In this document: piece after piece, positions 1 to 48,947 of the stretch
How the letters are laid out: each line of letters opens with the position of its first letter
Position numbering within the stretch: the first letter of the stretch is position 1
Origin: Lacunisphaera sp.
Lineage (GTDB): Bacteria > Verrucomicrobiota > Verrucomicrobiia > Opitutales > Opitutaceae
Assembly: GCA_029945855.1 (NCBI GenBank)
Contig: JAQSDJ010000071.1
Coordinates: 1 to 48,947 of the forward strand
Direction of reading: 5' to 3'
Length of the DNA: 48,947 bases
Position numbers and translations under genes: made by a program
The notes under the pieces: generated by a model
What the model saw: only the letters and a program-made list of their open reading frames with translations
The model's database searches: none
What the model was told of the DNA's origin: nothing

Positions 1-1098
1 GGTGAACGGCTGGGTCGTGATAGTCGGCTTGGTCCCGCCGACCGGGCTCAGGGAAAGGTTCAGCGTGATGCCGCCGGTGTCGGCGTCGAAGCCGTCGACG
101 GCGAAATAATAGACGGTGCCGGTCGAGGCGGTGAAGGTGACGGAGCTGGCCTGCACGACGCCCGGATTGATGTCGTCGTTGGCAGCGACCACGGTCAGGC
201 TGCCGAGCGCGGTGCCGGTGTATACCCCGAGGGTGGTGTCGTAGTAGCTGCCGCGGCAGTCGAGGGTGACGGGGCCCGAGGCGGGGGCGGTCCATTTCCA
301 CCACACCGAGTGGCCGCCGCTGTTGCCGGCGTGGTTTGGTTCGCTGGTTTCCTTCGTGGCGAGGGTGTTGAAGCCGGGGAGCACCGCCTTGTTGTTCGCG
401 TCGAGCGGGCCGATGACGGTGGCCTTGGCGAAGGCGTCGTTCTCCGGCGGGCCGGGCGGGCCGTAGAGGTTCTGCGCGCCGGTGATGTCGTCCATGGTCA
501 GCGTGTCGAGGCTGCTGATCCGGCTGTTCATGACGGCGCTGACGCCCTGGGGCGGCTCGGCCTCGTCGGGGTGGTCGAGCCCGAGGAAGTGGCCGAGTTC
601 GTGCAGCGTGACACGGTGGAGATCGTAGAGGTTGGCGCGCGTCGCGCCCGGGTAGGAATCCCAGGTCCGGGCGGAATTGAAGATGATGTCGCCCTCCACG
701 CGGGTGTTGCCGCTGAACCAGGAGGTGGTGACGGCCAGCGTCTTCTCGCCGAATTCGGTGCCATAGATCGTGCTGGCGAAGGCGAGATCGTTGGTCCGGG
801 AGCCGCCTGAGGGCCGCCCGTCCGTCGGCGTGCCGGTGGTGAAGGTGGATTGGAACGCGATCGCGCCCAGCAGGGCGTTCCAGGTGTCCGCGGCGCCCTT
901 GGCGCTCGTGTTGAAGGTGGTGCCGTCGATGTTGGTTTGCGCCGAACCGAGCATGATGCGCAGGGTCGCCGTGCCGTCGGTCCACCGCACCGGCAGGCCG
1001 GTGTTCTTGTTGAGGATATAGGTGTAGCCGCTGGCCGCGGTGGCGAGCACGAGCGCGGTCAGGCCGCCGGCCAGGATGCGGAGGGGATTATTTTTCAA
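1..1098 (-). CDS. secreted matrixin-like zinc metalloprotease, partial at window edge
   Basis: This reading frame enters the window at its 5' end (codon 1) and runs off position 1 after 366 codons, so the C-terminus is missing. I start it at TTG 1098, which overlaps the stop of the upstream gene by 11 bp; it gives a signal peptide (MKNNPLRI followed by a hydrophobic stretch to about residue 22). Residues 166-176 read HELGHFLGLDH, the HExxHxxGxxH zinc site of metzincins, and Met190 fits the Met-turn, so a matrixin protease covers about residues 30-212. Residues 215-350 form a beta-rich domain with GGHSVWWKW and VYYFAVDG, resembling the region in the neighbouring locus 1785-3664. An Ig-like domain probably starts at the window edge. 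Likely an exported protease translated after the 1088-1702 gene. No clear Shine-Dalgarno is seen. Confidence 0.8.
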   Translation of the reverse strand, partial: MKNNPLRILAGGLTALVLATAASGYTYILNKNTGLPVRWTDGTATLRIMLGSAQTNIDGTTFNTSAKGAADTWNALLGAIAFQSTFTTGTPTDGRPSGGSRTNDLAFASTIYGTEFGEKTLAVTTSWFSGNTRVEGDIIFNSARTWDSYPGATRANLYDLHRVTLHELGHFLGLDHPDEAEPPQGVSAVMNSRISSLDTLTMDDITGAQNLYGPPGPPENDAFAKATVIGPLDANNKAVLPGFNTLATKETSEPNHAGNSGGHSVWWKWTAPASGPVTLDCRGSYYDTTLGVYTGTALGSLTVVAANDDINPGVVQASSVTFTASTGTVYYFAVDGFDADTGGITLNLSLSPVGGTKPTITTQPFT

Positions 1099-1702
1099 GG
1101 GCGGGCGGGGTGGGGCGGACGGAAGAGGCTTGGCGGACCTGGCGGACGAAGGCGTCGGCCGTCATCGGCCGGGCGGCGGGGTCGCCGGCCAGGGCGGCGC
1201 TCACCCGGTCCATCGGGAGCGACACGTCCTGCGCGCGGTAGAGCGGCATGCCGTTGCTCCGGAGAATATAGTCCTGACCGTCCTTGAAGTCGTGCAGGAC
1301 CGGATAGAGACCGTGCATGACGCCCACGAGCGGGAAGAAGATCCGGCCATTGCCGCGCACGAAAAACACGCCCTCGTCGCCGACGAGGAAGCGAGGCGCG
1401 CCCTCGACCACGAGTTCATCCTCGCCGATCCGGCCGCCCAGCACTTCCAGCACCAGCTTCGCCGGGGGCGTGCCGCGAATGGGGTCGAGGACGTTGACCT
1501 CCACCTGGGTGGCGATGTAGCGTCGGCCGTCGGCCGTCTCGCGCCATTCGGAGGAGACGGCCGTCACGACGCCGCGCACGACGTAGTCGGAGAGGTCGAC
1601 AAGTTCATTGAATTCCGGCGCCTCGACGGTGGTCGCGGGCAGATGCAGGGGCAGCAGCAGGGCCAGGGCGAGGCCGCAAGCGGCAAGACAGCGAGATGGC
1701 AT
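1088..1702 (-). CDS. secreted protein of unknown function, paralogous to N-domain of 1785-3664
   Basis: The protein has about 204 residues with an N-terminal signal peptide (MPSRCLAACG then a Leu/Ala-rich core). The ATG at 1702 puts the signal peptide at the very N-terminus; an in-frame ATG at 1729 is the alternative. No catalytic motif is recognised. The mature part carries LEVLGGR, FLVGDEGVFFVRGNGRI and PLVGVMHGLYPV, and the same pattern (LEVLGGR, GEESILVREGN, PLGGLRHGYH) occurs in the N-terminal domain of the gene at 1785-3664, so the two are paralogues. The next gene, the metalloprotease, overlaps its stop. It could be an inhibitor, chaperone or partner of that protease; this is inference from position only. 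Confidence 0.72.
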   Translation of the reverse strand: MPSRCLAACGLALALLLPLHLPATTVEAPEFNELVDLSDYVVRGVVTAVSSEWRETADGRRYIATQVEVNVLDPIRGTPPAKLVLEVLGGRIGEDELVVEGAPRFLVGDEGVFFVRGNGRIFFPLVGVMHGLYPVLHDFKDGQDYILRSNGMPLYRAQDVSLPMDRVSAALAGDPAARPMTADAFVRQVRQASSVRPTPPALEK

Positions 1703-1784
1703 GGGCAGGTTAGACGAGGATCGGAGCATACAGTTCCCGGAAGTTTGGTGGCCCGGCGTTAATCTAGCCAAGCGGGGGCGGCAG

Positions 1785-3664
1785 TCAACCGTGGGAGGAC
1801 AGGGAGGAGCCGTGCGGTCGACGCAAGCGGCGGATTGCCACCAGCACACTCAAGACCGTGCAGAACCAGAGGCTGGGGGCGCCGCCGCCTCCACCGCCCG
1901 CAGGAGCAGGCGGGGGAGGCACTGCCTGGGATTGCACGGTGAGCGTGGCTACATTACTTGTGGTGGTGCCGAGTATGTTGCTGGCATTGACCACGTAAGA
2001 GCCGGCGTCTGATGGTTGCACGTTGTTCAGACTGTAGCTGGTGCCCGTGGCACCGGCGACGGGAACGTCATTGTGCAGCCACTGGAGAGTTACGGATGGA
2101 TAGCCTGTGGTCGCGACACTCAACACGACATTCGCGCCGGGAGCAACGGATTGGCTGATGGGGTGGGTGGTGAAGGTCGGCCGACTCGTCGCGGGCACCA
2201 CCCAGAGCTGGGCAGCGTTGCTCGTGGTCGAGCCGGTGCTGTCTGAAACCGAGGCGGTATAGAGGCCGGCATCGCCGGTTTGGACTTTTAAGAGTTGCAG
2301 GGTCGCCCCGGTGGCGCCGCTGAGAGCCGTCCCATTGAACAACCACTGGTAGCCAAGCGATCCCGTCCCGGTGGCGCTGACGGTGAAGCTGGCGGCCTGG
2401 CCCACTTCCACGGTCCGGTTGGCGGGTTGAGCCGTGATCACCGGCCCGGGTATTCTGTTCACGGTCACCGTGACGGCGATGCTGGTCGCCGTGCCCCAAC
2501 TATTGGAGACAACCACGTGATAGGAGCCCGTATCACTGGTCTTTGCCCGGAAAATGGCGATCGTCGCATTGTTGGCATGCGCGACGGCGACATTGTCATG
2601 GAACCATTGGTATTGGAACGGATACGAGCCGGTGACAGTGACTTGGGGGTAGGCGCTATCGCCCTCCACAAGGGTGATGCTACTGGGCTGGCTGCTGATA
2701 GCCGGGGGCGTGGCGGCGAGGGTGCCGATACCGAACTCGATGTCCCCGGTGGCACCGTTCAGGCCGTCCACCGCAAAATAATATGTGGTGCCGGCCAGTG
2801 CGTCGAAGAAAAATGCCTCGGTTTTTTTTCGGTATAAGAGGCATGCGTGACCGGGGTGAGGGACCCGATGGTTGTGCCAATGTAGGCGGCCAGCACCGTG
2901 GTAAAATTGCTGTTCTCAGAGTAGGCGGACACGCGGCAGTTGCCTGGTGCCGTCCACTTCCACCAGACGGAATGCCCGCCGACGTTGCCGACGTGGTCCG
3001 GCTCACCGAATTCCTTGGTCGCATTGAGGTTGTTGCTGGTGAACCCGGTGGGCGGGACATCGCCTGCCGGGGTGACGACCAAGCCCGCGTTGGCGAAGTT
3101 GTCATTGGCCGGCGCCCCCACGACTTCGGTGCCCGGCGACAGGCGCACCTGATCACCGTCGTTGAGCCCGGAGCTGGCGGCCTTGTCCCCGGTTTCTCCG
3201 GCCGCAGCGGATGCTGGTGCCCCGAGGATTTCATAGGAATTGGCATATGCCGGTGAATGATAACCATGTCTCAATCCACCCAAGGGATAAACCCACAGGA
3301 TGTTTCCCTCTCGGACCAGAATGCTTTCCTCTCCCGGGCGGAACCCCGGCGGATCATCCCTCACCGACTTCGCTCTTGCCGTGCGCCCGCCCAGCACTTC
3401 CAGGAGGATCGGCGAGCGGGGCGAGCCCTGAAAAACCCTGATAATCTCAAACTCGACCTGCTGGGCGATATCGCCGGCTCCAATCGCAGCAGTATCACGC
3501 CCGGTCTCCGTGGCTGACACCACGATGCCGTGCACCACATAATCCGCCCAGCCTGCGGACTCCCCGGCGACCATGGCCCCGCCGATGCCGGCCAGAACGC
3601 GGAGAGGCAAAACCAAGGCGATGATGAATCCGGGCCAGCGGATGAGGAGTTGAATTACGGACAT
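1785..3664 (-). CDS. secreted Ig-domain surface protein, interrupted by a frameshift in an A8 run
   Basis: Two overlapping frames together make one protein of about 626 residues. The upstream frame (ATG 3664 to stop 2759) has a hydrophobic N-terminal export signal, a domain paralogous to the 1088-1702 protein, and a beta domain with GGHSVWWKW. The downstream frame (ending at 1785) continues that beta domain with TTYYFAVDGLNG, then three Ig-like domains each with a YQWxxxxxxL or LQWLH strand and SDTGSY/GDAGLY/SDAGSY turns. It ends in GGGGGG, APSLWF, a hydrophobic stretch and RRLRR, a C-terminal sorting or anchoring tail. The frames join only if one A is added to, or re-read in, the A8 run at 2822-2829. 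In the paralogue at 1-1098 the equivalent beta domain is continuous. An alternative TTG start lies at 3676. It lacks the HExxH site of its neighbour. Confidence 0.75.
2822..2829 (-). other. A8 homopolymer at the frame junction
   Basis: On the coding strand this is codons GAA AAA AAA followed by CC. In the incoming frame the A AAA AAA heptamer is arranged as a classic -1 slippery site, and a -1 shift puts translation into the downstream Ig-domain frame. The same junction could reflect transcriptional slippage, a one-base deletion or a homopolymer miscall. I see no strong stem-loop directly downstream. Confidence 0.55.
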
Positions 3665-3879
3665 AGGAAATCGCAATTACCGGAAAAACTTTCCGTGGCC
3701 CGTCTGGCAACGTAACGCGAGCACCAGCGGCGTCAATGACCGGATGGGAGGAGGGTCCGATCTAGAATTGCCCTTCACAGGACGATAGCGGTCGGCTAAT
3801 GGTGCGACCTTGCCACGCAGGTCATCCATGCGTTGTCTGCTGGCTACCGCCCGGCGCGCTGAACCCGCACCAAGGGGGC

Positions 3880-5454
3880 CTATCCGCCGTGGCGGGTGGC
3901 GACCTCGATGACGTCGTGCGGGGCTGCTTCCTTGGCGCCGGCGGTCGTCACACGGACGTAACGGGCCTTGGTCCGGAGTTCGCCCAGGTTCTTGGCGCCG
4001 AGGTAGCCCATGCCGCTCTGGACGCCGCCGATCAGGTTGCCGAGCACGTCGTCCACCGAGCCGGAGACCTCCTTGAGGGCCTCGATGCCCTCGGCGGCCA
4101 CCTTGCGGGCGGTGTCGTTCTTGTCGTGCCCGTAGCGGGCGGCCGAGCCGGCCTTCATCGCGGCGTGGCTGCCCATGCCGCGGTATTGTTTGTAGAGCTT
4201 GCCCGAGATTTCCATGATCTCGCCCGGCGCCTCGCGGCAGCCGGCAAGCAGCCCGCCCAAGATGACGGCATCGGAGAGGGTGAGGGCCTTGACGATGTCG
4301 CCCGACTTCGTGATGCCGCCGTCGGCGATGAGGCGGACGCCCGCCTTCGCGGCGCCCCGGCCGGCGACGTGCAGCGCGGTGAGCTGCGGAATGCCGACGC
4401 CCGCGACGATGCGGGTCGTGCAGATGGAGCCGGGCCCCTGGCCGATCTTGATGGCGTTGGCGCCGGCCGCGGCGAGGAACTCGACCCCGGCGCCGCTGGT
4501 GACGTTGCCGGCGATGATAGGCAGGTCCTTGAAGGCCCCGCGGATGAGCTTCACGACGTCGCCGACGCCGGCGGTGTGGCCGTGGGCCGTGGAGACGGCG
4601 ACGATGTCGACGCGCTCGTCCACGAGCTCGCTCACGTGGGCGATGATCTTGTCGCGGTCCAGCTCGCCGTTGGCCTTGCGGACGGGGGAGATGGCGGCGC
4701 CGACGACGAGGCGGAACTGGGCGTCGCGGGCGGGCTTGCGGCGGGACTTGGCCTCGCTGGTGATGCGCTCGACGTCGGAACTGGTGACGAGGCCGCGGAG
4801 ACGGTCCTGGTCGTCGACGACGAGGATCTTGTGGATGCCGATGTGCTCCGTGAAGAACTTGTCGGCCTCCTTGATGGGGTCGGCGGCCATGCGCTGGTCG
4901 AGCATCGTGATGAGCTGCTTCCGCGGGGTCATCACGTCGGCGACCTTCCGGGACTTGTAGCGCTCCTTGACGAGGTTGCCGGAGAGGAGGCCGACGAGCT
5001 TGCCGGAGGCCTCGACGACCGGGAAGGTGCGGAAGTCAAAGCGCTTCGAGTCGATCATCGAGAGGACTTCGCCGACCAGGGCGTCGGGCGAGACGGTGAT
5101 CGGGTCCTGGATGAGGCCGTGGATGTGGCGCTTCACGCGGGCGACCTCCTTGATCTGGTCCTTGCCCGGCAGGTTGTAATGGACCAGGCCGAGGCCGCCG
5201 TTGAGCGCCATGGCGATGGCCATGCGCGACTCGGTCACGGTGTCCATGTCGGAGGAGATGATCGGGATCTGGAGGCGCAGGCCCTCGGTGAGCGAGGTGG
5301 CCAGGTCGGTGTCCTTCGGGAGGATCTCCGAGTGGAGCGTGGCGAGCGAGACGTCGTCGAAGGTCAGCGCGCTCGGCAGGTTGGCGGCGAAGAAGCGGTC
5401 GGCGGGCAGGTAGAAGTCCGAATCGCTCGGGGAAGTGGCAACAGGCTTGGTCAT
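3880..5454 (-). CDS. guaB: IMP dehydrogenase / GMP reductase family protein with CBS domains (GuaB-like)
   Basis: This is a cytosolic purine-nucleotide enzyme of 524 residues, normal length for IMPDH, which oxidises IMP to XMP with NAD. The catalytic loop GPGSICTTR (Cys345), DGGITKSGD (378-386), YRGMGS (424-429) and SGMGYLGAK (480-488) are present, and a CBS pair occupies about residues 110-230. Several hallmark residues differ. The bacterial DTAHGH motif reads STAHGH (Ser288), so the NAD-site Asp is lost. The flap, normally EGxEGRVPY, reads EGIEALKEV (455-463), so the catalytic Arg-Tyr pair is absent. GMP reductases carry STCTYVG where this has SGMGYLG, so it sides with IMPDH there. It may be a lineage-specific IMPDH or a relative with changed activity. 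It is divergent from menC, about 150 bp away. Confidence 0.85.
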
Positions 5455-5608
5455 CGTTGCCGTGAACGAAATACTCCCGGTGCGGGAAAGCTCAACGAGA
5501 ATATTTCATTCCGGGCAAATCATCCCCGCACGCGGGACGCGCGGCATCGGCGGGGGCCGCTGGCTGGTTGCTTTCTGCCGGGTAATCCGTGTATTCCGTG
5601 GTTTCAGA

Positions 5609-6622
5609 ATGGTTTATCGCTTCAGTTACAAGCCCTACTGCCGATCATTGCGCGCTCCGCTGCGGACGGCGCACGGGTTGTGGACGGAACGCGAGGGTCT
5701 CGTCGTGCGGTTGGAGGACGAGGCCGGCGAGGTGGGCTTTGGGGAGATCGCGCCTCTATCGTGGTTCGGCACCGAGACCCTGGTCCAGGCGGAGGAAGTT
5801 TGCCGGAAATTCGGCGACCGGGCCGGCGATGCTTTGCTCGACGAGGTGCCGGAAAAGTTCGGCTGCGTGCGCTTCGCGCTGGCGCAGGCACGGGTGCAGG
5901 ACAAAAAGCGTCCGGAGGCCGCGGTCCACCGGCTGCCGGTGGCCGCCTTGCTGCCCGCGGGCCGGGACGCGTTGCCGCTGATGCGGCAGAAAATCGAGGC
6001 CGGGTTTCTCGCTTTCAAATGGAAGGTCGGGGTCGGCGACATCAACGACGAGCTCGGGCTCCTCGACGACCTGCTCTCCACCCTGCCGGGGCATGCGCGG
6101 CTCCGGCTTGACGCCAACGGCGCCTGGACCCGCCGGCAGGCGGAACGCTGGCTCACGCGCTGCGCCGAGCGCCCCGTCGAGTTCGTCGAGCAGCCGGTGG
6201 CGCCCGCCGACGAGAACACACTGCTCGGCCTGGCCGGGGATTATCCGGTGAAGCTCGCCCTCGATGAGTCCGTGGTGCGGCTCGCCGACGCCCGCCGCTG
6301 GCAGGGTTTGGGCTGGCCGGGCGTATTTGTCGTGAAGCCTTCGCTCGCGGGTCCGCTGACGGAACTGGCGGAATGGATCCTGGCGACCAAGGCCGATGTG
6401 GTGATTTCGAGCGCGATCGAGACCGCGCTGGGCCGGTCGGCGGTCTTGCGCGCCGCGCTGAGCCAGCCGCTCACCACGCGGGCGCTGGGCTTCGGCACGG
6501 GGGAGATTTTTGGGGAGCGGCTTTGGGACGGCCCCATCATCGGCCCGCTGGCCGACGCGTCGTGTATTGCAGAACAAGCCGGCGAAGGAATCTGGAACGC
6601 ATTAACCACCTCAGGCAATTGA
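5609..6622 (+). CDS. menC: o-succinylbenzoate synthase
   Basis: This enolase-superfamily enzyme dehydrates SHCHC to o-succinylbenzoate in menaquinone synthesis. The protein has about 337 residues from ATG 5609 (MVYRFSYKPY), which begins at the usual capping domain; the longer upstream frame runs into repeat DNA and has no homology. The catalytic barrel shows the KxK pair in FKWKVG, then RLDANGAW, VEFVEQPV and LALDESV (the three metal ligands) and the second base in VVKPSLAG. menE follows 188 bp downstream with only palindromic repeat DNA between, so the two probably form one transcription unit. The quinone they help make would serve the Psr-like and Rieske/b complexes further along the window. 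Confidence 0.93.
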   Translation: MVYRFSYKPYCRSLRAPLRTAHGLWTEREGLVVRLEDEAGEVGFGEIAPLSWFGTETLVQAEEVCRKFGDRAGDALLDEVPEKFGCVRFALAQARVQDKKRPEAAVHRLPVAALLPAGRDALPLMRQKIEAGFLAFKWKVGVGDINDELGLLDDLLSTLPGHARLRLDANGAWTRRQAERWLTRCAERPVEFVEQPVAPADENTLLGLAGDYPVKLALDESVVRLADARRWQGLGWPGVFVVKPSLAGPLTELAEWILATKADVVISSAIETALGRSAVLRAALSQPLTTRALGFGTGEIFGERLWDGPIIGPLADASCIAEQAGEGIWNALTTSGN

Positions 6623-6791
6623 CCACGGATTGCACGGGAGCGATCTTACAGGAGGAAACGGAGTGAACTGAGTGACAATTCTCCCCTCTGGTCTCGGATT
6701 GGCCTCTGTTACCTCCTGTGCAATATTTCCGTGTTTTCCGTGGGCAACCTGCGTAGATCTTTATCCGTTCCATCCGTGAAATCCGTGGTTA
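6621..6791. repeat. composite palindromic repeat (ccacggatt family)
   Basis: The outer arms are 'accacggattgcacgg' (6622-6637) and 'ccgtgaaatccgtggtta' (near 6774-6791), an imperfect inverted repeat. Inside lies a second inverted pair, 'cttacaggagg' near 6645 and 'cctcctgt' near 6713. The same nested architecture occurs at 14135-14334. It sits between menC and menE. Confidence 0.75.
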
Positions 6792-6810
6792 AAAATGAAT
6801 TGGTTCTTCC

Positions 6811-8040
6811 ATGACTCGTTCTGAACTTGCCCGCCGGCTCGGGGCCCCCGCAGATCTCGTCGCCGAGGACCGGCGCGAGCCGGTCGTGATCGCGGAGCGG
6901 GATCCGCGCCGGTTCATGACGGCCCTGGCGGCCGCGGCCGCGCAGGGCGGCACCGTGATGCTCGCCGCCGACACCTGGGGGGAGAGCGAACGGCGGCAGC
7001 TCGCGGCCTTGCGGAATTTGACGGCCATCACCCCCGCCACCGCCGCGGGCAAGGGCTGGCTCTGCATCCCCACCGGCGGCACCAGCGGACAATTGAAGCT
7101 GGCGCGGCATGATGAGGAAACCCTCGCGGCGGCCGTGGGCGGTTTCTGCCGGCATTTCTCGATGGCGCAGGTCAACGCCGTGGGCTTGTTGCCGCTGCAC
7201 CATGTCAGCGGACTGATGGCCTGGATGCGCTGCGCCCTGACCGGCGGCGAATATCTGCCGCTCGACTGGAAAAGGATCGAGGGCGGCGACCTGCCCGCGC
7301 TGCCTGCAAAGCCGCAGGGCTGGGTGCTCTCGCTCGTGCCGACGCAGCTCGAGCGCCTGCTGTCGCGCCCGGCCGCGGTCGAGTGGCTGCAGGGTTTCCG
7401 CATCATTTTCCTCGGCGGCGCCCCGGCGTGGCCGGAACTGCTGGCGCGGGGGCTGGCGGTGCAACTGCCGCTGTCGACCGGCTATGGCATGACGGAGACG
7501 GCGGCGATGGTCACCGCGCTGCGGCCGGAGGAATTTCTCCTCGGGGCGCGGGACAACGGCGCCGCCCTGCCGCACGCCACCGTCGGGATCGGCGAGGGCG
7601 GGGTGGTCATCGTCGGCGCCGACTCGCTCTTCCGCGGCTATTTCCCGGAGTGGCGCGACCGGCGGCCCTTCGCGACCGGCGATCTCGGCCGGCTGGACGA
7701 GCGCGGCCACCTGCACGTCCTCGGCCGGCGCGATGCGGTCATCATCACCGGCGGCGAGAAGGTCGACCCCGCGGAAGTGGAGGCGGTCCTCTGCGGCTGC
7801 GGCGAGCTGGGCGAGGTGGTGGTCGTGGGCCTGTCCGACCCGGAGTGGGGCCAGGTGGTCATCGCGGCCTATCCGGCGACCGCGCAGCCCGTGTGGGCCC
7901 TGGTGCACCAGGCCGTCGCCCTCCGGCTCAGTCCGGCGAAACGCCCGAAGCGCTACGTGCCCATCGCCGGGTGGCCCGTCAACGAGCAGGGCAAGGTCAA
8001 CCGGGCGGAAATCGCGCGTCGCGTTTCCGCACAGTCCTGA
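6811..8040 (+). CDS. menE: o-succinylbenzoate-CoA ligase
   Basis: This ANL-superfamily adenylating enzyme activates o-succinylbenzoate to its CoA ester in menaquinone synthesis. The 409-residue protein is somewhat shorter than typical MenE because its N-terminal part is compact. Motifs in order are the phosphate-binding loop PTGGTSGQLK (about residue 91), the adenine motif STGYGMTET (about 225), FATGDLGRL (about 288), the hinge GRRDAVIITGGEKV and the C-terminal catalytic Lys in NEQGKVNR. The ATG at 6811 follows directly after a palindromic repeat. menC lies upstream on the same strand, which supports the pathway assignment over other acyl-CoA ligases. Confidence 0.92.
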   Translation: MTRSELARRLGAPADLVAEDRREPVVIAERDPRRFMTALAAAAAQGGTVMLAADTWGESERRQLAALRNLTAITPATAAGKGWLCIPTGGTSGQLKLARHDEETLAAAVGGFCRHFSMAQVNAVGLLPLHHVSGLMAWMRCALTGGEYLPLDWKRIEGGDLPALPAKPQGWVLSLVPTQLERLLSRPAAVEWLQGFRIIFLGGAPAWPELLARGLAVQLPLSTGYGMTETAAMVTALRPEEFLLGARDNGAALPHATVGIGEGGVVIVGADSLFRGYFPEWRDRRPFATGDLGRLDERGHLHVLGRRDAVIITGGEKVDPAEVEAVLCGCGELGEVVVVGLSDPEWGQVVIAAYPATAQPVWALVHQAVALRLSPAKRPKRYVPIAGWPVNEQGKVNRAEIARRVSAQS

Positions 8041-8080
8041 ATCAGGCGTTCCGCGTGATGCCGGGATCAACCGGGGCATT

Positions 8081-8170
8081 TCACCACGGATCTCACGGCT
8101 AAGCACGGATGGGCAGGCCTGGGCCCCGGCATTTATCCGGGTCCAGCCGTGAAATCCGTGGTTAAAAATG
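8081..8170. repeat. palindromic repeat (ccacggatt family)
   Basis: The left arm 'tcaccacggatctcacgg' (8081-8098) and right arm 'cagccgtgaaatccgtggtt' (8143-8162) can form a hairpin. A further partial arm (ttctgtgtattccg ... gtggttat) lies at 8240-8271, directly before polX. The 240 bp between menE and polX hold only these arms. Confidence 0.7.
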
Positions 8171-8280
8171 ATCGGGAGCACAGGCATCAGCCCCATTCCC
8201 TCCGTGGTCGCCGCGTCCCCGGTGTTTAGATTATCTCACTTTTCTGTGTATTCCGCGCCCGCCGTGGTTATTTTCCGCCC

Positions 8281-10041
8281 GTGAACAAAACCGCGATCGC
8301 CGCCGTGCTCACGGACATCGGGACGCTCCTCGAACTGAAGGGCGAGAATCCCTTCAAGACCCGCGCCTACCTGGCCGGTGCCCGCATCGTCGAGTCGCTG
8401 CCCGAGGCCGAACTCACGCAGCGCATCGAGTCCGGCACGCTCGAGGAAGTGAAGGGCATCGGCGAGGCGCTCGCCCAGAAGATCACCGAACTCCACACGA
8501 CGGGGCAGCTGGGCTTTTATGAGAAGCTGAAGGAATCGATTCCCGCCGGCTTGATCGAAATCCTTTCCATCCCCGGGATCGGCCCGAAGAAGATCCGCGC
8601 CCTCAATGAAAAGCTCGGCATCGATTCCATCGCGAAGCTGCTGCAGGCCGGCCTCGACGGGCAGATCGCCGCCCTCGACGGTTTCGGGGAAAAATCGCAG
8701 GAGAAGATTTTGGAGGGCATTCGCAACCGGGAGAAATACGGCCGACGCCACCTCTGGTTCGAGGCTTTCGCCGTGGCCGAGCCGATTCTGGCCGGGCTGC
8801 GGGCCTTGCCGCAGGTCGAGCGCGCCGAACACGCCGGCAGCCTGCGGCGGAAAATGGAGACGGTCGGTGACCTGGATTTCCTCGTGGCGACGACCGAGCC
8901 CGCACCGATCGTCGCGTGGTTCGTGGCGCAGACGGGCGTGAAGGAGGTCACGGCCCAGGGCGAGACCAAGGCCAGCGTGCGCCTGACCTCCGGCATCCAG
9001 GCCGACCTGCGGCTCGTGCCGCCGGAGCAGTTTGTCTTCGCGCTGCACCATTTCACCGGTTCGAAGGACCACAACGTCGCGATGCGCCAGCGCGCCCTCA
9101 CCCAGGGACTGTCCATGTCGGAGTGGGGCCTCGTGCCCGCGGCCGGCGAGGGAACGGCGAAACAGAAGGCAGAGGACCGAGGACGGATGACCGATATAAC
9201 AACCGAGGAGCAGCTGTTCAAGCAACTGGGTCTCGCCTTCATTCCGCCGGAACTTCGCGAAGGCTTGGGCGAGATCGAGGTCGCGGAGAAAGACGCATTG
9301 CCCCGCCTGCTGGAGGAGTCGGACATCCGCGGGGTTTTTCATAACCACACCACGGCCTCAGACGGGCACAACACCCTCGAGGAAATGACCGCGGCGGCGC
9401 AGGCACTCGGGCTCGAGTATCTCGGAATTGCCGACCATTCGAAATCCAGCGTGCAGGCCCGCGGCCTCACCGAGGAGCGGCTGCTGGCGCAGATCGGTGA
9501 AATCCAGCAGCTCAACGCGTCGGGGAAATTCAAGTGCCACGTCTTCACCGGCACCGAGTGCGACATTTTGCCGGACGGCCGGCTGGATTTTGGGGACGAC
9601 GTGCGGGCCGCGCTCGATTATGTCGTCGTGTCGGTGCACAGCTCGTTCCGGCAGGAGCGGGAGGTGATGACGAAGCGTATTATCAAGGCGATCGAATCAC
9701 CGCACGTGACGATGCTCGGGCACCTGACGGGGCGGCTTTTGCTCGAACGCGAGGGCTACGACGTCGACGTTGAGAAAGTGATCGATGCCGCCATCGCGAA
9801 CCGGGTCATCATCGAGCTGAACGCGAGCCCCTGGCGGCTGGACCTGGACTGGCGGCACTGGCGCAAGGCGGCGGAGCGCGGGCTGCTGACGAGCATCAAC
9901 CCGGATGCCCACGACACGGCACAGCTGGAGCTATTCCGCGTCGGCGTCGGCGCCGCCCGCAAGGGCTGGCTCACCAAGGGAAACGTGCTCAACACAAAGA
10001 CCCTCGCGCAGGTGAAGCAGTGGCTCGCGGCACGGCGGTAG
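8281..10041 (+). CDS. polX: DNA polymerase/3'-5' exonuclease PolX (Pol X + PHP domains)
   Basis: This is a cytosolic gap-filling repair polymerase with a PHP phosphoesterase. The 586-residue protein begins at GTG 8281. The N-terminal 8-kDa and helix-hairpin-helix region spans about 1-150 ([19 protein letters not shown]). The nucleotidyltransferase centre is [17 protein letters not shown], with two catalytic Asp, and the third Asp is in QADLRLV. The C-terminal PHP domain has [33 protein letters not shown] and NPDAHD, so its metal site looks complete. The linker near residues 294-308 ([11 protein letters not shown]) matches a dispersed simple repeat rather than conserved PolX sequence. The gene stands alone between repeats. 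Confidence 0.93.
9160..9200 (+). repeat. simple-repeat insertion within polX coding sequence
   Basis: The stretch contains 'cagaaggcagaggaccga' followed by 'ggacggatgacc', a gaggac-type repeat that looks unlike the surrounding GC-rich coding DNA. It is in frame and falls in the linker between the Pol X and PHP domains. Confidence 0.45.
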
Positions 10042-10060
10042 ATTGTCCGTCAAACCACGA

Positions 10061-10107
10061 CGAGGTCGCCGTGGCTCTAGATTAATCCTGGAGCGCGGGC
10101 GACCTCG
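10061..10107. terminator. inverted repeat downstream of polX
   Basis: Perfect 10-bp arms CGAGGTCGCC (10061-10070) and GGCGACCTCG (10098-10107) flank a 27-base loop. There is no T-tract, so an intrinsic terminator is doubtful; a structural or regulatory hairpin is equally possible. The rest of the 284-bp gap before the aminotransferase shows nothing else recognisable. Confidence 0.4.
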
Positions 10108-10325
10108 CGCGTGGGCTGAAATTTCAGCGGTTCCTCCGCTCGGGGATCCGAGGCGCGGCGCGTCCGCGGCCCATGAATATTCCGGCCTACTCCCAACGGG
10201 CTAGACGCTCCGGGCAAGAAACGCGGCCCATTCGCCAATCCCTGCCCAGCGCCATTCGCCCGGTTGGAGGAAAGTAACCGCCAACCGGCCCCGCTTTGTT
10301 TTACCCCTCCGCCGGCTCCCTCCCC

Positions 10326-11696
10326 ATGAGCACTGTCGTTAAGTCCGCTCCCTCCCGCCCAGCAACGTCCGCCCGCTCCGCCGCGCCCAAGCTGCCCGCG
10401 GGCCTGTTCTCCCGCCGCACGGCCCTGATCGGCAGTGAGAACGCCTTCCGCATCGGGCCCCAGATCCGCGAACTCGAATCGCGCGGCCTCAAGGTAATCA
10501 AATGCAATCTCGGCGAACCCGACTTCCCGCTCGCCAAGCACATCGCCGACGAGGTGAAGCGGCAGATCGATCTCGACCTGACCCATTACTGCGACCCGCA
10601 GGGTATTTTGCCGCTGCGCGAGGCCATCGCCCGCACGATGTCCGCGCGGCGCGGGCTGAAGATCACGCCCGACCGCATCGTGGTTTTTCCCGGCGGCAAG
10701 CCGCCCATCGGATTGACGCAGCAGACCTACTGCAATCCCGGTGACGAGGTCATCTATCCCTCGCCCGGGTTTCCCATCTACGAATCCTTCGCGACCTACC
10801 TGAGCGCCAAGCCCGTGCCGCTGCACCTGCGCGAGGAGGCGGACTTCAGCTTCACCGGCCGCGAGCTGGCGGCCCTCATCACGAAGCGCACCCGCGTCAT
10901 CATCCTCAACTTCCCCTCGAACCCCACCGGCGGGGTCGTCTCCGCCGAGCAGCTGGCGGACATCGCGAACGTCATCCGCCGCAAGGCCCCGCCGCAGGCG
11001 CGCATTTATTCCGACGAGATCTACGAGGACATCCTCTTCGACGGGAACGTCCACCGTTCGATCGCCTGCGAGCCCGGCATGGCGGAGCGGACGATCATCG
11101 CGAGCGGCGTCTCCAAGTCCTTTGCCTGGACCGGCGGCCGCGTCGGCTGGGCCGCTTTCCCGAGCGCCGAGGAGGCGACCGTGTTCCGGAACCTGAACAT
11201 CAATTATTTCTCCTGCATCCCGGCCTACAACCAGATGGGCGCGGCGGTCGCGCTGGAGTCGCCGCTGAGCGCCCCCGAGATGGCGCGCATGCGGGCGGCC
11301 TTCCTCGAGCGGCGCGACATGATGGTCGCGGGCCTGAACGCGATCCCCGGCATCACCTGCCGCAAGCCCGGTGGCGCCTTCTACCTGTTCCCGAACATCG
11401 CCGGTCTCTGCCATGATCTCGGCGCCATCGCCGCGCATCGGAAGCTGCCGGCCGCCCTGCGGGCGCGCACGAGTCCGGCGACTCTGGTGCAGATGTTCCT
11501 CCTCTGGAACTACCAGGTGGCCACGATGGACCGGCGCTCCTTCGGGCGCATCGGCTCCGCCGGCCAGCATTACCTGCGGCTCTCCATCGCGACCGGCCTG
11601 GCCGACCTCGAGATCGGCCTCCTGCGCATCCGCGCTGCGGCGGCCGACCACGACGGCTTCAAGAAATTCATCCACGAAGGACAACACCTATGCTGA
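10326..11696 (+). CDS. PLP-dependent class I/II aminotransferase
   Basis: This fold-type I aminotransferase has about 456 residues from ATG 10326 (MSTVVKSAPS). The N-terminal 30 residues are Ser/Ala/Pro-rich and not conserved. Family features are GEPDFP (substrate loop), FPSNPTGG (the Asn that contacts PLP), YSDEIYED (the Asp on the pyridine ring) and SGVSKSFAWTGGRVGW with the Schiff-base Lys. It resembles aspartate aminotransferase-like enzymes, but the substrate is not predictable. The C-terminal half has an insertion around residues 360-390 (LGAIAAHRKLPAALRART). Its stop overlaps the start of the transketolase gene by 7 bp, so the two are very probably translationally coupled. Confidence 0.87.
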   Translation: MSTVVKSAPSRPATSARSAAPKLPAGLFSRRTALIGSENAFRIGPQIRELESRGLKVIKCNLGEPDFPLAKHIADEVKRQIDLDLTHYCDPQGILPLREAIARTMSARRGLKITPDRIVVFPGGKPPIGLTQQTYCNPGDEVIYPSPGFPIYESFATYLSAKPVPLHLREEADFSFTGRELAALITKRTRVIILNFPSNPTGGVVSAEQLADIANVIRRKAPPQARIYSDEIYEDILFDGNVHRSIACEPGMAERTIIASGVSKSFAWTGGRVGWAAFPSAEEATVFRNLNINYFSCIPAYNQMGAAVALESPLSAPEMARMRAAFLERRDMMVAGLNAIPGITCRKPGGAFYLFPNIAGLCHDLGAIAAHRKLPAALRARTSPATLVQMFLLWNYQVATMDRRSFGRIGSAGQHYLRLSIATGLADLEIGLLRIRAAAADHDGFKKFIHEGQHLC

Positions 11697-14101
11697 CGCA
11701 CGCCCCCGCCCACGAAACCAAGCCGGAACACAACCAATCGGCCGTGCCCTTCAAGCTCGGCCCGCGCCGCGGCGTGTTCATCAACGCCGCCCACCGGCTC
11801 CTCCATGACGGGGCGCCCCTTGATGCCGCCGCCGTGGCGCACTGCGAGGAGTTCGACCTCGTCTATCGCACGCTCGTGGCGGTGATGTATAACTATGCCC
11901 CGCTCTCGGGCCATCCGGGCGGTTCCATCTCGTCGGGCCGCTTCGTGTCGCGCCTCCTCTTCGAGACGATGGACTACGGGCTCGACCAGCCCGCCCGGCC
12001 GGACGCCGACATCATTTCCTATGCCGCCGGCCACAAGGCCCTCGGCCTCTACGCCCTGTGGGCCCTGCGCAACGAGATCGCCCGCCTCGCCGCCCCCGAC
12101 CTGCTGCCGAAGGACGACATGTTCCAGCTGCGGCTCGAGGACCTGCTCGGCTTCCGCCGCAACCCGCTCAACGCGGCCCCGCTTGCGCAGGAGCTGCGCG
12201 CCAAGGCGCTCGACGGCCATCCGACCCCCGCGACTCCTTTCGTGCGGCTCTCGACCGGTGCCTCCGGCGTCGGCCTGCCCGCCTCGATCGGTCTCGCCTG
12301 GGGTGCGGCCGACCTTTACGGCGCCAACGCCCCCCGGGTGCACATCATCGAGGGGGAGGGCGGCCTGACGCCGGGCCGCGTCGCCGAGGCCCTCGCCGCC
12401 GCCGGCACCGCCTCGCTCGGCAACGTGATCCTTCACATCGACTGGAACCAGGCCTCGATCGACTCAAACCGCGTCTGCCGCGACGGCGCCACGCCGGGCG
12501 ACTATGTGCAGTGGACGCCCACCGAACTTGCCTACCTCAATGATTGGAACGTCATCTATGTGCCCGAGGGCTTCGACTGGCAGCAGATCACGCTCGCCCA
12601 GCGGCTCGCCCTGACGCTCACGAACGGCCAGCCGACCGCCATCGTCTACCGCACGGTCAAGGGCTGGCAGTATGGCATCGAGGGGCGCGCCTCCCACGGC
12701 GCGGGCCACGCGCTGTGTTCCGCCGGATTCTACGCGGCGGTCGCCCCGCTGCTGCCGAAGGGCACCGTGCCCCTGCCGTGCTGCGACGGCAGCACGCAGC
12801 GCTGCGGCGGCGGCTCCGATGCCGCCGTCGTGGAAAAATGCTATTGGGAAACGCTCGGCTACATCCGGCAGGCCCTCGCGGCGCGCCGGCCCACGGTCGA
12901 CGCGCTGGCCGCGCAGTTGCGCGCCGCCCGCAGCCGGCTGGAGGCCCGCGCCCTGCACCCCCGTTCCGCCGCACCGCGGCTCGAGGCCGCCTACGTCATG
13001 GCCGCCGGCGCCCAGACCCAGCTGCCGCCCGAACTTACGCTCAGGCCCGGCACGAAGACCACGCTGCGCGAGGAATTCGGGAAGGTGCTCAACCACTATA
13101 ACAAAGTCACCGGCGGGGCCGTGATCGTCGCCTCGGCCGACCTCATGGGCTCGACCAGCATCGGCAAGGCGGGCGACGGCTTCCCCGCGGGCTTCTACAA
13201 CCGCGGCACCAACCCGCTCGCCCGGCAGCTCGCGACCGGTGGCATTTGCGAGGACGCCATGACCGCGATGCTCGCGGGCATCTCGACCTTTGGCAGCCAC
13301 ATCGGCGCCGGTTCGTCCTACGGCGCCTTCAGTGCGCCCCTCGGGCACATCGCCGCCCGGCTCCATGCGATCGGGAACCAGGCGCGTATCGCCGTCGAGG
13401 GCGGCCACGGCCGGCCGTTCTTCCTCGTCTGCGCCCACGCCGGCCTCAAGACCGGCGAGGACGGCCCGACGCACGCCGACCCGCAGCCGCTCCAGCTGCT
13501 GCAGGATAATTTCCCGCTCGGCACCATGATTACGCTGACCCCGTGGGATCCGCAGGAAATCTGGTATCTTGTGGGCGCGGCCCTCGCGCACCGGCCCGCC
13601 GTCATCGCCCCCTTCGTCACGCGTCCCCCGGAGACGGTCCTCGACCGGGCGGCCCTCGGGCTGCCGCCGGCTTCCGCCGCCGCGAAGGGAGTCTATTGTC
13701 TGCGCGCCGCGACCGGCAAGTCCGCCGGCACGATCGTGCTGCAGGGCACGGGCGTGACCAACGCCTTCCTCACGGGGGCGCTGCCGCTCCTCGACCGCGA
13801 GGGCCCCAACCTGAATGTCTACGTGGTCACCTCCACGGAACTCTTCGACCTGCTGCCCCGCCAGGAGCGGGAACAGATCTTCCCCGAGGCGCACCAGCAG
13901 GAGGCGATGGGCATCACCGACTACACGCTCGCCACCATGACGCGCTGGGTGCGTTCGGACTATGGCCGCAGGCACTCGCTCCATCCGTTCCGCCACGGGC
14001 ACTTCCTCGGCAGCGGCTCGGGCGCGAAGGTGATGGCCGAGGCCGGGCTCGACGGCGTGGCCCAGTTCGACGCCATCCGCGCCTACGTGCAGGGAAGATA
14101 G
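11690..14101 (+). CDS. divergent transketolase-family enzyme
   Basis: This thiamine-diphosphate enzyme has 803 residues, longer than the usual 660-700 for transketolase. The N-terminal ThDP half shows SGHPGGS (73-79) and the ThDP/Mg motif as GEGG (222-225), where the canonical form is GDG, followed by DWNQ (251-254) in place of DNN. The pyrimidine half has GICEDAM, retaining the catalytic Glu of the usual G-(I/V)-R-E-x-x-M, and GEDGPTHADPQ close to the canonical GEDGPTHQP. It is therefore probably active but belongs to a side branch. Coupling to an aminotransferase suggests a dedicated amino-sugar or amino-ketose step rather than the pentose phosphate cycle; that is inference. An alternative view is a phosphoketolase-like or dihydroxyacetone synthase-like activity. 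Confidence 0.85.
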   Translation: MLTHAPAHETKPEHNQSAVPFKLGPRRGVFINAAHRLLHDGAPLDAAAVAHCEEFDLVYRTLVAVMYNYAPLSGHPGGSISSGRFVSRLLFETMDYGLDQPARPDADIISYAAGHKALGLYALWALRNEIARLAAPDLLPKDDMFQLRLEDLLGFRRNPLNAAPLAQELRAKALDGHPTPATPFVRLSTGASGVGLPASIGLAWGAADLYGANAPRVHIIEGEGGLTPGRVAEALAAAGTASLGNVILHIDWNQASIDSNRVCRDGATPGDYVQWTPTELAYLNDWNVIYVPEGFDWQQITLAQRLALTLTNGQPTAIVYRTVKGWQYGIEGRASHGAGHALCSAGFYAAVAPLLPKGTVPLPCCDGSTQRCGGGSDAAVVEKCYWETLGYIRQALAARRPTVDALAAQLRAARSRLEARALHPRSAAPRLEAAYVMAAGAQTQLPPELTLRPGTKTTLREEFGKVLNHYNKVTGGAVIVASADLMGSTSIGKAGDGFPAGFYNRGTNPLARQLATGGICEDAMTAMLAGISTFGSHIGAGSSYGAFSAPLGHIAARLHAIGNQARIAVEGGHGRPFFLVCAHAGLKTGEDGPTHADPQPLQLLQDNFPLGTMITLTPWDPQEIWYLVGAALAHRPAVIAPFVTRPPETVLDRAALGLPPASAAAKGVYCLRAATGKSAGTIVLQGTGVTNAFLTGALPLLDREGPNLNVYVVTSTELFDLLPRQEREQIFPEAHQQEAMGITDYTLATMTRWVRSDYGRRHSLHPFRHGHFLGSGSGAKVMAEAGLDGVAQFDAIRAYVQGR

Positions 14102-14106
14102 GGAAA

Positions 14107-14130
14107 AACCTGAAACCTGAGACCTGAGTC
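14107..14130. repeat. cctgaaacctgag-type short repeat
   Basis: The sequence contains 'cctgaaacctgagacctgag' just after the transketolase stop. The same unit occurs at 48851-48881 and inside the glycosyltransferase gene at 48127-48246. Confidence 0.65.
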
Positions 14131-14134
14131 CGAG

Positions 14135-14334
14135 CCAAGGCATTTTTAACACAGAGATCGCTGAGACCGCAGAGTTGTTGCCGCGGATGCCGCGGATGAA
14201 CGCGAATGTTTGCACCGGAGGCAACGGAGTGAACGGAGATCAGTAGTCTCTGTTTCCTCTGTTACCTCCTGTAAGAAACCTGCATTGGTCTCCATCCGTT
14301 CAAGCCGTGTAATCCGTGGTAAAGAATGCCTTGG
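14135..14334. repeat. large nested palindromic repeat (ccacggatt family)
   Basis: The outermost arms CCAAGGCATT (14135-14144) and AATGCCTTGG (14325-14334) are a perfect 10-bp inverted repeat. Inside are 'cgcggatgccgcgg' and 'ccgtgtaatccgtggt' arms, and innermost 'caccggaggcaacgg' with 'cctctgttacctcctgt'. This element fills nearly the whole 335-bp gap between the transketolase and the EEP-family gene. Confidence 0.72.
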
Positions 14335-14437
14335 TTGGATCTCGCTGAGACCTCTGTGCCCTCTGGGTTTAGAATTTGGCATGCTTCAGGATTCATTTGC
14401 CGAAAGCCGGTGATCCGTGAGAGTTGGTCTGACCGAT

Positions 14438-15343
14438 ATGAGCATTATGATATTTGGCGTTCTGCGATATTTCCGGACGGCGGGTAGCGTAATCGCCGGC
14501 GCGTTGCTGCTGGCCGCTTCAGCGGTGGGTGCAGAGCCAAACACCGGAGCTCCGACCGGGACGCTCAGTGTGATGAGCTACAACCTGCGCTACGCCAGCC
14601 CGACCCCGCCCAACGCCTGGCCGCAGCGGCGTCCGCTGATGAGCGGACTGATCGGCCGCCTAGCGCCGGACGTCATCGGCACGCAGGAGGGGGTTTTTTC
14701 CCAGCTGCAGGATCTCGCGACCGATCTGCCCGGCTATGCGTGGATCGGCCTGGGCCGCGAGGGCGGCAGCCAGGGCGAATTCATGGCGGTCTTCTATCGC
14801 CGGGACCGGCTGGAACCGCTGGCCTTCGATCATTTCTGGCTGTCCGACACCCCGGAGGTCATCGGCTCGGCCACGTGGGGGAACACCTATCGCCGCATGG
14901 TCACCTGGGTGAAGTTCCGCGACCGGCAGACGCAGGCGGAGTTCTATTTCTTCAACACGCACTTTGACCATCAGGTGGAGGCGGCCCGCGTCAAGGGTGC
15001 CGGTCTCCTGCGCCAGCGCATCGCGCTCTTGGATCCGAAACTTCCAGTCTTGGTGGCCGGGGATTTCAACGCAGACGCGGGCACGAGCGAGGCGTGGAAA
15101 ACTCTCACGCGAGACGGATTTCTCCACGACACCTGGCAGAGCGCTGGCGAGCGACGCGGCGAGGGGATCGGCACTTTCAACGACTTCAAGGCAGCCCAGC
15201 CGCAGGGACCGCGCATCGACTGGATCCTGACCCGGGGCGAGGTGACCACAGACCGGATCGAGATCATCCCCTTCGCGCAGGACGGCCAGTTCCCCAGCGA
15301 TCATTTCCCGGTCGTGGCACGCCTGCGCCTGGGCGGAGGCTGA
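14438..15343 (+). CDS. exported endonuclease/exonuclease/phosphatase family hydrolase
   Basis: The protein has about 301 residues with an N-terminal hydrophobic export segment (to about residue 35, ending ASAVGA) and an EEP (DNase I-like) fold. Motifs are MSYNLRYA near the start, the metal-binding Glu in GTQEG, NTHFDH (catalytic His), AGDFNAD and the final SDHFPV. I use ATG 14438; a GTG at 14417 and ATG 14447 are in frame. Such exported EEP proteins often act on sugar phosphates, phosphodiesters or nucleic acids outside the cytoplasm, and the substrate is not resolvable here. It is a monocistronic gene preceded by a repeat element and convergent with sbtB. Confidence 0.87.
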   Translation: MSIMIFGVLRYFRTAGSVIAGALLLAASAVGAEPNTGAPTGTLSVMSYNLRYASPTPPNAWPQRRPLMSGLIGRLAPDVIGTQEGVFSQLQDLATDLPGYAWIGLGREGGSQGEFMAVFYRRDRLEPLAFDHFWLSDTPEVIGSATWGNTYRRMVTWVKFRDRQTQAEFYFFNTHFDHQVEAARVKGAGLLRQRIALLDPKLPVLVAGDFNADAGTSEAWKTLTRDGFLHDTWQSAGERRGEGIGTFNDFKAAQPQGPRIDWILTRGEVTTDRIEIIPFAQDGQFPSDHFPVVARLRLGGG

Positions 15344-15389
15344 AGCGCGGGGGCCGGTCTGCCCGGGAGTGCCAAGCCCGGCACGAGAC

Positions 15390-15692
15390 TTAGAACTTTC
15401 CCTGCCGGAGCACCTGCACGTCAGCCGCGAAGGCGATCATGGTATAGCGCGGGAAGAATTCCCGTTCCAACCTTTTCAGGAGCATCTCCGCGACCTCCAG
15501 GCGGACGACGACCTGGATCTGGAGGTTGGTGAACTCAGGAATGTCGGCGGTCCGGCAGCCGCCGGCACCCTCGCCCTCAACCGGGAACAGCGTCCAGCCG
15601 TGCGCCCCCGTGGCGCGCAGCATGTCGAGCACGGGCGTGCGGGCATGGGCTTCGCACACCACGGTCAGGAGTTTCATGGGATGGGTTTGCAT
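15390..15692 (-). CDS. sbtB: PII-like regulator SbtB
   Basis: This small cytosolic PII-fold protein of 100 residues (95 if ATG 15677, MKLLTVV, is used) probably gates the bicarbonate transporter encoded 6 bp upstream. The PII ferredoxin-like pattern is visible as beta strand LLTVVCEA, helix VLDMLRATG, strand WTLFPV, a Gly-rich T-loop region GEGAGG followed by CRTADIPEF, strand QIQVVVRL and helix VAEMLLKRLEREFF. The canonical GlnK/GlnB T-loop tyrosine signature is absent, consistent with the SbtB class. In cyanobacteria SbtB binds adenine nucleotides (including cAMP) and inhibits SbtA. The adjacent sbtA makes this assignment strong. Confidence 0.82.
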   Translation of the reverse strand: MQTHPMKLLTVVCEAHARTPVLDMLRATGAHGWTLFPVEGEGAGGCRTADIPEFTNLQIQVVVRLEVAEMLLKRLEREFFPRYTMIAFAADVQVLRQGKF

Positions 15693-15698
15693 GGGGAA

Positions 15699-16691
15699 TC
15701 AGGCATAGAGCCAGCGGGCCAGGGCGAGGCAGTAGGGAATGCCGACCGTGAGGTTGAATGGAAAGGTGATCGCAAGTGATGCCGTCAGGTAGAGCGTCGG
15801 GTTGGCGTCGGGCAGCGACACCCGGATGGCCGCGGGGGCGGCGATGTAGGAGGCGCTCGCGGCCAGCACGCCCAGCAGGGTCGCCCCCCCGAGCCCCAGC
15901 CCGGTCCAGTGCCCGAGCAGCACGCCGAGGGCCCCGTTGATCAAGGGGGTCAGGACGCCGAAGAGCAGGAGAAAGACCCCGACCTTGCGCAGGTCGCCCA
16001 GGCGCCGGCCCGCCACCGTGCCCATTTCCAGCAGGAACAGCGCGAGCACGCCTTGAAACGGCGTCACGAAGAAGGGGCCGACCTTCTCCATGCCCTTCGG
16101 GCCGCACAGCGCCCCGACGACCAGGGCGCCGACCAGGAGCAGCACGCTGCGACCGCAGAGCGCCTCGTGCACGACGGCACGCAGCGAGGTTCTGGCGGGA
16201 TCGGGTGCCGTTCCCGAGCCGCGGCTGGTCGCGAGACGACCGAGCACGACGCCGACCAAAATGGCGGGTGACTCCATGACCGCGAGGAAAGCGCTGGCGT
16301 AATTTTCGTAGGGCTGGCCGACCGCCTGCAGGTAGTTGGTGGCGGCGATGAAGGTCACGGCGCTGACCGAGCCGTAGTGCGCGGCGATCGCGGCGGCGTC
16401 CACCGCGGCGAGCCGTCCCGCATGACGGAGCACCGGGTAGGTCCAGAACGGGATCAAGGCGCCCAGGGCCATGGCCGCCAGGGCGGGCAGCCACACCTGG
16501 GCGAGTCCGGCCTCCGCGATGGCGACCCCTCCCTTGAAGCCGATCGCGACGAGCAGGTAGATTGTCAGGCCTGCATAGAGTGGCTCCGGAAACTTAAGGT
16601 CGCTGCGCACCAGCGCGGCGAAGACCCCCAAGACGAAAAACAGGACGGCCGGCGAAAGGAGGTTGGCCTGGACGGCATCGAGGAGAGTCAT
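15699..16691 (-). CDS. sbtA: sodium-dependent bicarbonate transporter SbtA family
   Basis: This integral membrane protein of 330 residues has about ten hydrophobic segments. Family-typical stretches are KFPEPLYAGLTIYLLVAIGFKGG near the N-terminus, AAHYGSVSAVTF, a C-terminal mirror region with ASASYIAAPAAIRVSLPDANP and a final AITFPFNLTVGIPYC. SbtA symports Na+ with bicarbonate and is best known from cyanobacterial carbon concentration; here it sits in a presumed chemoheterotroph, where it could feed carboxylases or pH homeostasis. It starts 8 bp after the channel gene and is followed 6 bp later by sbtB, so the three genes read as one operon with terC. Confidence 0.88.
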   Translation of the reverse strand: MTLLDAVQANLLSPAVLFFVLGVFAALVRSDLKFPEPLYAGLTIYLLVAIGFKGGVAIAEAGLAQVWLPALAAMALGALIPFWTYPVLRHAGRLAAVDAAAIAAHYGSVSAVTFIAATNYLQAVGQPYENYASAFLAVMESPAILVGVVLGRLATSRGSGTAPDPARTSLRAVVHEALCGRSVLLLVGALVVGALCGPKGMEKVGPFFVTPFQGVLALFLLEMGTVAGRRLGDLRKVGVFLLLFGVLTPLINGALGVLLGHWTGLGLGGATLLGVLAASASYIAAPAAIRVSLPDANPTLYLTASLAITFPFNLTVGIPYCLALARWLYA

Positions 16692-16699
16692 GGGTTGCG

Positions 16700-17575
16700 C
16701 TAAGGATTGGCGACAGGATGGCGTGTGGCAACCCCATGTGGCGAGTTGCGGGTTGCGAGCTCCGCCTCGCAGCGGGCGGCGCGCACCTGGCCCTGGAGCG
16801 CCGCCAGCTGCTCTTCGATCGCCCGCAGTGCGATGGCCGGGGCAGTGGCCGGCCGGCCTTCCGCCGCGCCTTCCTCCAGCTCCCGGTGCATCTCCGCCAT
16901 GCTGTTCATGACGATGCCGATGAAAAGATTCAGGATGATCATGGTGCCGAGCACGATGAAGGTGACAAAGTAGAGCGTGACCACGAGCCCTGGCGCCGCG
17001 GTCGCGACCCGCTCAAAGGCGTCGCCCCAATTATCCAGTGTGACCACCCGGAAGAGGGTGAACAGGGCCGCCGGCAGCGAGCCAAAATCCCCCGGATCGG
17101 CCTGACCGAAGAGGTGCACGCCGGCGACGGCGTAAATATAAAACATCAGGGCCAGCAGCAGCGAAACATAACCCATGGACGACAGGCTCTTCAGCAGGGC
17201 GCCGACGAGCAGCTGGAGCTTCGGCAGGGCGCTCACCAGCCGGAGCAAGCGCAACACCCGGGAGAGTCGCAGCACGGCGGCGAATGGCCCGGCCGCCGGG
17301 AGAAAGCAGAGCGCGACGATCAGGAAATCGAAGCTATTCCAGCCGTCGGCAAAATACCGCCGGGGCTTGCGCCCGCAGGCGGCGAACTTGAGGATTATTT
17401 CCACGACGAAGATCGCGAGCACCGCGTGGTTGAGCCAGCGCAACCAAGGGCCCCAGGCGGCCACGAGCGCGGGATAGGTCTCCACGCCGGCCAGCACGCC
17501 GGCGAGGAGGATCACCCCGATGATGAAGCCCTGGAACACACGGTGAGCGACCAGGTGCTGGGCGAAACGGCTCAT
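16700..17575 (-). CDS. voltage-gated cation channel of the NaChBac/CavMr type
   Basis: This single-domain 6-TM ion channel of 291 residues is predicted to form a homotetramer in the inner membrane. S4 is clear, with Arg103, 106, 109 and 112 at every third position (LRLSRVLRLLRL). The pore selectivity filter at 179-185 is TLDNWGD, against TLESWSM or TLESWAS in sodium-selective NavAb/NaChBac. The extra acidic residues resemble calcium-permeable designs such as TLDDWSD, so Ca2+ or mixed permeation is plausible. S6 (MIILNLFIGIVMNSMAEM) leads into a C-terminal helical coiled region (about 235-270), as in NaChBac relatives. Its ATG overlaps the TerC stop by 4 bp. Confidence 0.88.
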   Translation of the reverse strand: MSRFAQHLVAHRVFQGFIIGVILLAGVLAGVETYPALVAAWGPWLRWLNHAVLAIFVVEIILKFAACGRKPRRYFADGWNSFDFLIVALCFLPAAGPFAAVLRLSRVLRLLRLVSALPKLQLLVGALLKSLSSMGYVSLLLALMFYIYAVAGVHLFGQADPGDFGSLPAALFTLFRVVTLDNWGDAFERVATAAPGLVVTLYFVTFIVLGTMIILNLFIGIVMNSMAEMHRELEEGAAEGRPATAPAIALRAIEEQLAALQGQVRAARCEAELATRNSPHGVATRHPVANP

Positions 17576-18594
17576 GCTGGCTCAGGCTTTGACGGGGCGG
17601 GCCGGACCGGGATGGCGAGGGAGGCCACGATCGAGGCGACCAGCAGCGCCCCGATGATGCCGAGCGACCACGTGATGGGGAATTTCCCGCCGAAGGCCTC
17701 GTTGAGCCACACCATCTTGAGGCCCACGAAGACGAGGATCAGGCCCAGGCCGTATTTGAGGAAGCGGAACTTGTGCATGACGCCCGCCAGTAGGAAAAAG
17801 AGCGCCCGCAGGCCGAGGATGGCAAAGACATTGGACGTGAAAACGATCAACGGCTCCTTGGTGAGCGCAAAGATCGCCGGGACGCTGTCCACCGCGAAGA
17901 CGATGTCGGTGATCTCGATGAACACGAGGCACACGAACAGCGGCGTGGCGTGCCAGACGCCCCCGATCTTGGTCAGGAAGCTCTGGCCGTGCAGCTGCGG
18001 GGTGACCGGCAGAAGTTTGCGCAGCAGGCGGATGATCGGGTTCTTTTCCGGCTCGATGGGCTTTTCAGGGGCGAAGAGGATCTTGAAGCCGGTGAGGATC
18101 AGGAAGCCGCCAAAGAGCCAGATGACCCAGTGGAACTGCATCAACACGGAGCCGAGGCTGATGAAGATGATGCGGAAGAACAGGGCGCCGAGGATGCCGT
18201 AGAAGAGCACCCGATGCTGGTAGACGGCCGGCACGGCAAAGTAGCCGAACACCACGACGAAGACGAAAATGTTGTCCACCGAGAGCGACTTCTCGACGAC
18301 GAAGCCCGTGAGGTATTCGAGTCCGACCTGCCGGGCCAGGGCCGCGTGGTCGAGCCCCGCCAGGCGAGGGTCCAGCGGAAACTTGTAGAGGGCATACTGG
18401 TAGAGGCCGTAGCCGAAGGCCAGGGCGAGCGAGATCCAGACGGTGCTCCAGCCGAGCGCCTCCTTGACCCCGACGGTGTGCGCGTGGCGGTGGAAGACTC
18501 CGAGGTCGAGGGCCAGCATGCCGAGCACAAAGGCGGTGAAGCTGGCGTAAAACCACCAGTAGTCGGTGAAGGGGAAAAGAGGGATGTATTCCAT
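17572..18594 (-). CDS. TerC family integral membrane protein (putative metal exporter)
   Basis: The protein has 340 residues from ATG 18594 (MEYIPLFPFT); a TTG five codons upstream is less likely. About nine hydrophobic segments are seen. Hallmarks are the acidic membrane motifs EKSLSVDNIFVF (about 100-112) and EITDIVFAVDSVPAIFA (about 220-236). TerC relatives export manganese or supply it to exoenzymes, and some are linked to tellurite resistance. The link to a cation channel by a 4-bp overlap suggests coordinated divalent-cation handling. The gene lies about 90 bp downstream of the PLD-type synthase stop region on the same strand. Confidence 0.9.
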   Translation of the reverse strand: MEYIPLFPFTDYWWFYASFTAFVLGMLALDLGVFHRHAHTVGVKEALGWSTVWISLALAFGYGLYQYALYKFPLDPRLAGLDHAALARQVGLEYLTGFVVEKSLSVDNIFVFVVVFGYFAVPAVYQHRVLFYGILGALFFRIIFISLGSVLMQFHWVIWLFGGFLILTGFKILFAPEKPIEPEKNPIIRLLRKLLPVTPQLHGQSFLTKIGGVWHATPLFVCLVFIEITDIVFAVDSVPAIFALTKEPLIVFTSNVFAILGLRALFFLLAGVMHKFRFLKYGLGLILVFVGLKMVWLNEAFGGKFPITWSLGIIGALLVASIVASLAIPVRPAPSKPEPA

Positions 18595-18684
18595 GCGGCC
18601 GCGACCCAATCAAGCCGGCCGCGTTGCTCAAGCTCCATTGGGCTGGAAACCGGTCTGGCGTTTCCAGTCGCCCCCGGGGCGGGC

Positions 18685-19851
18685 TCAGAGCCGGCGCAGT
18701 TGCTCGCGGGCGAACCAGGGATCGAGCCGGGCCAGCACGAAACGGGCAAAGCGCTGCTTGAGCCGGGTCCACGCCGACCACTGCAGCCAGCTGTTGCCGG
18801 CGTGGATGGGCCGGCTGTGGGCCAGATCGGCCTCAAACTGCGTGCTGGCCGCTGCCGCCAAGGCCGGATCCTCGATCCGCAGCATCAGCTCGAAGTTCAG
18901 CCGCAGGCTCCGGGGATCGAGGTTGGAGGAGCCCGCATAGACCACGCCGTCGAGGATCAGGGTCTTGGCGTGCAGGATCTGGGGCTGGTATTCGAAGATT
19001 TCGACCCCGCTGCTGATCAACGCCCGGTAGAGCGAGCGGCTGGCGAGCGTCATGAGCGGGACGTCGGAGCGGCCGGCCAGCAGGATGCGCACCCGCGCCC
19101 CGCGCCGGTCGGCGGACATCAGTTGCCGGAGGAGCCGCCAGCTCGGCAGGAAATAGGCCGTGGTGATGGCGATGTCCCGGGCGCGGGCCAGGTCCTCCCG
19201 CAGGGCGCGGCGCAGGGCACTCGGGCCGAAGCCCGGTTTCAGGCAGAGCGCCCGGACCCGGGGATCGGCGGCATGCGTCCGGGCATAACCCCCGGGAGGC
19301 AGGTGCCATTTTCCGGCGTCGGCCCGCGCCCACTGGTCGGCGAACTCCTCCCCCAGCACCGGCAACAGCGGGCCCCCGAGACTTACTCCGCCATCGCGCC
19401 AGCCATGGGTGATCCCGTCGCCGTCGTATTCGTTGGCGAGGTTGCAGCCGCCGACGAAGGCCTGCGCCTCGTCGACCAGCAGGAGCTTGCGGTGGTCGCG
19501 CAGGGCGAGCCGGCCCAGGTGGGTGGCGGTGAACCGCTTGACCCGCCCGCCGGCCCGGAGCACCCGGTTGAAGAAATCCTCCGGCGTGGCCCGCGAGCCG
19601 AAGGCATCAGCCAGGACTTCCACCTGCACCCCGCGCCGGGCCGCCGCCGCCAGCGCCTCGCAGAAACGGGTGCCGGTCTCATCCGGGGCAAAGATGTAGG
19701 TTTCCAGCTGGATCGACCGGTGCGCCTGGTGGATGGCCTGCTCCATGGCGGCCAGCAGGGCCCGGCCGCTGCCATACCAGCCAAAGCCCTCCGCGGTGGC
19801 ATTTATGGGTGCCACCGGAGCGACCCGCTCAGTAATCGCTGGGGAAGACAC
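18685..19851 (-). CDS. phospholipase D-like cardiolipin synthase (ClsB type)
   Basis: This phosphatidyltransferase has two HKD motifs, which in this family joins two phospholipid head groups to make cardiolipin. The first is DHRKLLLVD with downstream GGCNLANEY (about 119-142) and the second HAKTLILDG with GSSNLDPRS (about 294-315). I take GTG 19851 as the start, giving 388 residues; the frame is open further upstream but there it only shadows the DUF1232 gene. No N-terminal membrane helices are present, unlike ClsA, so it is probably a peripheral ClsB-like enzyme. The start overlaps the end of the DUF1232 gene by 23 bp, implying coupling. Confidence 0.87.
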   Translation of the reverse strand: MSSPAITERVAPVAPINATAEGFGWYGSGRALLAAMEQAIHQAHRSIQLETYIFAPDETGTRFCEALAAAARRGVQVEVLADAFGSRATPEDFFNRVLRAGGRVKRFTATHLGRLALRDHRKLLLVDEAQAFVGGCNLANEYDGDGITHGWRDGGVSLGGPLLPVLGEEFADQWARADAGKWHLPPGGYARTHAADPRVRALCLKPGFGPSALRRALREDLARARDIAITTAYFLPSWRLLRQLMSADRRGARVRILLAGRSDVPLMTLASRSLYRALISSGVEIFEYQPQILHAKTLILDGVVYAGSSNLDPRSLRLNFELMLRIEDPALAAAASTQFEADLAHSRPIHAGNSWLQWSAWTRLKQRFARFVLARLDPWFAREQLRRL

Positions 19852-20269
19852 GCTGTCTGGCCGCCCAGTGCGAGCGCAACGCCTCCTGGTTGCGATGGAG
19901 GGCTGTCTCGACGAGCAGGGCATCGTCGAGCAGGCCGATCTTCGGGATCGAATCGGGGATGATGTCGTAGCCCTTGAGGAAGTAGAACAGCACGAAGGCA
20001 ATCTCCTGACGCTCGGTCGTGCCGCCCTGTGACTGTGACTCCCGGAAAAACAAGGTGAGCAGGTCGATGCGCCGGCGGAGGCGCTCGGAGTCGGTGATCC
20101 TGGCCGCCTTCGCGCTCACCTCCGGCAGCAGCTTGCGCAGGCCGGCCAGGTCCTCGGGACTCACCAGCACCGCCCCTTCTTTGATATAGGTGGTGGGATT
20201 GGGCGGCCGGTCCGGGCGGCTTTTTTGGGAAAGATAACGGCTCAAGGGGAGGGAGGGGGTTGATTTCAT
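19829..20269 (-). CDS. DUF1232 protein
   Basis: The protein has 146 residues from ATG 20269 (MKSTPSLPLS); the longer upstream frame shows no conservation. The C-terminal part holds the DUF1232 signature YFLKGYDIIPDSIPKIGLLDDA (two hydrophobic turns around D-x-IPD-x-IP and a DD pair). These small proteins are membrane-associated and of unknown biochemical function. The N-terminal half is basic and Ser/Pro-rich, and the middle is helical with many charged residues. Overlap with the phospholipid synthase gene suggests a membrane-related role. The 199 bp upstream, back to the glycosidase gene, show no feature. Confidence 0.82.
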   Translation of the reverse strand: MKSTPSLPLSRYLSQKSRPDRPPNPTTYIKEGAVLVSPEDLAGLRKLLPEVSAKAARITDSERLRRRIDLLTLFFRESQSQGGTTERQEIAFVLFYFLKGYDIIPDSIPKIGLLDDALLVETALHRNQEALRSHWAARQRVFPSDY

Positions 20270-20468
20270 GTTTGGGATTGGCTTCACGCTGCAAGAAAGC
20301 GCCGGCCCGGCGTCGCACAAGCCGGACTGGACTGGAAAACGCCGCGATGTTTCCAGCCACGGTAAGCAAAATCGTTGCCGTCGAGCTTGGGCGCGAAATG
20401 CCGGCAGCATCGCCTCCGTCGCAGGACAGGCCGCGGATGGCCTTGGAGCACGGGCGATCCCCGCCGTC

Positions 20469-22901
20469 CTAGTCTTTCGTGATCGCCGCGGATGGGGCGG
20501 CGGGCTTCGGGCGCAGCCGAATGCGGAGGACCGACGCGTGCGCGTCCGGGGCCGAGGCAGGAAGCTGGAGCAGGACGGAGGCGCCTTGCGACGGGGTCCA
20601 GGCGATAGGCACCGCGGCTTTGGTGGTCAGGAGTTCGATCTGCGCGATGAAGGTTTTGTCCACGGGCAGAAGCAGCGGCCCATCCGGCCAATCGAAGATG
20701 TGCGCATACAGGATATCCCCTTTTTGCGTGAACCGGCCCCAGTGCGGGGTGCGGAGCGTGCTCGCCGTTGTTCCGTGAATTGATTCGCCGTAGGCCTCCA
20801 TCCAGCGTGCCAGTGCCGCAAGGCGCGCTTGTGCGGGGGGCGGCACCTGGCCGCGGCCGTCGGGCCCGATATTGAGCAGGTAGTTGCCGCCTTTGCTGGC
20901 GATGTCGACCAGCTGCTGGATCAGGCGGGTGGACGAGCGCCAATACGGTTCGGTGTCCAGTTTCGAATAGCCCCAGCTTTCGGCCATGGTGCCAGGGACC
21001 TCGAAATCGCGGCCGGTGAGCTTGGCGGGGATCTCGTTGTCCTCCATCTCGTCGTAGTCGCCGATTTCGTTGCCGGCCCGGGTGTTGATGACGGCCTGCG
21101 GCTGAAGGTTGCGGACGAGGCGCTCGAGCTCGATGCTCTGCTTGCGTGTGATCTGCTCGGGGGTGTCGAACCACATCACCCCGACCTCCCCGTAGTTCGT
21201 GAGCAGCTCCCGGACCTGCGGATGGACCTTCTCATCGAGGTAGCGCTGGAAATCGGCCGGCCGGGCCCCCGGAAAATCCCAGGTGTTGCGCTTGCTGGTG
21301 TTAAAGGCATCGGGCGTGTCCCAATCCCGGCCGAGCGAATAATAGATGCCGAGCTTGAGGCCGGCGCCGCGGCAGGCCTCCGCCAGTTCGCGTAGCGGAT
21401 CGCGGTGCCAGGGCGTGGCGGCGACGATGTTGAACCCACTGACCTTTGAGTCATACATCGCGAAGCCGTCGTGATGTTTCGCGGTGAATACGATGTAGCG
21501 CATGCCGGCGGCCTTCGCGGCGGCGACGATCGCCGCGGCGTTCCAGCCATCCGGCCTGAAGGTGTCCGCGAGGGCGGCGTAGTCCCGGCGCGGGATTTTT
21601 GCCAACCACATGATGTGCTCGCAGTAGGGATTCGCGTAGCGGTCGTGCGTGATGGGACCTCCCTGCCAGACCCCGGCCGGGATGCTGTAGAGGCCCCAAT
21701 GGATGAAGAGGCCGAACCGCGCCTCGCGCCACCAGGCGGCGCGGTCCGCGACGGCGGATTCGGGTTTGAGGGGGATGACCTGGTTCCAGGTCTGCAACTG
21801 GCCGTTGATTTCCTCGCCGGTCGCAAAGAACAGGTGGGTGGCCACGCCATTCTGGACCAAAATCTGGGGGCGCTCGGTGCTGCGCATGTCGCGTTTCCCG
21901 CCATCGGCCCACGGGAAGTCCTTCGTGAGCGCGACCGGGTTGGGCTGGGTTTCCCAGTGCAATCCGTCGGCCGACGTGGCGTGGTAGATTTCCTTGTCCG
22001 AGAACAATCGCCCATGATCGAGCATCAGCGCGTGGTAGCGACCGTTTTCAAACCACATCGTGGGATCCTCCGCCCCGACGCCGACCGCGAAGGGCTTGTC
22101 CGCGAGGCGCTCGTAGGGTCCGGCGAACTGCGCAGCCTTCGCCACGCCGATGGCGTGCTGGCGCAGGCGCTCCACGCCCTTGTAGTAGAGCAGCACCGAG
22201 CCATCCGCGAGTTCCAGCGGCGAGGCGTTGCTGACCAAGAACTGTTCCCAGGTGCCGGGACGCACGTCCAGGATGGGCCGGTCGAGTCGCGTCCAGGGGC
22301 CGTAGGGCGAATCGGCCGTCGCGATGCCGATGCGCTCGCCGTCGTGCGCGTCGAGTTTCAGCGGCGCCTCGGGCGTCGTCGGGTGGGTGGGCGTGGGCAT
22401 CGCCCCCGCGTAGGTGGTGCCCGTGTAATACAGCACATACTTCGCGCCATGCCGCCGGACGACCGGGTTGTGCGCCATCTTGGCGTCCCAGAAGGTGTCG
22501 GCGCGGGGGGCCAGGGCTACATCGGAAAACAGGTAGGGCCCCTCCGCCCGATCGGCGACGGAATGGACGACCTCCGAATTGGTGAGCCAGTGCGGCCCGA
22601 AGCTGAGCCCGCGCGGCCACCGTGAGGCGTAGTGGTGGAACTTCCCGTCATCGCCCCTCACCACCGTGCCGCACCACACCCAATAGCCGTCTTGCCGGAA
22701 GCCGCCGTCGACCGGCGCAGGCAACAGGCGATCGCGAAATGCGATGGGTCGGAGCTGCGGCACATTCGGGTCGGGCCGCAGGGGTTCGGCCGACAGCGAT
22801 CCGCCCGGGAGCGCGAAAAGGCCCAGGGCGATGTTCAGCGAGGCGTGGCGCAGTAAGCGGAACCGGCAAGGGCCGGGGTGGGCACGTGGGGTCGAAGTCA
22901 T
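20469..22901 (-). CDS. two-module glycoside hydrolase: beta-propeller domain fused to GH29 alpha-L-fucosidase
   Basis: The protein has 810 residues with an N-terminal export signal (about 1-38, ending SLSA). Residues about 45-380 form a five-bladed-propeller glycosidase-like module (YWVWCGTVVRG, WDAKMAHNPVV, KYVLYYTGTTYAG, GPWTRLDRPIL, GAEDPTMWFENGRYH) of the GH43/GH117-like fold. Residues about 388-720 are a GH29 fucosidase with ARFGLFIHWGLYS, TAKHHDGFAMYDS, GIYYSLGRDW and GVMWFDTPEQ, where Asp579 is the expected nucleophile; YLLNIGPDGRG closes the domain. A C-terminal beta domain follows. The pairing suggests release of fucose and another sugar from the same glycan, such as a fucoidan or host-type glycan. 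The divergent AraC regulator is the probable controller. Confidence 0.88.
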   Translation of the reverse strand: MTSTPRAHPGPCRFRLLRHASLNIALGLFALPGGSLSAEPLRPDPNVPQLRPIAFRDRLLPAPVDGGFRQDGYWVWCGTVVRGDDGKFHHYASRWPRGLSFGPHWLTNSEVVHSVADRAEGPYLFSDVALAPRADTFWDAKMAHNPVVRRHGAKYVLYYTGTTYAGAMPTPTHPTTPEAPLKLDAHDGERIGIATADSPYGPWTRLDRPILDVRPGTWEQFLVSNASPLELADGSVLLYYKGVERLRQHAIGVAKAAQFAGPYERLADKPFAVGVGAEDPTMWFENGRYHALMLDHGRLFSDKEIYHATSADGLHWETQPNPVALTKDFPWADGGKRDMRSTERPQILVQNGVATHLFFATGEEINGQLQTWNQVIPLKPESAVADRAAWWREARFGLFIHWGLYSIPAGVWQGGPITHDRYANPYCEHIMWLAKIPRRDYAALADTFRPDGWNAAAIVAAAKAAGMRYIVFTAKHHDGFAMYDSKVSGFNIVAATPWHRDPLRELAEACRGAGLKLGIYYSLGRDWDTPDAFNTSKRNTWDFPGARPADFQRYLDEKVHPQVRELLTNYGEVGVMWFDTPEQITRKQSIELERLVRNLQPQAVINTRAGNEIGDYDEMEDNEIPAKLTGRDFEVPGTMAESWGYSKLDTEPYWRSSTRLIQQLVDIASKGGNYLLNIGPDGRGQVPPPAQARLAALARWMEAYGESIHGTTASTLRTPHWGRFTQKGDILYAHIFDWPDGPLLLPVDKTFIAQIELLTTKAAVPIAWTPSQGASVLLQLPASAPDAHASVLRIRLRPKPAAPSAAITKD

Positions 22902-22978
22902 GAGGGTGGTCGAAGCTTATCCGGCAGAGGGTTGGATTGTCTATTGATCGGCGGCGCATCCTTGTTAGGAATCCGCAC

Positions 22979-23770
22979 ATGCCCGACATGCGAGGAGAAG
23001 TGTTCTCGTTTCCCATCGATCTCCTGCGGGTGTCCGCCCCGCGGTTGGAGCAGTGGCGGGTGTTGCAACCGGTCTTGCCTTGTTGGCGCCTGTGGTGGAA
23101 CAGCAACAGCGGAGCGTCGGTTGTCTGGCGTGGGGCGCGGACGGAGCTGGGCCCGCGGCGCTTTGTGCTCGTCGCACCCGAAACCCCGTTCGCGGTCCAG
23201 CTTAGGCGGCCGATCGGGCGGCACCTCTTCATCCATTTCAGCCTCGCCGCCGCCCGGTGGAAAATGACCGACGCCATATTGGGGATCGGCACATGCGGGC
23301 CGACGCACGGCCTGGTGCAGGCACTGCTCGCCAAGCTGTCCCCCGATCCGGAGATCGCGATCGCCGAGCCGTTGCTGGGTGTGGCGCTCGCGAGCGCGGT
23401 CCTTTCCAAGGTGGAGACCAGCCACTGGGAAAAGCCGCCGGCGGATACCCGCGTGCGCAACGTGATCGCCGCGCTGGAACGCGATCTCGGCACGGTGTGG
23501 TCGAACGGGCGCATGGCCCGTGTCGCGGCGCTCAGCCCCGGTGGCTTCATCCGGCTTTTCCGGCAGGAAGTGGGCACGTCCCCGCAGGGCTATCTGCTGC
23601 GCGAGCGGCTGAACCGCGCCCGCACGCTGCTTCTGCAGACGGAACTCTCCATCGAGGATGTGACTGAGCGGTGCGGATTTTGCGATCGGAGCTATTTTAG
23701 CACGGTCTTTCGGCGCGAGATCGGGGTGCCGCCCGCGGCGTTTCGGGCGCAAAGCCGGTGGACAATCTGA
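22979..23770 (+). CDS. AraC family transcriptional regulator
   Basis: The protein has 263 residues from ATG 22979 (MPDMRGEVFS), preceded 8 bp upstream by AGGA in 'gttaggaatcc'; an upstream TTG (22937) is possible. The N-terminal half is a beta-rich sugar-sensing domain. The C-terminal HTH pair is marked by MARVAALSPGGFIRLFRQEVGTSPQGYLLRERLNRA and the second helix-turn-helix IEDVTERCGFCDRSYFSTVFRREIGVPP. It is transcribed divergently from the GH29 fusion gene with 77 bp between, so control of that gene is the simplest inference. It converges with the pullulanase gene, 16 bp away. Confidence 0.88.
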   Translation: MPDMRGEVFSFPIDLLRVSAPRLEQWRVLQPVLPCWRLWWNSNSGASVVWRGARTELGPRRFVLVAPETPFAVQLRRPIGRHLFIHFSLAAARWKMTDAILGIGTCGPTHGLVQALLAKLSPDPEIAIAEPLLGVALASAVLSKVETSHWEKPPADTRVRNVIAALERDLGTVWSNGRMARVAALSPGGFIRLFRQEVGTSPQGYLLRERLNRARTLLLQTELSIEDVTERCGFCDRSYFSTVFRREIGVPPAAFRAQSRWTI

Positions 23771-23786
23771 GCAGCGGGCTGACCGG

Positions 23787-26501
23787 CTACTCTGGCAGCA
23801 CGAATACCACGGCGGTGCGGGCGGGGACGAGGAGGGTGCCGGCCGCCGGATCAAAATGGGCCGTGCGGATGCTTTCGTCCGCAGTGGCGGCCAGCACGGG
23901 ATGTAGCCGCCAGGATTTGCCGGCCTCGGTGGGGAGCGGGATCTGTCTGGCCACGACATCCGCGTTGATGGCGTAGAGCACCTCGGCAAAGCCGGCGCCG
24001 GGATAACCACGGCCCTGCAGGTGGCCGACCATGACGCTGGGTTGGGCCGCCGGCCCGGTGTTGAGGAGGGTGAGACGCGCCTTCACGTCGGCCGCCGTGC
24101 GGAGCCGAAACAGGGTCGAACTCCGGCGGATGCGCAGCAGGTCGAGGGTCGCGTCCCGGGTGAAGCGGATGTCCGCCGGGGTGGGGGCGATTTCGGCCGA
24201 GCGGGCGAGGAGCGGGCGCATCTGCGCCCAGCTGCTTTCGTTGTCGCCGGCGGGCGGCAGGCCGGTGCCGAAAAAATTGGTGGTCGCCGTCCAGTCGACG
24301 CGGTTGAAGACATCGCCGGAATTAAAGCTGTTTCGGTCGAGCGATTTGCTGCGGAGGATTTCCTGGCCGGCGTGCAGGTAGGCGAGCCCCTGGCTCAGGA
24401 GGACGAGCGCGTTGCCCAGCACCTGGACCCGGGCGCGCTCGGAGCGGGGGGTGTCGGCCGGGAGCCGCAGGATGTTGTTGTCGAAAAGCGTCTGGTTGTC
24501 GTGGTTCTCGACGTAGTTGACGACTTCGCCGGGCTCGGCGACGTAACCGGCCGGCTGGTCACCGTAGGCGAAGTCCTGCAACAGCCGCGTGCGGCCGTCG
24601 GCACCCTGCAGCGGAAAATCGCGCACGCTGCCCGCGAGGCCGACGCGCACGAGGTCGGCCGCCGCGGCCAGCTCGGCGGCGGTGTTCTTGCCGGCGTTGG
24701 CGGCATTCGGCGCGTAATGCAGGCCGGTCAGCCAGCCTTGCGCATAGAGGGCCGTGCCGCTGTCACCGGGCCGGCCGCCGCGGGCGGCGTCACGCATCCG
24801 GTCGCTGAAGGTGGCGATGCCGCTGTGCTGCAAGGAGAGCTGCGAGGCTTGGATGAAGCGGGCGCCGTTCTGCACCTCGGCGTAGTTCCAGCCTTCGCCG
24901 AGCAGGTGGAGGTGCCGGCCGGTGACGGCGTCCACCCGGGCCTGCACGCGTTCCAACAGCGCCCGCGGCAGGTGGCCCATCAGGTCGAACCGAAAGGAAT
25001 CCACATGGTAGTCGCGGGCCCAGATGACGGCCGAGTCGACCACGAGCTTGGCCATCAGGGCGTTCTCGGTCGCCGTGTTCGAATTGCACGTGGAGGGCTC
25101 GACCTTGCCGTTCGCGTCGCGGCGGTGGTAGTAGCCCGGCACGATGCGATCGAGGACGGACTGCCGGCTCTGGCCGTCCGCCATGGTGTGGTTGTAGACG
25201 ACATCGAGCCCGACGCGCAGGCCGGCGCGGTGAAGCGATTGGACCATCGAGCGAAATTCGCGCGCGCGGACCGCCGGGTCGTCAGGATTGGTGGCGTAGC
25301 TGCCTTCGGGCGCATTGTAGTGCCACGGATCGTAGCCCCAGTTGAAGGCGTCTTTTTCGCGCACGGGTTCCATGGCGGCCTGCACCGCGGGGCTGTCGGG
25401 TGCCGACGCGGGCAGTTCTGGCCCAATCGCGTTCCGCTCGGGCACGGAGGCGAGGTCGTAGGTGGGCAGCATGTGCAGGTCGGTCACGCCGGCCGCGGCG
25501 AGCTGCTTCAGGTGGCGCATGCCGTGGCTGTCTTCCAGCGTGAAGGCCGGATATTTGCCGCGCCAGGCGGGCGGCACCGAGGGGTCGTCCCGCGAGAAAT
25601 CGCGCACGTGCAGCTCATACACCACGAGGTCGGTCGAGGCCTGGACCGTCGCGGGCGGTCGGTCCGCCGCCCAGTCCGCGGGCTGCGTGGCGGCATCGTT
25701 GAGGTCAATGATGGCGCTGCGCTGGGAGTTGGCGCAGAGGGACAGCGAATAGGGATCGGTCACGTGGTTGCGCACCAGACCGACGCCGGGAACGAAGACC
25801 TCGACGAGATAGGTGTAGAACTTGCCCCGCAGATCCTCCGGCAGGGCGAGGCGCCAGGCTCCGCTCGCCGCGTCGCGTTCCATGGATTTGCTGTCGTGGG
25901 CCGGGCCGGTGGACTGGTCGTAGAGACAGAGGGAAACGTTTTGGGCGGTGGGCGCCCACAGCAAAAACGATGTGGCTTGCTTCGTCGGGCGGGCGCCGAA
26001 ATCTAGGGTGGTGGCCGCCGGGCCGTAAACGGCATCGAGGGCTCCGGCCAGTTGGGTGCCGGTGGCTGCGAGCACGTAGCCGGCGGCGTCCTCCGCCACG
26101 ATGAGCAGCTGGCCCCGCCACAGGTCGGGAAGTTGCGGAGCATCGGGATCGGCGACGGCCCAGGTGGCGCCGCTGACGTGGGAAAACCGCGCCGCATCCG
26201 GGAGAGTGGGGGGCGCCGCCGGCTCGAGCGTCAGGGAGATTTGCGCGCCGAGCGCGGTTGCTCCCGCCGCGGTTTGTCGGCCGGCCTCGGCGGACCCCAG
26301 CAGGCGGACCCTGGCGGTGCCCGCCGGGACCGCCCAGCGCACGTGGCGGGCATCGAGCCAGATCGCCCGGGCGTGGGTGGGGGCGTGCGGGTTGACGGCG
26401 CTCAGCGTTTCGGCGAAGCGTTCGTTGATCGACGGCGTCGAGTCGAGGGCCGCCGCTTGGAGTCCGAGGCAGGCGACAAAAAGAGCGAGGCGGGGTTTCA
26501 T
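23787..26501 (-). CDS. pulA: secreted type I pullulanase (GH13)
   Basis: This alpha-1,6-glucan debranching enzyme of 904 residues has a signal peptide (MKPRLALFVACLGLQAAA). N-terminal carbohydrate-binding/Ig-like domains precede a CBM48-type domain (about 180-270, FLLWAPTAQNVSLCLYD). The pullulanase signature NWGYDPWHYNAPEGSYATN is present. The GH13 catalytic regions are DVVYNHT (I), FRFDLMGH (II, nucleophile Asp), LLGEGWNY (III, acid/base Glu) and VENHDN (IV). The C-terminal beta domain is short. It acts outside the cytoplasm on pullulan or starch-like glucans. It is a single gene; the region upstream of its start (26502-26870) has only palindromic repeats. Confidence 0.93.
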   Translation of the reverse strand: MKPRLALFVACLGLQAAALDSTPSINERFAETLSAVNPHAPTHARAIWLDARHVRWAVPAGTARVRLLGSAEAGRQTAAGATALGAQISLTLEPAAPPTLPDAARFSHVSGATWAVADPDAPQLPDLWRGQLLIVAEDAAGYVLAATGTQLAGALDAVYGPAATTLDFGARPTKQATSFLLWAPTAQNVSLCLYDQSTGPAHDSKSMERDAASGAWRLALPEDLRGKFYTYLVEVFVPGVGLVRNHVTDPYSLSLCANSQRSAIIDLNDAATQPADWAADRPPATVQASTDLVVYELHVRDFSRDDPSVPPAWRGKYPAFTLEDSHGMRHLKQLAAAGVTDLHMLPTYDLASVPERNAIGPELPASAPDSPAVQAAMEPVREKDAFNWGYDPWHYNAPEGSYATNPDDPAVRAREFRSMVQSLHRAGLRVGLDVVYNHTMADGQSRQSVLDRIVPGYYHRRDANGKVEPSTCNSNTATENALMAKLVVDSAVIWARDYHVDSFRFDLMGHLPRALLERVQARVDAVTGRHLHLLGEGWNYAEVQNGARFIQASQLSLQHSGIATFSDRMRDAARGGRPGDSGTALYAQGWLTGLHYAPNAANAGKNTAAELAAAADLVRVGLAGSVRDFPLQGADGRTRLLQDFAYGDQPAGYVAEPGEVVNYVENHDNQTLFDNNILRLPADTPRSERARVQVLGNALVLLSQGLAYLHAGQEILRSKSLDRNSFNSGDVFNRVDWTATTNFFGTGLPPAGDNESSWAQMRPLLARSAEIAPTPADIRFTRDATLDLLRIRRSSTLFRLRTAADVKARLTLLNTGPAAQPSVMVGHLQGRGYPGAGFAEVLYAINADVVARQIPLPTEAGKSWRLHPVLAATADESIRTAHFDPAAGTLLVPARTAVVFVLPE

Positions 26502-26615
26502 GGGGCGCGCTCCGAGGAGAAATCGCGTCCGGGTCCCGGCCGCAAGCCCGGCCGATGTCGGCCTAAGCCGCCTCGGGTGTATCTAAGTTTTGTCCCGCGG
26601 GTCGGGGTATATTTA

Positions 26616-26698
26616 GCCACGGATGGCACGGATGAACACGGATGAGACAGAACTCGATCTTGGCTTTTATCCGTTCAATCCGTGATATCTGTGGTTAA
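26616..26698. repeat. palindromic repeat (ccacggatt family), copy A
   Basis: Arms 'ccacggatggcacggatg' (26617-26634) and 'ccgttcaatccgtgatatc' with 'tgtggttaa' (to 26698) form an imperfect hairpin between the pullulanase gene and the GH3 remnant. Confidence 0.75.
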
Positions 26699-26759
26699 GG
26701 ATTTCTGACCGGACCAAGGCATTCTTAACACAGAGATCGCTGAGATCGCTGAGTATTTA

Positions 26760-26841
26760 GCCACGGATTCCACAGATGGACATGGATGAAATTTAACCTG
26801 TCTTGGACCTTATCCGTTCAATCCGTGATATCCGTGGTTAT
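26760..26841. repeat. palindromic repeat (ccacggatt family), copy B
   Basis: Arms 'gccacggattccacagatgg' (26760-26779) and 'caatccgtgatatccgtgg' (26819-26837). The spacer 26713-26757 holds the 'ccaaggcattcttaacacag' type sequence also seen at 14135. A further half-arm 'atcacggattacgcgg' (26870-26885) abuts the GH3 remnant. Together with copy A this fills the roughly 370 bp upstream of the pullulanase gene. Confidence 0.72.
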
Positions 26842-26870
26842 TCACACTGGCCGGACCACGGCATTATTTA

Positions 26871-27110
26871 ATCACGGATTACGCGGAATGAGGTTCGCTG
26901 GTCGCCGGCCATCAGGATGATCTCGCCGGGCTCGAGGATGCGGCGGCCGTCGGCGTCAGGGAAGGTAAGGTCCCGCCGCCGGTCGAACTCGAATACGAGA
27001 CCTGCAATGTGGTTCAACTCGTCGTGGCCTCGGTGAGGCAGGAGCCGGACCGGTTGGTGCTGCAACTGGGCTCCAAGCACACCGACTGCCTTGCGCAGAA
27101 GCTATGCCTT
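26871..27110 (-). pseudogene. remnant of a GH3-type beta-glucosidase C-terminus
   Basis: The minus-strand frame 26868-27080 contains VFEFDRRRDLTFPDADGRRILEPGEI followed by ILMAGDQRTSFRV. This matches the usual end of GH3 C-terminal fibronectin-like domains (an L-x-F-x-DADGxRxxEPGE-type strand pair followed by MxGD-type residues). Upstream, the expected VVQLY-type strand is not found in frame, and no GH3 catalytic region is present. The end is fused to a palindromic repeat arm. I read it as a gene fragment left after deletion or recombination at the repeats. It could instead be a very short unrelated gene. Confidence 0.5.
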
Positions 27111-27157
27111 CCGGCGGGAGGCAAAAGCCCGGATCGGTGCTGCTGAATTATTTCCCG

Positions 27158-27856
27158 CTACTGGGCGGTCATCACCAGATAGACGCCGCCGAGGAGGACG
27201 AGGACGCCGCAGGCGCGGCGCAGCCATTTGGCGCCGGGGGTGTTGTCCTGCCACGACAGCCAGCGCTGCACCCAGGTGCTGGAGAAGCCGGCGAGGCCGA
27301 TGACCGTGCAGTGACCGAGCCCGAATAACACGAGCACGCCAAGGGCGAAGAGGGGAGCGGTTTTGGCCAGCCCGAAGGTGGCGCCGAGCACCGGGGCCAT
27401 GAAGCCGAAGGTGCAGGGGCCCAGGGCCACGCCGAAGGCCAGCCCGAAGAGCAGGGCGCCGAGCGCCCCGCGGCGCGGCTGGTTGGGGGCCGGACGCCAG
27501 CCGTCAGGGATGGGGATGACGTCGAGGAGGTGCAGGCCGAAGATGAAGAAGACGGCGGCGACCGCGCAATTTCCCCAGACCCCGAGGTCCCCCAGCATCC
27601 GGCCGGCGGCGGCCGTGAGCGCGCCGATGAGGGCGATCGAGCCGAGGATGCCAAGCGCGAACAAGGTCGACAGGCCGGCCGCCCGGCGCGGTGTCACGGC
27701 GCCGCCGCCCTGCAGATAGCCGACGATCAGCGGGATGCTCGCGAGATGGCAGGGGCTCAGCACGATGCTCAGCACGCCCCAGGCAAAGGCCGCGGCCAGC
27801 GCGACGAGCGGCGCCCCGCTCATCGCATCAGTAAGCTCAATGAAAAGTGTTTCCAT
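27158..27856 (-). CDS. ccdA: CcdA/DsbD-like transmembrane thiol-disulfide transporter
   Basis: This inner membrane protein of 232 residues with six hydrophobic helices carries the two conserved redox cysteines of the CcdA family, in SPCHLASIP (about residue 35) and GPCTFGF (about residue 148). It moves reducing equivalents from cytoplasmic thioredoxin to periplasmic thioredoxin-like proteins. The exported thioredoxin encoded two genes upstream in the same operon is the obvious partner. It is the last gene of the arsenic/thiol cluster, 26 bp after the lipoprotein gene. Confidence 0.87.
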   Translation of the reverse strand: METLFIELTDAMSGAPLVALAAAFAWGVLSIVLSPCHLASIPLIVGYLQGGGAVTPRRAAGLSTLFALGILGSIALIGALTAAAGRMLGDLGVWGNCAVAAVFFIFGLHLLDVIPIPDGWRPAPNQPRRGALGALLFGLAFGVALGPCTFGFMAPVLGATFGLAKTAPLFALGVLVLFGLGHCTVIGLAGFSSTWVQRWLSWQDNTPGAKWLRRACGVLVLLGGVYLVMTAQ

Positions 27857-27882
27857 GGGGGTCGGTTCGAAGGCCTGGGTTG

Positions 27883-28293
27883 CTAGCGCTGAGGGGACGA
27901 TTTTGTTGCCGACGTAGTGCTAGGGGCCGGTGTCGCCTCCCCCGGGGCCGGCCGCTGTTTCCTTGCCCAGGCGGCCGCGCCGGCGTCCCGGCCCGCAAAG
28001 AATCCGCTTATGGCCGCTTCATACAACAGGGGATCTCCTTCCGCGGTGCACAGGCAGCCAGGCGATTCATAGTTGGCGGAGGCACTGCTGTAGCCGCGGG
28101 CATAGTTCTCGAGATACAGGGCCCGGGCCTCGGGCTTGCCGTCATAGGGGGTTTGTGCCGGCAGGGGCACGGTCGTCTCCGCCGGGACGGATGGCGGGAG
28201 AGCAAGCGGGACCGCTGGCGGCGGGAGCCCGGCCTGATGGCGACAGGCCGTGGCCGCGATCACCACCAGTCCGCCCAGCAGCAGTCCGCGCAT
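27883..28293 (-). CDS. small putative lipoprotein
   Basis: The protein has 136 residues from ATG 28293 (MRGLLLGGLVVIAATAC), where Cys17 sits in a plausible lipobox. A GTG at 28299 overlaps the stop of the thioredoxin gene as GTGA and may be the coupled start. The mature part is Pro-rich, then has YENYARGYSSASANYESPGCLC-like segments (a CxC pair) and a Ser/Thr/Lys tail. I do not recognise the family. Its position between an exported thioredoxin and CcdA suggests a periplasmic role in thiol or metalloid chemistry, but this is inference. Confidence 0.6.
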   Translation of the reverse strand: MRGLLLGGLVVIAATACRHQAGLPPPAVPLALPPSVPAETTVPLPAQTPYDGKPEARALYLENYARGYSSASANYESPGCLCTAEGDPLLYEAAISGFFAGRDAGAAAWARKQRPAPGEATPAPSTTSATKSSPQR

Positions 28294-28295
28294 TC

Positions 28296-28712
28296 TCACG
28301 GTTGCCCCGGTGCCGCGGGCGCCCGCAAGGCGACGCCGAGTTCGGCCCACTTCGCGAGGATGTCCTTCTTCGCATAAAACCCCTCGTGGCGAAACAGCTC
28401 CTTGCCGCCCGCGTCGAAGAAAATCTGCGTCGGGATCACCCGGATGTTGTAGCGCGAGCCTTCCTCGCGTTTCTTCCAGACATCGAGGAAGACGACCTCG
28501 AGCTGGCCGGCATAGTCCTTTTCCAGTTCGCCGAGGATGGGGGCCATCATTTTGCAGGGAATGCATTTGTCGGCGCCCAGGTCGACGAGGCGGGGCAGCG
28601 CCGGCTTGCTGTCGGCGGTCGCCGGGTTGTCGGCGGCGCGGAGCCCGGCGGCCAAGGCCAGCAGGCAGGCGAGAGGAATCAGAAGTGAGCGCAGAGCGCG
28701 GATCGGTTTCAT
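28296..28712 (-). CDS. exported thioredoxin-family protein
   Basis: The protein has 138 residues with a signal peptide (MKPIRALRSLLIPLACLLALAAG then Ala-rich). The thioredoxin fold has the active site CIPCKM (about residues 50-55) and the cis-Pro loop VIPTQIFF (about 93-100). It likely exchanges disulfides in the periplasm and is re-reduced by CcdA. It lies 14 bp after the DGC-domain gene. Confidence 0.87.
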   Translation of the reverse strand: MKPIRALRSLLIPLACLLALAAGLRAADNPATADSKPALPRLVDLGADKCIPCKMMAPILGELEKDYAGQLEVVFLDVWKKREEGSRYNIRVIPTQIFFDAGGKELFRHEGFYAKKDILAKWAELGVALRAPAAPGQP

Positions 28713-28726
28713 GAGATAAAGCGGGT

Positions 28727-29122
28727 TCAGTTCCTAATCAGGGCGGCGGCGGCGGCCGCGACTATTTGGATGGCATACTCGTCGACGGGCGTCTTGCCCT
28801 TCTTGAAGCCGAGGTCGGTCACGCGCACATGCTTCACGTGGGTGAAGCCGGCGAGTTCGAGGGTTTTCTTCGCGCAGTCCTGCGGGCAGCCGTCGATGGC
28901 AAGGAGCGCGGGCGCCGCGGCGGCGTTCGCCATCAGGCCGCTGACGCGGCCGCCGATGCCGGCGAGGCAGGACATCCACGCCTTGTCCTCGGCATTGAGG
29001 CGACGGGCGGCGCGGTCGGCCAACTCACCGGTGTCGGCGGCACCGGAGCACGGATAGACCAGGGCCGGCGGACCGGCGGCTTCGTTGCAGCTGCAGGAGC
29101 ATTTGGGAGCGGTGGCATTCAT
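28727..29122 (-). CDS. putative zinc-binding DGC-domain protein
   Basis: The protein has 131 residues and is Cys-rich: CSCSCNEA at residues 8-15, YPCSG, SCLAGIGG and IDGCPQDCAKK (the DGC-type signature) in order. The C-terminal strand/helix KHVRVTDLGFKKGKTPVDEY is also typical of this family, which is annotated as zinc-binding but is biochemically unexplored. Such genes are recurrent neighbours of ArsP-type permeases and small CxxC thioredoxins. It may buffer or deliver thiol-bound metalloids; this is inference. Confidence 0.75.
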   Translation of the reverse strand: MNATAPKCSCSCNEAAGPPALVYPCSGAADTGELADRAARRLNAEDKAWMSCLAGIGGRVSGLMANAAAAPALLAIDGCPQDCAKKTLELAGFTHVKHVRVTDLGFKKGKTPVDEYAIQIVAAAAAALIRN

Positions 29123-29134
29123 GGCGAAAAAGGG

Positions 29135-29368
29135 TCAGGCGAGCAGTTTCTTGGTGTCTTCGAGCGAGGGCACCTTGCCGGCGACCTTGACGACGCCATC
29201 GACGACGAGCGCCGGGGTGAACATCACGCCGAAACCCATGATGCGGTCGAGTTCGGTGACCTTCTCGATCTCGTAGGCGAGGCCGAGGCCCTGGGCGGCC
29301 TCATCGGCCACCGCGGCGAGTTTCTGGCATTTGGCACAACCCGTGCCGAGGATTTGGATTTTCTTCAT
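29135..29368 (-). CDS. small thioredoxin-fold protein with CxxC (redox-active disulfide protein)
   Basis: This 77-residue cytosolic protein, MKKIQILGTGCAKCQKL at its start, has a CxxC centre at residues 11-14 and the cis-Pro segment MFTPALVVDG near residue 52. It matches the TM0996/MTH895 glutaredoxin-like group, which is habitually encoded next to DUF318/ArsP permeases. The start is the ATG at 29368; it lies 29 bp downstream of the permease gene. Confidence 0.87.
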   Translation of the reverse strand: MKKIQILGTGCAKCQKLAAVADEAAQGLGLAYEIEKVTELDRIMGFGVMFTPALVVDGVVKVAGKVPSLEDTKKLLA

Positions 29369-29397
29369 GGGAATTATGGGTCGGGAAATGGCGAAAG

Positions 29398-30696
29398 TCA
29401 CACGAGTGACCCGTAGCCCCAGCCGACGAGAGTGGAGAGGCCGATGACGAGTCCGACATAGGCGGCGGTTTTCTTCGGCCCGATGACCGAGTTGATCACG
29501 ATCATGCTCGGCAGGCTCAGCGCTGGTCCGGCGAGGAGCAGGGTGAGCGCCGGGCCCTGGCCCATGCCGCTGCCGATCAGGCCCTGGAGGATCGGCACCT
29601 CGGTGAGCGTGGCGAAATACATCAAGGCCCCGGCGACGGCGGAAAAGAGATTCGCCCCGAAGGAGTTTCCGCCTACCGAGCCGGCGATCCAGCCGTTGGG
29701 TATCAGGCCTTCGTGTCCGGGACGGCCGAGCAGCAAACCCGCTACCAGCACGCCTCCGATGAGAAGCGGGAAGATCTGTTTGGCATTGGCCCAGGACTGG
29801 TCGAACCACTCCCCGGCCTCGCCGTCCTGTCCGGCGGTGCCCCAGGCGAGACCGGCGACGGCGACGAGCACGGCCACCTGCGGGTGATCCGGGGCGAAGA
29901 GGCCGGCTGCGGCCGTGGCGACGGCGGTGAGCGAGAGTCGCATCGGGGATAGTTTGAACCAACGCCACAGGATCAGCCCAAGCAGGGCGGCAAGGCCCGC
30001 GGTGAGCCACCATTTGGCGGCGAACACCGTGGCGAAGAAACCGGTTGTGTCGTCCGAGCGGCCCCAGTTTGCGAAAACCAAAATCGCCACCAGCAGGCCG
30101 AAGAACACGGCGGTCTGCCAGAGGGGGCGCGGAGCCGGCGGCTCGGGCAGTTCGGCCAGCTTGATCGCCTTGGCTTTTTCCTCGTGACGGAAGAGCCAGT
30201 GCATCAGCACGCCGATCACCACGGAAAACACCACCGCCCCGATCGCCCGGGCCACGCCCAGTTGGAGCCCGAGGACCTTCGCGGTGAGGATGATCGCCAG
30301 CGCATTGATGGCCGGACCGGAGTAGAGGAAGGCCGTGGCCGGACCCAGGCCGGCGCCCATCCGGTAGATGCCCGAAAAGAGGGGGAGCACGGTGCAGGAG
30401 CAGACCGCGAGAATCGTGCCGGATACCGAGGCCACCCCGTAACTCGTGGCTTTCGGCGCGTTGGGCCCGAAGTAGCGCATGACCGACTGCTGGGAGACGA
30501 AGGCGCCGATCGCCCCGGCGATCCAGAAGGCCGGCAGGAGGCAGAGGATCACATGTTCCCTCATATACCACTTGGTCAACGCCAGGGCCTCCTGCACGGC
30601 GCCGTCGAAGCGGGGTGTGCCGAGCGGCAGGAAGTAGAACCCGGCAAAGACGGCCGCCATCAGGGCGAGGATCTGCAGTTCTTTGCGGGTGTTCAT
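29398..30696 (-). CDS. ArsP_1/DUF318 family permease
   Basis: This integral membrane protein of 432 residues has about ten hydrophobic helices. The conserved ArsP/DUF318 features are the SGTILAVCSCTVLPLFSGIY stretch with its CSC pair (about 93-112), LYSGPAINALAI, and the C-terminal repeat FATLTEVPILQGLIGSGMGQGPALTLLLAGPALSLPSMIV. Characterised ArsP proteins extrude trivalent organoarsenicals such as methylarsenite and roxarsone(III); other DUF318 members are of unknown substrate. ArsR just upstream and thioredoxin-like proteins downstream favour a metalloid substrate. 'taaaggac' directly precedes the ATG. Confidence 0.87.
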   Translation of the reverse strand: MNTRKELQILALMAAVFAGFYFLPLGTPRFDGAVQEALALTKWYMREHVILCLLPAFWIAGAIGAFVSQQSVMRYFGPNAPKATSYGVASVSGTILAVCSCTVLPLFSGIYRMGAGLGPATAFLYSGPAINALAIILTAKVLGLQLGVARAIGAVVFSVVIGVLMHWLFRHEEKAKAIKLAELPEPPAPRPLWQTAVFFGLLVAILVFANWGRSDDTTGFFATVFAAKWWLTAGLAALLGLILWRWFKLSPMRLSLTAVATAAAGLFAPDHPQVAVLVAVAGLAWGTAGQDGEAGEWFDQSWANAKQIFPLLIGGVLVAGLLLGRPGHEGLIPNGWIAGSVGGNSFGANLFSAVAGALMYFATLTEVPILQGLIGSGMGQGPALTLLLAGPALSLPSMIVINSVIGPKKTAAYVGLVIGLSTLVGWGYGSLV

Positions 30697-30743
30697 GTCC
30701 TTTAGACCAGGGTGCGTGGTGATGGTGGGGCTGAATCGCGGGC

Positions 30744-31067
30744 TCAGCCGCAGCAGCGGCGCATTTCGACCGCCTCGCCCTTCCGGGCGGCGTCGAGGCA
30801 GTCCATGAAGGAAGGCACGCAGGGCAGGGCGATGGAGTAGAACACCTGCAGCCCGCGCTTCTCATCCGCCACGACCCCCGCCTGCTTCAGGACCGAGAGG
30901 TGGCGCGACACCGTGGACCAGCTGGAGCCGACGGACTTCACCAGGTCGCACACGCAGCGTTCGCCCGCGGTGAGATCGTCCACGATGCGCAGCCGGTCGG
31001 GGTGGCCCAGGGCCTTGAAGACCTCCGCCCGGTGGCGGAGCTGAGCGAGAGGAGCGCGGGAGGGCAT
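30744..31067 (-). CDS. arsR: ArsR family metalloregulator
   Basis: The protein has 107 residues from ATG 31067 (MPSRAPLAQL); the frame is open upstream but not conserved. The winged helix domain includes ALGHPDRLRIVDDL and STVSRHLSVLKQAGVV. The ERCVCDLV segment closely matches the ELCVCDL As(III)-binding motif of ArsR. Further cysteines lie in ALPCVPSFMDCLD and in the C-terminal RRCCG, so metalloid binding may be multi-site. It heads the seven-gene minus-strand cluster and should repress it from the divergent region 31068-31339. Confidence 0.9.
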   Translation of the reverse strand: MPSRAPLAQLRHRAEVFKALGHPDRLRIVDDLTAGERCVCDLVKSVGSSWSTVSRHLSVLKQAGVVADEKRGLQVFYSIALPCVPSFMDCLDAARKGEAVEMRRCCG

Positions 31068-31291
31068 GCCCCAACTATTACGCCATAATGCGAAATAGAC
31101 CAATGATCCTTTGGCGGGAGCCCCGGGTTGCAGACCGGCTTATGCGGATTAACAGCCCAAGTGCGTCGTCAAGCGGTTGCGACGGGCCCAAGGCCCCGAG
31201 TTGGTCGAGAGGCGACGCCCTTGGAACGTGGGCGCCAAACGGGGCTTGCCGCTGGGGCGCAGACCGGCACCTTGAAAATACCTCCGCTAGG

Positions 31292-31306
31292 CCCACACTT
31301 TGTGGG
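31292..31306. promoter_or_regulatory. short perfect hairpin upstream of the plus-strand ArsR gene
   Basis: CCCACA-ctt-TGTGGG lies 33 bp before the ATG at 31340. It may be an operator half-pair or an mRNA hairpin. The rest of the 272-bp divergent region shows no strong promoter to my eye. Confidence 0.35.
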
Positions 31307-31339
31307 TGACTGGCTTAACAGAATTGAAAATCTAACGGC

Positions 31340-31690
31340 ATGAAGTCTTCGCACGCCCTGCCGCCCGACGAGGCCCTCGTCCTGATCGCCCGCCATTTCG
31401 CGGCCCTGGGTGACCCGCTGCGGCTGAAGATCGTGCATGCCCTGATCGCGGGGGAGAAGAACGTGGGTGAACTGGTCCGCGTGACCGGCGGCCTGCAGGC
31501 CAATATTTCCCGCCACCTGCACAAGCTGGTGAGCGCCGGCGTGCTCGTCCGCCGCAAGCAGGGGAACCAGGCCTTCTATGCCATCGCCGACCCGTCCATC
31601 TACGGCCTGTGCGAACTGGTCTGCGGCAGTCTCGAGCAGCGCCTCGCCAAGCTGACCAAAGCGATCAAGGTGACGGCCAAGCGCCGCTGA
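31340..31690 (+). CDS. ArsR family transcriptional regulator
   Basis: The protein has 116 residues. The winged HTH has ALGDPLRLKIVHALIAGEKNVGELV and QANISRHLHKLVSAGVLVRRKQGNQAFYAI. It lacks the CVC motif of arsenic ArsRs and instead carries two cysteines in GLCELVCGSL near residue 94, an arrangement reminiscent of thiol- or sulfur-responsive ArsR proteins. The C-terminus is Lys/Arg-rich. It is oriented with the FadL-type and Psr-like genes, so it is a candidate local regulator of them. The 257 bp after its stop contain repeat motifs at 31827-31854 that may be its operator. Confidence 0.85.
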   Translation: MKSSHALPPDEALVLIARHFAALGDPLRLKIVHALIAGEKNVGELVRVTGGLQANISRHLHKLVSAGVLVRRKQGNQAFYAIADPSIYGLCELVCGSLEQRLAKLTKAIKVTAKRR

Positions 31691-31826
31691 GCGCGCCCGC
31701 CGTCGGGCCGCCTGCGTCTGGCGGGGGAGGGGGAAAGGCGGCGGCCTCAGGCCATCGCCGGAGGTATCAGCCGCCAGGTTAAGGCCGCCTTATTCCGGCG
31801 GCGAACCGCTGCGCAGCATTAGTTAA

Positions 31827-31854
31827 ATATGAGCAGATGTTAATATATGCGCAG
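31827..31854. promoter_or_regulatory. tandem operator-like repeats upstream of the FadL-type gene
   Basis: ATATGAGCAG (31827-31836) and ATATGCGCAG (31845-31854) are near-identical direct repeats 18 bp apart, in an AT-rich patch that also holds the inverted pair GCAGAT (31833-31838) and ATCTGC (31856-31861). A TAATAT box at 31841-31846 preceded 16 bp earlier by TTAGTT could be a promoter. Confidence 0.4.
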
Positions 31855-31947
31855 TATCTGCCGATGGATGCGTAGCGGTAAAATTCCGGCCCGGGCATAG
31901 TGGCGGGCAGTCCCATCGCCCAATTCCCGGCGTTGGCCACTACCTAC

Positions 31948-33393
31948 ATGTCCCTGCCCCCGCTGTCCCGGTTCCGCACCCTGATCCTTGCCGCAACGAT
32001 CCTCGGGATCGTTGCCCCGGCAACCCTGCATGCCACCAACGGCATGAACATGGAGGGCTACGGGCCCGTCGCCACCGCGATGGGCGGGGCCTCGCTCGCC
32101 TTTGACAACGGCACCGCCGGCCTGATCAACAATCCGGCGACGCTGGGCCTGATGGAGGGGAACGCCCGCCTGGACCTGGCCTTCGGCATCCTTGGGCCGA
32201 ACATCAAGGTCAGCAGCCCGGCGACCGCGCCGAACATCTTCGGCGTGCCGGCGAACCAGACGGCGAAGTCCTCCGCCAACGCCTTCTTCATGCCGGCCAT
32301 GGGCTACACCCGGCGCACGGGCAACTTCGTCTACGGCCTCGGGATGTTCGGCCAGGGCGGCATGGGCTGCGAATACGATGAGAATTCCTGGCGCGGTTTG
32401 GGCTTCGGCCTCAAGAACCGCACGGAGGTGTCCGTCGGTCGCCTGATCGTGCCGCTCGTCTACAAGTTCAGCGAGACGTTGCAGATCGGCGCGACGGCCG
32501 ACTTCATGTGGGCCGGCATGGATCTCCAGATGGCGATGAGTGGCAACCAGTTTTTCGACCTCGTGATGCCCACCAGCCAGCATTTCGGCCGCGCTTCGGG
32601 CACGATCGTGCAGAGCTTCAGCCAGATCCTCGGCATGATGCCGGCCGGCACGTCGGTGGACTACGCCTATTTCAACTTCACCAATGGCAGCATGTTCACC
32701 GGCGAGGCCCGCGCCTACGGCTACGGCGGCAAGCTCGGCGTCCTCTACACGCCATCGAAGGAGCTCAGCTTCGGCCTGACCTACCACACCCAGTCGAAAC
32801 TCTCCGACATGACGACCCAGGGGAACACGCTCAGCTTCCAGCTGAACGTCCCCGGCATGGGGCGGATGCCGCAGACCCTCACGGGTGACTTCCGCATCCG
32901 CGACTTCCAGTGGCCGGCGCTCCTCGGCGCCGGTTTCGCCTGGAAGCCCGCCCCGCGCTGGCTGATCGCGGCGGACCTGCGCGAGATATTCTGGCAGGAT
33001 GTGATGCAGCAGTTCAACATGAGCTTCGTCGCCTCGGGCGCGGCCTCGAACGGCAGCTTCGCCGGACAGAACCTCGACGCGGTGCTCTTCCAGAACTGGA
33101 AGAACCAGACGGTCCTTCAGCTGGGCGCCGCCTACGAGGCGAGCGAGCAGCTCACGCTGCGCGGCGGCTTCAACACCGGGAACAATCCGGTGCCGGACTA
33201 TTACCTGAACTGCCTGTTCCCGGCCATCGTGAAGACCCACCTCACCGCCGGCATCGGCTGGAAGTTCGATGCCCGCTCGTCGGTCGACGCGTCCTTCACC
33301 TACGGGTTCAAGGCGGACCCGGTGAATGGCTCGGGCTCCAGCGTCAGCCACAGCCAGACCAATCTCCAGGTCATGTATAGCCACCGCTTTTAG
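31948..33393 (+). CDS. OmpP1/FadL/TodX family outer membrane protein
   Basis: The protein has 481 residues from ATG 31948 (MSLPPLSRF) with a signal peptide ending near THA/TLHA. The mature N-terminus (TNGMNMEGYGPVATAMGGASLAFDNGTAGLINNPATLGLM) is the typical FadL hatch region, where the NPA box is conserved. The body alternates short beta strands and the C-terminus ends in an aromatic residue (YSHRF), as outer-membrane barrels do. FadL-like channels pass hydrophobic or poorly soluble compounds; next to sulfur genes it might carry sulfur species, but that is speculation. A start at 31900 is in frame but lacks signal character. Confidence 0.87.
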   Translation: MSLPPLSRFRTLILAATILGIVAPATLHATNGMNMEGYGPVATAMGGASLAFDNGTAGLINNPATLGLMEGNARLDLAFGILGPNIKVSSPATAPNIFGVPANQTAKSSANAFFMPAMGYTRRTGNFVYGLGMFGQGGMGCEYDENSWRGLGFGLKNRTEVSVGRLIVPLVYKFSETLQIGATADFMWAGMDLQMAMSGNQFFDLVMPTSQHFGRASGTIVQSFSQILGMMPAGTSVDYAYFNFTNGSMFTGEARAYGYGGKLGVLYTPSKELSFGLTYHTQSKLSDMTTQGNTLSFQLNVPGMGRMPQTLTGDFRIRDFQWPALLGAGFAWKPAPRWLIAADLREIFWQDVMQQFNMSFVASGAASNGSFAGQNLDAVLFQNWKNQTVLQLGAAYEASEQLTLRGGFNTGNNPVPDYYLNCLFPAIVKTHLTAGIGWKFDARSSVDASFTYGFKADPVNGSGSSVSHSQTNLQVMYSHRF

Positions 33394-33540
33394 GCGGTCC
33401 GGCCCGGGGGATCCAACATTGGCTAATACGCCGGATAGATAACTGAATGAACTGACTACCCGGGGGGTTGAATTTTGACTTCGGGGCCGAACTACAACAT
33501 TCAAACGACTATTAGAATGATAAACCGCAGCCAAGCCGCC

Positions 33541-35730
33541 ATGAACACCCTGTCCCGCCGCCGTTTTCTCAAGATCAGCGCTTCCACTTTGCTGGCGGCG
33601 GGTGTGGTCGGACGGGCCACGGCCGCCCTGGCCTCCGCGACCACCCGCGAACCGAAGTGCGTTCGGGAAGTGCCGACCTTCTGCGACATCTGTTTCTGGA
33701 AGTGCGGCGCGATCGCCAGCGTGCGCGACGGCAAGCTGTGGAAGATTGAGGGCAACCCCGCCGATCCGCTGTGTCGCGGCCGACTCTGCCCGCGGGGCAC
33801 CGGTGGCATCGGCGCCCATTCTGATCCGGACCGCCTCCGCACCCCGCTCATCCGCACCAACGAGCGCGGCGAGGAGAAATGGCAGGCCGTCACCTGGGAT
33901 GAGGCGCTGGAATACATCGCCGGGAAGATGCAGAAGATCAAGGCCGAGCACGGCCCCGAATCCATGGCGCTGTTCAGCCACGGCATCGGCGGCACCTTCC
34001 TCAAGCACACCCTCAAGGCCTACGGCACGGTCAACATTGCGGCTCCCTCCTTTGCCCAGTGCCGCGGTCCGCGGGACGTTGGTTTCCGCCTCACTTTCGG
34101 CGAGGATGTCGGTTCACCCGAGCGCACCGACATCGAGAATGCGCAATGCCTGGTCCTCATCGGCTCCCACCTGGGCGAGAACATGCACAATACCCAGGTG
34201 CAGGAGTTCGCCACCGCGGTCGGCCGCGGGGCGAGCGTCATCGTCGTCGACCCGCGCTTCTCGGTCGCCGCCAGCAAGGCCAAGTTCTACCTGCCGATCA
34301 AACCCGGCACCGACCTCGCCCTGGTCCTTGCCTGGATGAACGTCATCGTCACCGAGAAGCTCTACGATGCCGCCTACGTGGAGGAACATGGATTCGGCTT
34401 CGATCAGTTTGCCGCGTCGCTCACCGGCTACACGCCCGAGTGGGCTTATCCGGAAACCGGCATCGACCCGGACACGATCCGCGCCACTGCCCGCGAGATG
34501 GCCCGCTACCGTCCGGCCACCCTGGTTCACCCCGGCCGCCATGTGAATTGGAATGGCGATGATGCCCAGCGCAGTCGGGCCATCGCCCTGCTCAACGCCC
34601 TCCTCGGCAGTTGGGGCCGCAAGGGCGGCTTCTATACGCCCTCGAGCATGGACATGCCGGATTATCCGTATCCACCGTATCCGAAGCCGGCGAAACCGAA
34701 GGTGGACAACCCCGACCACAAATATCCCTTCGCCCACGAGGCCATCACGACGGGCATCCGGGACGCCACCATCACGGGCCAGCCATACCCGATCAAGGGG
34801 TGGATGGTCTACGCCACGAATCTCCTCCACGCCCTCCCGAATGAGGCCGAGACCATCCGCGCCATCCAGCAGCTCGACCTGCTCGTGGTGGTCGACGTGA
34901 TCCCGAGCGAAATCGCCGGCTGGGCCGATGTCGTGCTGCCGGAGTCCACCTACCTGGAGCGCCACGACGAGCTGAACGTCGAACTCTTCAAGGATCCCTT
35001 TGTCGCGCTCCGCCAGCCGGTCCTGGATTCGCCGGACGACCAGAAGCCCAACTGGTGGATCGCCAAAAAACTCGCCGAGAAACTCGGGCTGGGCGCCTTC
35101 TATCCGTGGAAGACGATCGAGGAATATCTGGAGCACCGCGTCACGGAGGCGGGGCTCGATTTCGCCGAGCTCAAGAAGAAAGGCATCATTCGCGGCCCCC
35201 GCCAGCCGATCTACTTCGAGGAAGGCGCCCCCGCCGAGTTCGGCACGCCCTCGGGCAAGATTGAGTTTTACTCCCCGCAGCTTGAAAAAGCCGGCTTCGA
35301 TCCCGTGCCGCGATACACCCCGCCCGTGGCCGGCCCGCCCGGAGCCTTCCGCCTCCTGTTCGGCCGGGCCCCGGTCCACTCCTTCAGCCGCACGCACACC
35401 AACCGGCTCCTCAGCGACATGATGGACGAGAACGCCGTCTGGGTGAACGCCGACATCGCCCGCCGCGCCGGTTTGAAAAGCGGCGACACGGTGCGCCTCA
35501 AGAACCAGGACGGCGTCCTGAGCAACCGCGTGAAGGTGAAGGCCACGGAGCGCATCCGGCCGGATTGCGTTTACCTCGTCCACGGCTTCGGCCACACCGC
35601 CCGCGGGATGCGCCACGCCTACGGCAAGGGCGCGAGCGACGCGCAGATGATCACCCGCTACAAGACCGACCCCCTCATGGGCGGCACCGCGATGAACGTG
35701 AATTTCGTCACCCTGGAGGCGGAGACCTGA
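33541..35730 (+). CDS. psrA: molybdopterin oxidoreductase catalytic subunit (PsrA/PhsA type)
   Basis: This Mo-bis-MGD enzyme has 729 residues from ATG 33541 (MNTLSRRRFLKISASTLLAA). The SRRRFLK twin-arginine signal predicts export of the folded protein. The 4Fe-4S motif is C48-x2-C51-x3-C55-x27-C83, and Cys174 in SFAQCRGPRD is the likely Mo ligand, fitting the polysulfide/thiosulfate-type (Cys) branch rather than Ser enzymes. GRHVNWNGDDAQRSRAIALL and LLFGRAPVHSFSRTHTN are typical of the family. The substrate is unresolved: polysulfide, thiosulfate, tetrathionate and arsenic oxyanions are all possible. psrB starts 3 bp downstream. An AT-rich patch upstream (33465-33540) may hold the promoter. 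Confidence 0.88.
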   Translation: MNTLSRRRFLKISASTLLAAGVVGRATAALASATTREPKCVREVPTFCDICFWKCGAIASVRDGKLWKIEGNPADPLCRGRLCPRGTGGIGAHSDPDRLRTPLIRTNERGEEKWQAVTWDEALEYIAGKMQKIKAEHGPESMALFSHGIGGTFLKHTLKAYGTVNIAAPSFAQCRGPRDVGFRLTFGEDVGSPERTDIENAQCLVLIGSHLGENMHNTQVQEFATAVGRGASVIVVDPRFSVAASKAKFYLPIKPGTDLALVLAWMNVIVTEKLYDAAYVEEHGFGFDQFAASLTGYTPEWAYPETGIDPDTIRATAREMARYRPATLVHPGRHVNWNGDDAQRSRAIALLNALLGSWGRKGGFYTPSSMDMPDYPYPPYPKPAKPKVDNPDHKYPFAHEAITTGIRDATITGQPYPIKGWMVYATNLLHALPNEAETIRAIQQLDLLVVVDVIPSEIAGWADVVLPESTYLERHDELNVELFKDPFVALRQPVLDSPDDQKPNWWIAKKLAEKLGLGAFYPWKTIEEYLEHRVTEAGLDFAELKKKGIIRGPRQPIYFEEGAPAEFGTPSGKIEFYSPQLEKAGFDPVPRYTPPVAGPPGAFRLLFGRAPVHSFSRTHTNRLLSDMMDENAVWVNADIARRAGLKSGDTVRLKNQDGVLSNRVKVKATERIRPDCVYLVHGFGHTARGMRHAYGKGASDAQMITRYKTDPLMGGTAMNVNFVTLEAET

Positions 35731-35733
35731 CCC

Positions 35734-36267
35734 ATGCGCTATGTAATGGTCATCGATACGAAACGCTGCGTCGGCTGCATGGACTGCGTCGTCGCCTGCA
35801 AGACGGAGAACAATGTGCCGGAGGGCTATAACCGCGACTGGATCACCGAGGAGGTGCGCGGAAAGAATCCCACGCTGCAGATGGAAATCCGCTCGGAGCG
35901 GTGCAACCACTGCGACCGCCCCCCGTGCGTGTATTGCTGCCCGACGGGGGCCAGCCACATCCATGAGGGTGGGGTGGTGCTCGTCACCCACGAGAAATGC
36001 ATCGGCTGCAAGGCCTGCATCGCCGCCTGCCCCTACGATGCCCGTTTCGTCCACCCCGAGGGCTACATCGACAAGTGCACCTTCTGCATCCACCGCGTCG
36101 AGCAGGGCCTCAAGCCCGCCTGTGTCTCGGTCTGCCCGACGCACTGCATGCACTTCGGTGACCTCGAGGATCCTCAGAGCGAGGTCGCCCGTCTGCTCAG
36201 TTCTCGCGCCCACCACTCGCTGCTGCCGCAAACCGGCTGCCAGCCCCATGTTTTCTACCTCACCTGA
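35734..36267 (+). CDS. psrB: four-cluster ferredoxin-like subunit (PsrB type)
   Basis: The protein has 177 residues and no signal peptide, consistent with export in complex with the Tat-bearing catalytic subunit. Four 4Fe-4S cluster motifs are visible: CVGCMDCVVACK (12-23), CNHCDRPPCVYCCP (about 58-71), CIGCKACIAACP (about 90-101) and CTFCIHR followed by CVSVCP (about 118-139). It shuttles electrons between the Mo centre and the membrane NrfD-like subunit encoded 6 bp downstream. Confidence 0.93.
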   Translation: MRYVMVIDTKRCVGCMDCVVACKTENNVPEGYNRDWITEEVRGKNPTLQMEIRSERCNHCDRPPCVYCCPTGASHIHEGGVVLVTHEKCIGCKACIAACPYDARFVHPEGYIDKCTFCIHRVEQGLKPACVSVCPTHCMHFGDLEDPQSEVARLLSSRAHHSLLPQTGCQPHVFYLT

Positions 36268-36273
36268 ACCGCC

Positions 36274-37326
36274 ATGCCCCTCGAACTGACCACCACCCGA
36301 CATAATCCCGGGATTGACCCCCTGCTACACGCCTGGGGTTGGGAAATTCCGGTCTATCTTTTCATCGGCGGTCTCGTAGCCGGGCTCATGATCATCGCGG
36401 GTGTCCGCCTGCTCGTGGCCAAGCCCCGGGAGCGCCAGGCCATGGTCTGCTGCACCCTCGGGCCCCTCGTCGGCCTGGCGCTGCTCAGCCTCGGCATGCT
36501 GGCCCTGTTCATGGATCTCTCGCACAAGCTCTATGTGTGGCGGCTCTACCTCTCGTTCGAGCCGACCGCACCCATGTCGTGGGGTTCGTATATTCTGCTC
36601 CTCGTTTATCCGGCCCTTCTGGCGAACGCCCTCACGCATCTGCCGGAAGCGATTCCTTCCCTGGCCAAGCGGTTCCCGGTGCTGCTGACGATCAGTGACT
36701 ATATCCTCGCCCGGCAGCGCATGGTGATCAGCATCGGCGTGAGCAACATGCTCATCGGCGTCGCGCTGGGCGTCTACACCGGTGTCCTGATCAGCGGCCT
36801 GCCGGCTCGGCCGCTGTGGAACACCTCGCTCCTCGGGCCGCTGTTCCTTTTCTCCGGGCTCTCCACCGCCGCGGCGCTGCTCCATGCCATTCTGGTCATT
36901 TCCATGAAGGAGGAGGACCGGCCGGCGTTCGCCGACATTCTGCTCACCTCGCTCGCCCGCTGGTCGCAGGGCCGCGGGCCGGATACCAGCATCGCCCCGA
37001 TCCTGACCCGGGCCGACAACAGTTTTCTCACCATCGAACTGGGTCTGCTGATGCTCTTCCTCATCGGCCTGGTGACCTCGACCGAAGTCAATGCGCAGGC
37101 TGCGGCGCTGTTGCTCACTGGGGCCTATGCCGCGCCGTTCTGGGTGCTGGTGATCGGCATCGGCATCATCACCCCGCTCATTTTGCAGTTTCTCGAATTG
37201 CAGAACCGCATCCGCCACACCCTCGCGCCCGCGGTCCTCGTGCTGGTCGGCGGCCTGGCGCTGCGGTTCATCCTCGTTTTCGCGGGCCAGGAAAGCCACT
37301 GGCTGCGCGTCGTCGCCGGCCCCTGA
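36274..37326 (+). CDS. psrC: NrfD/PsrC-like integral membrane subunit
   Basis: The protein has 350 residues with eight to nine hydrophobic helices. The N-terminal WGWEIPVYLFIGGLVAGLM and the middle MVISIGVSNMLIGVALGVYTGVLIS match the NrfD/PsrC family, which exchanges electrons with menaquinone and anchors the Psr complex. The menaquinone would come from the menC/menE pathway, also encoded in this window. The 28-bp gap to the next gene is short enough for one operon. Confidence 0.92.
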   Translation: MPLELTTTRHNPGIDPLLHAWGWEIPVYLFIGGLVAGLMIIAGVRLLVAKPRERQAMVCCTLGPLVGLALLSLGMLALFMDLSHKLYVWRLYLSFEPTAPMSWGSYILLLVYPALLANALTHLPEAIPSLAKRFPVLLTISDYILARQRMVISIGVSNMLIGVALGVYTGVLISGLPARPLWNTSLLGPLFLFSGLSTAAALLHAILVISMKEEDRPAFADILLTSLARWSQGRGPDTSIAPILTRADNSFLTIELGLLMLFLIGLVTSTEVNAQAAALLLTGAYAAPFWVLVIGIGIITPLILQFLELQNRIRHTLAPAVLVLVGGLALRFILVFAGQESHWLRVVAGP

Positions 37327-37354
37327 GCCGGACAAGCTACCGGCCATCCCCGCC

Positions 37355-37885
37355 ATGTCCCATCCCAACCTCCCCCCTAAACCTTACCTGAATCCCTACC
37401 TCGCGGGATTCGGCCTCGGCCTCGTGCTCCTCACGACTTTTATCGTGATGGGCCGCGGACTCGGCGCCTCCGGCGCCTTCACCTCGGTGGTCGCCACGGC
37501 GGTGCATGCCGTCGCTCCCGCTCACGCGGAGAACAACGCCTTTTATGCCGAATATCTCGGCGATGGCACCAAGAGCCCGCTGAAGGACTGGCTCGTGTTC
37601 GAGGTCCTGGGCGTCTTCATCGGCGGCCTGCTCTCGGGCGCCTTCGCCAATCGCCTGAAGGTGACCGTGGAAAAAGGCCCGAACATCTCGACCCGGTGGC
37701 GGCTGCTGCTGGCTTTCGTCGGTGGGGCCATCCTCGCGGTCGGCGCCAAGCTGGCCCTCGGCTGCATGAGCGGTCAGGCGCTCAGCGGCGGGGCTCTGCT
37801 GAATCTCGGCAGCTGGGTGGCCATGATGTGCATCTTCGGCGGTGCTTACGCACTGGCCTGGTTTGTCCGGAGGCAATGGCTATGA
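37355..37885 (+). CDS. YeeE/YedE family transporter, first half-size protein
   Basis: The 176-residue membrane protein has about four hydrophobic segments and the conserved YeeE/YedE Cys motif in LALGCMSGQALSGG (about 127-140). Bacterial YeeE (TsuA) takes up thiosulfate through three such cysteines. Here the family is split over two adjacent genes; this one overlaps the next by the ATGA at 37882-37885, so they probably act together as a heteromeric sulfur-compound channel next to a putative sulfur-respiratory enzyme. A large periplasmic loop around residues 40-70 (HAENNAFYAEYLGDGTKSPLKD) is unusual. Confidence 0.85.
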   Translation: MSHPNLPPKPYLNPYLAGFGLGLVLLTTFIVMGRGLGASGAFTSVVATAVHAVAPAHAENNAFYAEYLGDGTKSPLKDWLVFEVLGVFIGGLLSGAFANRLKVTVEKGPNISTRWRLLLAFVGGAILAVGAKLALGCMSGQALSGGALLNLGSWVAMMCIFGGAYALAWFVRRQWL

Positions 37886-38865
37886 ACGCTCCCTTCTATT
37901 CGTTCGGCCTGTTCAGCGACGAGTTCTCGCTCATCGTCGCCTTCGTCATCGGCGTGGGCTTCGGTTTCTGCCTCGAGCAGGCCGGTTTTGGCAGCGCCCG
38001 CAAGCTCACCGCCCAGTTCTACTTCAGCGACCTCTCGGTGCTGAAGGTGATGTTCACCGCCATCGTGACCGCGATGTCCGGGCTGTATGTGGTTTCGCGC
38101 CTGGGCCTCGTCGATCTGTCGCTCGTGCACCTGACGCCCACGTTCCTTCTGCCGCAGATCGCCGGCGGCCTGCTCCTCGGCGTGGGTTTCGTCATCGGCG
38201 GTTATTGTCCCGGCACCTCGGTTGTCTCGGCCGCCACCGGCCGGATCGACGCCGTGTTTTACCTGCTCGGCATCATGGCGGGCCTGTTTGGCTATGCTGA
38301 AATCTATCCGTATATCGCGGACTGCACGCAGATGACGTCCATGGGTGAGTTGACGATCCCCGGATGGACCGGGCTGCCTTATGGGGTGGTGGTCTTCGGG
38401 GTCGTGGTCATGGCGATCGGCGCTTTCATCGCTGCCGAGTGGGCCGAGAAACTGCTGGGCGGTGTCACGCCGCCCGCGGATTCGCTGACCGGTTCGCCGC
38501 GTCCCCTCAATGCCGCCCGCCTGCTGATGCTGGGGCTCCTCGCGGTGGGCGCATTCGCCGCCATCGGGGGCAATCCCTACCACGAAGGCCGGGTGACGAT
38601 CGATACCCGCGAACTGGCCCGTCTCTCCAGTGTCACCGCGGACCGTCTCGCTCCCGCCGAACTGGCCGACTGGCTGGTCACCGGCCGCGCCGACTATCTT
38701 CTCATCGATCTGCGTTCCGCCGAGGAGTTCGCCGCCCACCGGATCCCCGGGGCGCAACATGTGCCCTTGGCGCAGCTGACCGACCAAGTCGCCTCCCGGG
38801 CGGAAAAGATCGTGCTCTACGCCAAGGACGATGTGCCCGCGGCCCAAGCCTGGATCCTGCTGTAG
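37882..38865 (+). CDS. YeeE/YedE transporter half fused to a rhodanese-like domain, ended early by TAG
   Basis: ATG 37882 is preceded at suitable spacing by GGAGG (37869-37873) and overlaps the previous stop. Residues 1-200 are membrane segments with the YeeE motif GGYCPGTSVVSAATGR (about 108-123). Residues about 240-327 begin a rhodanese domain (YLLIDLRSAEEFAAHRIPGAQHVPL). The active-site loop reads VLYAKDDVP, so the catalytic Cys is replaced by Ala and sulfurtransferase activity is unlikely. Translation meets TAG at 38863-38865 in the middle of this domain, and homologous sequence continues in frame afterwards (see 38866-39141). Confidence 0.8.
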   Translation: MNAPFYSFGLFSDEFSLIVAFVIGVGFGFCLEQAGFGSARKLTAQFYFSDLSVLKVMFTAIVTAMSGLYVVSRLGLVDLSLVHLTPTFLLPQIAGGLLLGVGFVIGGYCPGTSVVSAATGRIDAVFYLLGIMAGLFGYAEIYPYIADCTQMTSMGELTIPGWTGLPYGVVVFGVVVMAIGAFIAAEWAEKLLGGVTPPADSLTGSPRPLNAARLLMLGLLAVGAFAAIGGNPYHEGRVTIDTRELARLSSVTADRLAPAELADWLVTGRADYLLIDLRSAEEFAAHRIPGAQHVPLAQLTDQVASRAEKIVLYAKDDVPAAQAWILL

Positions 38866-39141
38866 GCCCAGGGCTTCAAATCCGTCTACACGCTCGCCGG
38901 CGGGCTCGATGCCTGGGACGCCGAGGTTTTGTTCCCCGCGCAACCGGCGGAGGAAACACCCGAAGCGAAGGCGGCTTTTGCCAAGAGCTCCGCCCTCGCG
39001 AAGCATTTTGGCGGCACCCCTCGCGGGGTTTCCAGCGGGGCCACGGACCAGTTGCCGACCCTGACGCCGCCTCCTCCTCCGACTGACACTCCCGCCAAAC
39101 CGGGAGAGACGCCGAAGAAAAAGAAGCGCGAAGGCTGCTAG
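38866..39141 (+). pseudogene. in-frame continuation of the rhodanese domain beyond a TAG stop
   Basis: Reading on in the same frame gives AQGFKSVYTLAGGLDAWDAEV, exactly the usual end of a rhodanese domain, then an Ala/Glu-rich helix, a Pro-rich stretch (LTPPPPPTDTP) and a Lys-rich tail ending KKKKREGC before TAG at 39139-39141. A single substitution (for example CAG or CGG to TAG) would explain the break. It may be a real nonsense mutation, an assembly error or a readthrough site. I see no selenocysteine or pyrrolysine evidence. Confidence 0.65.
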
Positions 39142-39202
39142 CCTCATTCGCCGCTGTTGGCGGCATCCTCCTGACCGGCCCGCTGTCCTCGTTCTCATCC
39201 CC

Positions 39203-39613
39203 ATGCGCCCCGGCCATCCACATCCCAAGGTCTTCAGCCGGCGAACCCTTTTGTGGATGCTCGCGTCCGTGCCCCTCGCTTGGGCGCTCGGGCCCATGCT
39301 GCGGCGGGTGCGGGTGCAAAACCAGCCGGCCCCGGTGCCAATTCCGCCGGATGTGCCCACCGGGTTGAGCGTGGCCGGCGAGGCCATCGTGCACCGCGGC
39401 CCCGACGGCACCGTGCGGGCCTTTGCGTCCCGCTGCACTCATCTCGGTTGCCGGCTGGACCGGATCAAGGACGGCACGATCGTGTGTCCCTGCCACGGCT
39501 CGAGCTTCGCGGCCGACGGCCGCGTGTTGACGGGGCCGGCCGTGCGCCCGCTCGCCCCCCTGCGCGTCCTTCCGGACGCGGCCACCGGAGGCTGGATCGC
39601 CCATGCCGGCTGA
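39203..39613 (+). CDS. Rieske [2Fe-2S] protein
   Basis: The protein has 136 residues. The N-terminus has twin arginines and a hydrophobic anchor (SRRTLLWMLASVPLAWALG), suggesting Tat export and membrane anchoring. The cluster-binding boxes are CTHLGC and CPCHGSS, with the usual 16-residue spacing, and GPAVRPLAPLRV follows. The short length matches minimal bc-type Rieske subunits. The stop overlaps the start of the cytochrome b/multiheme gene by 11 bp, so the two should be co-translated and form one quinol-oxidising complex. Confidence 0.92.
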   Translation: MRPGHPHPKVFSRRTLLWMLASVPLAWALGPMLRRVRVQNQPAPVPIPPDVPTGLSVAGEAIVHRGPDGTVRAFASRCTHLGCRLDRIKDGTIVCPCHGSSFAADGRVLTGPAVRPLAPLRVLPDAATGGWIAHAG

Positions 39614-42380
39614 ACGCGAAAGTGAGCCGCGCCGGTTCCTGACATTTCGCGGCGTCACGACGGGCGATGTGGCGATCGCCGCCTTCGGGTTGTGCGCCAT
39701 ATCGGGCATGCTGCTCGCCGGGGCCTTCGACCCCCGCGATGGCGCCCGTTCCATCGCCGAGTGGCTGCTGGGCAACCCGGGGGCGGTGTTTTTGCGCAAT
39801 GTGCATTACTGGACGGCGCAGCTGTTCCTCGTCTTCACCGGCCTGCATGTCTGGGATCACTTCCAGGCGGCGACCGAGACCCGGGTGAAACCCGCGGTCT
39901 GGCTGCGGCTGGTCCTGAGCGTGCCGGTCATTGCCTTTCTGATGTTGTCGGGGTTCCTCCTCCGCGGCGATGCCGACGCCCGGCAAGCCCAGCTTATCTT
40001 CACGGAGGCGATCACCCTGATCCCGTTCGCCGGGCCGTCGCTAGCAACGCTCCTCGTGGGCACGGGCGACCACTTGATGGTCGTGTATGTGCAGCATGCG
40101 GCGACCGCGACCATCATCGTGTGGCTGGTCATCATCGAGCATGCCCGCCGGCTCTGGCCGAAATCCGGGATCTTCACCGTCGTCTCACTGGCCGCCGGGG
40201 CGTTGGCGTTCGTGCTGTCGCCGGGTTTGCACGACGGGCTGGACGCCCTGGTGAAGGGGCCGTGGTATTTCCTCGGCCTGCAGGAAATCCTGCATTGGAC
40301 GAGCTGGCCCTTGGCCGTCCTGGTCGCCGGAGGGCTCTTGCTGGGACTGATGGTGATGCTCCCGCGCATGACTGAGGTGTGGGCGATGCGAACGAAAACC
40401 TTTCTGCTGATGACCGGCGGCGTCTACCTCATCCTCTGCGGCGTCGGTTTGTTTCTGCGCGGTGAAAACTGGAGCTGGCGGCCCAACTGGCCGGCCGGAC
40501 GAAGCGATCTGCGGCCCGGATTCATCATCCCGGCTGCGCCGAATCCAGCCATTGTCATTCCCGCCAAACTGCCGGTGGTGCTGGGCCGCCCGGAAGGCTG
40601 CCTCGTCTGCCATGGTGACATCACGGGGCTGGGGGATGCGCACCGCCCCGAGAGCATTGGCTGCGCGTCGTGCCACGAGGGCGACCGGTTCACCCTGGAC
40701 AAGGAGCGGGCGCATGCCGGCATGATCCTTGTGCCAGGCAATCTCGCCGATGCACCGCGCACCTGCGGGCTGGCCGGGTGCCACACCGACATCATTCCCC
40801 GGGTGGAGCGCTCGATCATGACGACCTTCTCAGGTGTCATCTCGGCCAACCGGCGGGTCTTCGGGGAGACCGCCCCGATTGCGGCCGCCCCGCCCCACGT
40901 GCGCGACCTCGGCACTTCTGCGGCGGACAGTCACCTGAGGCAGCTCTGCGTCTCCTGTCACCTCGGTCAGGAAAAGATCGCCTGGGGCCCGATCGTCCAG
41001 GAGTCCCGGGGCGGCGGGTGCAATGCCTGCCACCTCGTTTACGACCAGGCTGCCACGGAAGGCCTGGCCCGCTACGAGGCCGCCCCGCTCGGTGCCCGCG
41101 GTGAGATTCCGAAAGTTCATCCCGCACTTTCCGTCAACGCGGACAACAGCCACTGCTTCGGTTGCCACAGCCGCTCGGGCCGCATTTCGACGAATTACGA
41201 AGGCTGGCACGAGATGCACGAGCCCCCGCCCGCCGCCGCACTGCTGGCCGATCAAACGTCCACGCCCGCGCAGTTCCGGCAATTGGACGACGGCCGCTAT
41301 TTCACGCGCATGACCCCGGACGTCCACCAGGAGCGTGGCATGGACTGCATCGATTGCCATACCGCCACCGAGGTTATGGGCGATGGGCGGACGGTGGCGC
41401 ACAAGAATCAACAGGTGCAGATCAGGTGCGAGGACTGCCACGCCCGCCCGTTGGCCTCGATGCCGGCGGCGATGCTTGATCCGGAATCCCTCAAGCTGCT
41501 CGCGATCCGGAAATGGACGTTGGAGTCAGCCCAGCGCTTCGGGACCACCCGCACGGGCAGTGCCCTCTTCAATGTCACGGTCGACGCCAGCGGCGTGGGT
41601 CAGTTGAAGCGCAAGCGCACCGGCCAGCCGGCCGAGTTGCGGGCCCCGCTCGCCGTCTGTGTGGAAGGCAACGGCCACGACCGGCTGACCTGCAATGCCT
41701 GTCACGCGGCGTGGGCTCCCCGGTGCGCCTCCTGTCATACCTCCTTCAAGCCGGACCTGGAGGGTTACGACCATCTCACCCAGATGCCGACCAAGGGAGC
41801 TTGGGTGGAATCGTCCGGGGGATTCGAGACCGCGCCCCCGACGCTCGGCATCCGCACCGATCCGGCCGACGCGACCCGGCCGCAAGGCGTGGTGGACACC
41901 TTCGTGCCCGGCATGATCATGGAACTGGACCGCAACATGCAGTCCGGCCAGTCGGCCGACCCGGTGTTCCGGCGGATGTATGCCCGCACCTTCGCCCACA
42001 CCATCCGCCGCGAGGCACGGTCCTGCCAGTCGTGTCACAACGATCCGGTTGCGCTCGGCTACGGCCGCGGTGAGTTGCGCTACGTTGTGGCGGACGGGGT
42101 GGGGCGCTGGCAATTCACCCCGCTGCACGAGAGCCTGCCCCAGGACGGGCTGCCGGCCGATGCCTGGGTTGGATTTCTCCAATCGAGGAACGGAATGTTG
42201 TCCACGCGGGATGAGGTGCGCTCCTTCACCCCCGAGGAGCAGCGCCGGATACTGCAGGTGGGCGCCTGCCTGACCTGTCATGCCGGGGACTCCCCGGTGA
42301 TGAAGCAGGCCATAGCTGATTTCGCGGGCGCGCTTTCGCGTCGCCACACCTCGTGCATGGTCCCGTCTTGGCCCAAGTAA
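39603..42380 (+). CDS. cytochrome b fused to a 12-heme c-type cytochrome
   Basis: The protein has 925 residues. The N-terminal ~295 form a complete cytochrome b with two bis-His heme pairs, H68/H82 (x13) and H165/H180 (x14, b6f-type spacing), the Qo motif as PWYF (220-223, replacing PEWY) and seven or more hydrophobic segments ending in LFLRGENWSW. From residue 333 there are twelve heme c sites: eleven CxxCH (starting at C333, 354, 449, 473, 518, 582, 609, 697, 708, 808 and 889) and one CX4CH (C388-H394). This replaces cytochrome c1. With the Rieske protein it probably moves electrons between menaquinol and periplasmic carriers. Fusions of b- and multiheme c-cytochromes are known elsewhere (for example CbcL of Geobacter, with a different layout). 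Confidence 0.92.
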   Translation: MPAERESEPRRFLTFRGVTTGDVAIAAFGLCAISGMLLAGAFDPRDGARSIAEWLLGNPGAVFLRNVHYWTAQLFLVFTGLHVWDHFQAATETRVKPAVWLRLVLSVPVIAFLMLSGFLLRGDADARQAQLIFTEAITLIPFAGPSLATLLVGTGDHLMVVYVQHAATATIIVWLVIIEHARRLWPKSGIFTVVSLAAGALAFVLSPGLHDGLDALVKGPWYFLGLQEILHWTSWPLAVLVAGGLLLGLMVMLPRMTEVWAMRTKTFLLMTGGVYLILCGVGLFLRGENWSWRPNWPAGRSDLRPGFIIPAAPNPAIVIPAKLPVVLGRPEGCLVCHGDITGLGDAHRPESIGCASCHEGDRFTLDKERAHAGMILVPGNLADAPRTCGLAGCHTDIIPRVERSIMTTFSGVISANRRVFGETAPIAAAPPHVRDLGTSAADSHLRQLCVSCHLGQEKIAWGPIVQESRGGGCNACHLVYDQAATEGLARYEAAPLGARGEIPKVHPALSVNADNSHCFGCHSRSGRISTNYEGWHEMHEPPPAAALLADQTSTPAQFRQLDDGRYFTRMTPDVHQERGMDCIDCHTATEVMGDGRTVAHKNQQVQIRCEDCHARPLASMPAAMLDPESLKLLAIRKWTLESAQRFGTTRTGSALFNVTVDASGVGQLKRKRTGQPAELRAPLAVCVEGNGHDRLTCNACHAAWAPRCASCHTSFKPDLEGYDHLTQMPTKGAWVESSGGFETAPPTLGIRTDPADATRPQGVVDTFVPGMIMELDRNMQSGQSADPVFRRMYARTFAHTIRREARSCQSCHNDPVALGYGRGELRYVVADGVGRWQFTPLHESLPQDGLPADAWVGFLQSRNGMLSTRDEVRSFTPEEQRRILQVGACLTCHAGDSPVMKQAIADFAGALSRRHTSCMVPSWPK

Positions 42381-42863
42381 ATGGGCGCACGATCTGTCAT
42401 CTCGCTATTTCAAGCTCCTGACTCTCTTACTAACAAAAGAAAGAGCGAACGACAGGTATAGTTTGCTGTTTACTAGAAGAACAGGACGGATGGGTCATTC
42501 TGTCTTAAATCCACGCGGGAAATATGGTATTCTCTAAAATCATGATCTAGAGTGATAAATGGCACTTGGAAAGTCATAAAACGATAATAGAAAGTTAATT
42601 AAACGCGACTAAAAATAGATTCGGTAATGCCAGGGTGCCACCTCATAAGATAGACTACACTCGAATTCCCTTGATTTACTACCCGATAGGGCGGCAGTTC
42701 TTCCAATAGACTAACATTCAAAAGACAGGAAGAATGGTCGCGTGAAATCACCGCACCATCACATCTTAGCCCGCCGTGGCTGCGGTTTTTCATGTGTATG
42801 CCCTGCCCCCTTGGAGCATCGGCACACCGACAATACCGATGGGCTAATCGACAATACCAGAAC
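42381..42863. other. AT-rich intergenic region with repeats
   Basis: This 483-bp gap has visibly lower GC than any gene around it. No convincing coding frame is seen. It holds an inverted repeat CTCTA (42532-42536) / TAGAG (42548-42552) around TCATGA, and two copies of CGACAATACC (42828-42837 and 42849-42858) spaced exactly 21 bp, just before the porin start. It likely carries the promoter and control sites of the porin. Confidence 0.5.
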
Positions 42864-44186
42864 ATGAACCTATCCCAAACAAAACTAGGCGTTGCGATGA
42901 TCGCGACCGCCTTGGTCGCATCGGTGACGATGTCGGCCGATATCATCGAGGCGAACATGGTCAGCCTCGAAATCAAACTGCGCGGGCAACTGCTGGCGGA
43001 AAGCACCGATTACGGCAGCGGGGCCGATTTCACCGGCGACCGCACCGACCTGCGCTTTGCGCGTTTTCGACTCACGCTCACCGGCATGATGGACGAAACC
43101 TATGGCTTCCAGATCAACACCACTAGCGTCCTCGGCACGACCAAGTCGGGTTCCACCGGCTATAGCGTGACCAGCCAGGACACTGATTACAACGACGCCA
43201 ATATCCGCCTGCATGACGGCTATTTCATCGCCAATTACAGCGAGATGCTGAACCTCAAGATCGGCCTGACGAAAATTCCCCTGACGCGGGGCAATCTCGA
43301 CGGCTGCTTTGATCCGCTCACCCTGGACCGCTCGGCCTTCATTTTCAGCGGCTACGGTGCGGTTCCGACGAAGACCAGTCGTGACATCGGCGTCACTTCC
43401 TGGGGCAAACTCGTCGATGGCCGCGTCGTTTACCAGGCCTCGGTCTTCCAAGGCCGGGAAGGTTTCACGCGGACGACCAATCCCTTCACGCAGGCTTCCG
43501 TCGTGTCGAGCCCGACCCCCAGCGAAGACTTCATGTATGTTGGTCGCGTCCACTACTCCTTCTGGGATAAGGAAGCCGCATCAGGTTATGAAGGTTCTTA
43601 TCTGGGGGATCTGAAAATCCTGACCTTCGGGGTTGGTGCCGCGTTTGAGCCGAATGCCGTCTACAAGAACGTCACCTCAGCCGGCGTGATTCAAAATGAA
43701 GAAACGGTCGACTACTCGGCGTTCACCGCCGACGTGCTGTTTGAATATCCCACCCCTATTGGCACCTCCACGATCACCGCGGCTTATCTGAAATGTGACT
43801 TCGACGATGCCTTCAGGACCAATCTGAACCCGGGGGACCGTCTCTCAAATCTCGGTGGCGTCAACGGCCAGAAGGAAGGCTGGTATGTGCGGGCCGCTTA
43901 TCTCCTGCCGCAGACTTTCGGCAAGAAAGGAAAACTGCAGCCCTACGCCTACTACGAGAATTGGGATCTGGCGGTAATTGCGGGCGTCACAGAGCAGACG
44001 ATCACCCAGAAGGCGGTCGGCTTCAATTATTTCATCACCGGCAACAACAGCGTTCGTTTCACCCTCGAATACCAGCGCAACGAGTTTGCCAAGCCCACCG
44101 CGTTTGTGACCGGCCTGCCCACATCCTCGGTTGGCGCGTTCACCGAAAACAATTCGCTGCGCGCCATGTTCCAAGTCGCATTTTGA
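42864..44186 (+). CDS. phosphate-selective-type porin (OprO/OprP family)
   Basis: The 440-residue outer membrane protein has a signal peptide (MNLSQTKLGVAMIATALVASVTMSA) from ATG 42864. The barrel begins with the family start VSLEIKLRGQLLAESTDY, then RFRLTLTGMMDETYGFQINT, LKIGLTKIPLTRGNLD, WGKLVDGRVVYQASVFQGRE and VGRVHYSFWDKE, and it ends in FQVAF with a terminal Phe. OprO/P porins pass phosphate or other anions; in this context sulfur or arsenic oxyanions are conceivable substrates. It follows the AT-rich region. Confidence 0.87.
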   Translation: MNLSQTKLGVAMIATALVASVTMSADIIEANMVSLEIKLRGQLLAESTDYGSGADFTGDRTDLRFARFRLTLTGMMDETYGFQINTTSVLGTTKSGSTGYSVTSQDTDYNDANIRLHDGYFIANYSEMLNLKIGLTKIPLTRGNLDGCFDPLTLDRSAFIFSGYGAVPTKTSRDIGVTSWGKLVDGRVVYQASVFQGREGFTRTTNPFTQASVVSSPTPSEDFMYVGRVHYSFWDKEAASGYEGSYLGDLKILTFGVGAAFEPNAVYKNVTSAGVIQNEETVDYSAFTADVLFEYPTPIGTSTITAAYLKCDFDDAFRTNLNPGDRLSNLGGVNGQKEGWYVRAAYLLPQTFGKKGKLQPYAYYENWDLAVIAGVTEQTITQKAVGFNYFITGNNSVRFTLEYQRNEFAKPTAFVTGLPTSSVGAFTENNSLRAMFQVAF

Positions 44187-44195
44187 TCTCTCGAT

Positions 44196-44226
44196 CAACC
44201 AACCAACCAACCATCCATCCATCCCC
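44196..44226 (+). repeat. tetranucleotide tandem repeat
   Basis: Four CAAC-type units followed by three CATC-type units lie between the porin stop and the next gene. Such microsatellites can slip; here it is outside coding sequence and could alter spacing to the ribosome-binding region. Confidence 0.7.
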
Positions 44227-44241
44227 CTAGGAATCACCACC

Positions 44242-44559
44242 ATGAAAAAACTATTCATCTCACTCATGATCCTCGCCTTCGGCGTCACCTTTGCCCTGGC
44301 CGCGGACGAAACAACGAACGGCACCGTCGTGGCCGTCGACGGCAACACGGCCACCATCGAAGTCTCCGGCAATATGGCCTGGGTCAAGAAGGGTGCCTAC
44401 GTCCGGGCCGTGGACGAATCCGGCAAGTTGCTGCTGCGCAGCGCCAAGATCACTGCCATCGAGGGCAATGTCATCACCGTCCAAACCTCGATGACCAAGG
44501 AAATGAAGGCCGGGGATAAGTATAAAATGAGCAAGGGCAAGCCGAGCGCCGGTTGCTAA
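44242..44559 (+). CDS. small secreted protein of unknown function
   Basis: The protein has 105 residues from ATG 44242 (MKKLFISLMILAFGVTFALA), with AGGAA upstream (44229-44233) as a ribosome-binding site. After the signal peptide it folds as a short beta-rich domain: TTNGTVVAVDGNTATIEVSG, GAYVRAVDESGKLLL and AIEGNVITVQTS, a pattern of SH3- or OB-like barrels. The tail is Lys-rich and ends KPSAGC. A related terminal GC occurs in the YeeE-rhodanese extension (REGC). I do not recognise the family. A hairpin terminator follows. Confidence 0.75.
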   Translation: MKKLFISLMILAFGVTFALAADETTNGTVVAVDGNTATIEVSGNMAWVKKGAYVRAVDESGKLLLRSAKITAIEGNVITVQTSMTKEMKAGDKYKMSKGKPSAGC

Positions 44560-44616
44560 ACAGGGACCCGGAGGGTGGCGCATACCACCGTCCTGACTAA
44601 ACCGTTCTGATTGATC

Positions 44617-44651
44617 GCCGGCACTAGCTTCGACGCTGGTGCCGGCTGTTC
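44617..44651 (+). terminator. strong hairpin downstream of the small secreted protein
   Basis: GCCGGCACTAGC (44617-44628) pairs with GCTGGTGCCGGC (44635-44646) across the loop TTCGAC, giving a 12-bp stem with one wobble, followed by TGTTCT. It closes the porin/small-protein unit. The remaining 300 bp up to the ArsR-rhodanese gene contain open frames but none with convincing protein character. Confidence 0.65.
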
Positions 44652-44957
44652 TACCCCAGCATCTCCGCCAAAGGTGAAAGACATGGTTTCTGCATTCGCT
44701 GCGCCGGTCAAAGTATCAGGCGATCTCAGCTCAGGCCGCAGCCCCAAGCCGGTCGCGGAATGCGCCAAACGGGGACCCGCTTCCTGCCACTCCTGGCCTT
44801 TGTCGGCTTGGTTATCTGAGAGCTTCCGGGTCGGGGCGGAGGGCCGCCCACCGCCGGGATCAAGGATAGCAGGCCCCCCTGTCTTTCCCCATCTAGATAG
44901 CTGGCGCACGCTCAGTTGACCCCACGCGAGAATTCTTCCACATACGCTACATCCCGC

Positions 44958-45656
44958 ATGAAACTCAAGGATCCGCAGGCTCCGTATGAAATGATCGCCA
45001 CTCTGGGGCATGTCCTGTCCAGTCCGCTGCGACTGCGGCTTTTGCACATGCTCTGCCAGTGTGATCGGACCGTCGAGGACTTGGCGGCGGCGATTGAACA
45101 GCCTGTGGCCAACGTGTCCCACCACCTGCAGTTGATGAAGAAGGTGAATATTGTTACGACCCGGCGCATGGGCCGCCATATCGCCTACGGCCTCGCCGAT
45201 GAAACGGTGAAGAACTTCTGGCTGAATTATCGCGATTACAGCGCCACGCGGTTGGTGGAGTTGCAACAGTTGTATGCCGGGCTCTCCTCCCAACGCAGCA
45301 CGCGAGGAGGCACCGTTAACAAGGACGTGCTGGCAGAATTGATCAGGCAAAACGCCGTGGTCCTGATCGATGTGCGGCCGAAGGAGGAATACGACGCGGA
45401 CCATCTGCCGGACGCGATCTCGATTCCGCTTACCGAACTATTCCAGCGCGTCAAAGAACTTCCCTCCGACAAGATCGTCGTGCTTTACTGCCGTGGGCCC
45501 TACTGCCTGCTGGGGGACACGGCGCAGGAACAACTCGCCGGCCTTGCCATCCGGGCCCTGCGCCTGTCGGAAGGCGTGAAGGATTGGGCCGCGGCCGGCC
45601 TCCCCGTCGCCCGTTCCCCGGGGCACAAGCCGTTGGTCAATCCTAAACCGGCGTGA
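44958..45656 (+). CDS. ArsR-type HTH regulator fused to rhodanese domain
   Basis: The protein has 232 residues from ATG 44958 (MKLKDPQAPY). The N-terminal winged HTH (about 10-95) has SSPLRLRLLHMLCQCDRTVEDL and ANVSHHLQLMKKVNIVTTRRM. The C-terminal rhodanese domain (about 115-220) has VLIDVRPKEEYDADHLPDAISIPL and the active loop LYCRGPYC, with catalytic Cys intact, unlike the rhodanese-like tail at 38620-39100. Such fusions are well suited to sense sulfane sulfur through a persulfide on the rhodanese Cys. It is probably an autoregulatory controller of the surrounding sulfur genes. Confidence 0.9.
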   Translation: MKLKDPQAPYEMIATLGHVLSSPLRLRLLHMLCQCDRTVEDLAAAIEQPVANVSHHLQLMKKVNIVTTRRMGRHIAYGLADETVKNFWLNYRDYSATRLVELQQLYAGLSSQRSTRGGTVNKDVLAELIRQNAVVLIDVRPKEEYDADHLPDAISIPLTELFQRVKELPSDKIVVLYCRGPYCLLGDTAQEQLAGLAIRALRLSEGVKDWAAAGLPVARSPGHKPLVNPKPA

Positions 45657-45770
45657 TCTCCCGGTCGCATTCCCTCCACGTGGCCCAAAGCCAGCGGGCC
45701 ATGATCCATCGCTTCATCGCTTTTCCGCCGCCACATTTGCCGGAGTATTCATGTTTTTCGACCTGTGCTC

Positions 45771-47246
45771 ATGAGTGACGCACGCAAGCATCTCCCGTCA
45801 TCCCCCGGTCTGCTGATCGCCGTCATCGGTCCGCCCGGGAGCGGCAAGACCCGGCTGCTGGCCGAACTGGCCGCCGGGCAGCGCGTGCAGGGCGGCCGGA
45901 TTGACGGGTTCCTGGCGGGGGCGGGTGAACACCACCGGGTGGGGGAGGGAGCGAGTAGCTACCGGCTGACCCTGCTCGCCACGGGGGAGGATTTGCCCTG
46001 GGCCGAGAAGGATCCCGCCTGCAACCCGCCCTACCGGTTCGTCCCGGCGACGCGCCAGCGGTTGCACGAGTGGGCCGCGGCACTGCCGGCCAAGTCGCCG
46101 CTCGTCCTGCTGGATGAGTTCGGCCGGTTTGAAGCAAGGGGCGAGGGCCTGATGTCGCTGTGGCCGGCACTCCTGCAGGCCCGTCCCGGCGTCGTGGTCA
46201 TGACCGTGCGGGCGGGAGTCGCCGAGGCGATCGAGACGCGGCTCGGCCGGCGGTTTGACCTGAAGATCATCGCCGACTCACCCGGGGCGCTCGCCGAACT
46301 CCGCCAGGCTTGTGCCGACTACGGTGAATGGACCCGCATCGGTTTGTTCGGCGGGGCGTCGGGCGGTTTGGAAATGACGCTCGGGACCGTCCTGCATGCG
46401 TCCAAGCTGCCGTTGCGCGGAGTCGTCATGTCCAGCCTGCAGGCCGGCATGATGGTGTTCACGAGCCTGGGGTTGGCGCAGCCCGGCCGCGTCATCTGGG
46501 TGCCTTTCATATCCGCGGGACTGAAGGCTCTTTCTCCCGGGGGCAGCCGCCTGCGGCCCATGCTCGCCATCGCCGCCCAAGGCCTCCTGTTCGGCACGGC
46601 GGTGCAGGTGCTCGGCGCGAATGTCGCTGGCTTCGCCCTCGGTGGGGCGCTGGTCGGGGTTTGGGCGGCCATGCAGGGCATTTTGCTCCAGTATCTCTTT
46701 CTCGGCGGCGAATTGTTCCGGGCTTACGATGCGGTGGTGCTTTGGATCGCGGACAAGGCCCATGTAACCGCGCCGGGCCTGCCTTGGCTGATCGGCGCGT
46801 GGGCGATATTCTGCGGGTTGGTCGGAATGATGGCGGCGCTGGCCGCCTGGCGTCTGCGGGCTCCACCGGCGGCCCTGCAAAAGCTCATTGAGCGTGAGCA
46901 ATCGAGTCCGAACCAAGCGAGGGCGGGCTCGACGCGGGAGACCAGACCGAAGTCCAAGCTTCATCGATTGCGGGAGTTTGTCCGCTGGCAGTTCTGGCTG
47001 CCTTTCGTGGTTGTGTCGGGCATTTTGCTGGCGAGCGGCCACTCCTGGAATGCGGTCGCGTGGCTCGCCCTGCGTTTTCTGGCGGTCGGGGTCGTGCTCC
47101 TGACCGCCGTCTCACTGCTGCGTCCGGCCCGTTGGGCGCAGCGCCTGCGTCAGTGGGGCTGGTGGGGCCCGGCGCTCGCCTTCTCCGATGCGATGGCCCG
47201 GCACTCTCCCCCGGCATTCACGGCGGAAGCCGCGAAGAAGCATTAA
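45771..47246 (+). CDS. NTPase-membrane fusion protein (THEP1/DUF2478-like NTPase plus multi-TM domain)
   Basis: The protein has 491 residues from ATG 45771 (MSDARKHLPS); a GTG two codons upstream is possible. Residues about 14-175 form a P-loop NTPase of the THEP1 or DUF2478 type: GPPGSGKT (20-27), a Gly-rich FLAGAGEH turn, LVLLDEFGRFEARGEG (Walker B) and VVMTVRAG. Residues about 180-360 have around five hydrophobic helices beginning TRIGLFGGASGGLEMTLGTVLHASKLPL, and a second helix group follows at 405-465, separated by a charged linker. The membrane part resembles an S-component-like or transport-related domain but I cannot name it. It sits near the Mo-enzyme and sulfur genes. Function is unknown. 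Confidence 0.75.
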   Translation: MSDARKHLPSSPGLLIAVIGPPGSGKTRLLAELAAGQRVQGGRIDGFLAGAGEHHRVGEGASSYRLTLLATGEDLPWAEKDPACNPPYRFVPATRQRLHEWAAALPAKSPLVLLDEFGRFEARGEGLMSLWPALLQARPGVVVMTVRAGVAEAIETRLGRRFDLKIIADSPGALAELRQACADYGEWTRIGLFGGASGGLEMTLGTVLHASKLPLRGVVMSSLQAGMMVFTSLGLAQPGRVIWVPFISAGLKALSPGGSRLRPMLAIAAQGLLFGTAVQVLGANVAGFALGGALVGVWAAMQGILLQYLFLGGELFRAYDAVVLWIADKAHVTAPGLPWLIGAWAIFCGLVGMMAALAAWRLRAPPAALQKLIEREQSSPNQARAGSTRETRPKSKLHRLREFVRWQFWLPFVVVSGILLASGHSWNAVAWLALRFLAVGVVLLTAVSLLRPARWAQRLRQWGWWGPALAFSDAMARHSPPAFTAEAAKKH

Positions 47247-47289
47247 TCGGATCGGGAGTGGCCGGTGGCGATGACACCACCGTGCCGCC

Positions 47290-48798
47290 TCAATACGCGC
47301 TCGGCGGCGGGCGGAGGATCTGTCGGGCGGTCCGCAGCGTGATCTGCAGGTCGAGCCAGAGGGACCAGTGGGCGATATAATAAAGGTCGAGGCGGATCCG
47401 CTGCTGGAGTTGTTCCGGGGTCTGGATTTCTCCGCGGAATCCTTCGCTCTGGGCCAGGCCCGTGATGCCGGGCTTCACCCAGTGCTTGGAGCGGTAGGCC
47501 TGCACCTGGCGCTCGAATTCCTCGTCGAGGACGGGCATGACCGGCCGCGGGCCCACAATGCTCATCTCCCCGGTGAGCACGTTCCAGAACTGGGGAAATT
47601 CATCGAGGCTGTGCCGGCGCAGGAAATGACCGAAGGGGAACACGCGGGGATCGTCGGCCGCGGCCTGCCGGCCCTCCGCCTCCGCGTCGGGCGGGGCGAG
47701 GTGCATCGAGCGGAACTTGAGCATGCGGAACTGGGCCCGGTGCTCGCCCGAGCGGGGGCGGACATGGAAGAGAGGCCCCGGGGATTGCATCCGCTGAAAA
47801 ATCCAGACCACCAGCATGAGGGGCGGCAGCACGAGCACCACGACCGGCACCGCGACCGCGAGGTCGAAGAGGCGTTTCACCGCCCGGTTGAGCGGCTCCT
47901 CGAGCGGCTCGTCGTGGAGGCTGAAGAAATGGTGTCCGCCTTCATCCACCGAGACAACCGGGTGGCCGAGCACATCCTCCACCCGGTGGTGCACCAAGAG
48001 CCGGCAGCCGGCGGCCTGGCAGTGGGCGAGGATCTGCCGGGCGACCGGGGGGCTGTCCGGCAACTCGAGCAAAATGACCTGGCCGATGCTTCGCTCCGCG
48101 AGCAGCGCCGGCAGCTCGCTGAGCGGGGAAACCTGAAACTTGAAACCTGAAACCTGAGGAGATGGAACTAAACCTGAGGTAGAGAAAGGCAGGCCTGCAT
48201 TGGATCCGGAACTTTCAGGTTTCAGGTCTCCGATTTCAGCTTTCCCCTCCGCCAGGCTGAGTGAAACGAAGCCGGCGGGGTGGATGCCGAGATGTAGCCG
48301 CTGATCGAGCCAGTCCTTCAGCAAAGGCAGGGAGTCGGGCCGGCCGATGAAGAGGGTGGGGACGCGGTCACCCTGGCTGAACAGGAGACCGGCCAGCCGG
48401 CGCGGCAGCGCGCGGTGCAGCCCGAAGAGCCCCAGCCAGCTCCAGACCAGGAAGGTGCCGAGGAAAAGGCGGCTGATGCTGCGGTCCTGGGTGGCGAACA
48501 TCATCGTGAACACGGCGAGCGCCATCAGGGTCACCTGCCAGGTGGCGAGCCCCGCGGCGTCGGTGACGGCCAGTCGCGTCAGGCGGGATTCGACCGCCCG
48601 GATGCGTCCGCCGGCGGCGAGCATGCCGATGACCACGCAGAGGAAATACGGCAGCAGGTTGACCTCACGGGTCAGCTTCATCCACTCCGAGAGGTAGCGG
48701 AGGGTGAACTCCGCATAGACCCAGAAGAATACCGCGAGGCCGAGCAGGACGGCGCCGCCGTGGATCCGGACCAGTCCGCGGTGGCGGTTGGTGATCAT
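47290..48798 (-). CDS. exopolysaccharide polyprenyl glycosylphosphotransferase (WcaJ-like)
   Basis: The protein has 502 residues from ATG 48798 with four N-terminal hydrophobic helices, a cytoplasmic Rossmann-like middle domain (about 135-270) and a C-terminal sugar-1-phosphate transferase domain (about 310-500: KRLFDLAVAVP, GPLFHVRPRSGEH, FRMLKFRSM, LRRHSLDEFPQFWNVLTGEMSIVGPRP, HWVKPGITGLAQ). It starts lipid-linked sugar assembly at the inner membrane. Residues about 185-224 (QVSGFKFQVS and its surroundings) are encoded by a palindromic dispersed repeat and look inserted. It converges with the NTPase gene. The upstream 150 bp hold another copy of the same repeat. Confidence 0.9.
   Translation of the reverse strand: MITNRHRGLVRIHGGAVLLGLAVFFWVYAEFTLRYLSEWMKLTREVNLLPYFLCVVIGMLAAGGRIRAVESRLTRLAVTDAAGLATWQVTLMALAVFTMMFATQDRSISRLFLGTFLVWSWLGLFGLHRALPRRLAGLLFSQGDRVPTLFIGRPDSLPLLKDWLDQRLHLGIHPAGFVSLSLAEGKAEIGDLKPESSGSNAGLPFSTSGLVPSPQVSGFKFQVSPLSELPALLAERSIGQVILLELPDSPPVARQILAHCQAAGCRLLVHHRVEDVLGHPVVSVDEGGHHFFSLHDEPLEEPLNRAVKRLFDLAVAVPVVVLVLPPLMLVVWIFQRMQSPGPLFHVRPRSGEHRAQFRMLKFRSMHLAPPDAEAEGRQAAADDPRVFPFGHFLRRHSLDEFPQFWNVLTGEMSIVGPRPVMPVLDEEFERQVQAYRSKHWVKPGITGLAQSEGFRGEIQTPEQLQQRIRLDLYYIAHWSLWLDLQITLRTARQILRPPPSAY
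48127..48246 (-). repeat. palindromic repeat inserted in frame within the glycosyltransferase gene
   Basis: On the plus strand 'acctgaaacttgaaacctga' (48131-48150) continues into 'aacctgag', and further on 'ctttcaggtttcaggtctcc' (48212-48231) is its inverted counterpart. Together they make a ~110-bp imperfect palindrome inside the reading frame. Confidence 0.7.
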
Positions 48799-48850
48799 GA
48801 GTGCGGGAGGCTAGCAGGGCGCAAGCGCCCCGCAAGCCTCCGCACTCATG

Positions 48851-48881
48851 AGAAACCTGAAACCTGAGACCTGAAACCTGA
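48851..48881. repeat. cctgaaacctgag-type repeat upstream of the glycosyltransferase
   Basis: 'agaaacctgaaacctgagac' followed by 'ctgaaacctg' lies just upstream of the gene that carries the same repeat inside it. The window then ends with no further gene seen. Confidence 0.7.
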
Positions 48882-48947
48882 TAAAGGGAAACGGTGCAAG
48901 GTGCAACCAAGACATCCTATCCACTTTGACTTCAGGACATCGTATCC

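Follow-up and report, generated by a model that had tools for sequence, protein, structure and literature searches.

A Rieske gene overlaps a gene whose product joins a cytochrome b to a multiheme cytochrome c, and this arrangement raises the question of which kind of electron-transfer complex the two genes encode and what purpose it serves. Both genes lie in the window, by which we mean the whole 48,947-nucleotide stretch of DNA that was analyzed. Our main reading, held at a probability of about 0.6, is that the Rieske protein and the fusion form a condensed Ext-type complex, in which menaquinol oxidation feeds a 12-heme wire for the respiration or disposal of chalcogen compounds.

The Rieske protein and the ExtP-ExtQ-ExtM fusion

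The coordinates, strand, and lengths of the two open reading frames given in the earlier note were confirmed, as was their 11-bp overlap (Table 1). The Rieske protein begins with a hydrophobic anchor preceded by an RR pair, its Rieske domain is recognized by Pfam over the cut-off (E 3.8e-15), residues 78 to 98 form the ligand motif, and both disulfide cysteines are kept. In the PDB it is most similar to Rieske subunits of the b6f type. Geobacter ExtO is a 14.1-kDa Rieske protein (PMC5877670, available portions), and the Rieske domain and the length of 136 residues identify the window protein as its counterpart. The NCBIfam model named ExtO gave no match to the Rieske protein up to E 10; that model matches the multiheme part, as the ExtN model does.

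In the fusion, a b6-like part (residues 20 to 178), a subunit-IV-like part (residues ~186 to 292), and a 12-heme c part (residues 330 to 902) follow one another. The ExtP, ExtQ (weakly), and ExtM models can be read in that order along the one chain, which upholds the unusual order of a cytochrome b followed by a dodecaheme cytochrome c. The fusion is the sole PF00033 match of its genome at E 0.01.

Table 1. Features of the Rieske-fusion locus and its neighborhood in the window
Feature	Position	Strand	Evidence
FadL/TodX-type outer-membrane protein	31900..33393	+	
PhsA/PsrA-like molybdopterin oxidoreductase, cluster core	33475..35730	+	PhsA 521.6 bits; Pfam Molybdopterin E 2e-44
4Fe-4S electron-transfer subunit, DsrO/TtrB/NrfC type	35734..36267	+	
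NrfD/PsrC-type membrane subunit	36274..37326	+	Pfam NrfD E 6.8e-36
YeeE/YedE (TsuA-like) transporter, first half	37355..37885	+	
YeeE/YedE second half plus rhodanese domain, interrupted by an in-frame TAG	37882..38865	+	
Rieske [2Fe-2S] protein, 136 aa	39203..39613	+	Matches ExtO in domain, size, and position
ExtP-ExtQ-ExtM fusion, 925 aa (b6-like, subunit-IV-like, and 12-heme c parts)	39603..42380	+	
Cytochrome b6-like part	39660..40136	+	Heme-b ligands H68, H82, H165; H180 just past end
Subunit-IV-like part	40158..40478	+	GPWYFLGLQE and RGENWSWRPNW
12-heme c part, ExtM-like	40590..42308	+	ExtM model 230.9 bits
ExtI, outer-membrane porin	42864..44186	+	NF040900 280 bits, cut-off 150
ExtJ, small protein	44242..44559	+	NF040942 55.7 bits, cut-off 52.5
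ArsR-family repressor fused to rhodanese domain	44916..45656	+	

Neighboring genes

Most of the functional evidence comes from ExtI, ExtJ, and the upstream PhsA/PsrA-like operon, none of which the earlier note used. Downstream of the fusion, both ExtI and ExtJ score over their model cut-offs. We placed the start of each at an internal ATG; the listed ExtI frame begins at 42792. Upstream, PhsA is the best-scoring model for the molybdoenzyme, at a score below the equivalog cut-off of 694 bits. An ArsR-rhodanese gene occurs within the same cluster of G472, G454, G033, G463, G464, and G457, and a FadL/TodX-type gene adjoins the molybdoenzyme in many relatives, being absent there in G472. The gene cluster probably handles sulfur- or selenium-type compounds.

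Distribution among relatives and a second fusion

Among 252 genomes of the host family (Opitutaceae), ExtM was found in 10 and the molybdoenzyme in 21, and every ExtM genome is among the 21 (hypergeometric 1.5e-12, with kinship ignored). Since all 10 ExtM genomes have the PhsA/PsrA-like molybdoenzyme and 11 genomes have it without ExtM, this enzyme is the core of the cluster in the host family. Eight of the 10 ExtM copies are unfused, and next to five of the seven copies that lie beside the molybdoenzyme there is no cytochrome b or Rieske match. ExtI was considered as an obligate partner of ExtM in an outer-membrane conduit; this idea is weakened by finding each without the other, ExtI/ExtJ with the molybdoenzyme and no ExtM in four clusters (G033, G457, G463, and G464) and ExtM beside the molybdoenzyme with no ExtI match in five genomes. 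Across 387 genomes of the phylum, 17 matched the ExtI model at E 1e-10, with only the window over the cut-off, and the 6 of the 16 other ExtI neighborhoods that were inspected (two of them <4 kb) held no gene with at least two heme motifs.

The search for the fusion across genomes, which the earlier note had suggested as a check, found it in two genera within the 252 family genomes. The second fusion, of 902 residues and the same domain order, is encoded in G472, which belongs to another genus (L020:8652-11360, - strand). Identity between the two is 34% in the b part and 63% in the c part. The G472 protein has lost one c heme and two of the four b-heme histidines, keeping the equivalents of H68 and H165; its b part has no ExtQ match, and no Rieske gene adjoins it. 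To judge from this sequence, the b part may be dispensable. The two fusions are neighbors in the ExtM tree (100/98), and in the molybdoenzyme tree their genomes are not firmly grouped (54/74). The label "fused" applies to two rows only, and 49 of 500 shuffles clustered equally, so the ExtM tree needs no more than a single origin of the fusion, without making the grouping itself remarkable. Beyond the family, a single-protein query of named-genome contigs returned one distant multiheme protein (24% identity), from a Deltaproteobacteria MAG and lacking a Pfam cytochrome b match, and a plasmid search returned no match.

The cytochrome b part and proposed quinol oxidation

The b-heme pairs and PWYF motif described in the earlier note are present as H68-x13-H82, H165-x14-H180, and GPWYF at residues 219 to 223. 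Each of the four histidines has an aligned counterpart in the Rieske-linked cytochromes b of three relatives, and this agreement with canonical proteins indicates a four-helix b6-like bundle that carries two bis-His b hemes. For the full cytochrome b of the earlier note, the Pfam match is weak: PF00033 scores 23.1 bits by hmmscan, 26.6 alone, and 27.3 with neighbors, against a cut-off of 27.2. DUF4405 is slightly over its own cut-off on the b part (27.7 versus 26.7). ExtP is the model that best matches the b6-like part (46.7 bits, E 3.2e-12, cut-off 290), and farther along the chain comes the ExtQ model at residues 216 to 292 (18.8 bits, E 0.0014, cut-off 150), which is the only NCBIfam match listed there; both are far under their cut-offs. 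The structure models were poor, with mean pLDDT values of 46.1 (full length) and 47.9 (b part), and Foldseek gave zero matches at E <= 0.001 for either. Cytochrome b6/b proteins were the top PDB matches of both low-confidence models; cytochrome b6 came first even for the first model, whose alignment had no canonical cytochrome b rows, and the alignment of the second included canonical cytochromes b, which could bias its fold towards them. The models are too poor for heme placement or Rieske docking, and nothing beyond the fold similarity of the b part was taken from them.

The subunit-IV-like part shares PWYFLGLQE with two relatives, which have APWYFLGLQE, and its RGENWSWRPNW aligns to their RGPNWSWQVPW and RGPSWTWQVPW. 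The Qo motif of the fusion is GPWY, in which WY is retained and the second position is not Glu. The LPWDQ of the relatives is replaced by LRGDADA, and the WDQ segment reads GDADA in both fusions. By these scores and alignments the b part is divergent and the Qo pocket appears altered, and it is uncertain whether the complex runs a full Q cycle.

In the condensed Ext-type complex that we propose, residues ~1 to 290 would form a seven-helix cytochrome b, composed of b6-like helices with two b hemes and a subunit-IV-like Qo loop, and residues ~330 to 902 would continue that chain as a periplasmic 12-heme wire. The Rieske protein would be a separate chain, its synthesis probably in step with that of the fusion through the 11-bp overlap. 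Menaquinol would be oxidized on the periplasmic face of the b part; one electron would pass from the Rieske cluster to the closest c heme of the wire, which the fusion would hold at the docking place of cytochrome c1/f, and the other would travel by way of hemes bL and bH. From the wire, electrons would move on in the periplasm to chalcogen respiration or disposal (thiosulfate/polysulfide, or selenite/tellurite), with the PhsA/PsrA-like complex, the YeeE transporters, and the ExtI porin nearby handling these compounds. The sequence itself shows the order of the domains, the cofactor motifs, the composition of the cluster, the second fusion, and the link to the molybdoenzyme, whereas quinol oxidation, the kind of quinone, the direction in which electrons flow, the docking of the Rieske protein on this chain, and the substrate are inferred. 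A more specific version is tentative: a 14-heme single-chain quinol dehydrogenase (two b and 12 c hemes) which, with the Rieske protein, would bifurcate electrons from menaquinol directly into a periplasmic multiheme reductase or wire that is coupled to a PhsA-like molybdoenzyme. It would make the locus a combined chalcogen respiratory module, with ext parts fused onto a sulfur-respiration operon, and the second lineage, which has no Rieske neighbor, would already be losing its bH heme.

The altered Qo site also fits a b part that is becoming a mere membrane anchor or one-way electron inlet, with no bifurcation and no Q cycle. Either heme bL alone or the NrfD-type subunit would then feed ExtM, with the Rieske protein a leftover or used elsewhere. 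Besides the loss of the WDQ segment and the Glu, this explanation draws on G472, where only the histidine pair assigned to bL is retained and the Rieske neighbor is missing, and on unfused ExtM proteins, whose short N-terminal stretches hold one to about three hydrophobic segments as judged by eye. However, none of the four histidines is lost in the window, where the Rieske protein is intact and its gene overlaps that of the fusion, and two relatives that likewise lack the Glu (APWY) do have adjacent Rieske and hexaheme c genes. We regard this explanation as somewhat unlikely.

The 12-heme part and the direction of electron flow

The twelve c-heme motifs of the earlier note were recounted as 11 CxxCH and one CX4CH, at residue 388; in 20,000 shuffles of the c part, each held at most 2 CxxCH, versus the 11 observed. 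The host genome has cytochrome c assembly genes (2 PF01578 matches). The ExtM model (NF040943) matches the c part near full length (E 2.5e-68; curated cut-off 800), which suggests that it is homologous to ExtM and not the same equivalog. In the window, no further stop-to-stop frame of at least 60 residues contains as many as two heme motifs, and no cytochrome c1 or cytochrome f gene adjoins the fusion, according to Pfam, NCBIfam, and a heme-motif scan of the window. The proposal that a multiheme module stands in for cytochrome c1/f is supported, with the 12-heme ExtM-like part occupying that place. The CX4CH site, which had been taken as distinguishing, is not special: seven of nine aligned ExtM sequences have it and the other two have CX2CH at the same position.

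Apart from the proximal ligands, only nine histidines are shared by at least eight of these nine sequences, so up to three of the 12 hemes may be without a conserved histidine as distal ligand, as might be expected if the 12-heme part were itself a terminal reductase (of sulfite, selenite, or tellurite, for example) and the fusion a single-chain quinol:oxyanion reductase. C686 and C918, invariant cysteines outside the heme motifs, and the restriction of ExtM, among the 252 family genomes, to those with the molybdoenzyme point the same way. Yet the invariant methionines 406, 592, and 771 could supply the missing ligands, no model of a known multiheme reductase matched over its cut-off, and a structure model of such low quality does not allow the hemes to be positioned, leaving this explanation unlikely.

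The reverse direction of flow is quite improbable. The molybdoenzyme would oxidize a reduced compound of sulfur or selenium, and the electrons would reach quinone or an oxidase by way of the multiheme chain and the b part; four matches to the heme-copper oxidase family (PF00115) indicate that the host may respire oxygen. Against this, the best-scoring model of the molybdoenzyme, PhsA, is a reductase, and the known role of ExtI lies in reduction, its loss in Geobacter having been reported in 2018 to impair selenite/tellurite reduction (PMC5877670, available portions).

An artifact of assembly or sequencing at the b-c join, which the earlier note had named as a possible refutation, can be rejected with near certainty: the window does come from a draft assembly of 330 contigs and a neighboring gene has an in-frame stop, but the fusion in G472, a genome of another genus, has its domains in the same order and shares neighbors with that of the window, and codon composition is even across the join, with third-position G+C steady along the gene at 0.76 to 0.91.

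Comparison with known systems

The upstream operon resembles PhsABC/PsrABC in its molybdenum, 4Fe-4S, and NrfD-type membrane subunits and differs from PhsABC in scoring under the PhsA cut-off and in its linked YeeE transporters, rhodanese domains, and sometimes ExtM. G540 and G530 also have a Rieske gene by a seven-helix cytochrome b (APWYFLGLQE) by a multiheme c gene; unlike in the window, these are separate genes, the c protein has six hemes, LPWDQ is kept, and PF00033 scores ~150 bits, versus ~27 for the window. In Kuenenia, as described in the available portions of PMC12954380, kuste3096-3097 likewise includes a cytochrome b fused to a c part, which carries 2 hemes rather than the 12 ExtM-like hemes of the window, and in two other complexes hexa- or octaheme cytochromes replace cytochrome f. 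Among the matches listed in our search of the literature on Rieske/cytochrome b with multiheme proteins and on ext genes, which covered few subscription papers, the fusion is unreported.

A natural P-Q-M chain suggests something that separate genes could not reveal, namely that cytochrome b has the 12-heme ExtM as its direct partner where cytochrome c1/f would otherwise stand. With the fusion, two gene products suffice for testing stoichiometry and docking, and the family comparison, in which ExtM accompanies the PhsA/PsrA-like molybdoenzyme far more often than a cytochrome b, offers a lead to the substrate.

The closest known system is the Geobacter ext cluster (GSU2930-2940, extHIJKLMNOPQS), and the earlier suggestion of an undescribed respiratory system is not supported, the parts matching models of a cluster described in 2010 and 2018. 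In the available portions of these reports, the cluster, 12-heme cytochrome included, is presented as a putative bc complex and proposed, from gene content, as a site of quinol oxidation (PMC2825233), and in 2018 the bc-type complex was still called uncharacterized (PMC5877670). Both loci have a Rieske protein, a cytochrome b, a further membrane protein, a 12-heme cytochrome, the porin ExtI, ExtJ, and a rhodanese. The Geobacter cluster adds the cytochromes ExtKL, ExtN, and ExtS, none of which is seen in the window frames, whereas the window has the PhsA/PsrA-like operon and YeeE transporters upstream. ExtP, ExtQ, and ExtM are three genes in the putative bc complex of Geobacter and one chain in the window, a link drawn through profile models and papers rather than the Geobacter ext sequences themselves; the window fusion is therefore a condensed variant of a described, uncharacterized kind of complex.

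A Rieske gene overlaps a gene fusing cytochrome b to a 12-heme cytochrome c

The window is one entire contig of a 5.0-Mb draft assembly of 330 contigs. As the earlier note had described, a Rieske gene overlaps the fusion gene by 11 bp. The Rieske protein carries the ligand motif C-T-H-L-G-C-x11-C-P-C-H (residues 78-98), matches the Pfam Rieske model (E 3.8e-15), and has a b6f Rieske subunit as its top PDB match. The fusion contains H68-x13-H82 and H165-x14-H180, GPWYF at residues 219-223, and 11 CxxCH motifs plus one CX4CH; in shuffled versions of the c part, CxxCH never occurred more than twice. The reported cytochrome b and twelve c-heme motifs on one chain were thus read correctly. No second frame with at least two heme motifs was found in the window.

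The fusion is the sole PF00033 match in its genome (E 0.01); the search of this assembly, which is 99% complete, thus yielded no canonical cytochrome b. The genome's other Rieske-domain protein lies at the C-terminal end of a 441-aa frame on contig C130. The genome also has two PF01578 (cytochrome c assembly) and four PF00115 (haem-copper oxidase) matches.

Features in the window and related loci
Feature	Position	Remarks
576-aa ORF	29135-30865 (-)	ArsE-like thioredoxin domain at end; near cluster
FadL-type outer-membrane protein	upstream of Rieske/fusion pair	
PhsA/PsrA-like molybdoenzyme	33475..35730, upstream	PhsA model 521.6 bits, cut-off 694
4Fe-4S subunit, NrfD-type subunit	upstream	
Two YeeE/YedE halves, rhodanese domain	upstream	
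In-frame TAG	38863-38865	truncates rhodanese domain of second YeeE gene
Rieske ORF	39203-39613	
Fusion ORF	39603-42380	925 aa
Second fusion, genome G472 (another genus)	L020:8652-11360 (-)	902 aa
Rieske, 7-helix cytochrome b, 6-heme cytochrome c genes in a row	L103:4803-8279 (G540); L104:3338-6474 (G530)	another multiheme gene at the cytochrome c1 position in the family
DUF4405 membrane protein gene directly before unfused 12-heme ExtM-like gene	L010:7793-10633 (G141)	
1084-aa protein, 11 heme motifs	L008:4292-7546	Deltaproteobacteria MAG; distantly ExtM-like (24% identity)

The fusion is homologous to ExtP, ExtQ, and ExtM

NCBIfam models fall along the chain in the order ExtP (residues 20-178, 46.7 bits, the best match for that part), ExtQ (216-292, 18.8 bits, E 0.0014, the sole match listed for that part), and ExtM (330-902, 230.9 bits). 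These scores lie far under the curated cut-offs and therefore indicate homology, not the same function. Pfam Cytochrome_B scored 23.1, under its cut-off of 27.2, and DUF4405 scored 27.7, just over its cut-off of 26.7. The next gene encodes ExtI (280 bits, cut-off 150), and ExtJ also lies downstream (55.7, cut-off 52.5). Together, this order and these neighbors indicate a condensed O-[P-Q-M]-I-J arrangement.

In Geobacter sulfurreducens, extHIJKLMNOPQS encodes a proposed Sec-containing cytochrome (ExtKL), 12-heme ExtM, 10-heme ExtN, a Rieske protein (ExtO), a cytochrome b (ExtP), a membrane protein (ExtQ), and a lipoprotein cytochrome (ExtS), with a rhodanese-like protein, a porin, and a small protein among the other products (PMC5877670). 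ExtM homologues are also reported from cable bacteria (PMC11976967). Proposing the pair as a candidate undescribed respiratory system was over-bold, since its parts match models of this described cluster. The NCBIfam model named ExtO (NF040968, length 416) resembles the ExtN model in matching the multiheme part, and it did not match the window Rieske protein up to E 10; its label may be wrong, because ExtO is described as a 14.1-kDa Rieske protein.

Probable bc-type quinol oxidation

In an alignment with cytochromes b that three relatives encode in association with a Rieske protein, the b part retained all four heme histidines. Its C-terminal portion shares PWYFLGLQE and an RG-N/S-W-S/T-W stretch with two of the three, G540 and G530, in which the cytochrome b gene is flanked by a Rieske gene and a 6-heme gene. 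We take the histidines to pair into bL and bH, and the altered cd1 segment presumably contacts the quinol pocket. Two AlphaFold2 models were poor (mean pLDDT, 46.1 and 47.9); the top PDB matches of these low-confidence models were cytochrome b6/b, the best VIA-align match (Z 13.1, rmsd 3.9, 175 residues) being in a range that unrelated helical bundles can reach.

Given four heme ligands, an overlapping Rieske partner gene, and the Geobacter precedent, the most likely reading (probability about 0.6) is quinol oxidation of the bc type, with the 12-heme part as an acceptor on the same chain. The direction of electron flow, Q-cycle competence, and the substrate are inferred. Doubt arises mainly from the altered Qo pocket and from what the G472 fusion has lost. 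The residue at the Qo-motif position (GPWY here) is correlated with cofactor potentials and quinone type, according to a review (PMC9162462).

In the G472 fusion, the histidines corresponding to H68 and H165 (the pair assigned to bL) are retained and those corresponding to H82 and H180 are lost; one c heme is missing through a deletion. No Rieske gene adjoins it, the genome's one Rieske match being on another contig. The G472 complex may be of the bc type and in the course of losing its Q cycle.

Twelve heme sites are common to the nine ExtM sequences aligned, except that G472 has 11. The CX4CH at heme site 3 had been considered distinguishing; it occurs in 7/9 sequences, and CX2CH at the same site in the other two, so it does not set the fusion apart. 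Eight non-proximal histidines are invariant and H600 is present in 8/9, absent only from G472, where the heme at 609-613 is missing as well. Up to three hemes would thus have no conserved histidine as distal ligand. The invariant residues M406, M592, and M771 could serve these hemes instead, as judged by count rather than structure.

The fusion is real, rare, and tied to a molybdoenzyme

An assembly artefact at the b-c join can be dismissed, since G472 independently has the same architecture. ExtM-like matches (E 1e-10) occurred in 10/252 family genomes, two of them fused (the window and G472). Matches also occurred in 3/384 genomes of a class sample (E 1e-15), all within the window's family, and in 2/57 close relatives (E 1e-20); in a phylum sample of 387, the ExtM model matched the same three genomes (E 1e-30). 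The only fused copy among these was the window's own. The two fused ExtM parts adjoin in a tree of 10 ExtM sequences (100/98), which a single fusion event suffices to explain; grouping was as tight in 49/500 shuffles, a weak statistic with only two fused rows. The molybdoenzyme tree grouped the two genomes loosely (54/74). Their c parts are 63% identical (356/561 positions) and their b parts 34% (95/281).

Of these 252 family genomes, 21 have the molybdoenzyme (E 1e-100 or better), including all 10 with ExtM (hypergeometric 1.5e-12, kinship uncorrected). The cluster contains the fusion in 2 of the 21 and adjoining unfused ExtM in 5 (G023, G448, G537, G540, and G549); ExtM lies elsewhere in the genome in 3 (G141, G430, and G530) and had no match in 11. 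In this family, therefore, ExtM accompanies the molybdoenzyme and cytochrome b is a rare addition. Because several contigs end near clusters (G454 within the NrfD gene), absence next door is sometimes hidden. Four of the 11 genomes without ExtM (G033, G457, G463, and G464) have ExtI and ExtJ directly after the NrfD-type gene, with no YeeE pair there; among the 21, YeeE was seen together with ExtI/ExtJ only in the window and G472.

In four relatives, compact loci (L095, L096, L097, and L098) contain ArsR-rhodanese, molybdoenzyme, 4Fe-4S, NrfD, ExtI, and ExtJ genes and no multiheme gene nearby. The G141 DUF4405 protein is a possible alternative electron donor. At the window TAG, five aligned relatives have Lys or Arg, and the frame stays open to about 39139; the TAG is either a nonsense mutation or a sequencing error.

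No published account of a P-Q-M fusion was found in the literature searched, which covered few subscription papers. In Kuenenia kuste3096-3097, a b part is also fused to a c part, there with two hemes (PMC12954380). The window fusion is a P-Q-M variant, tied to a PhsA/PsrA-like operon, of an already known type of complex.
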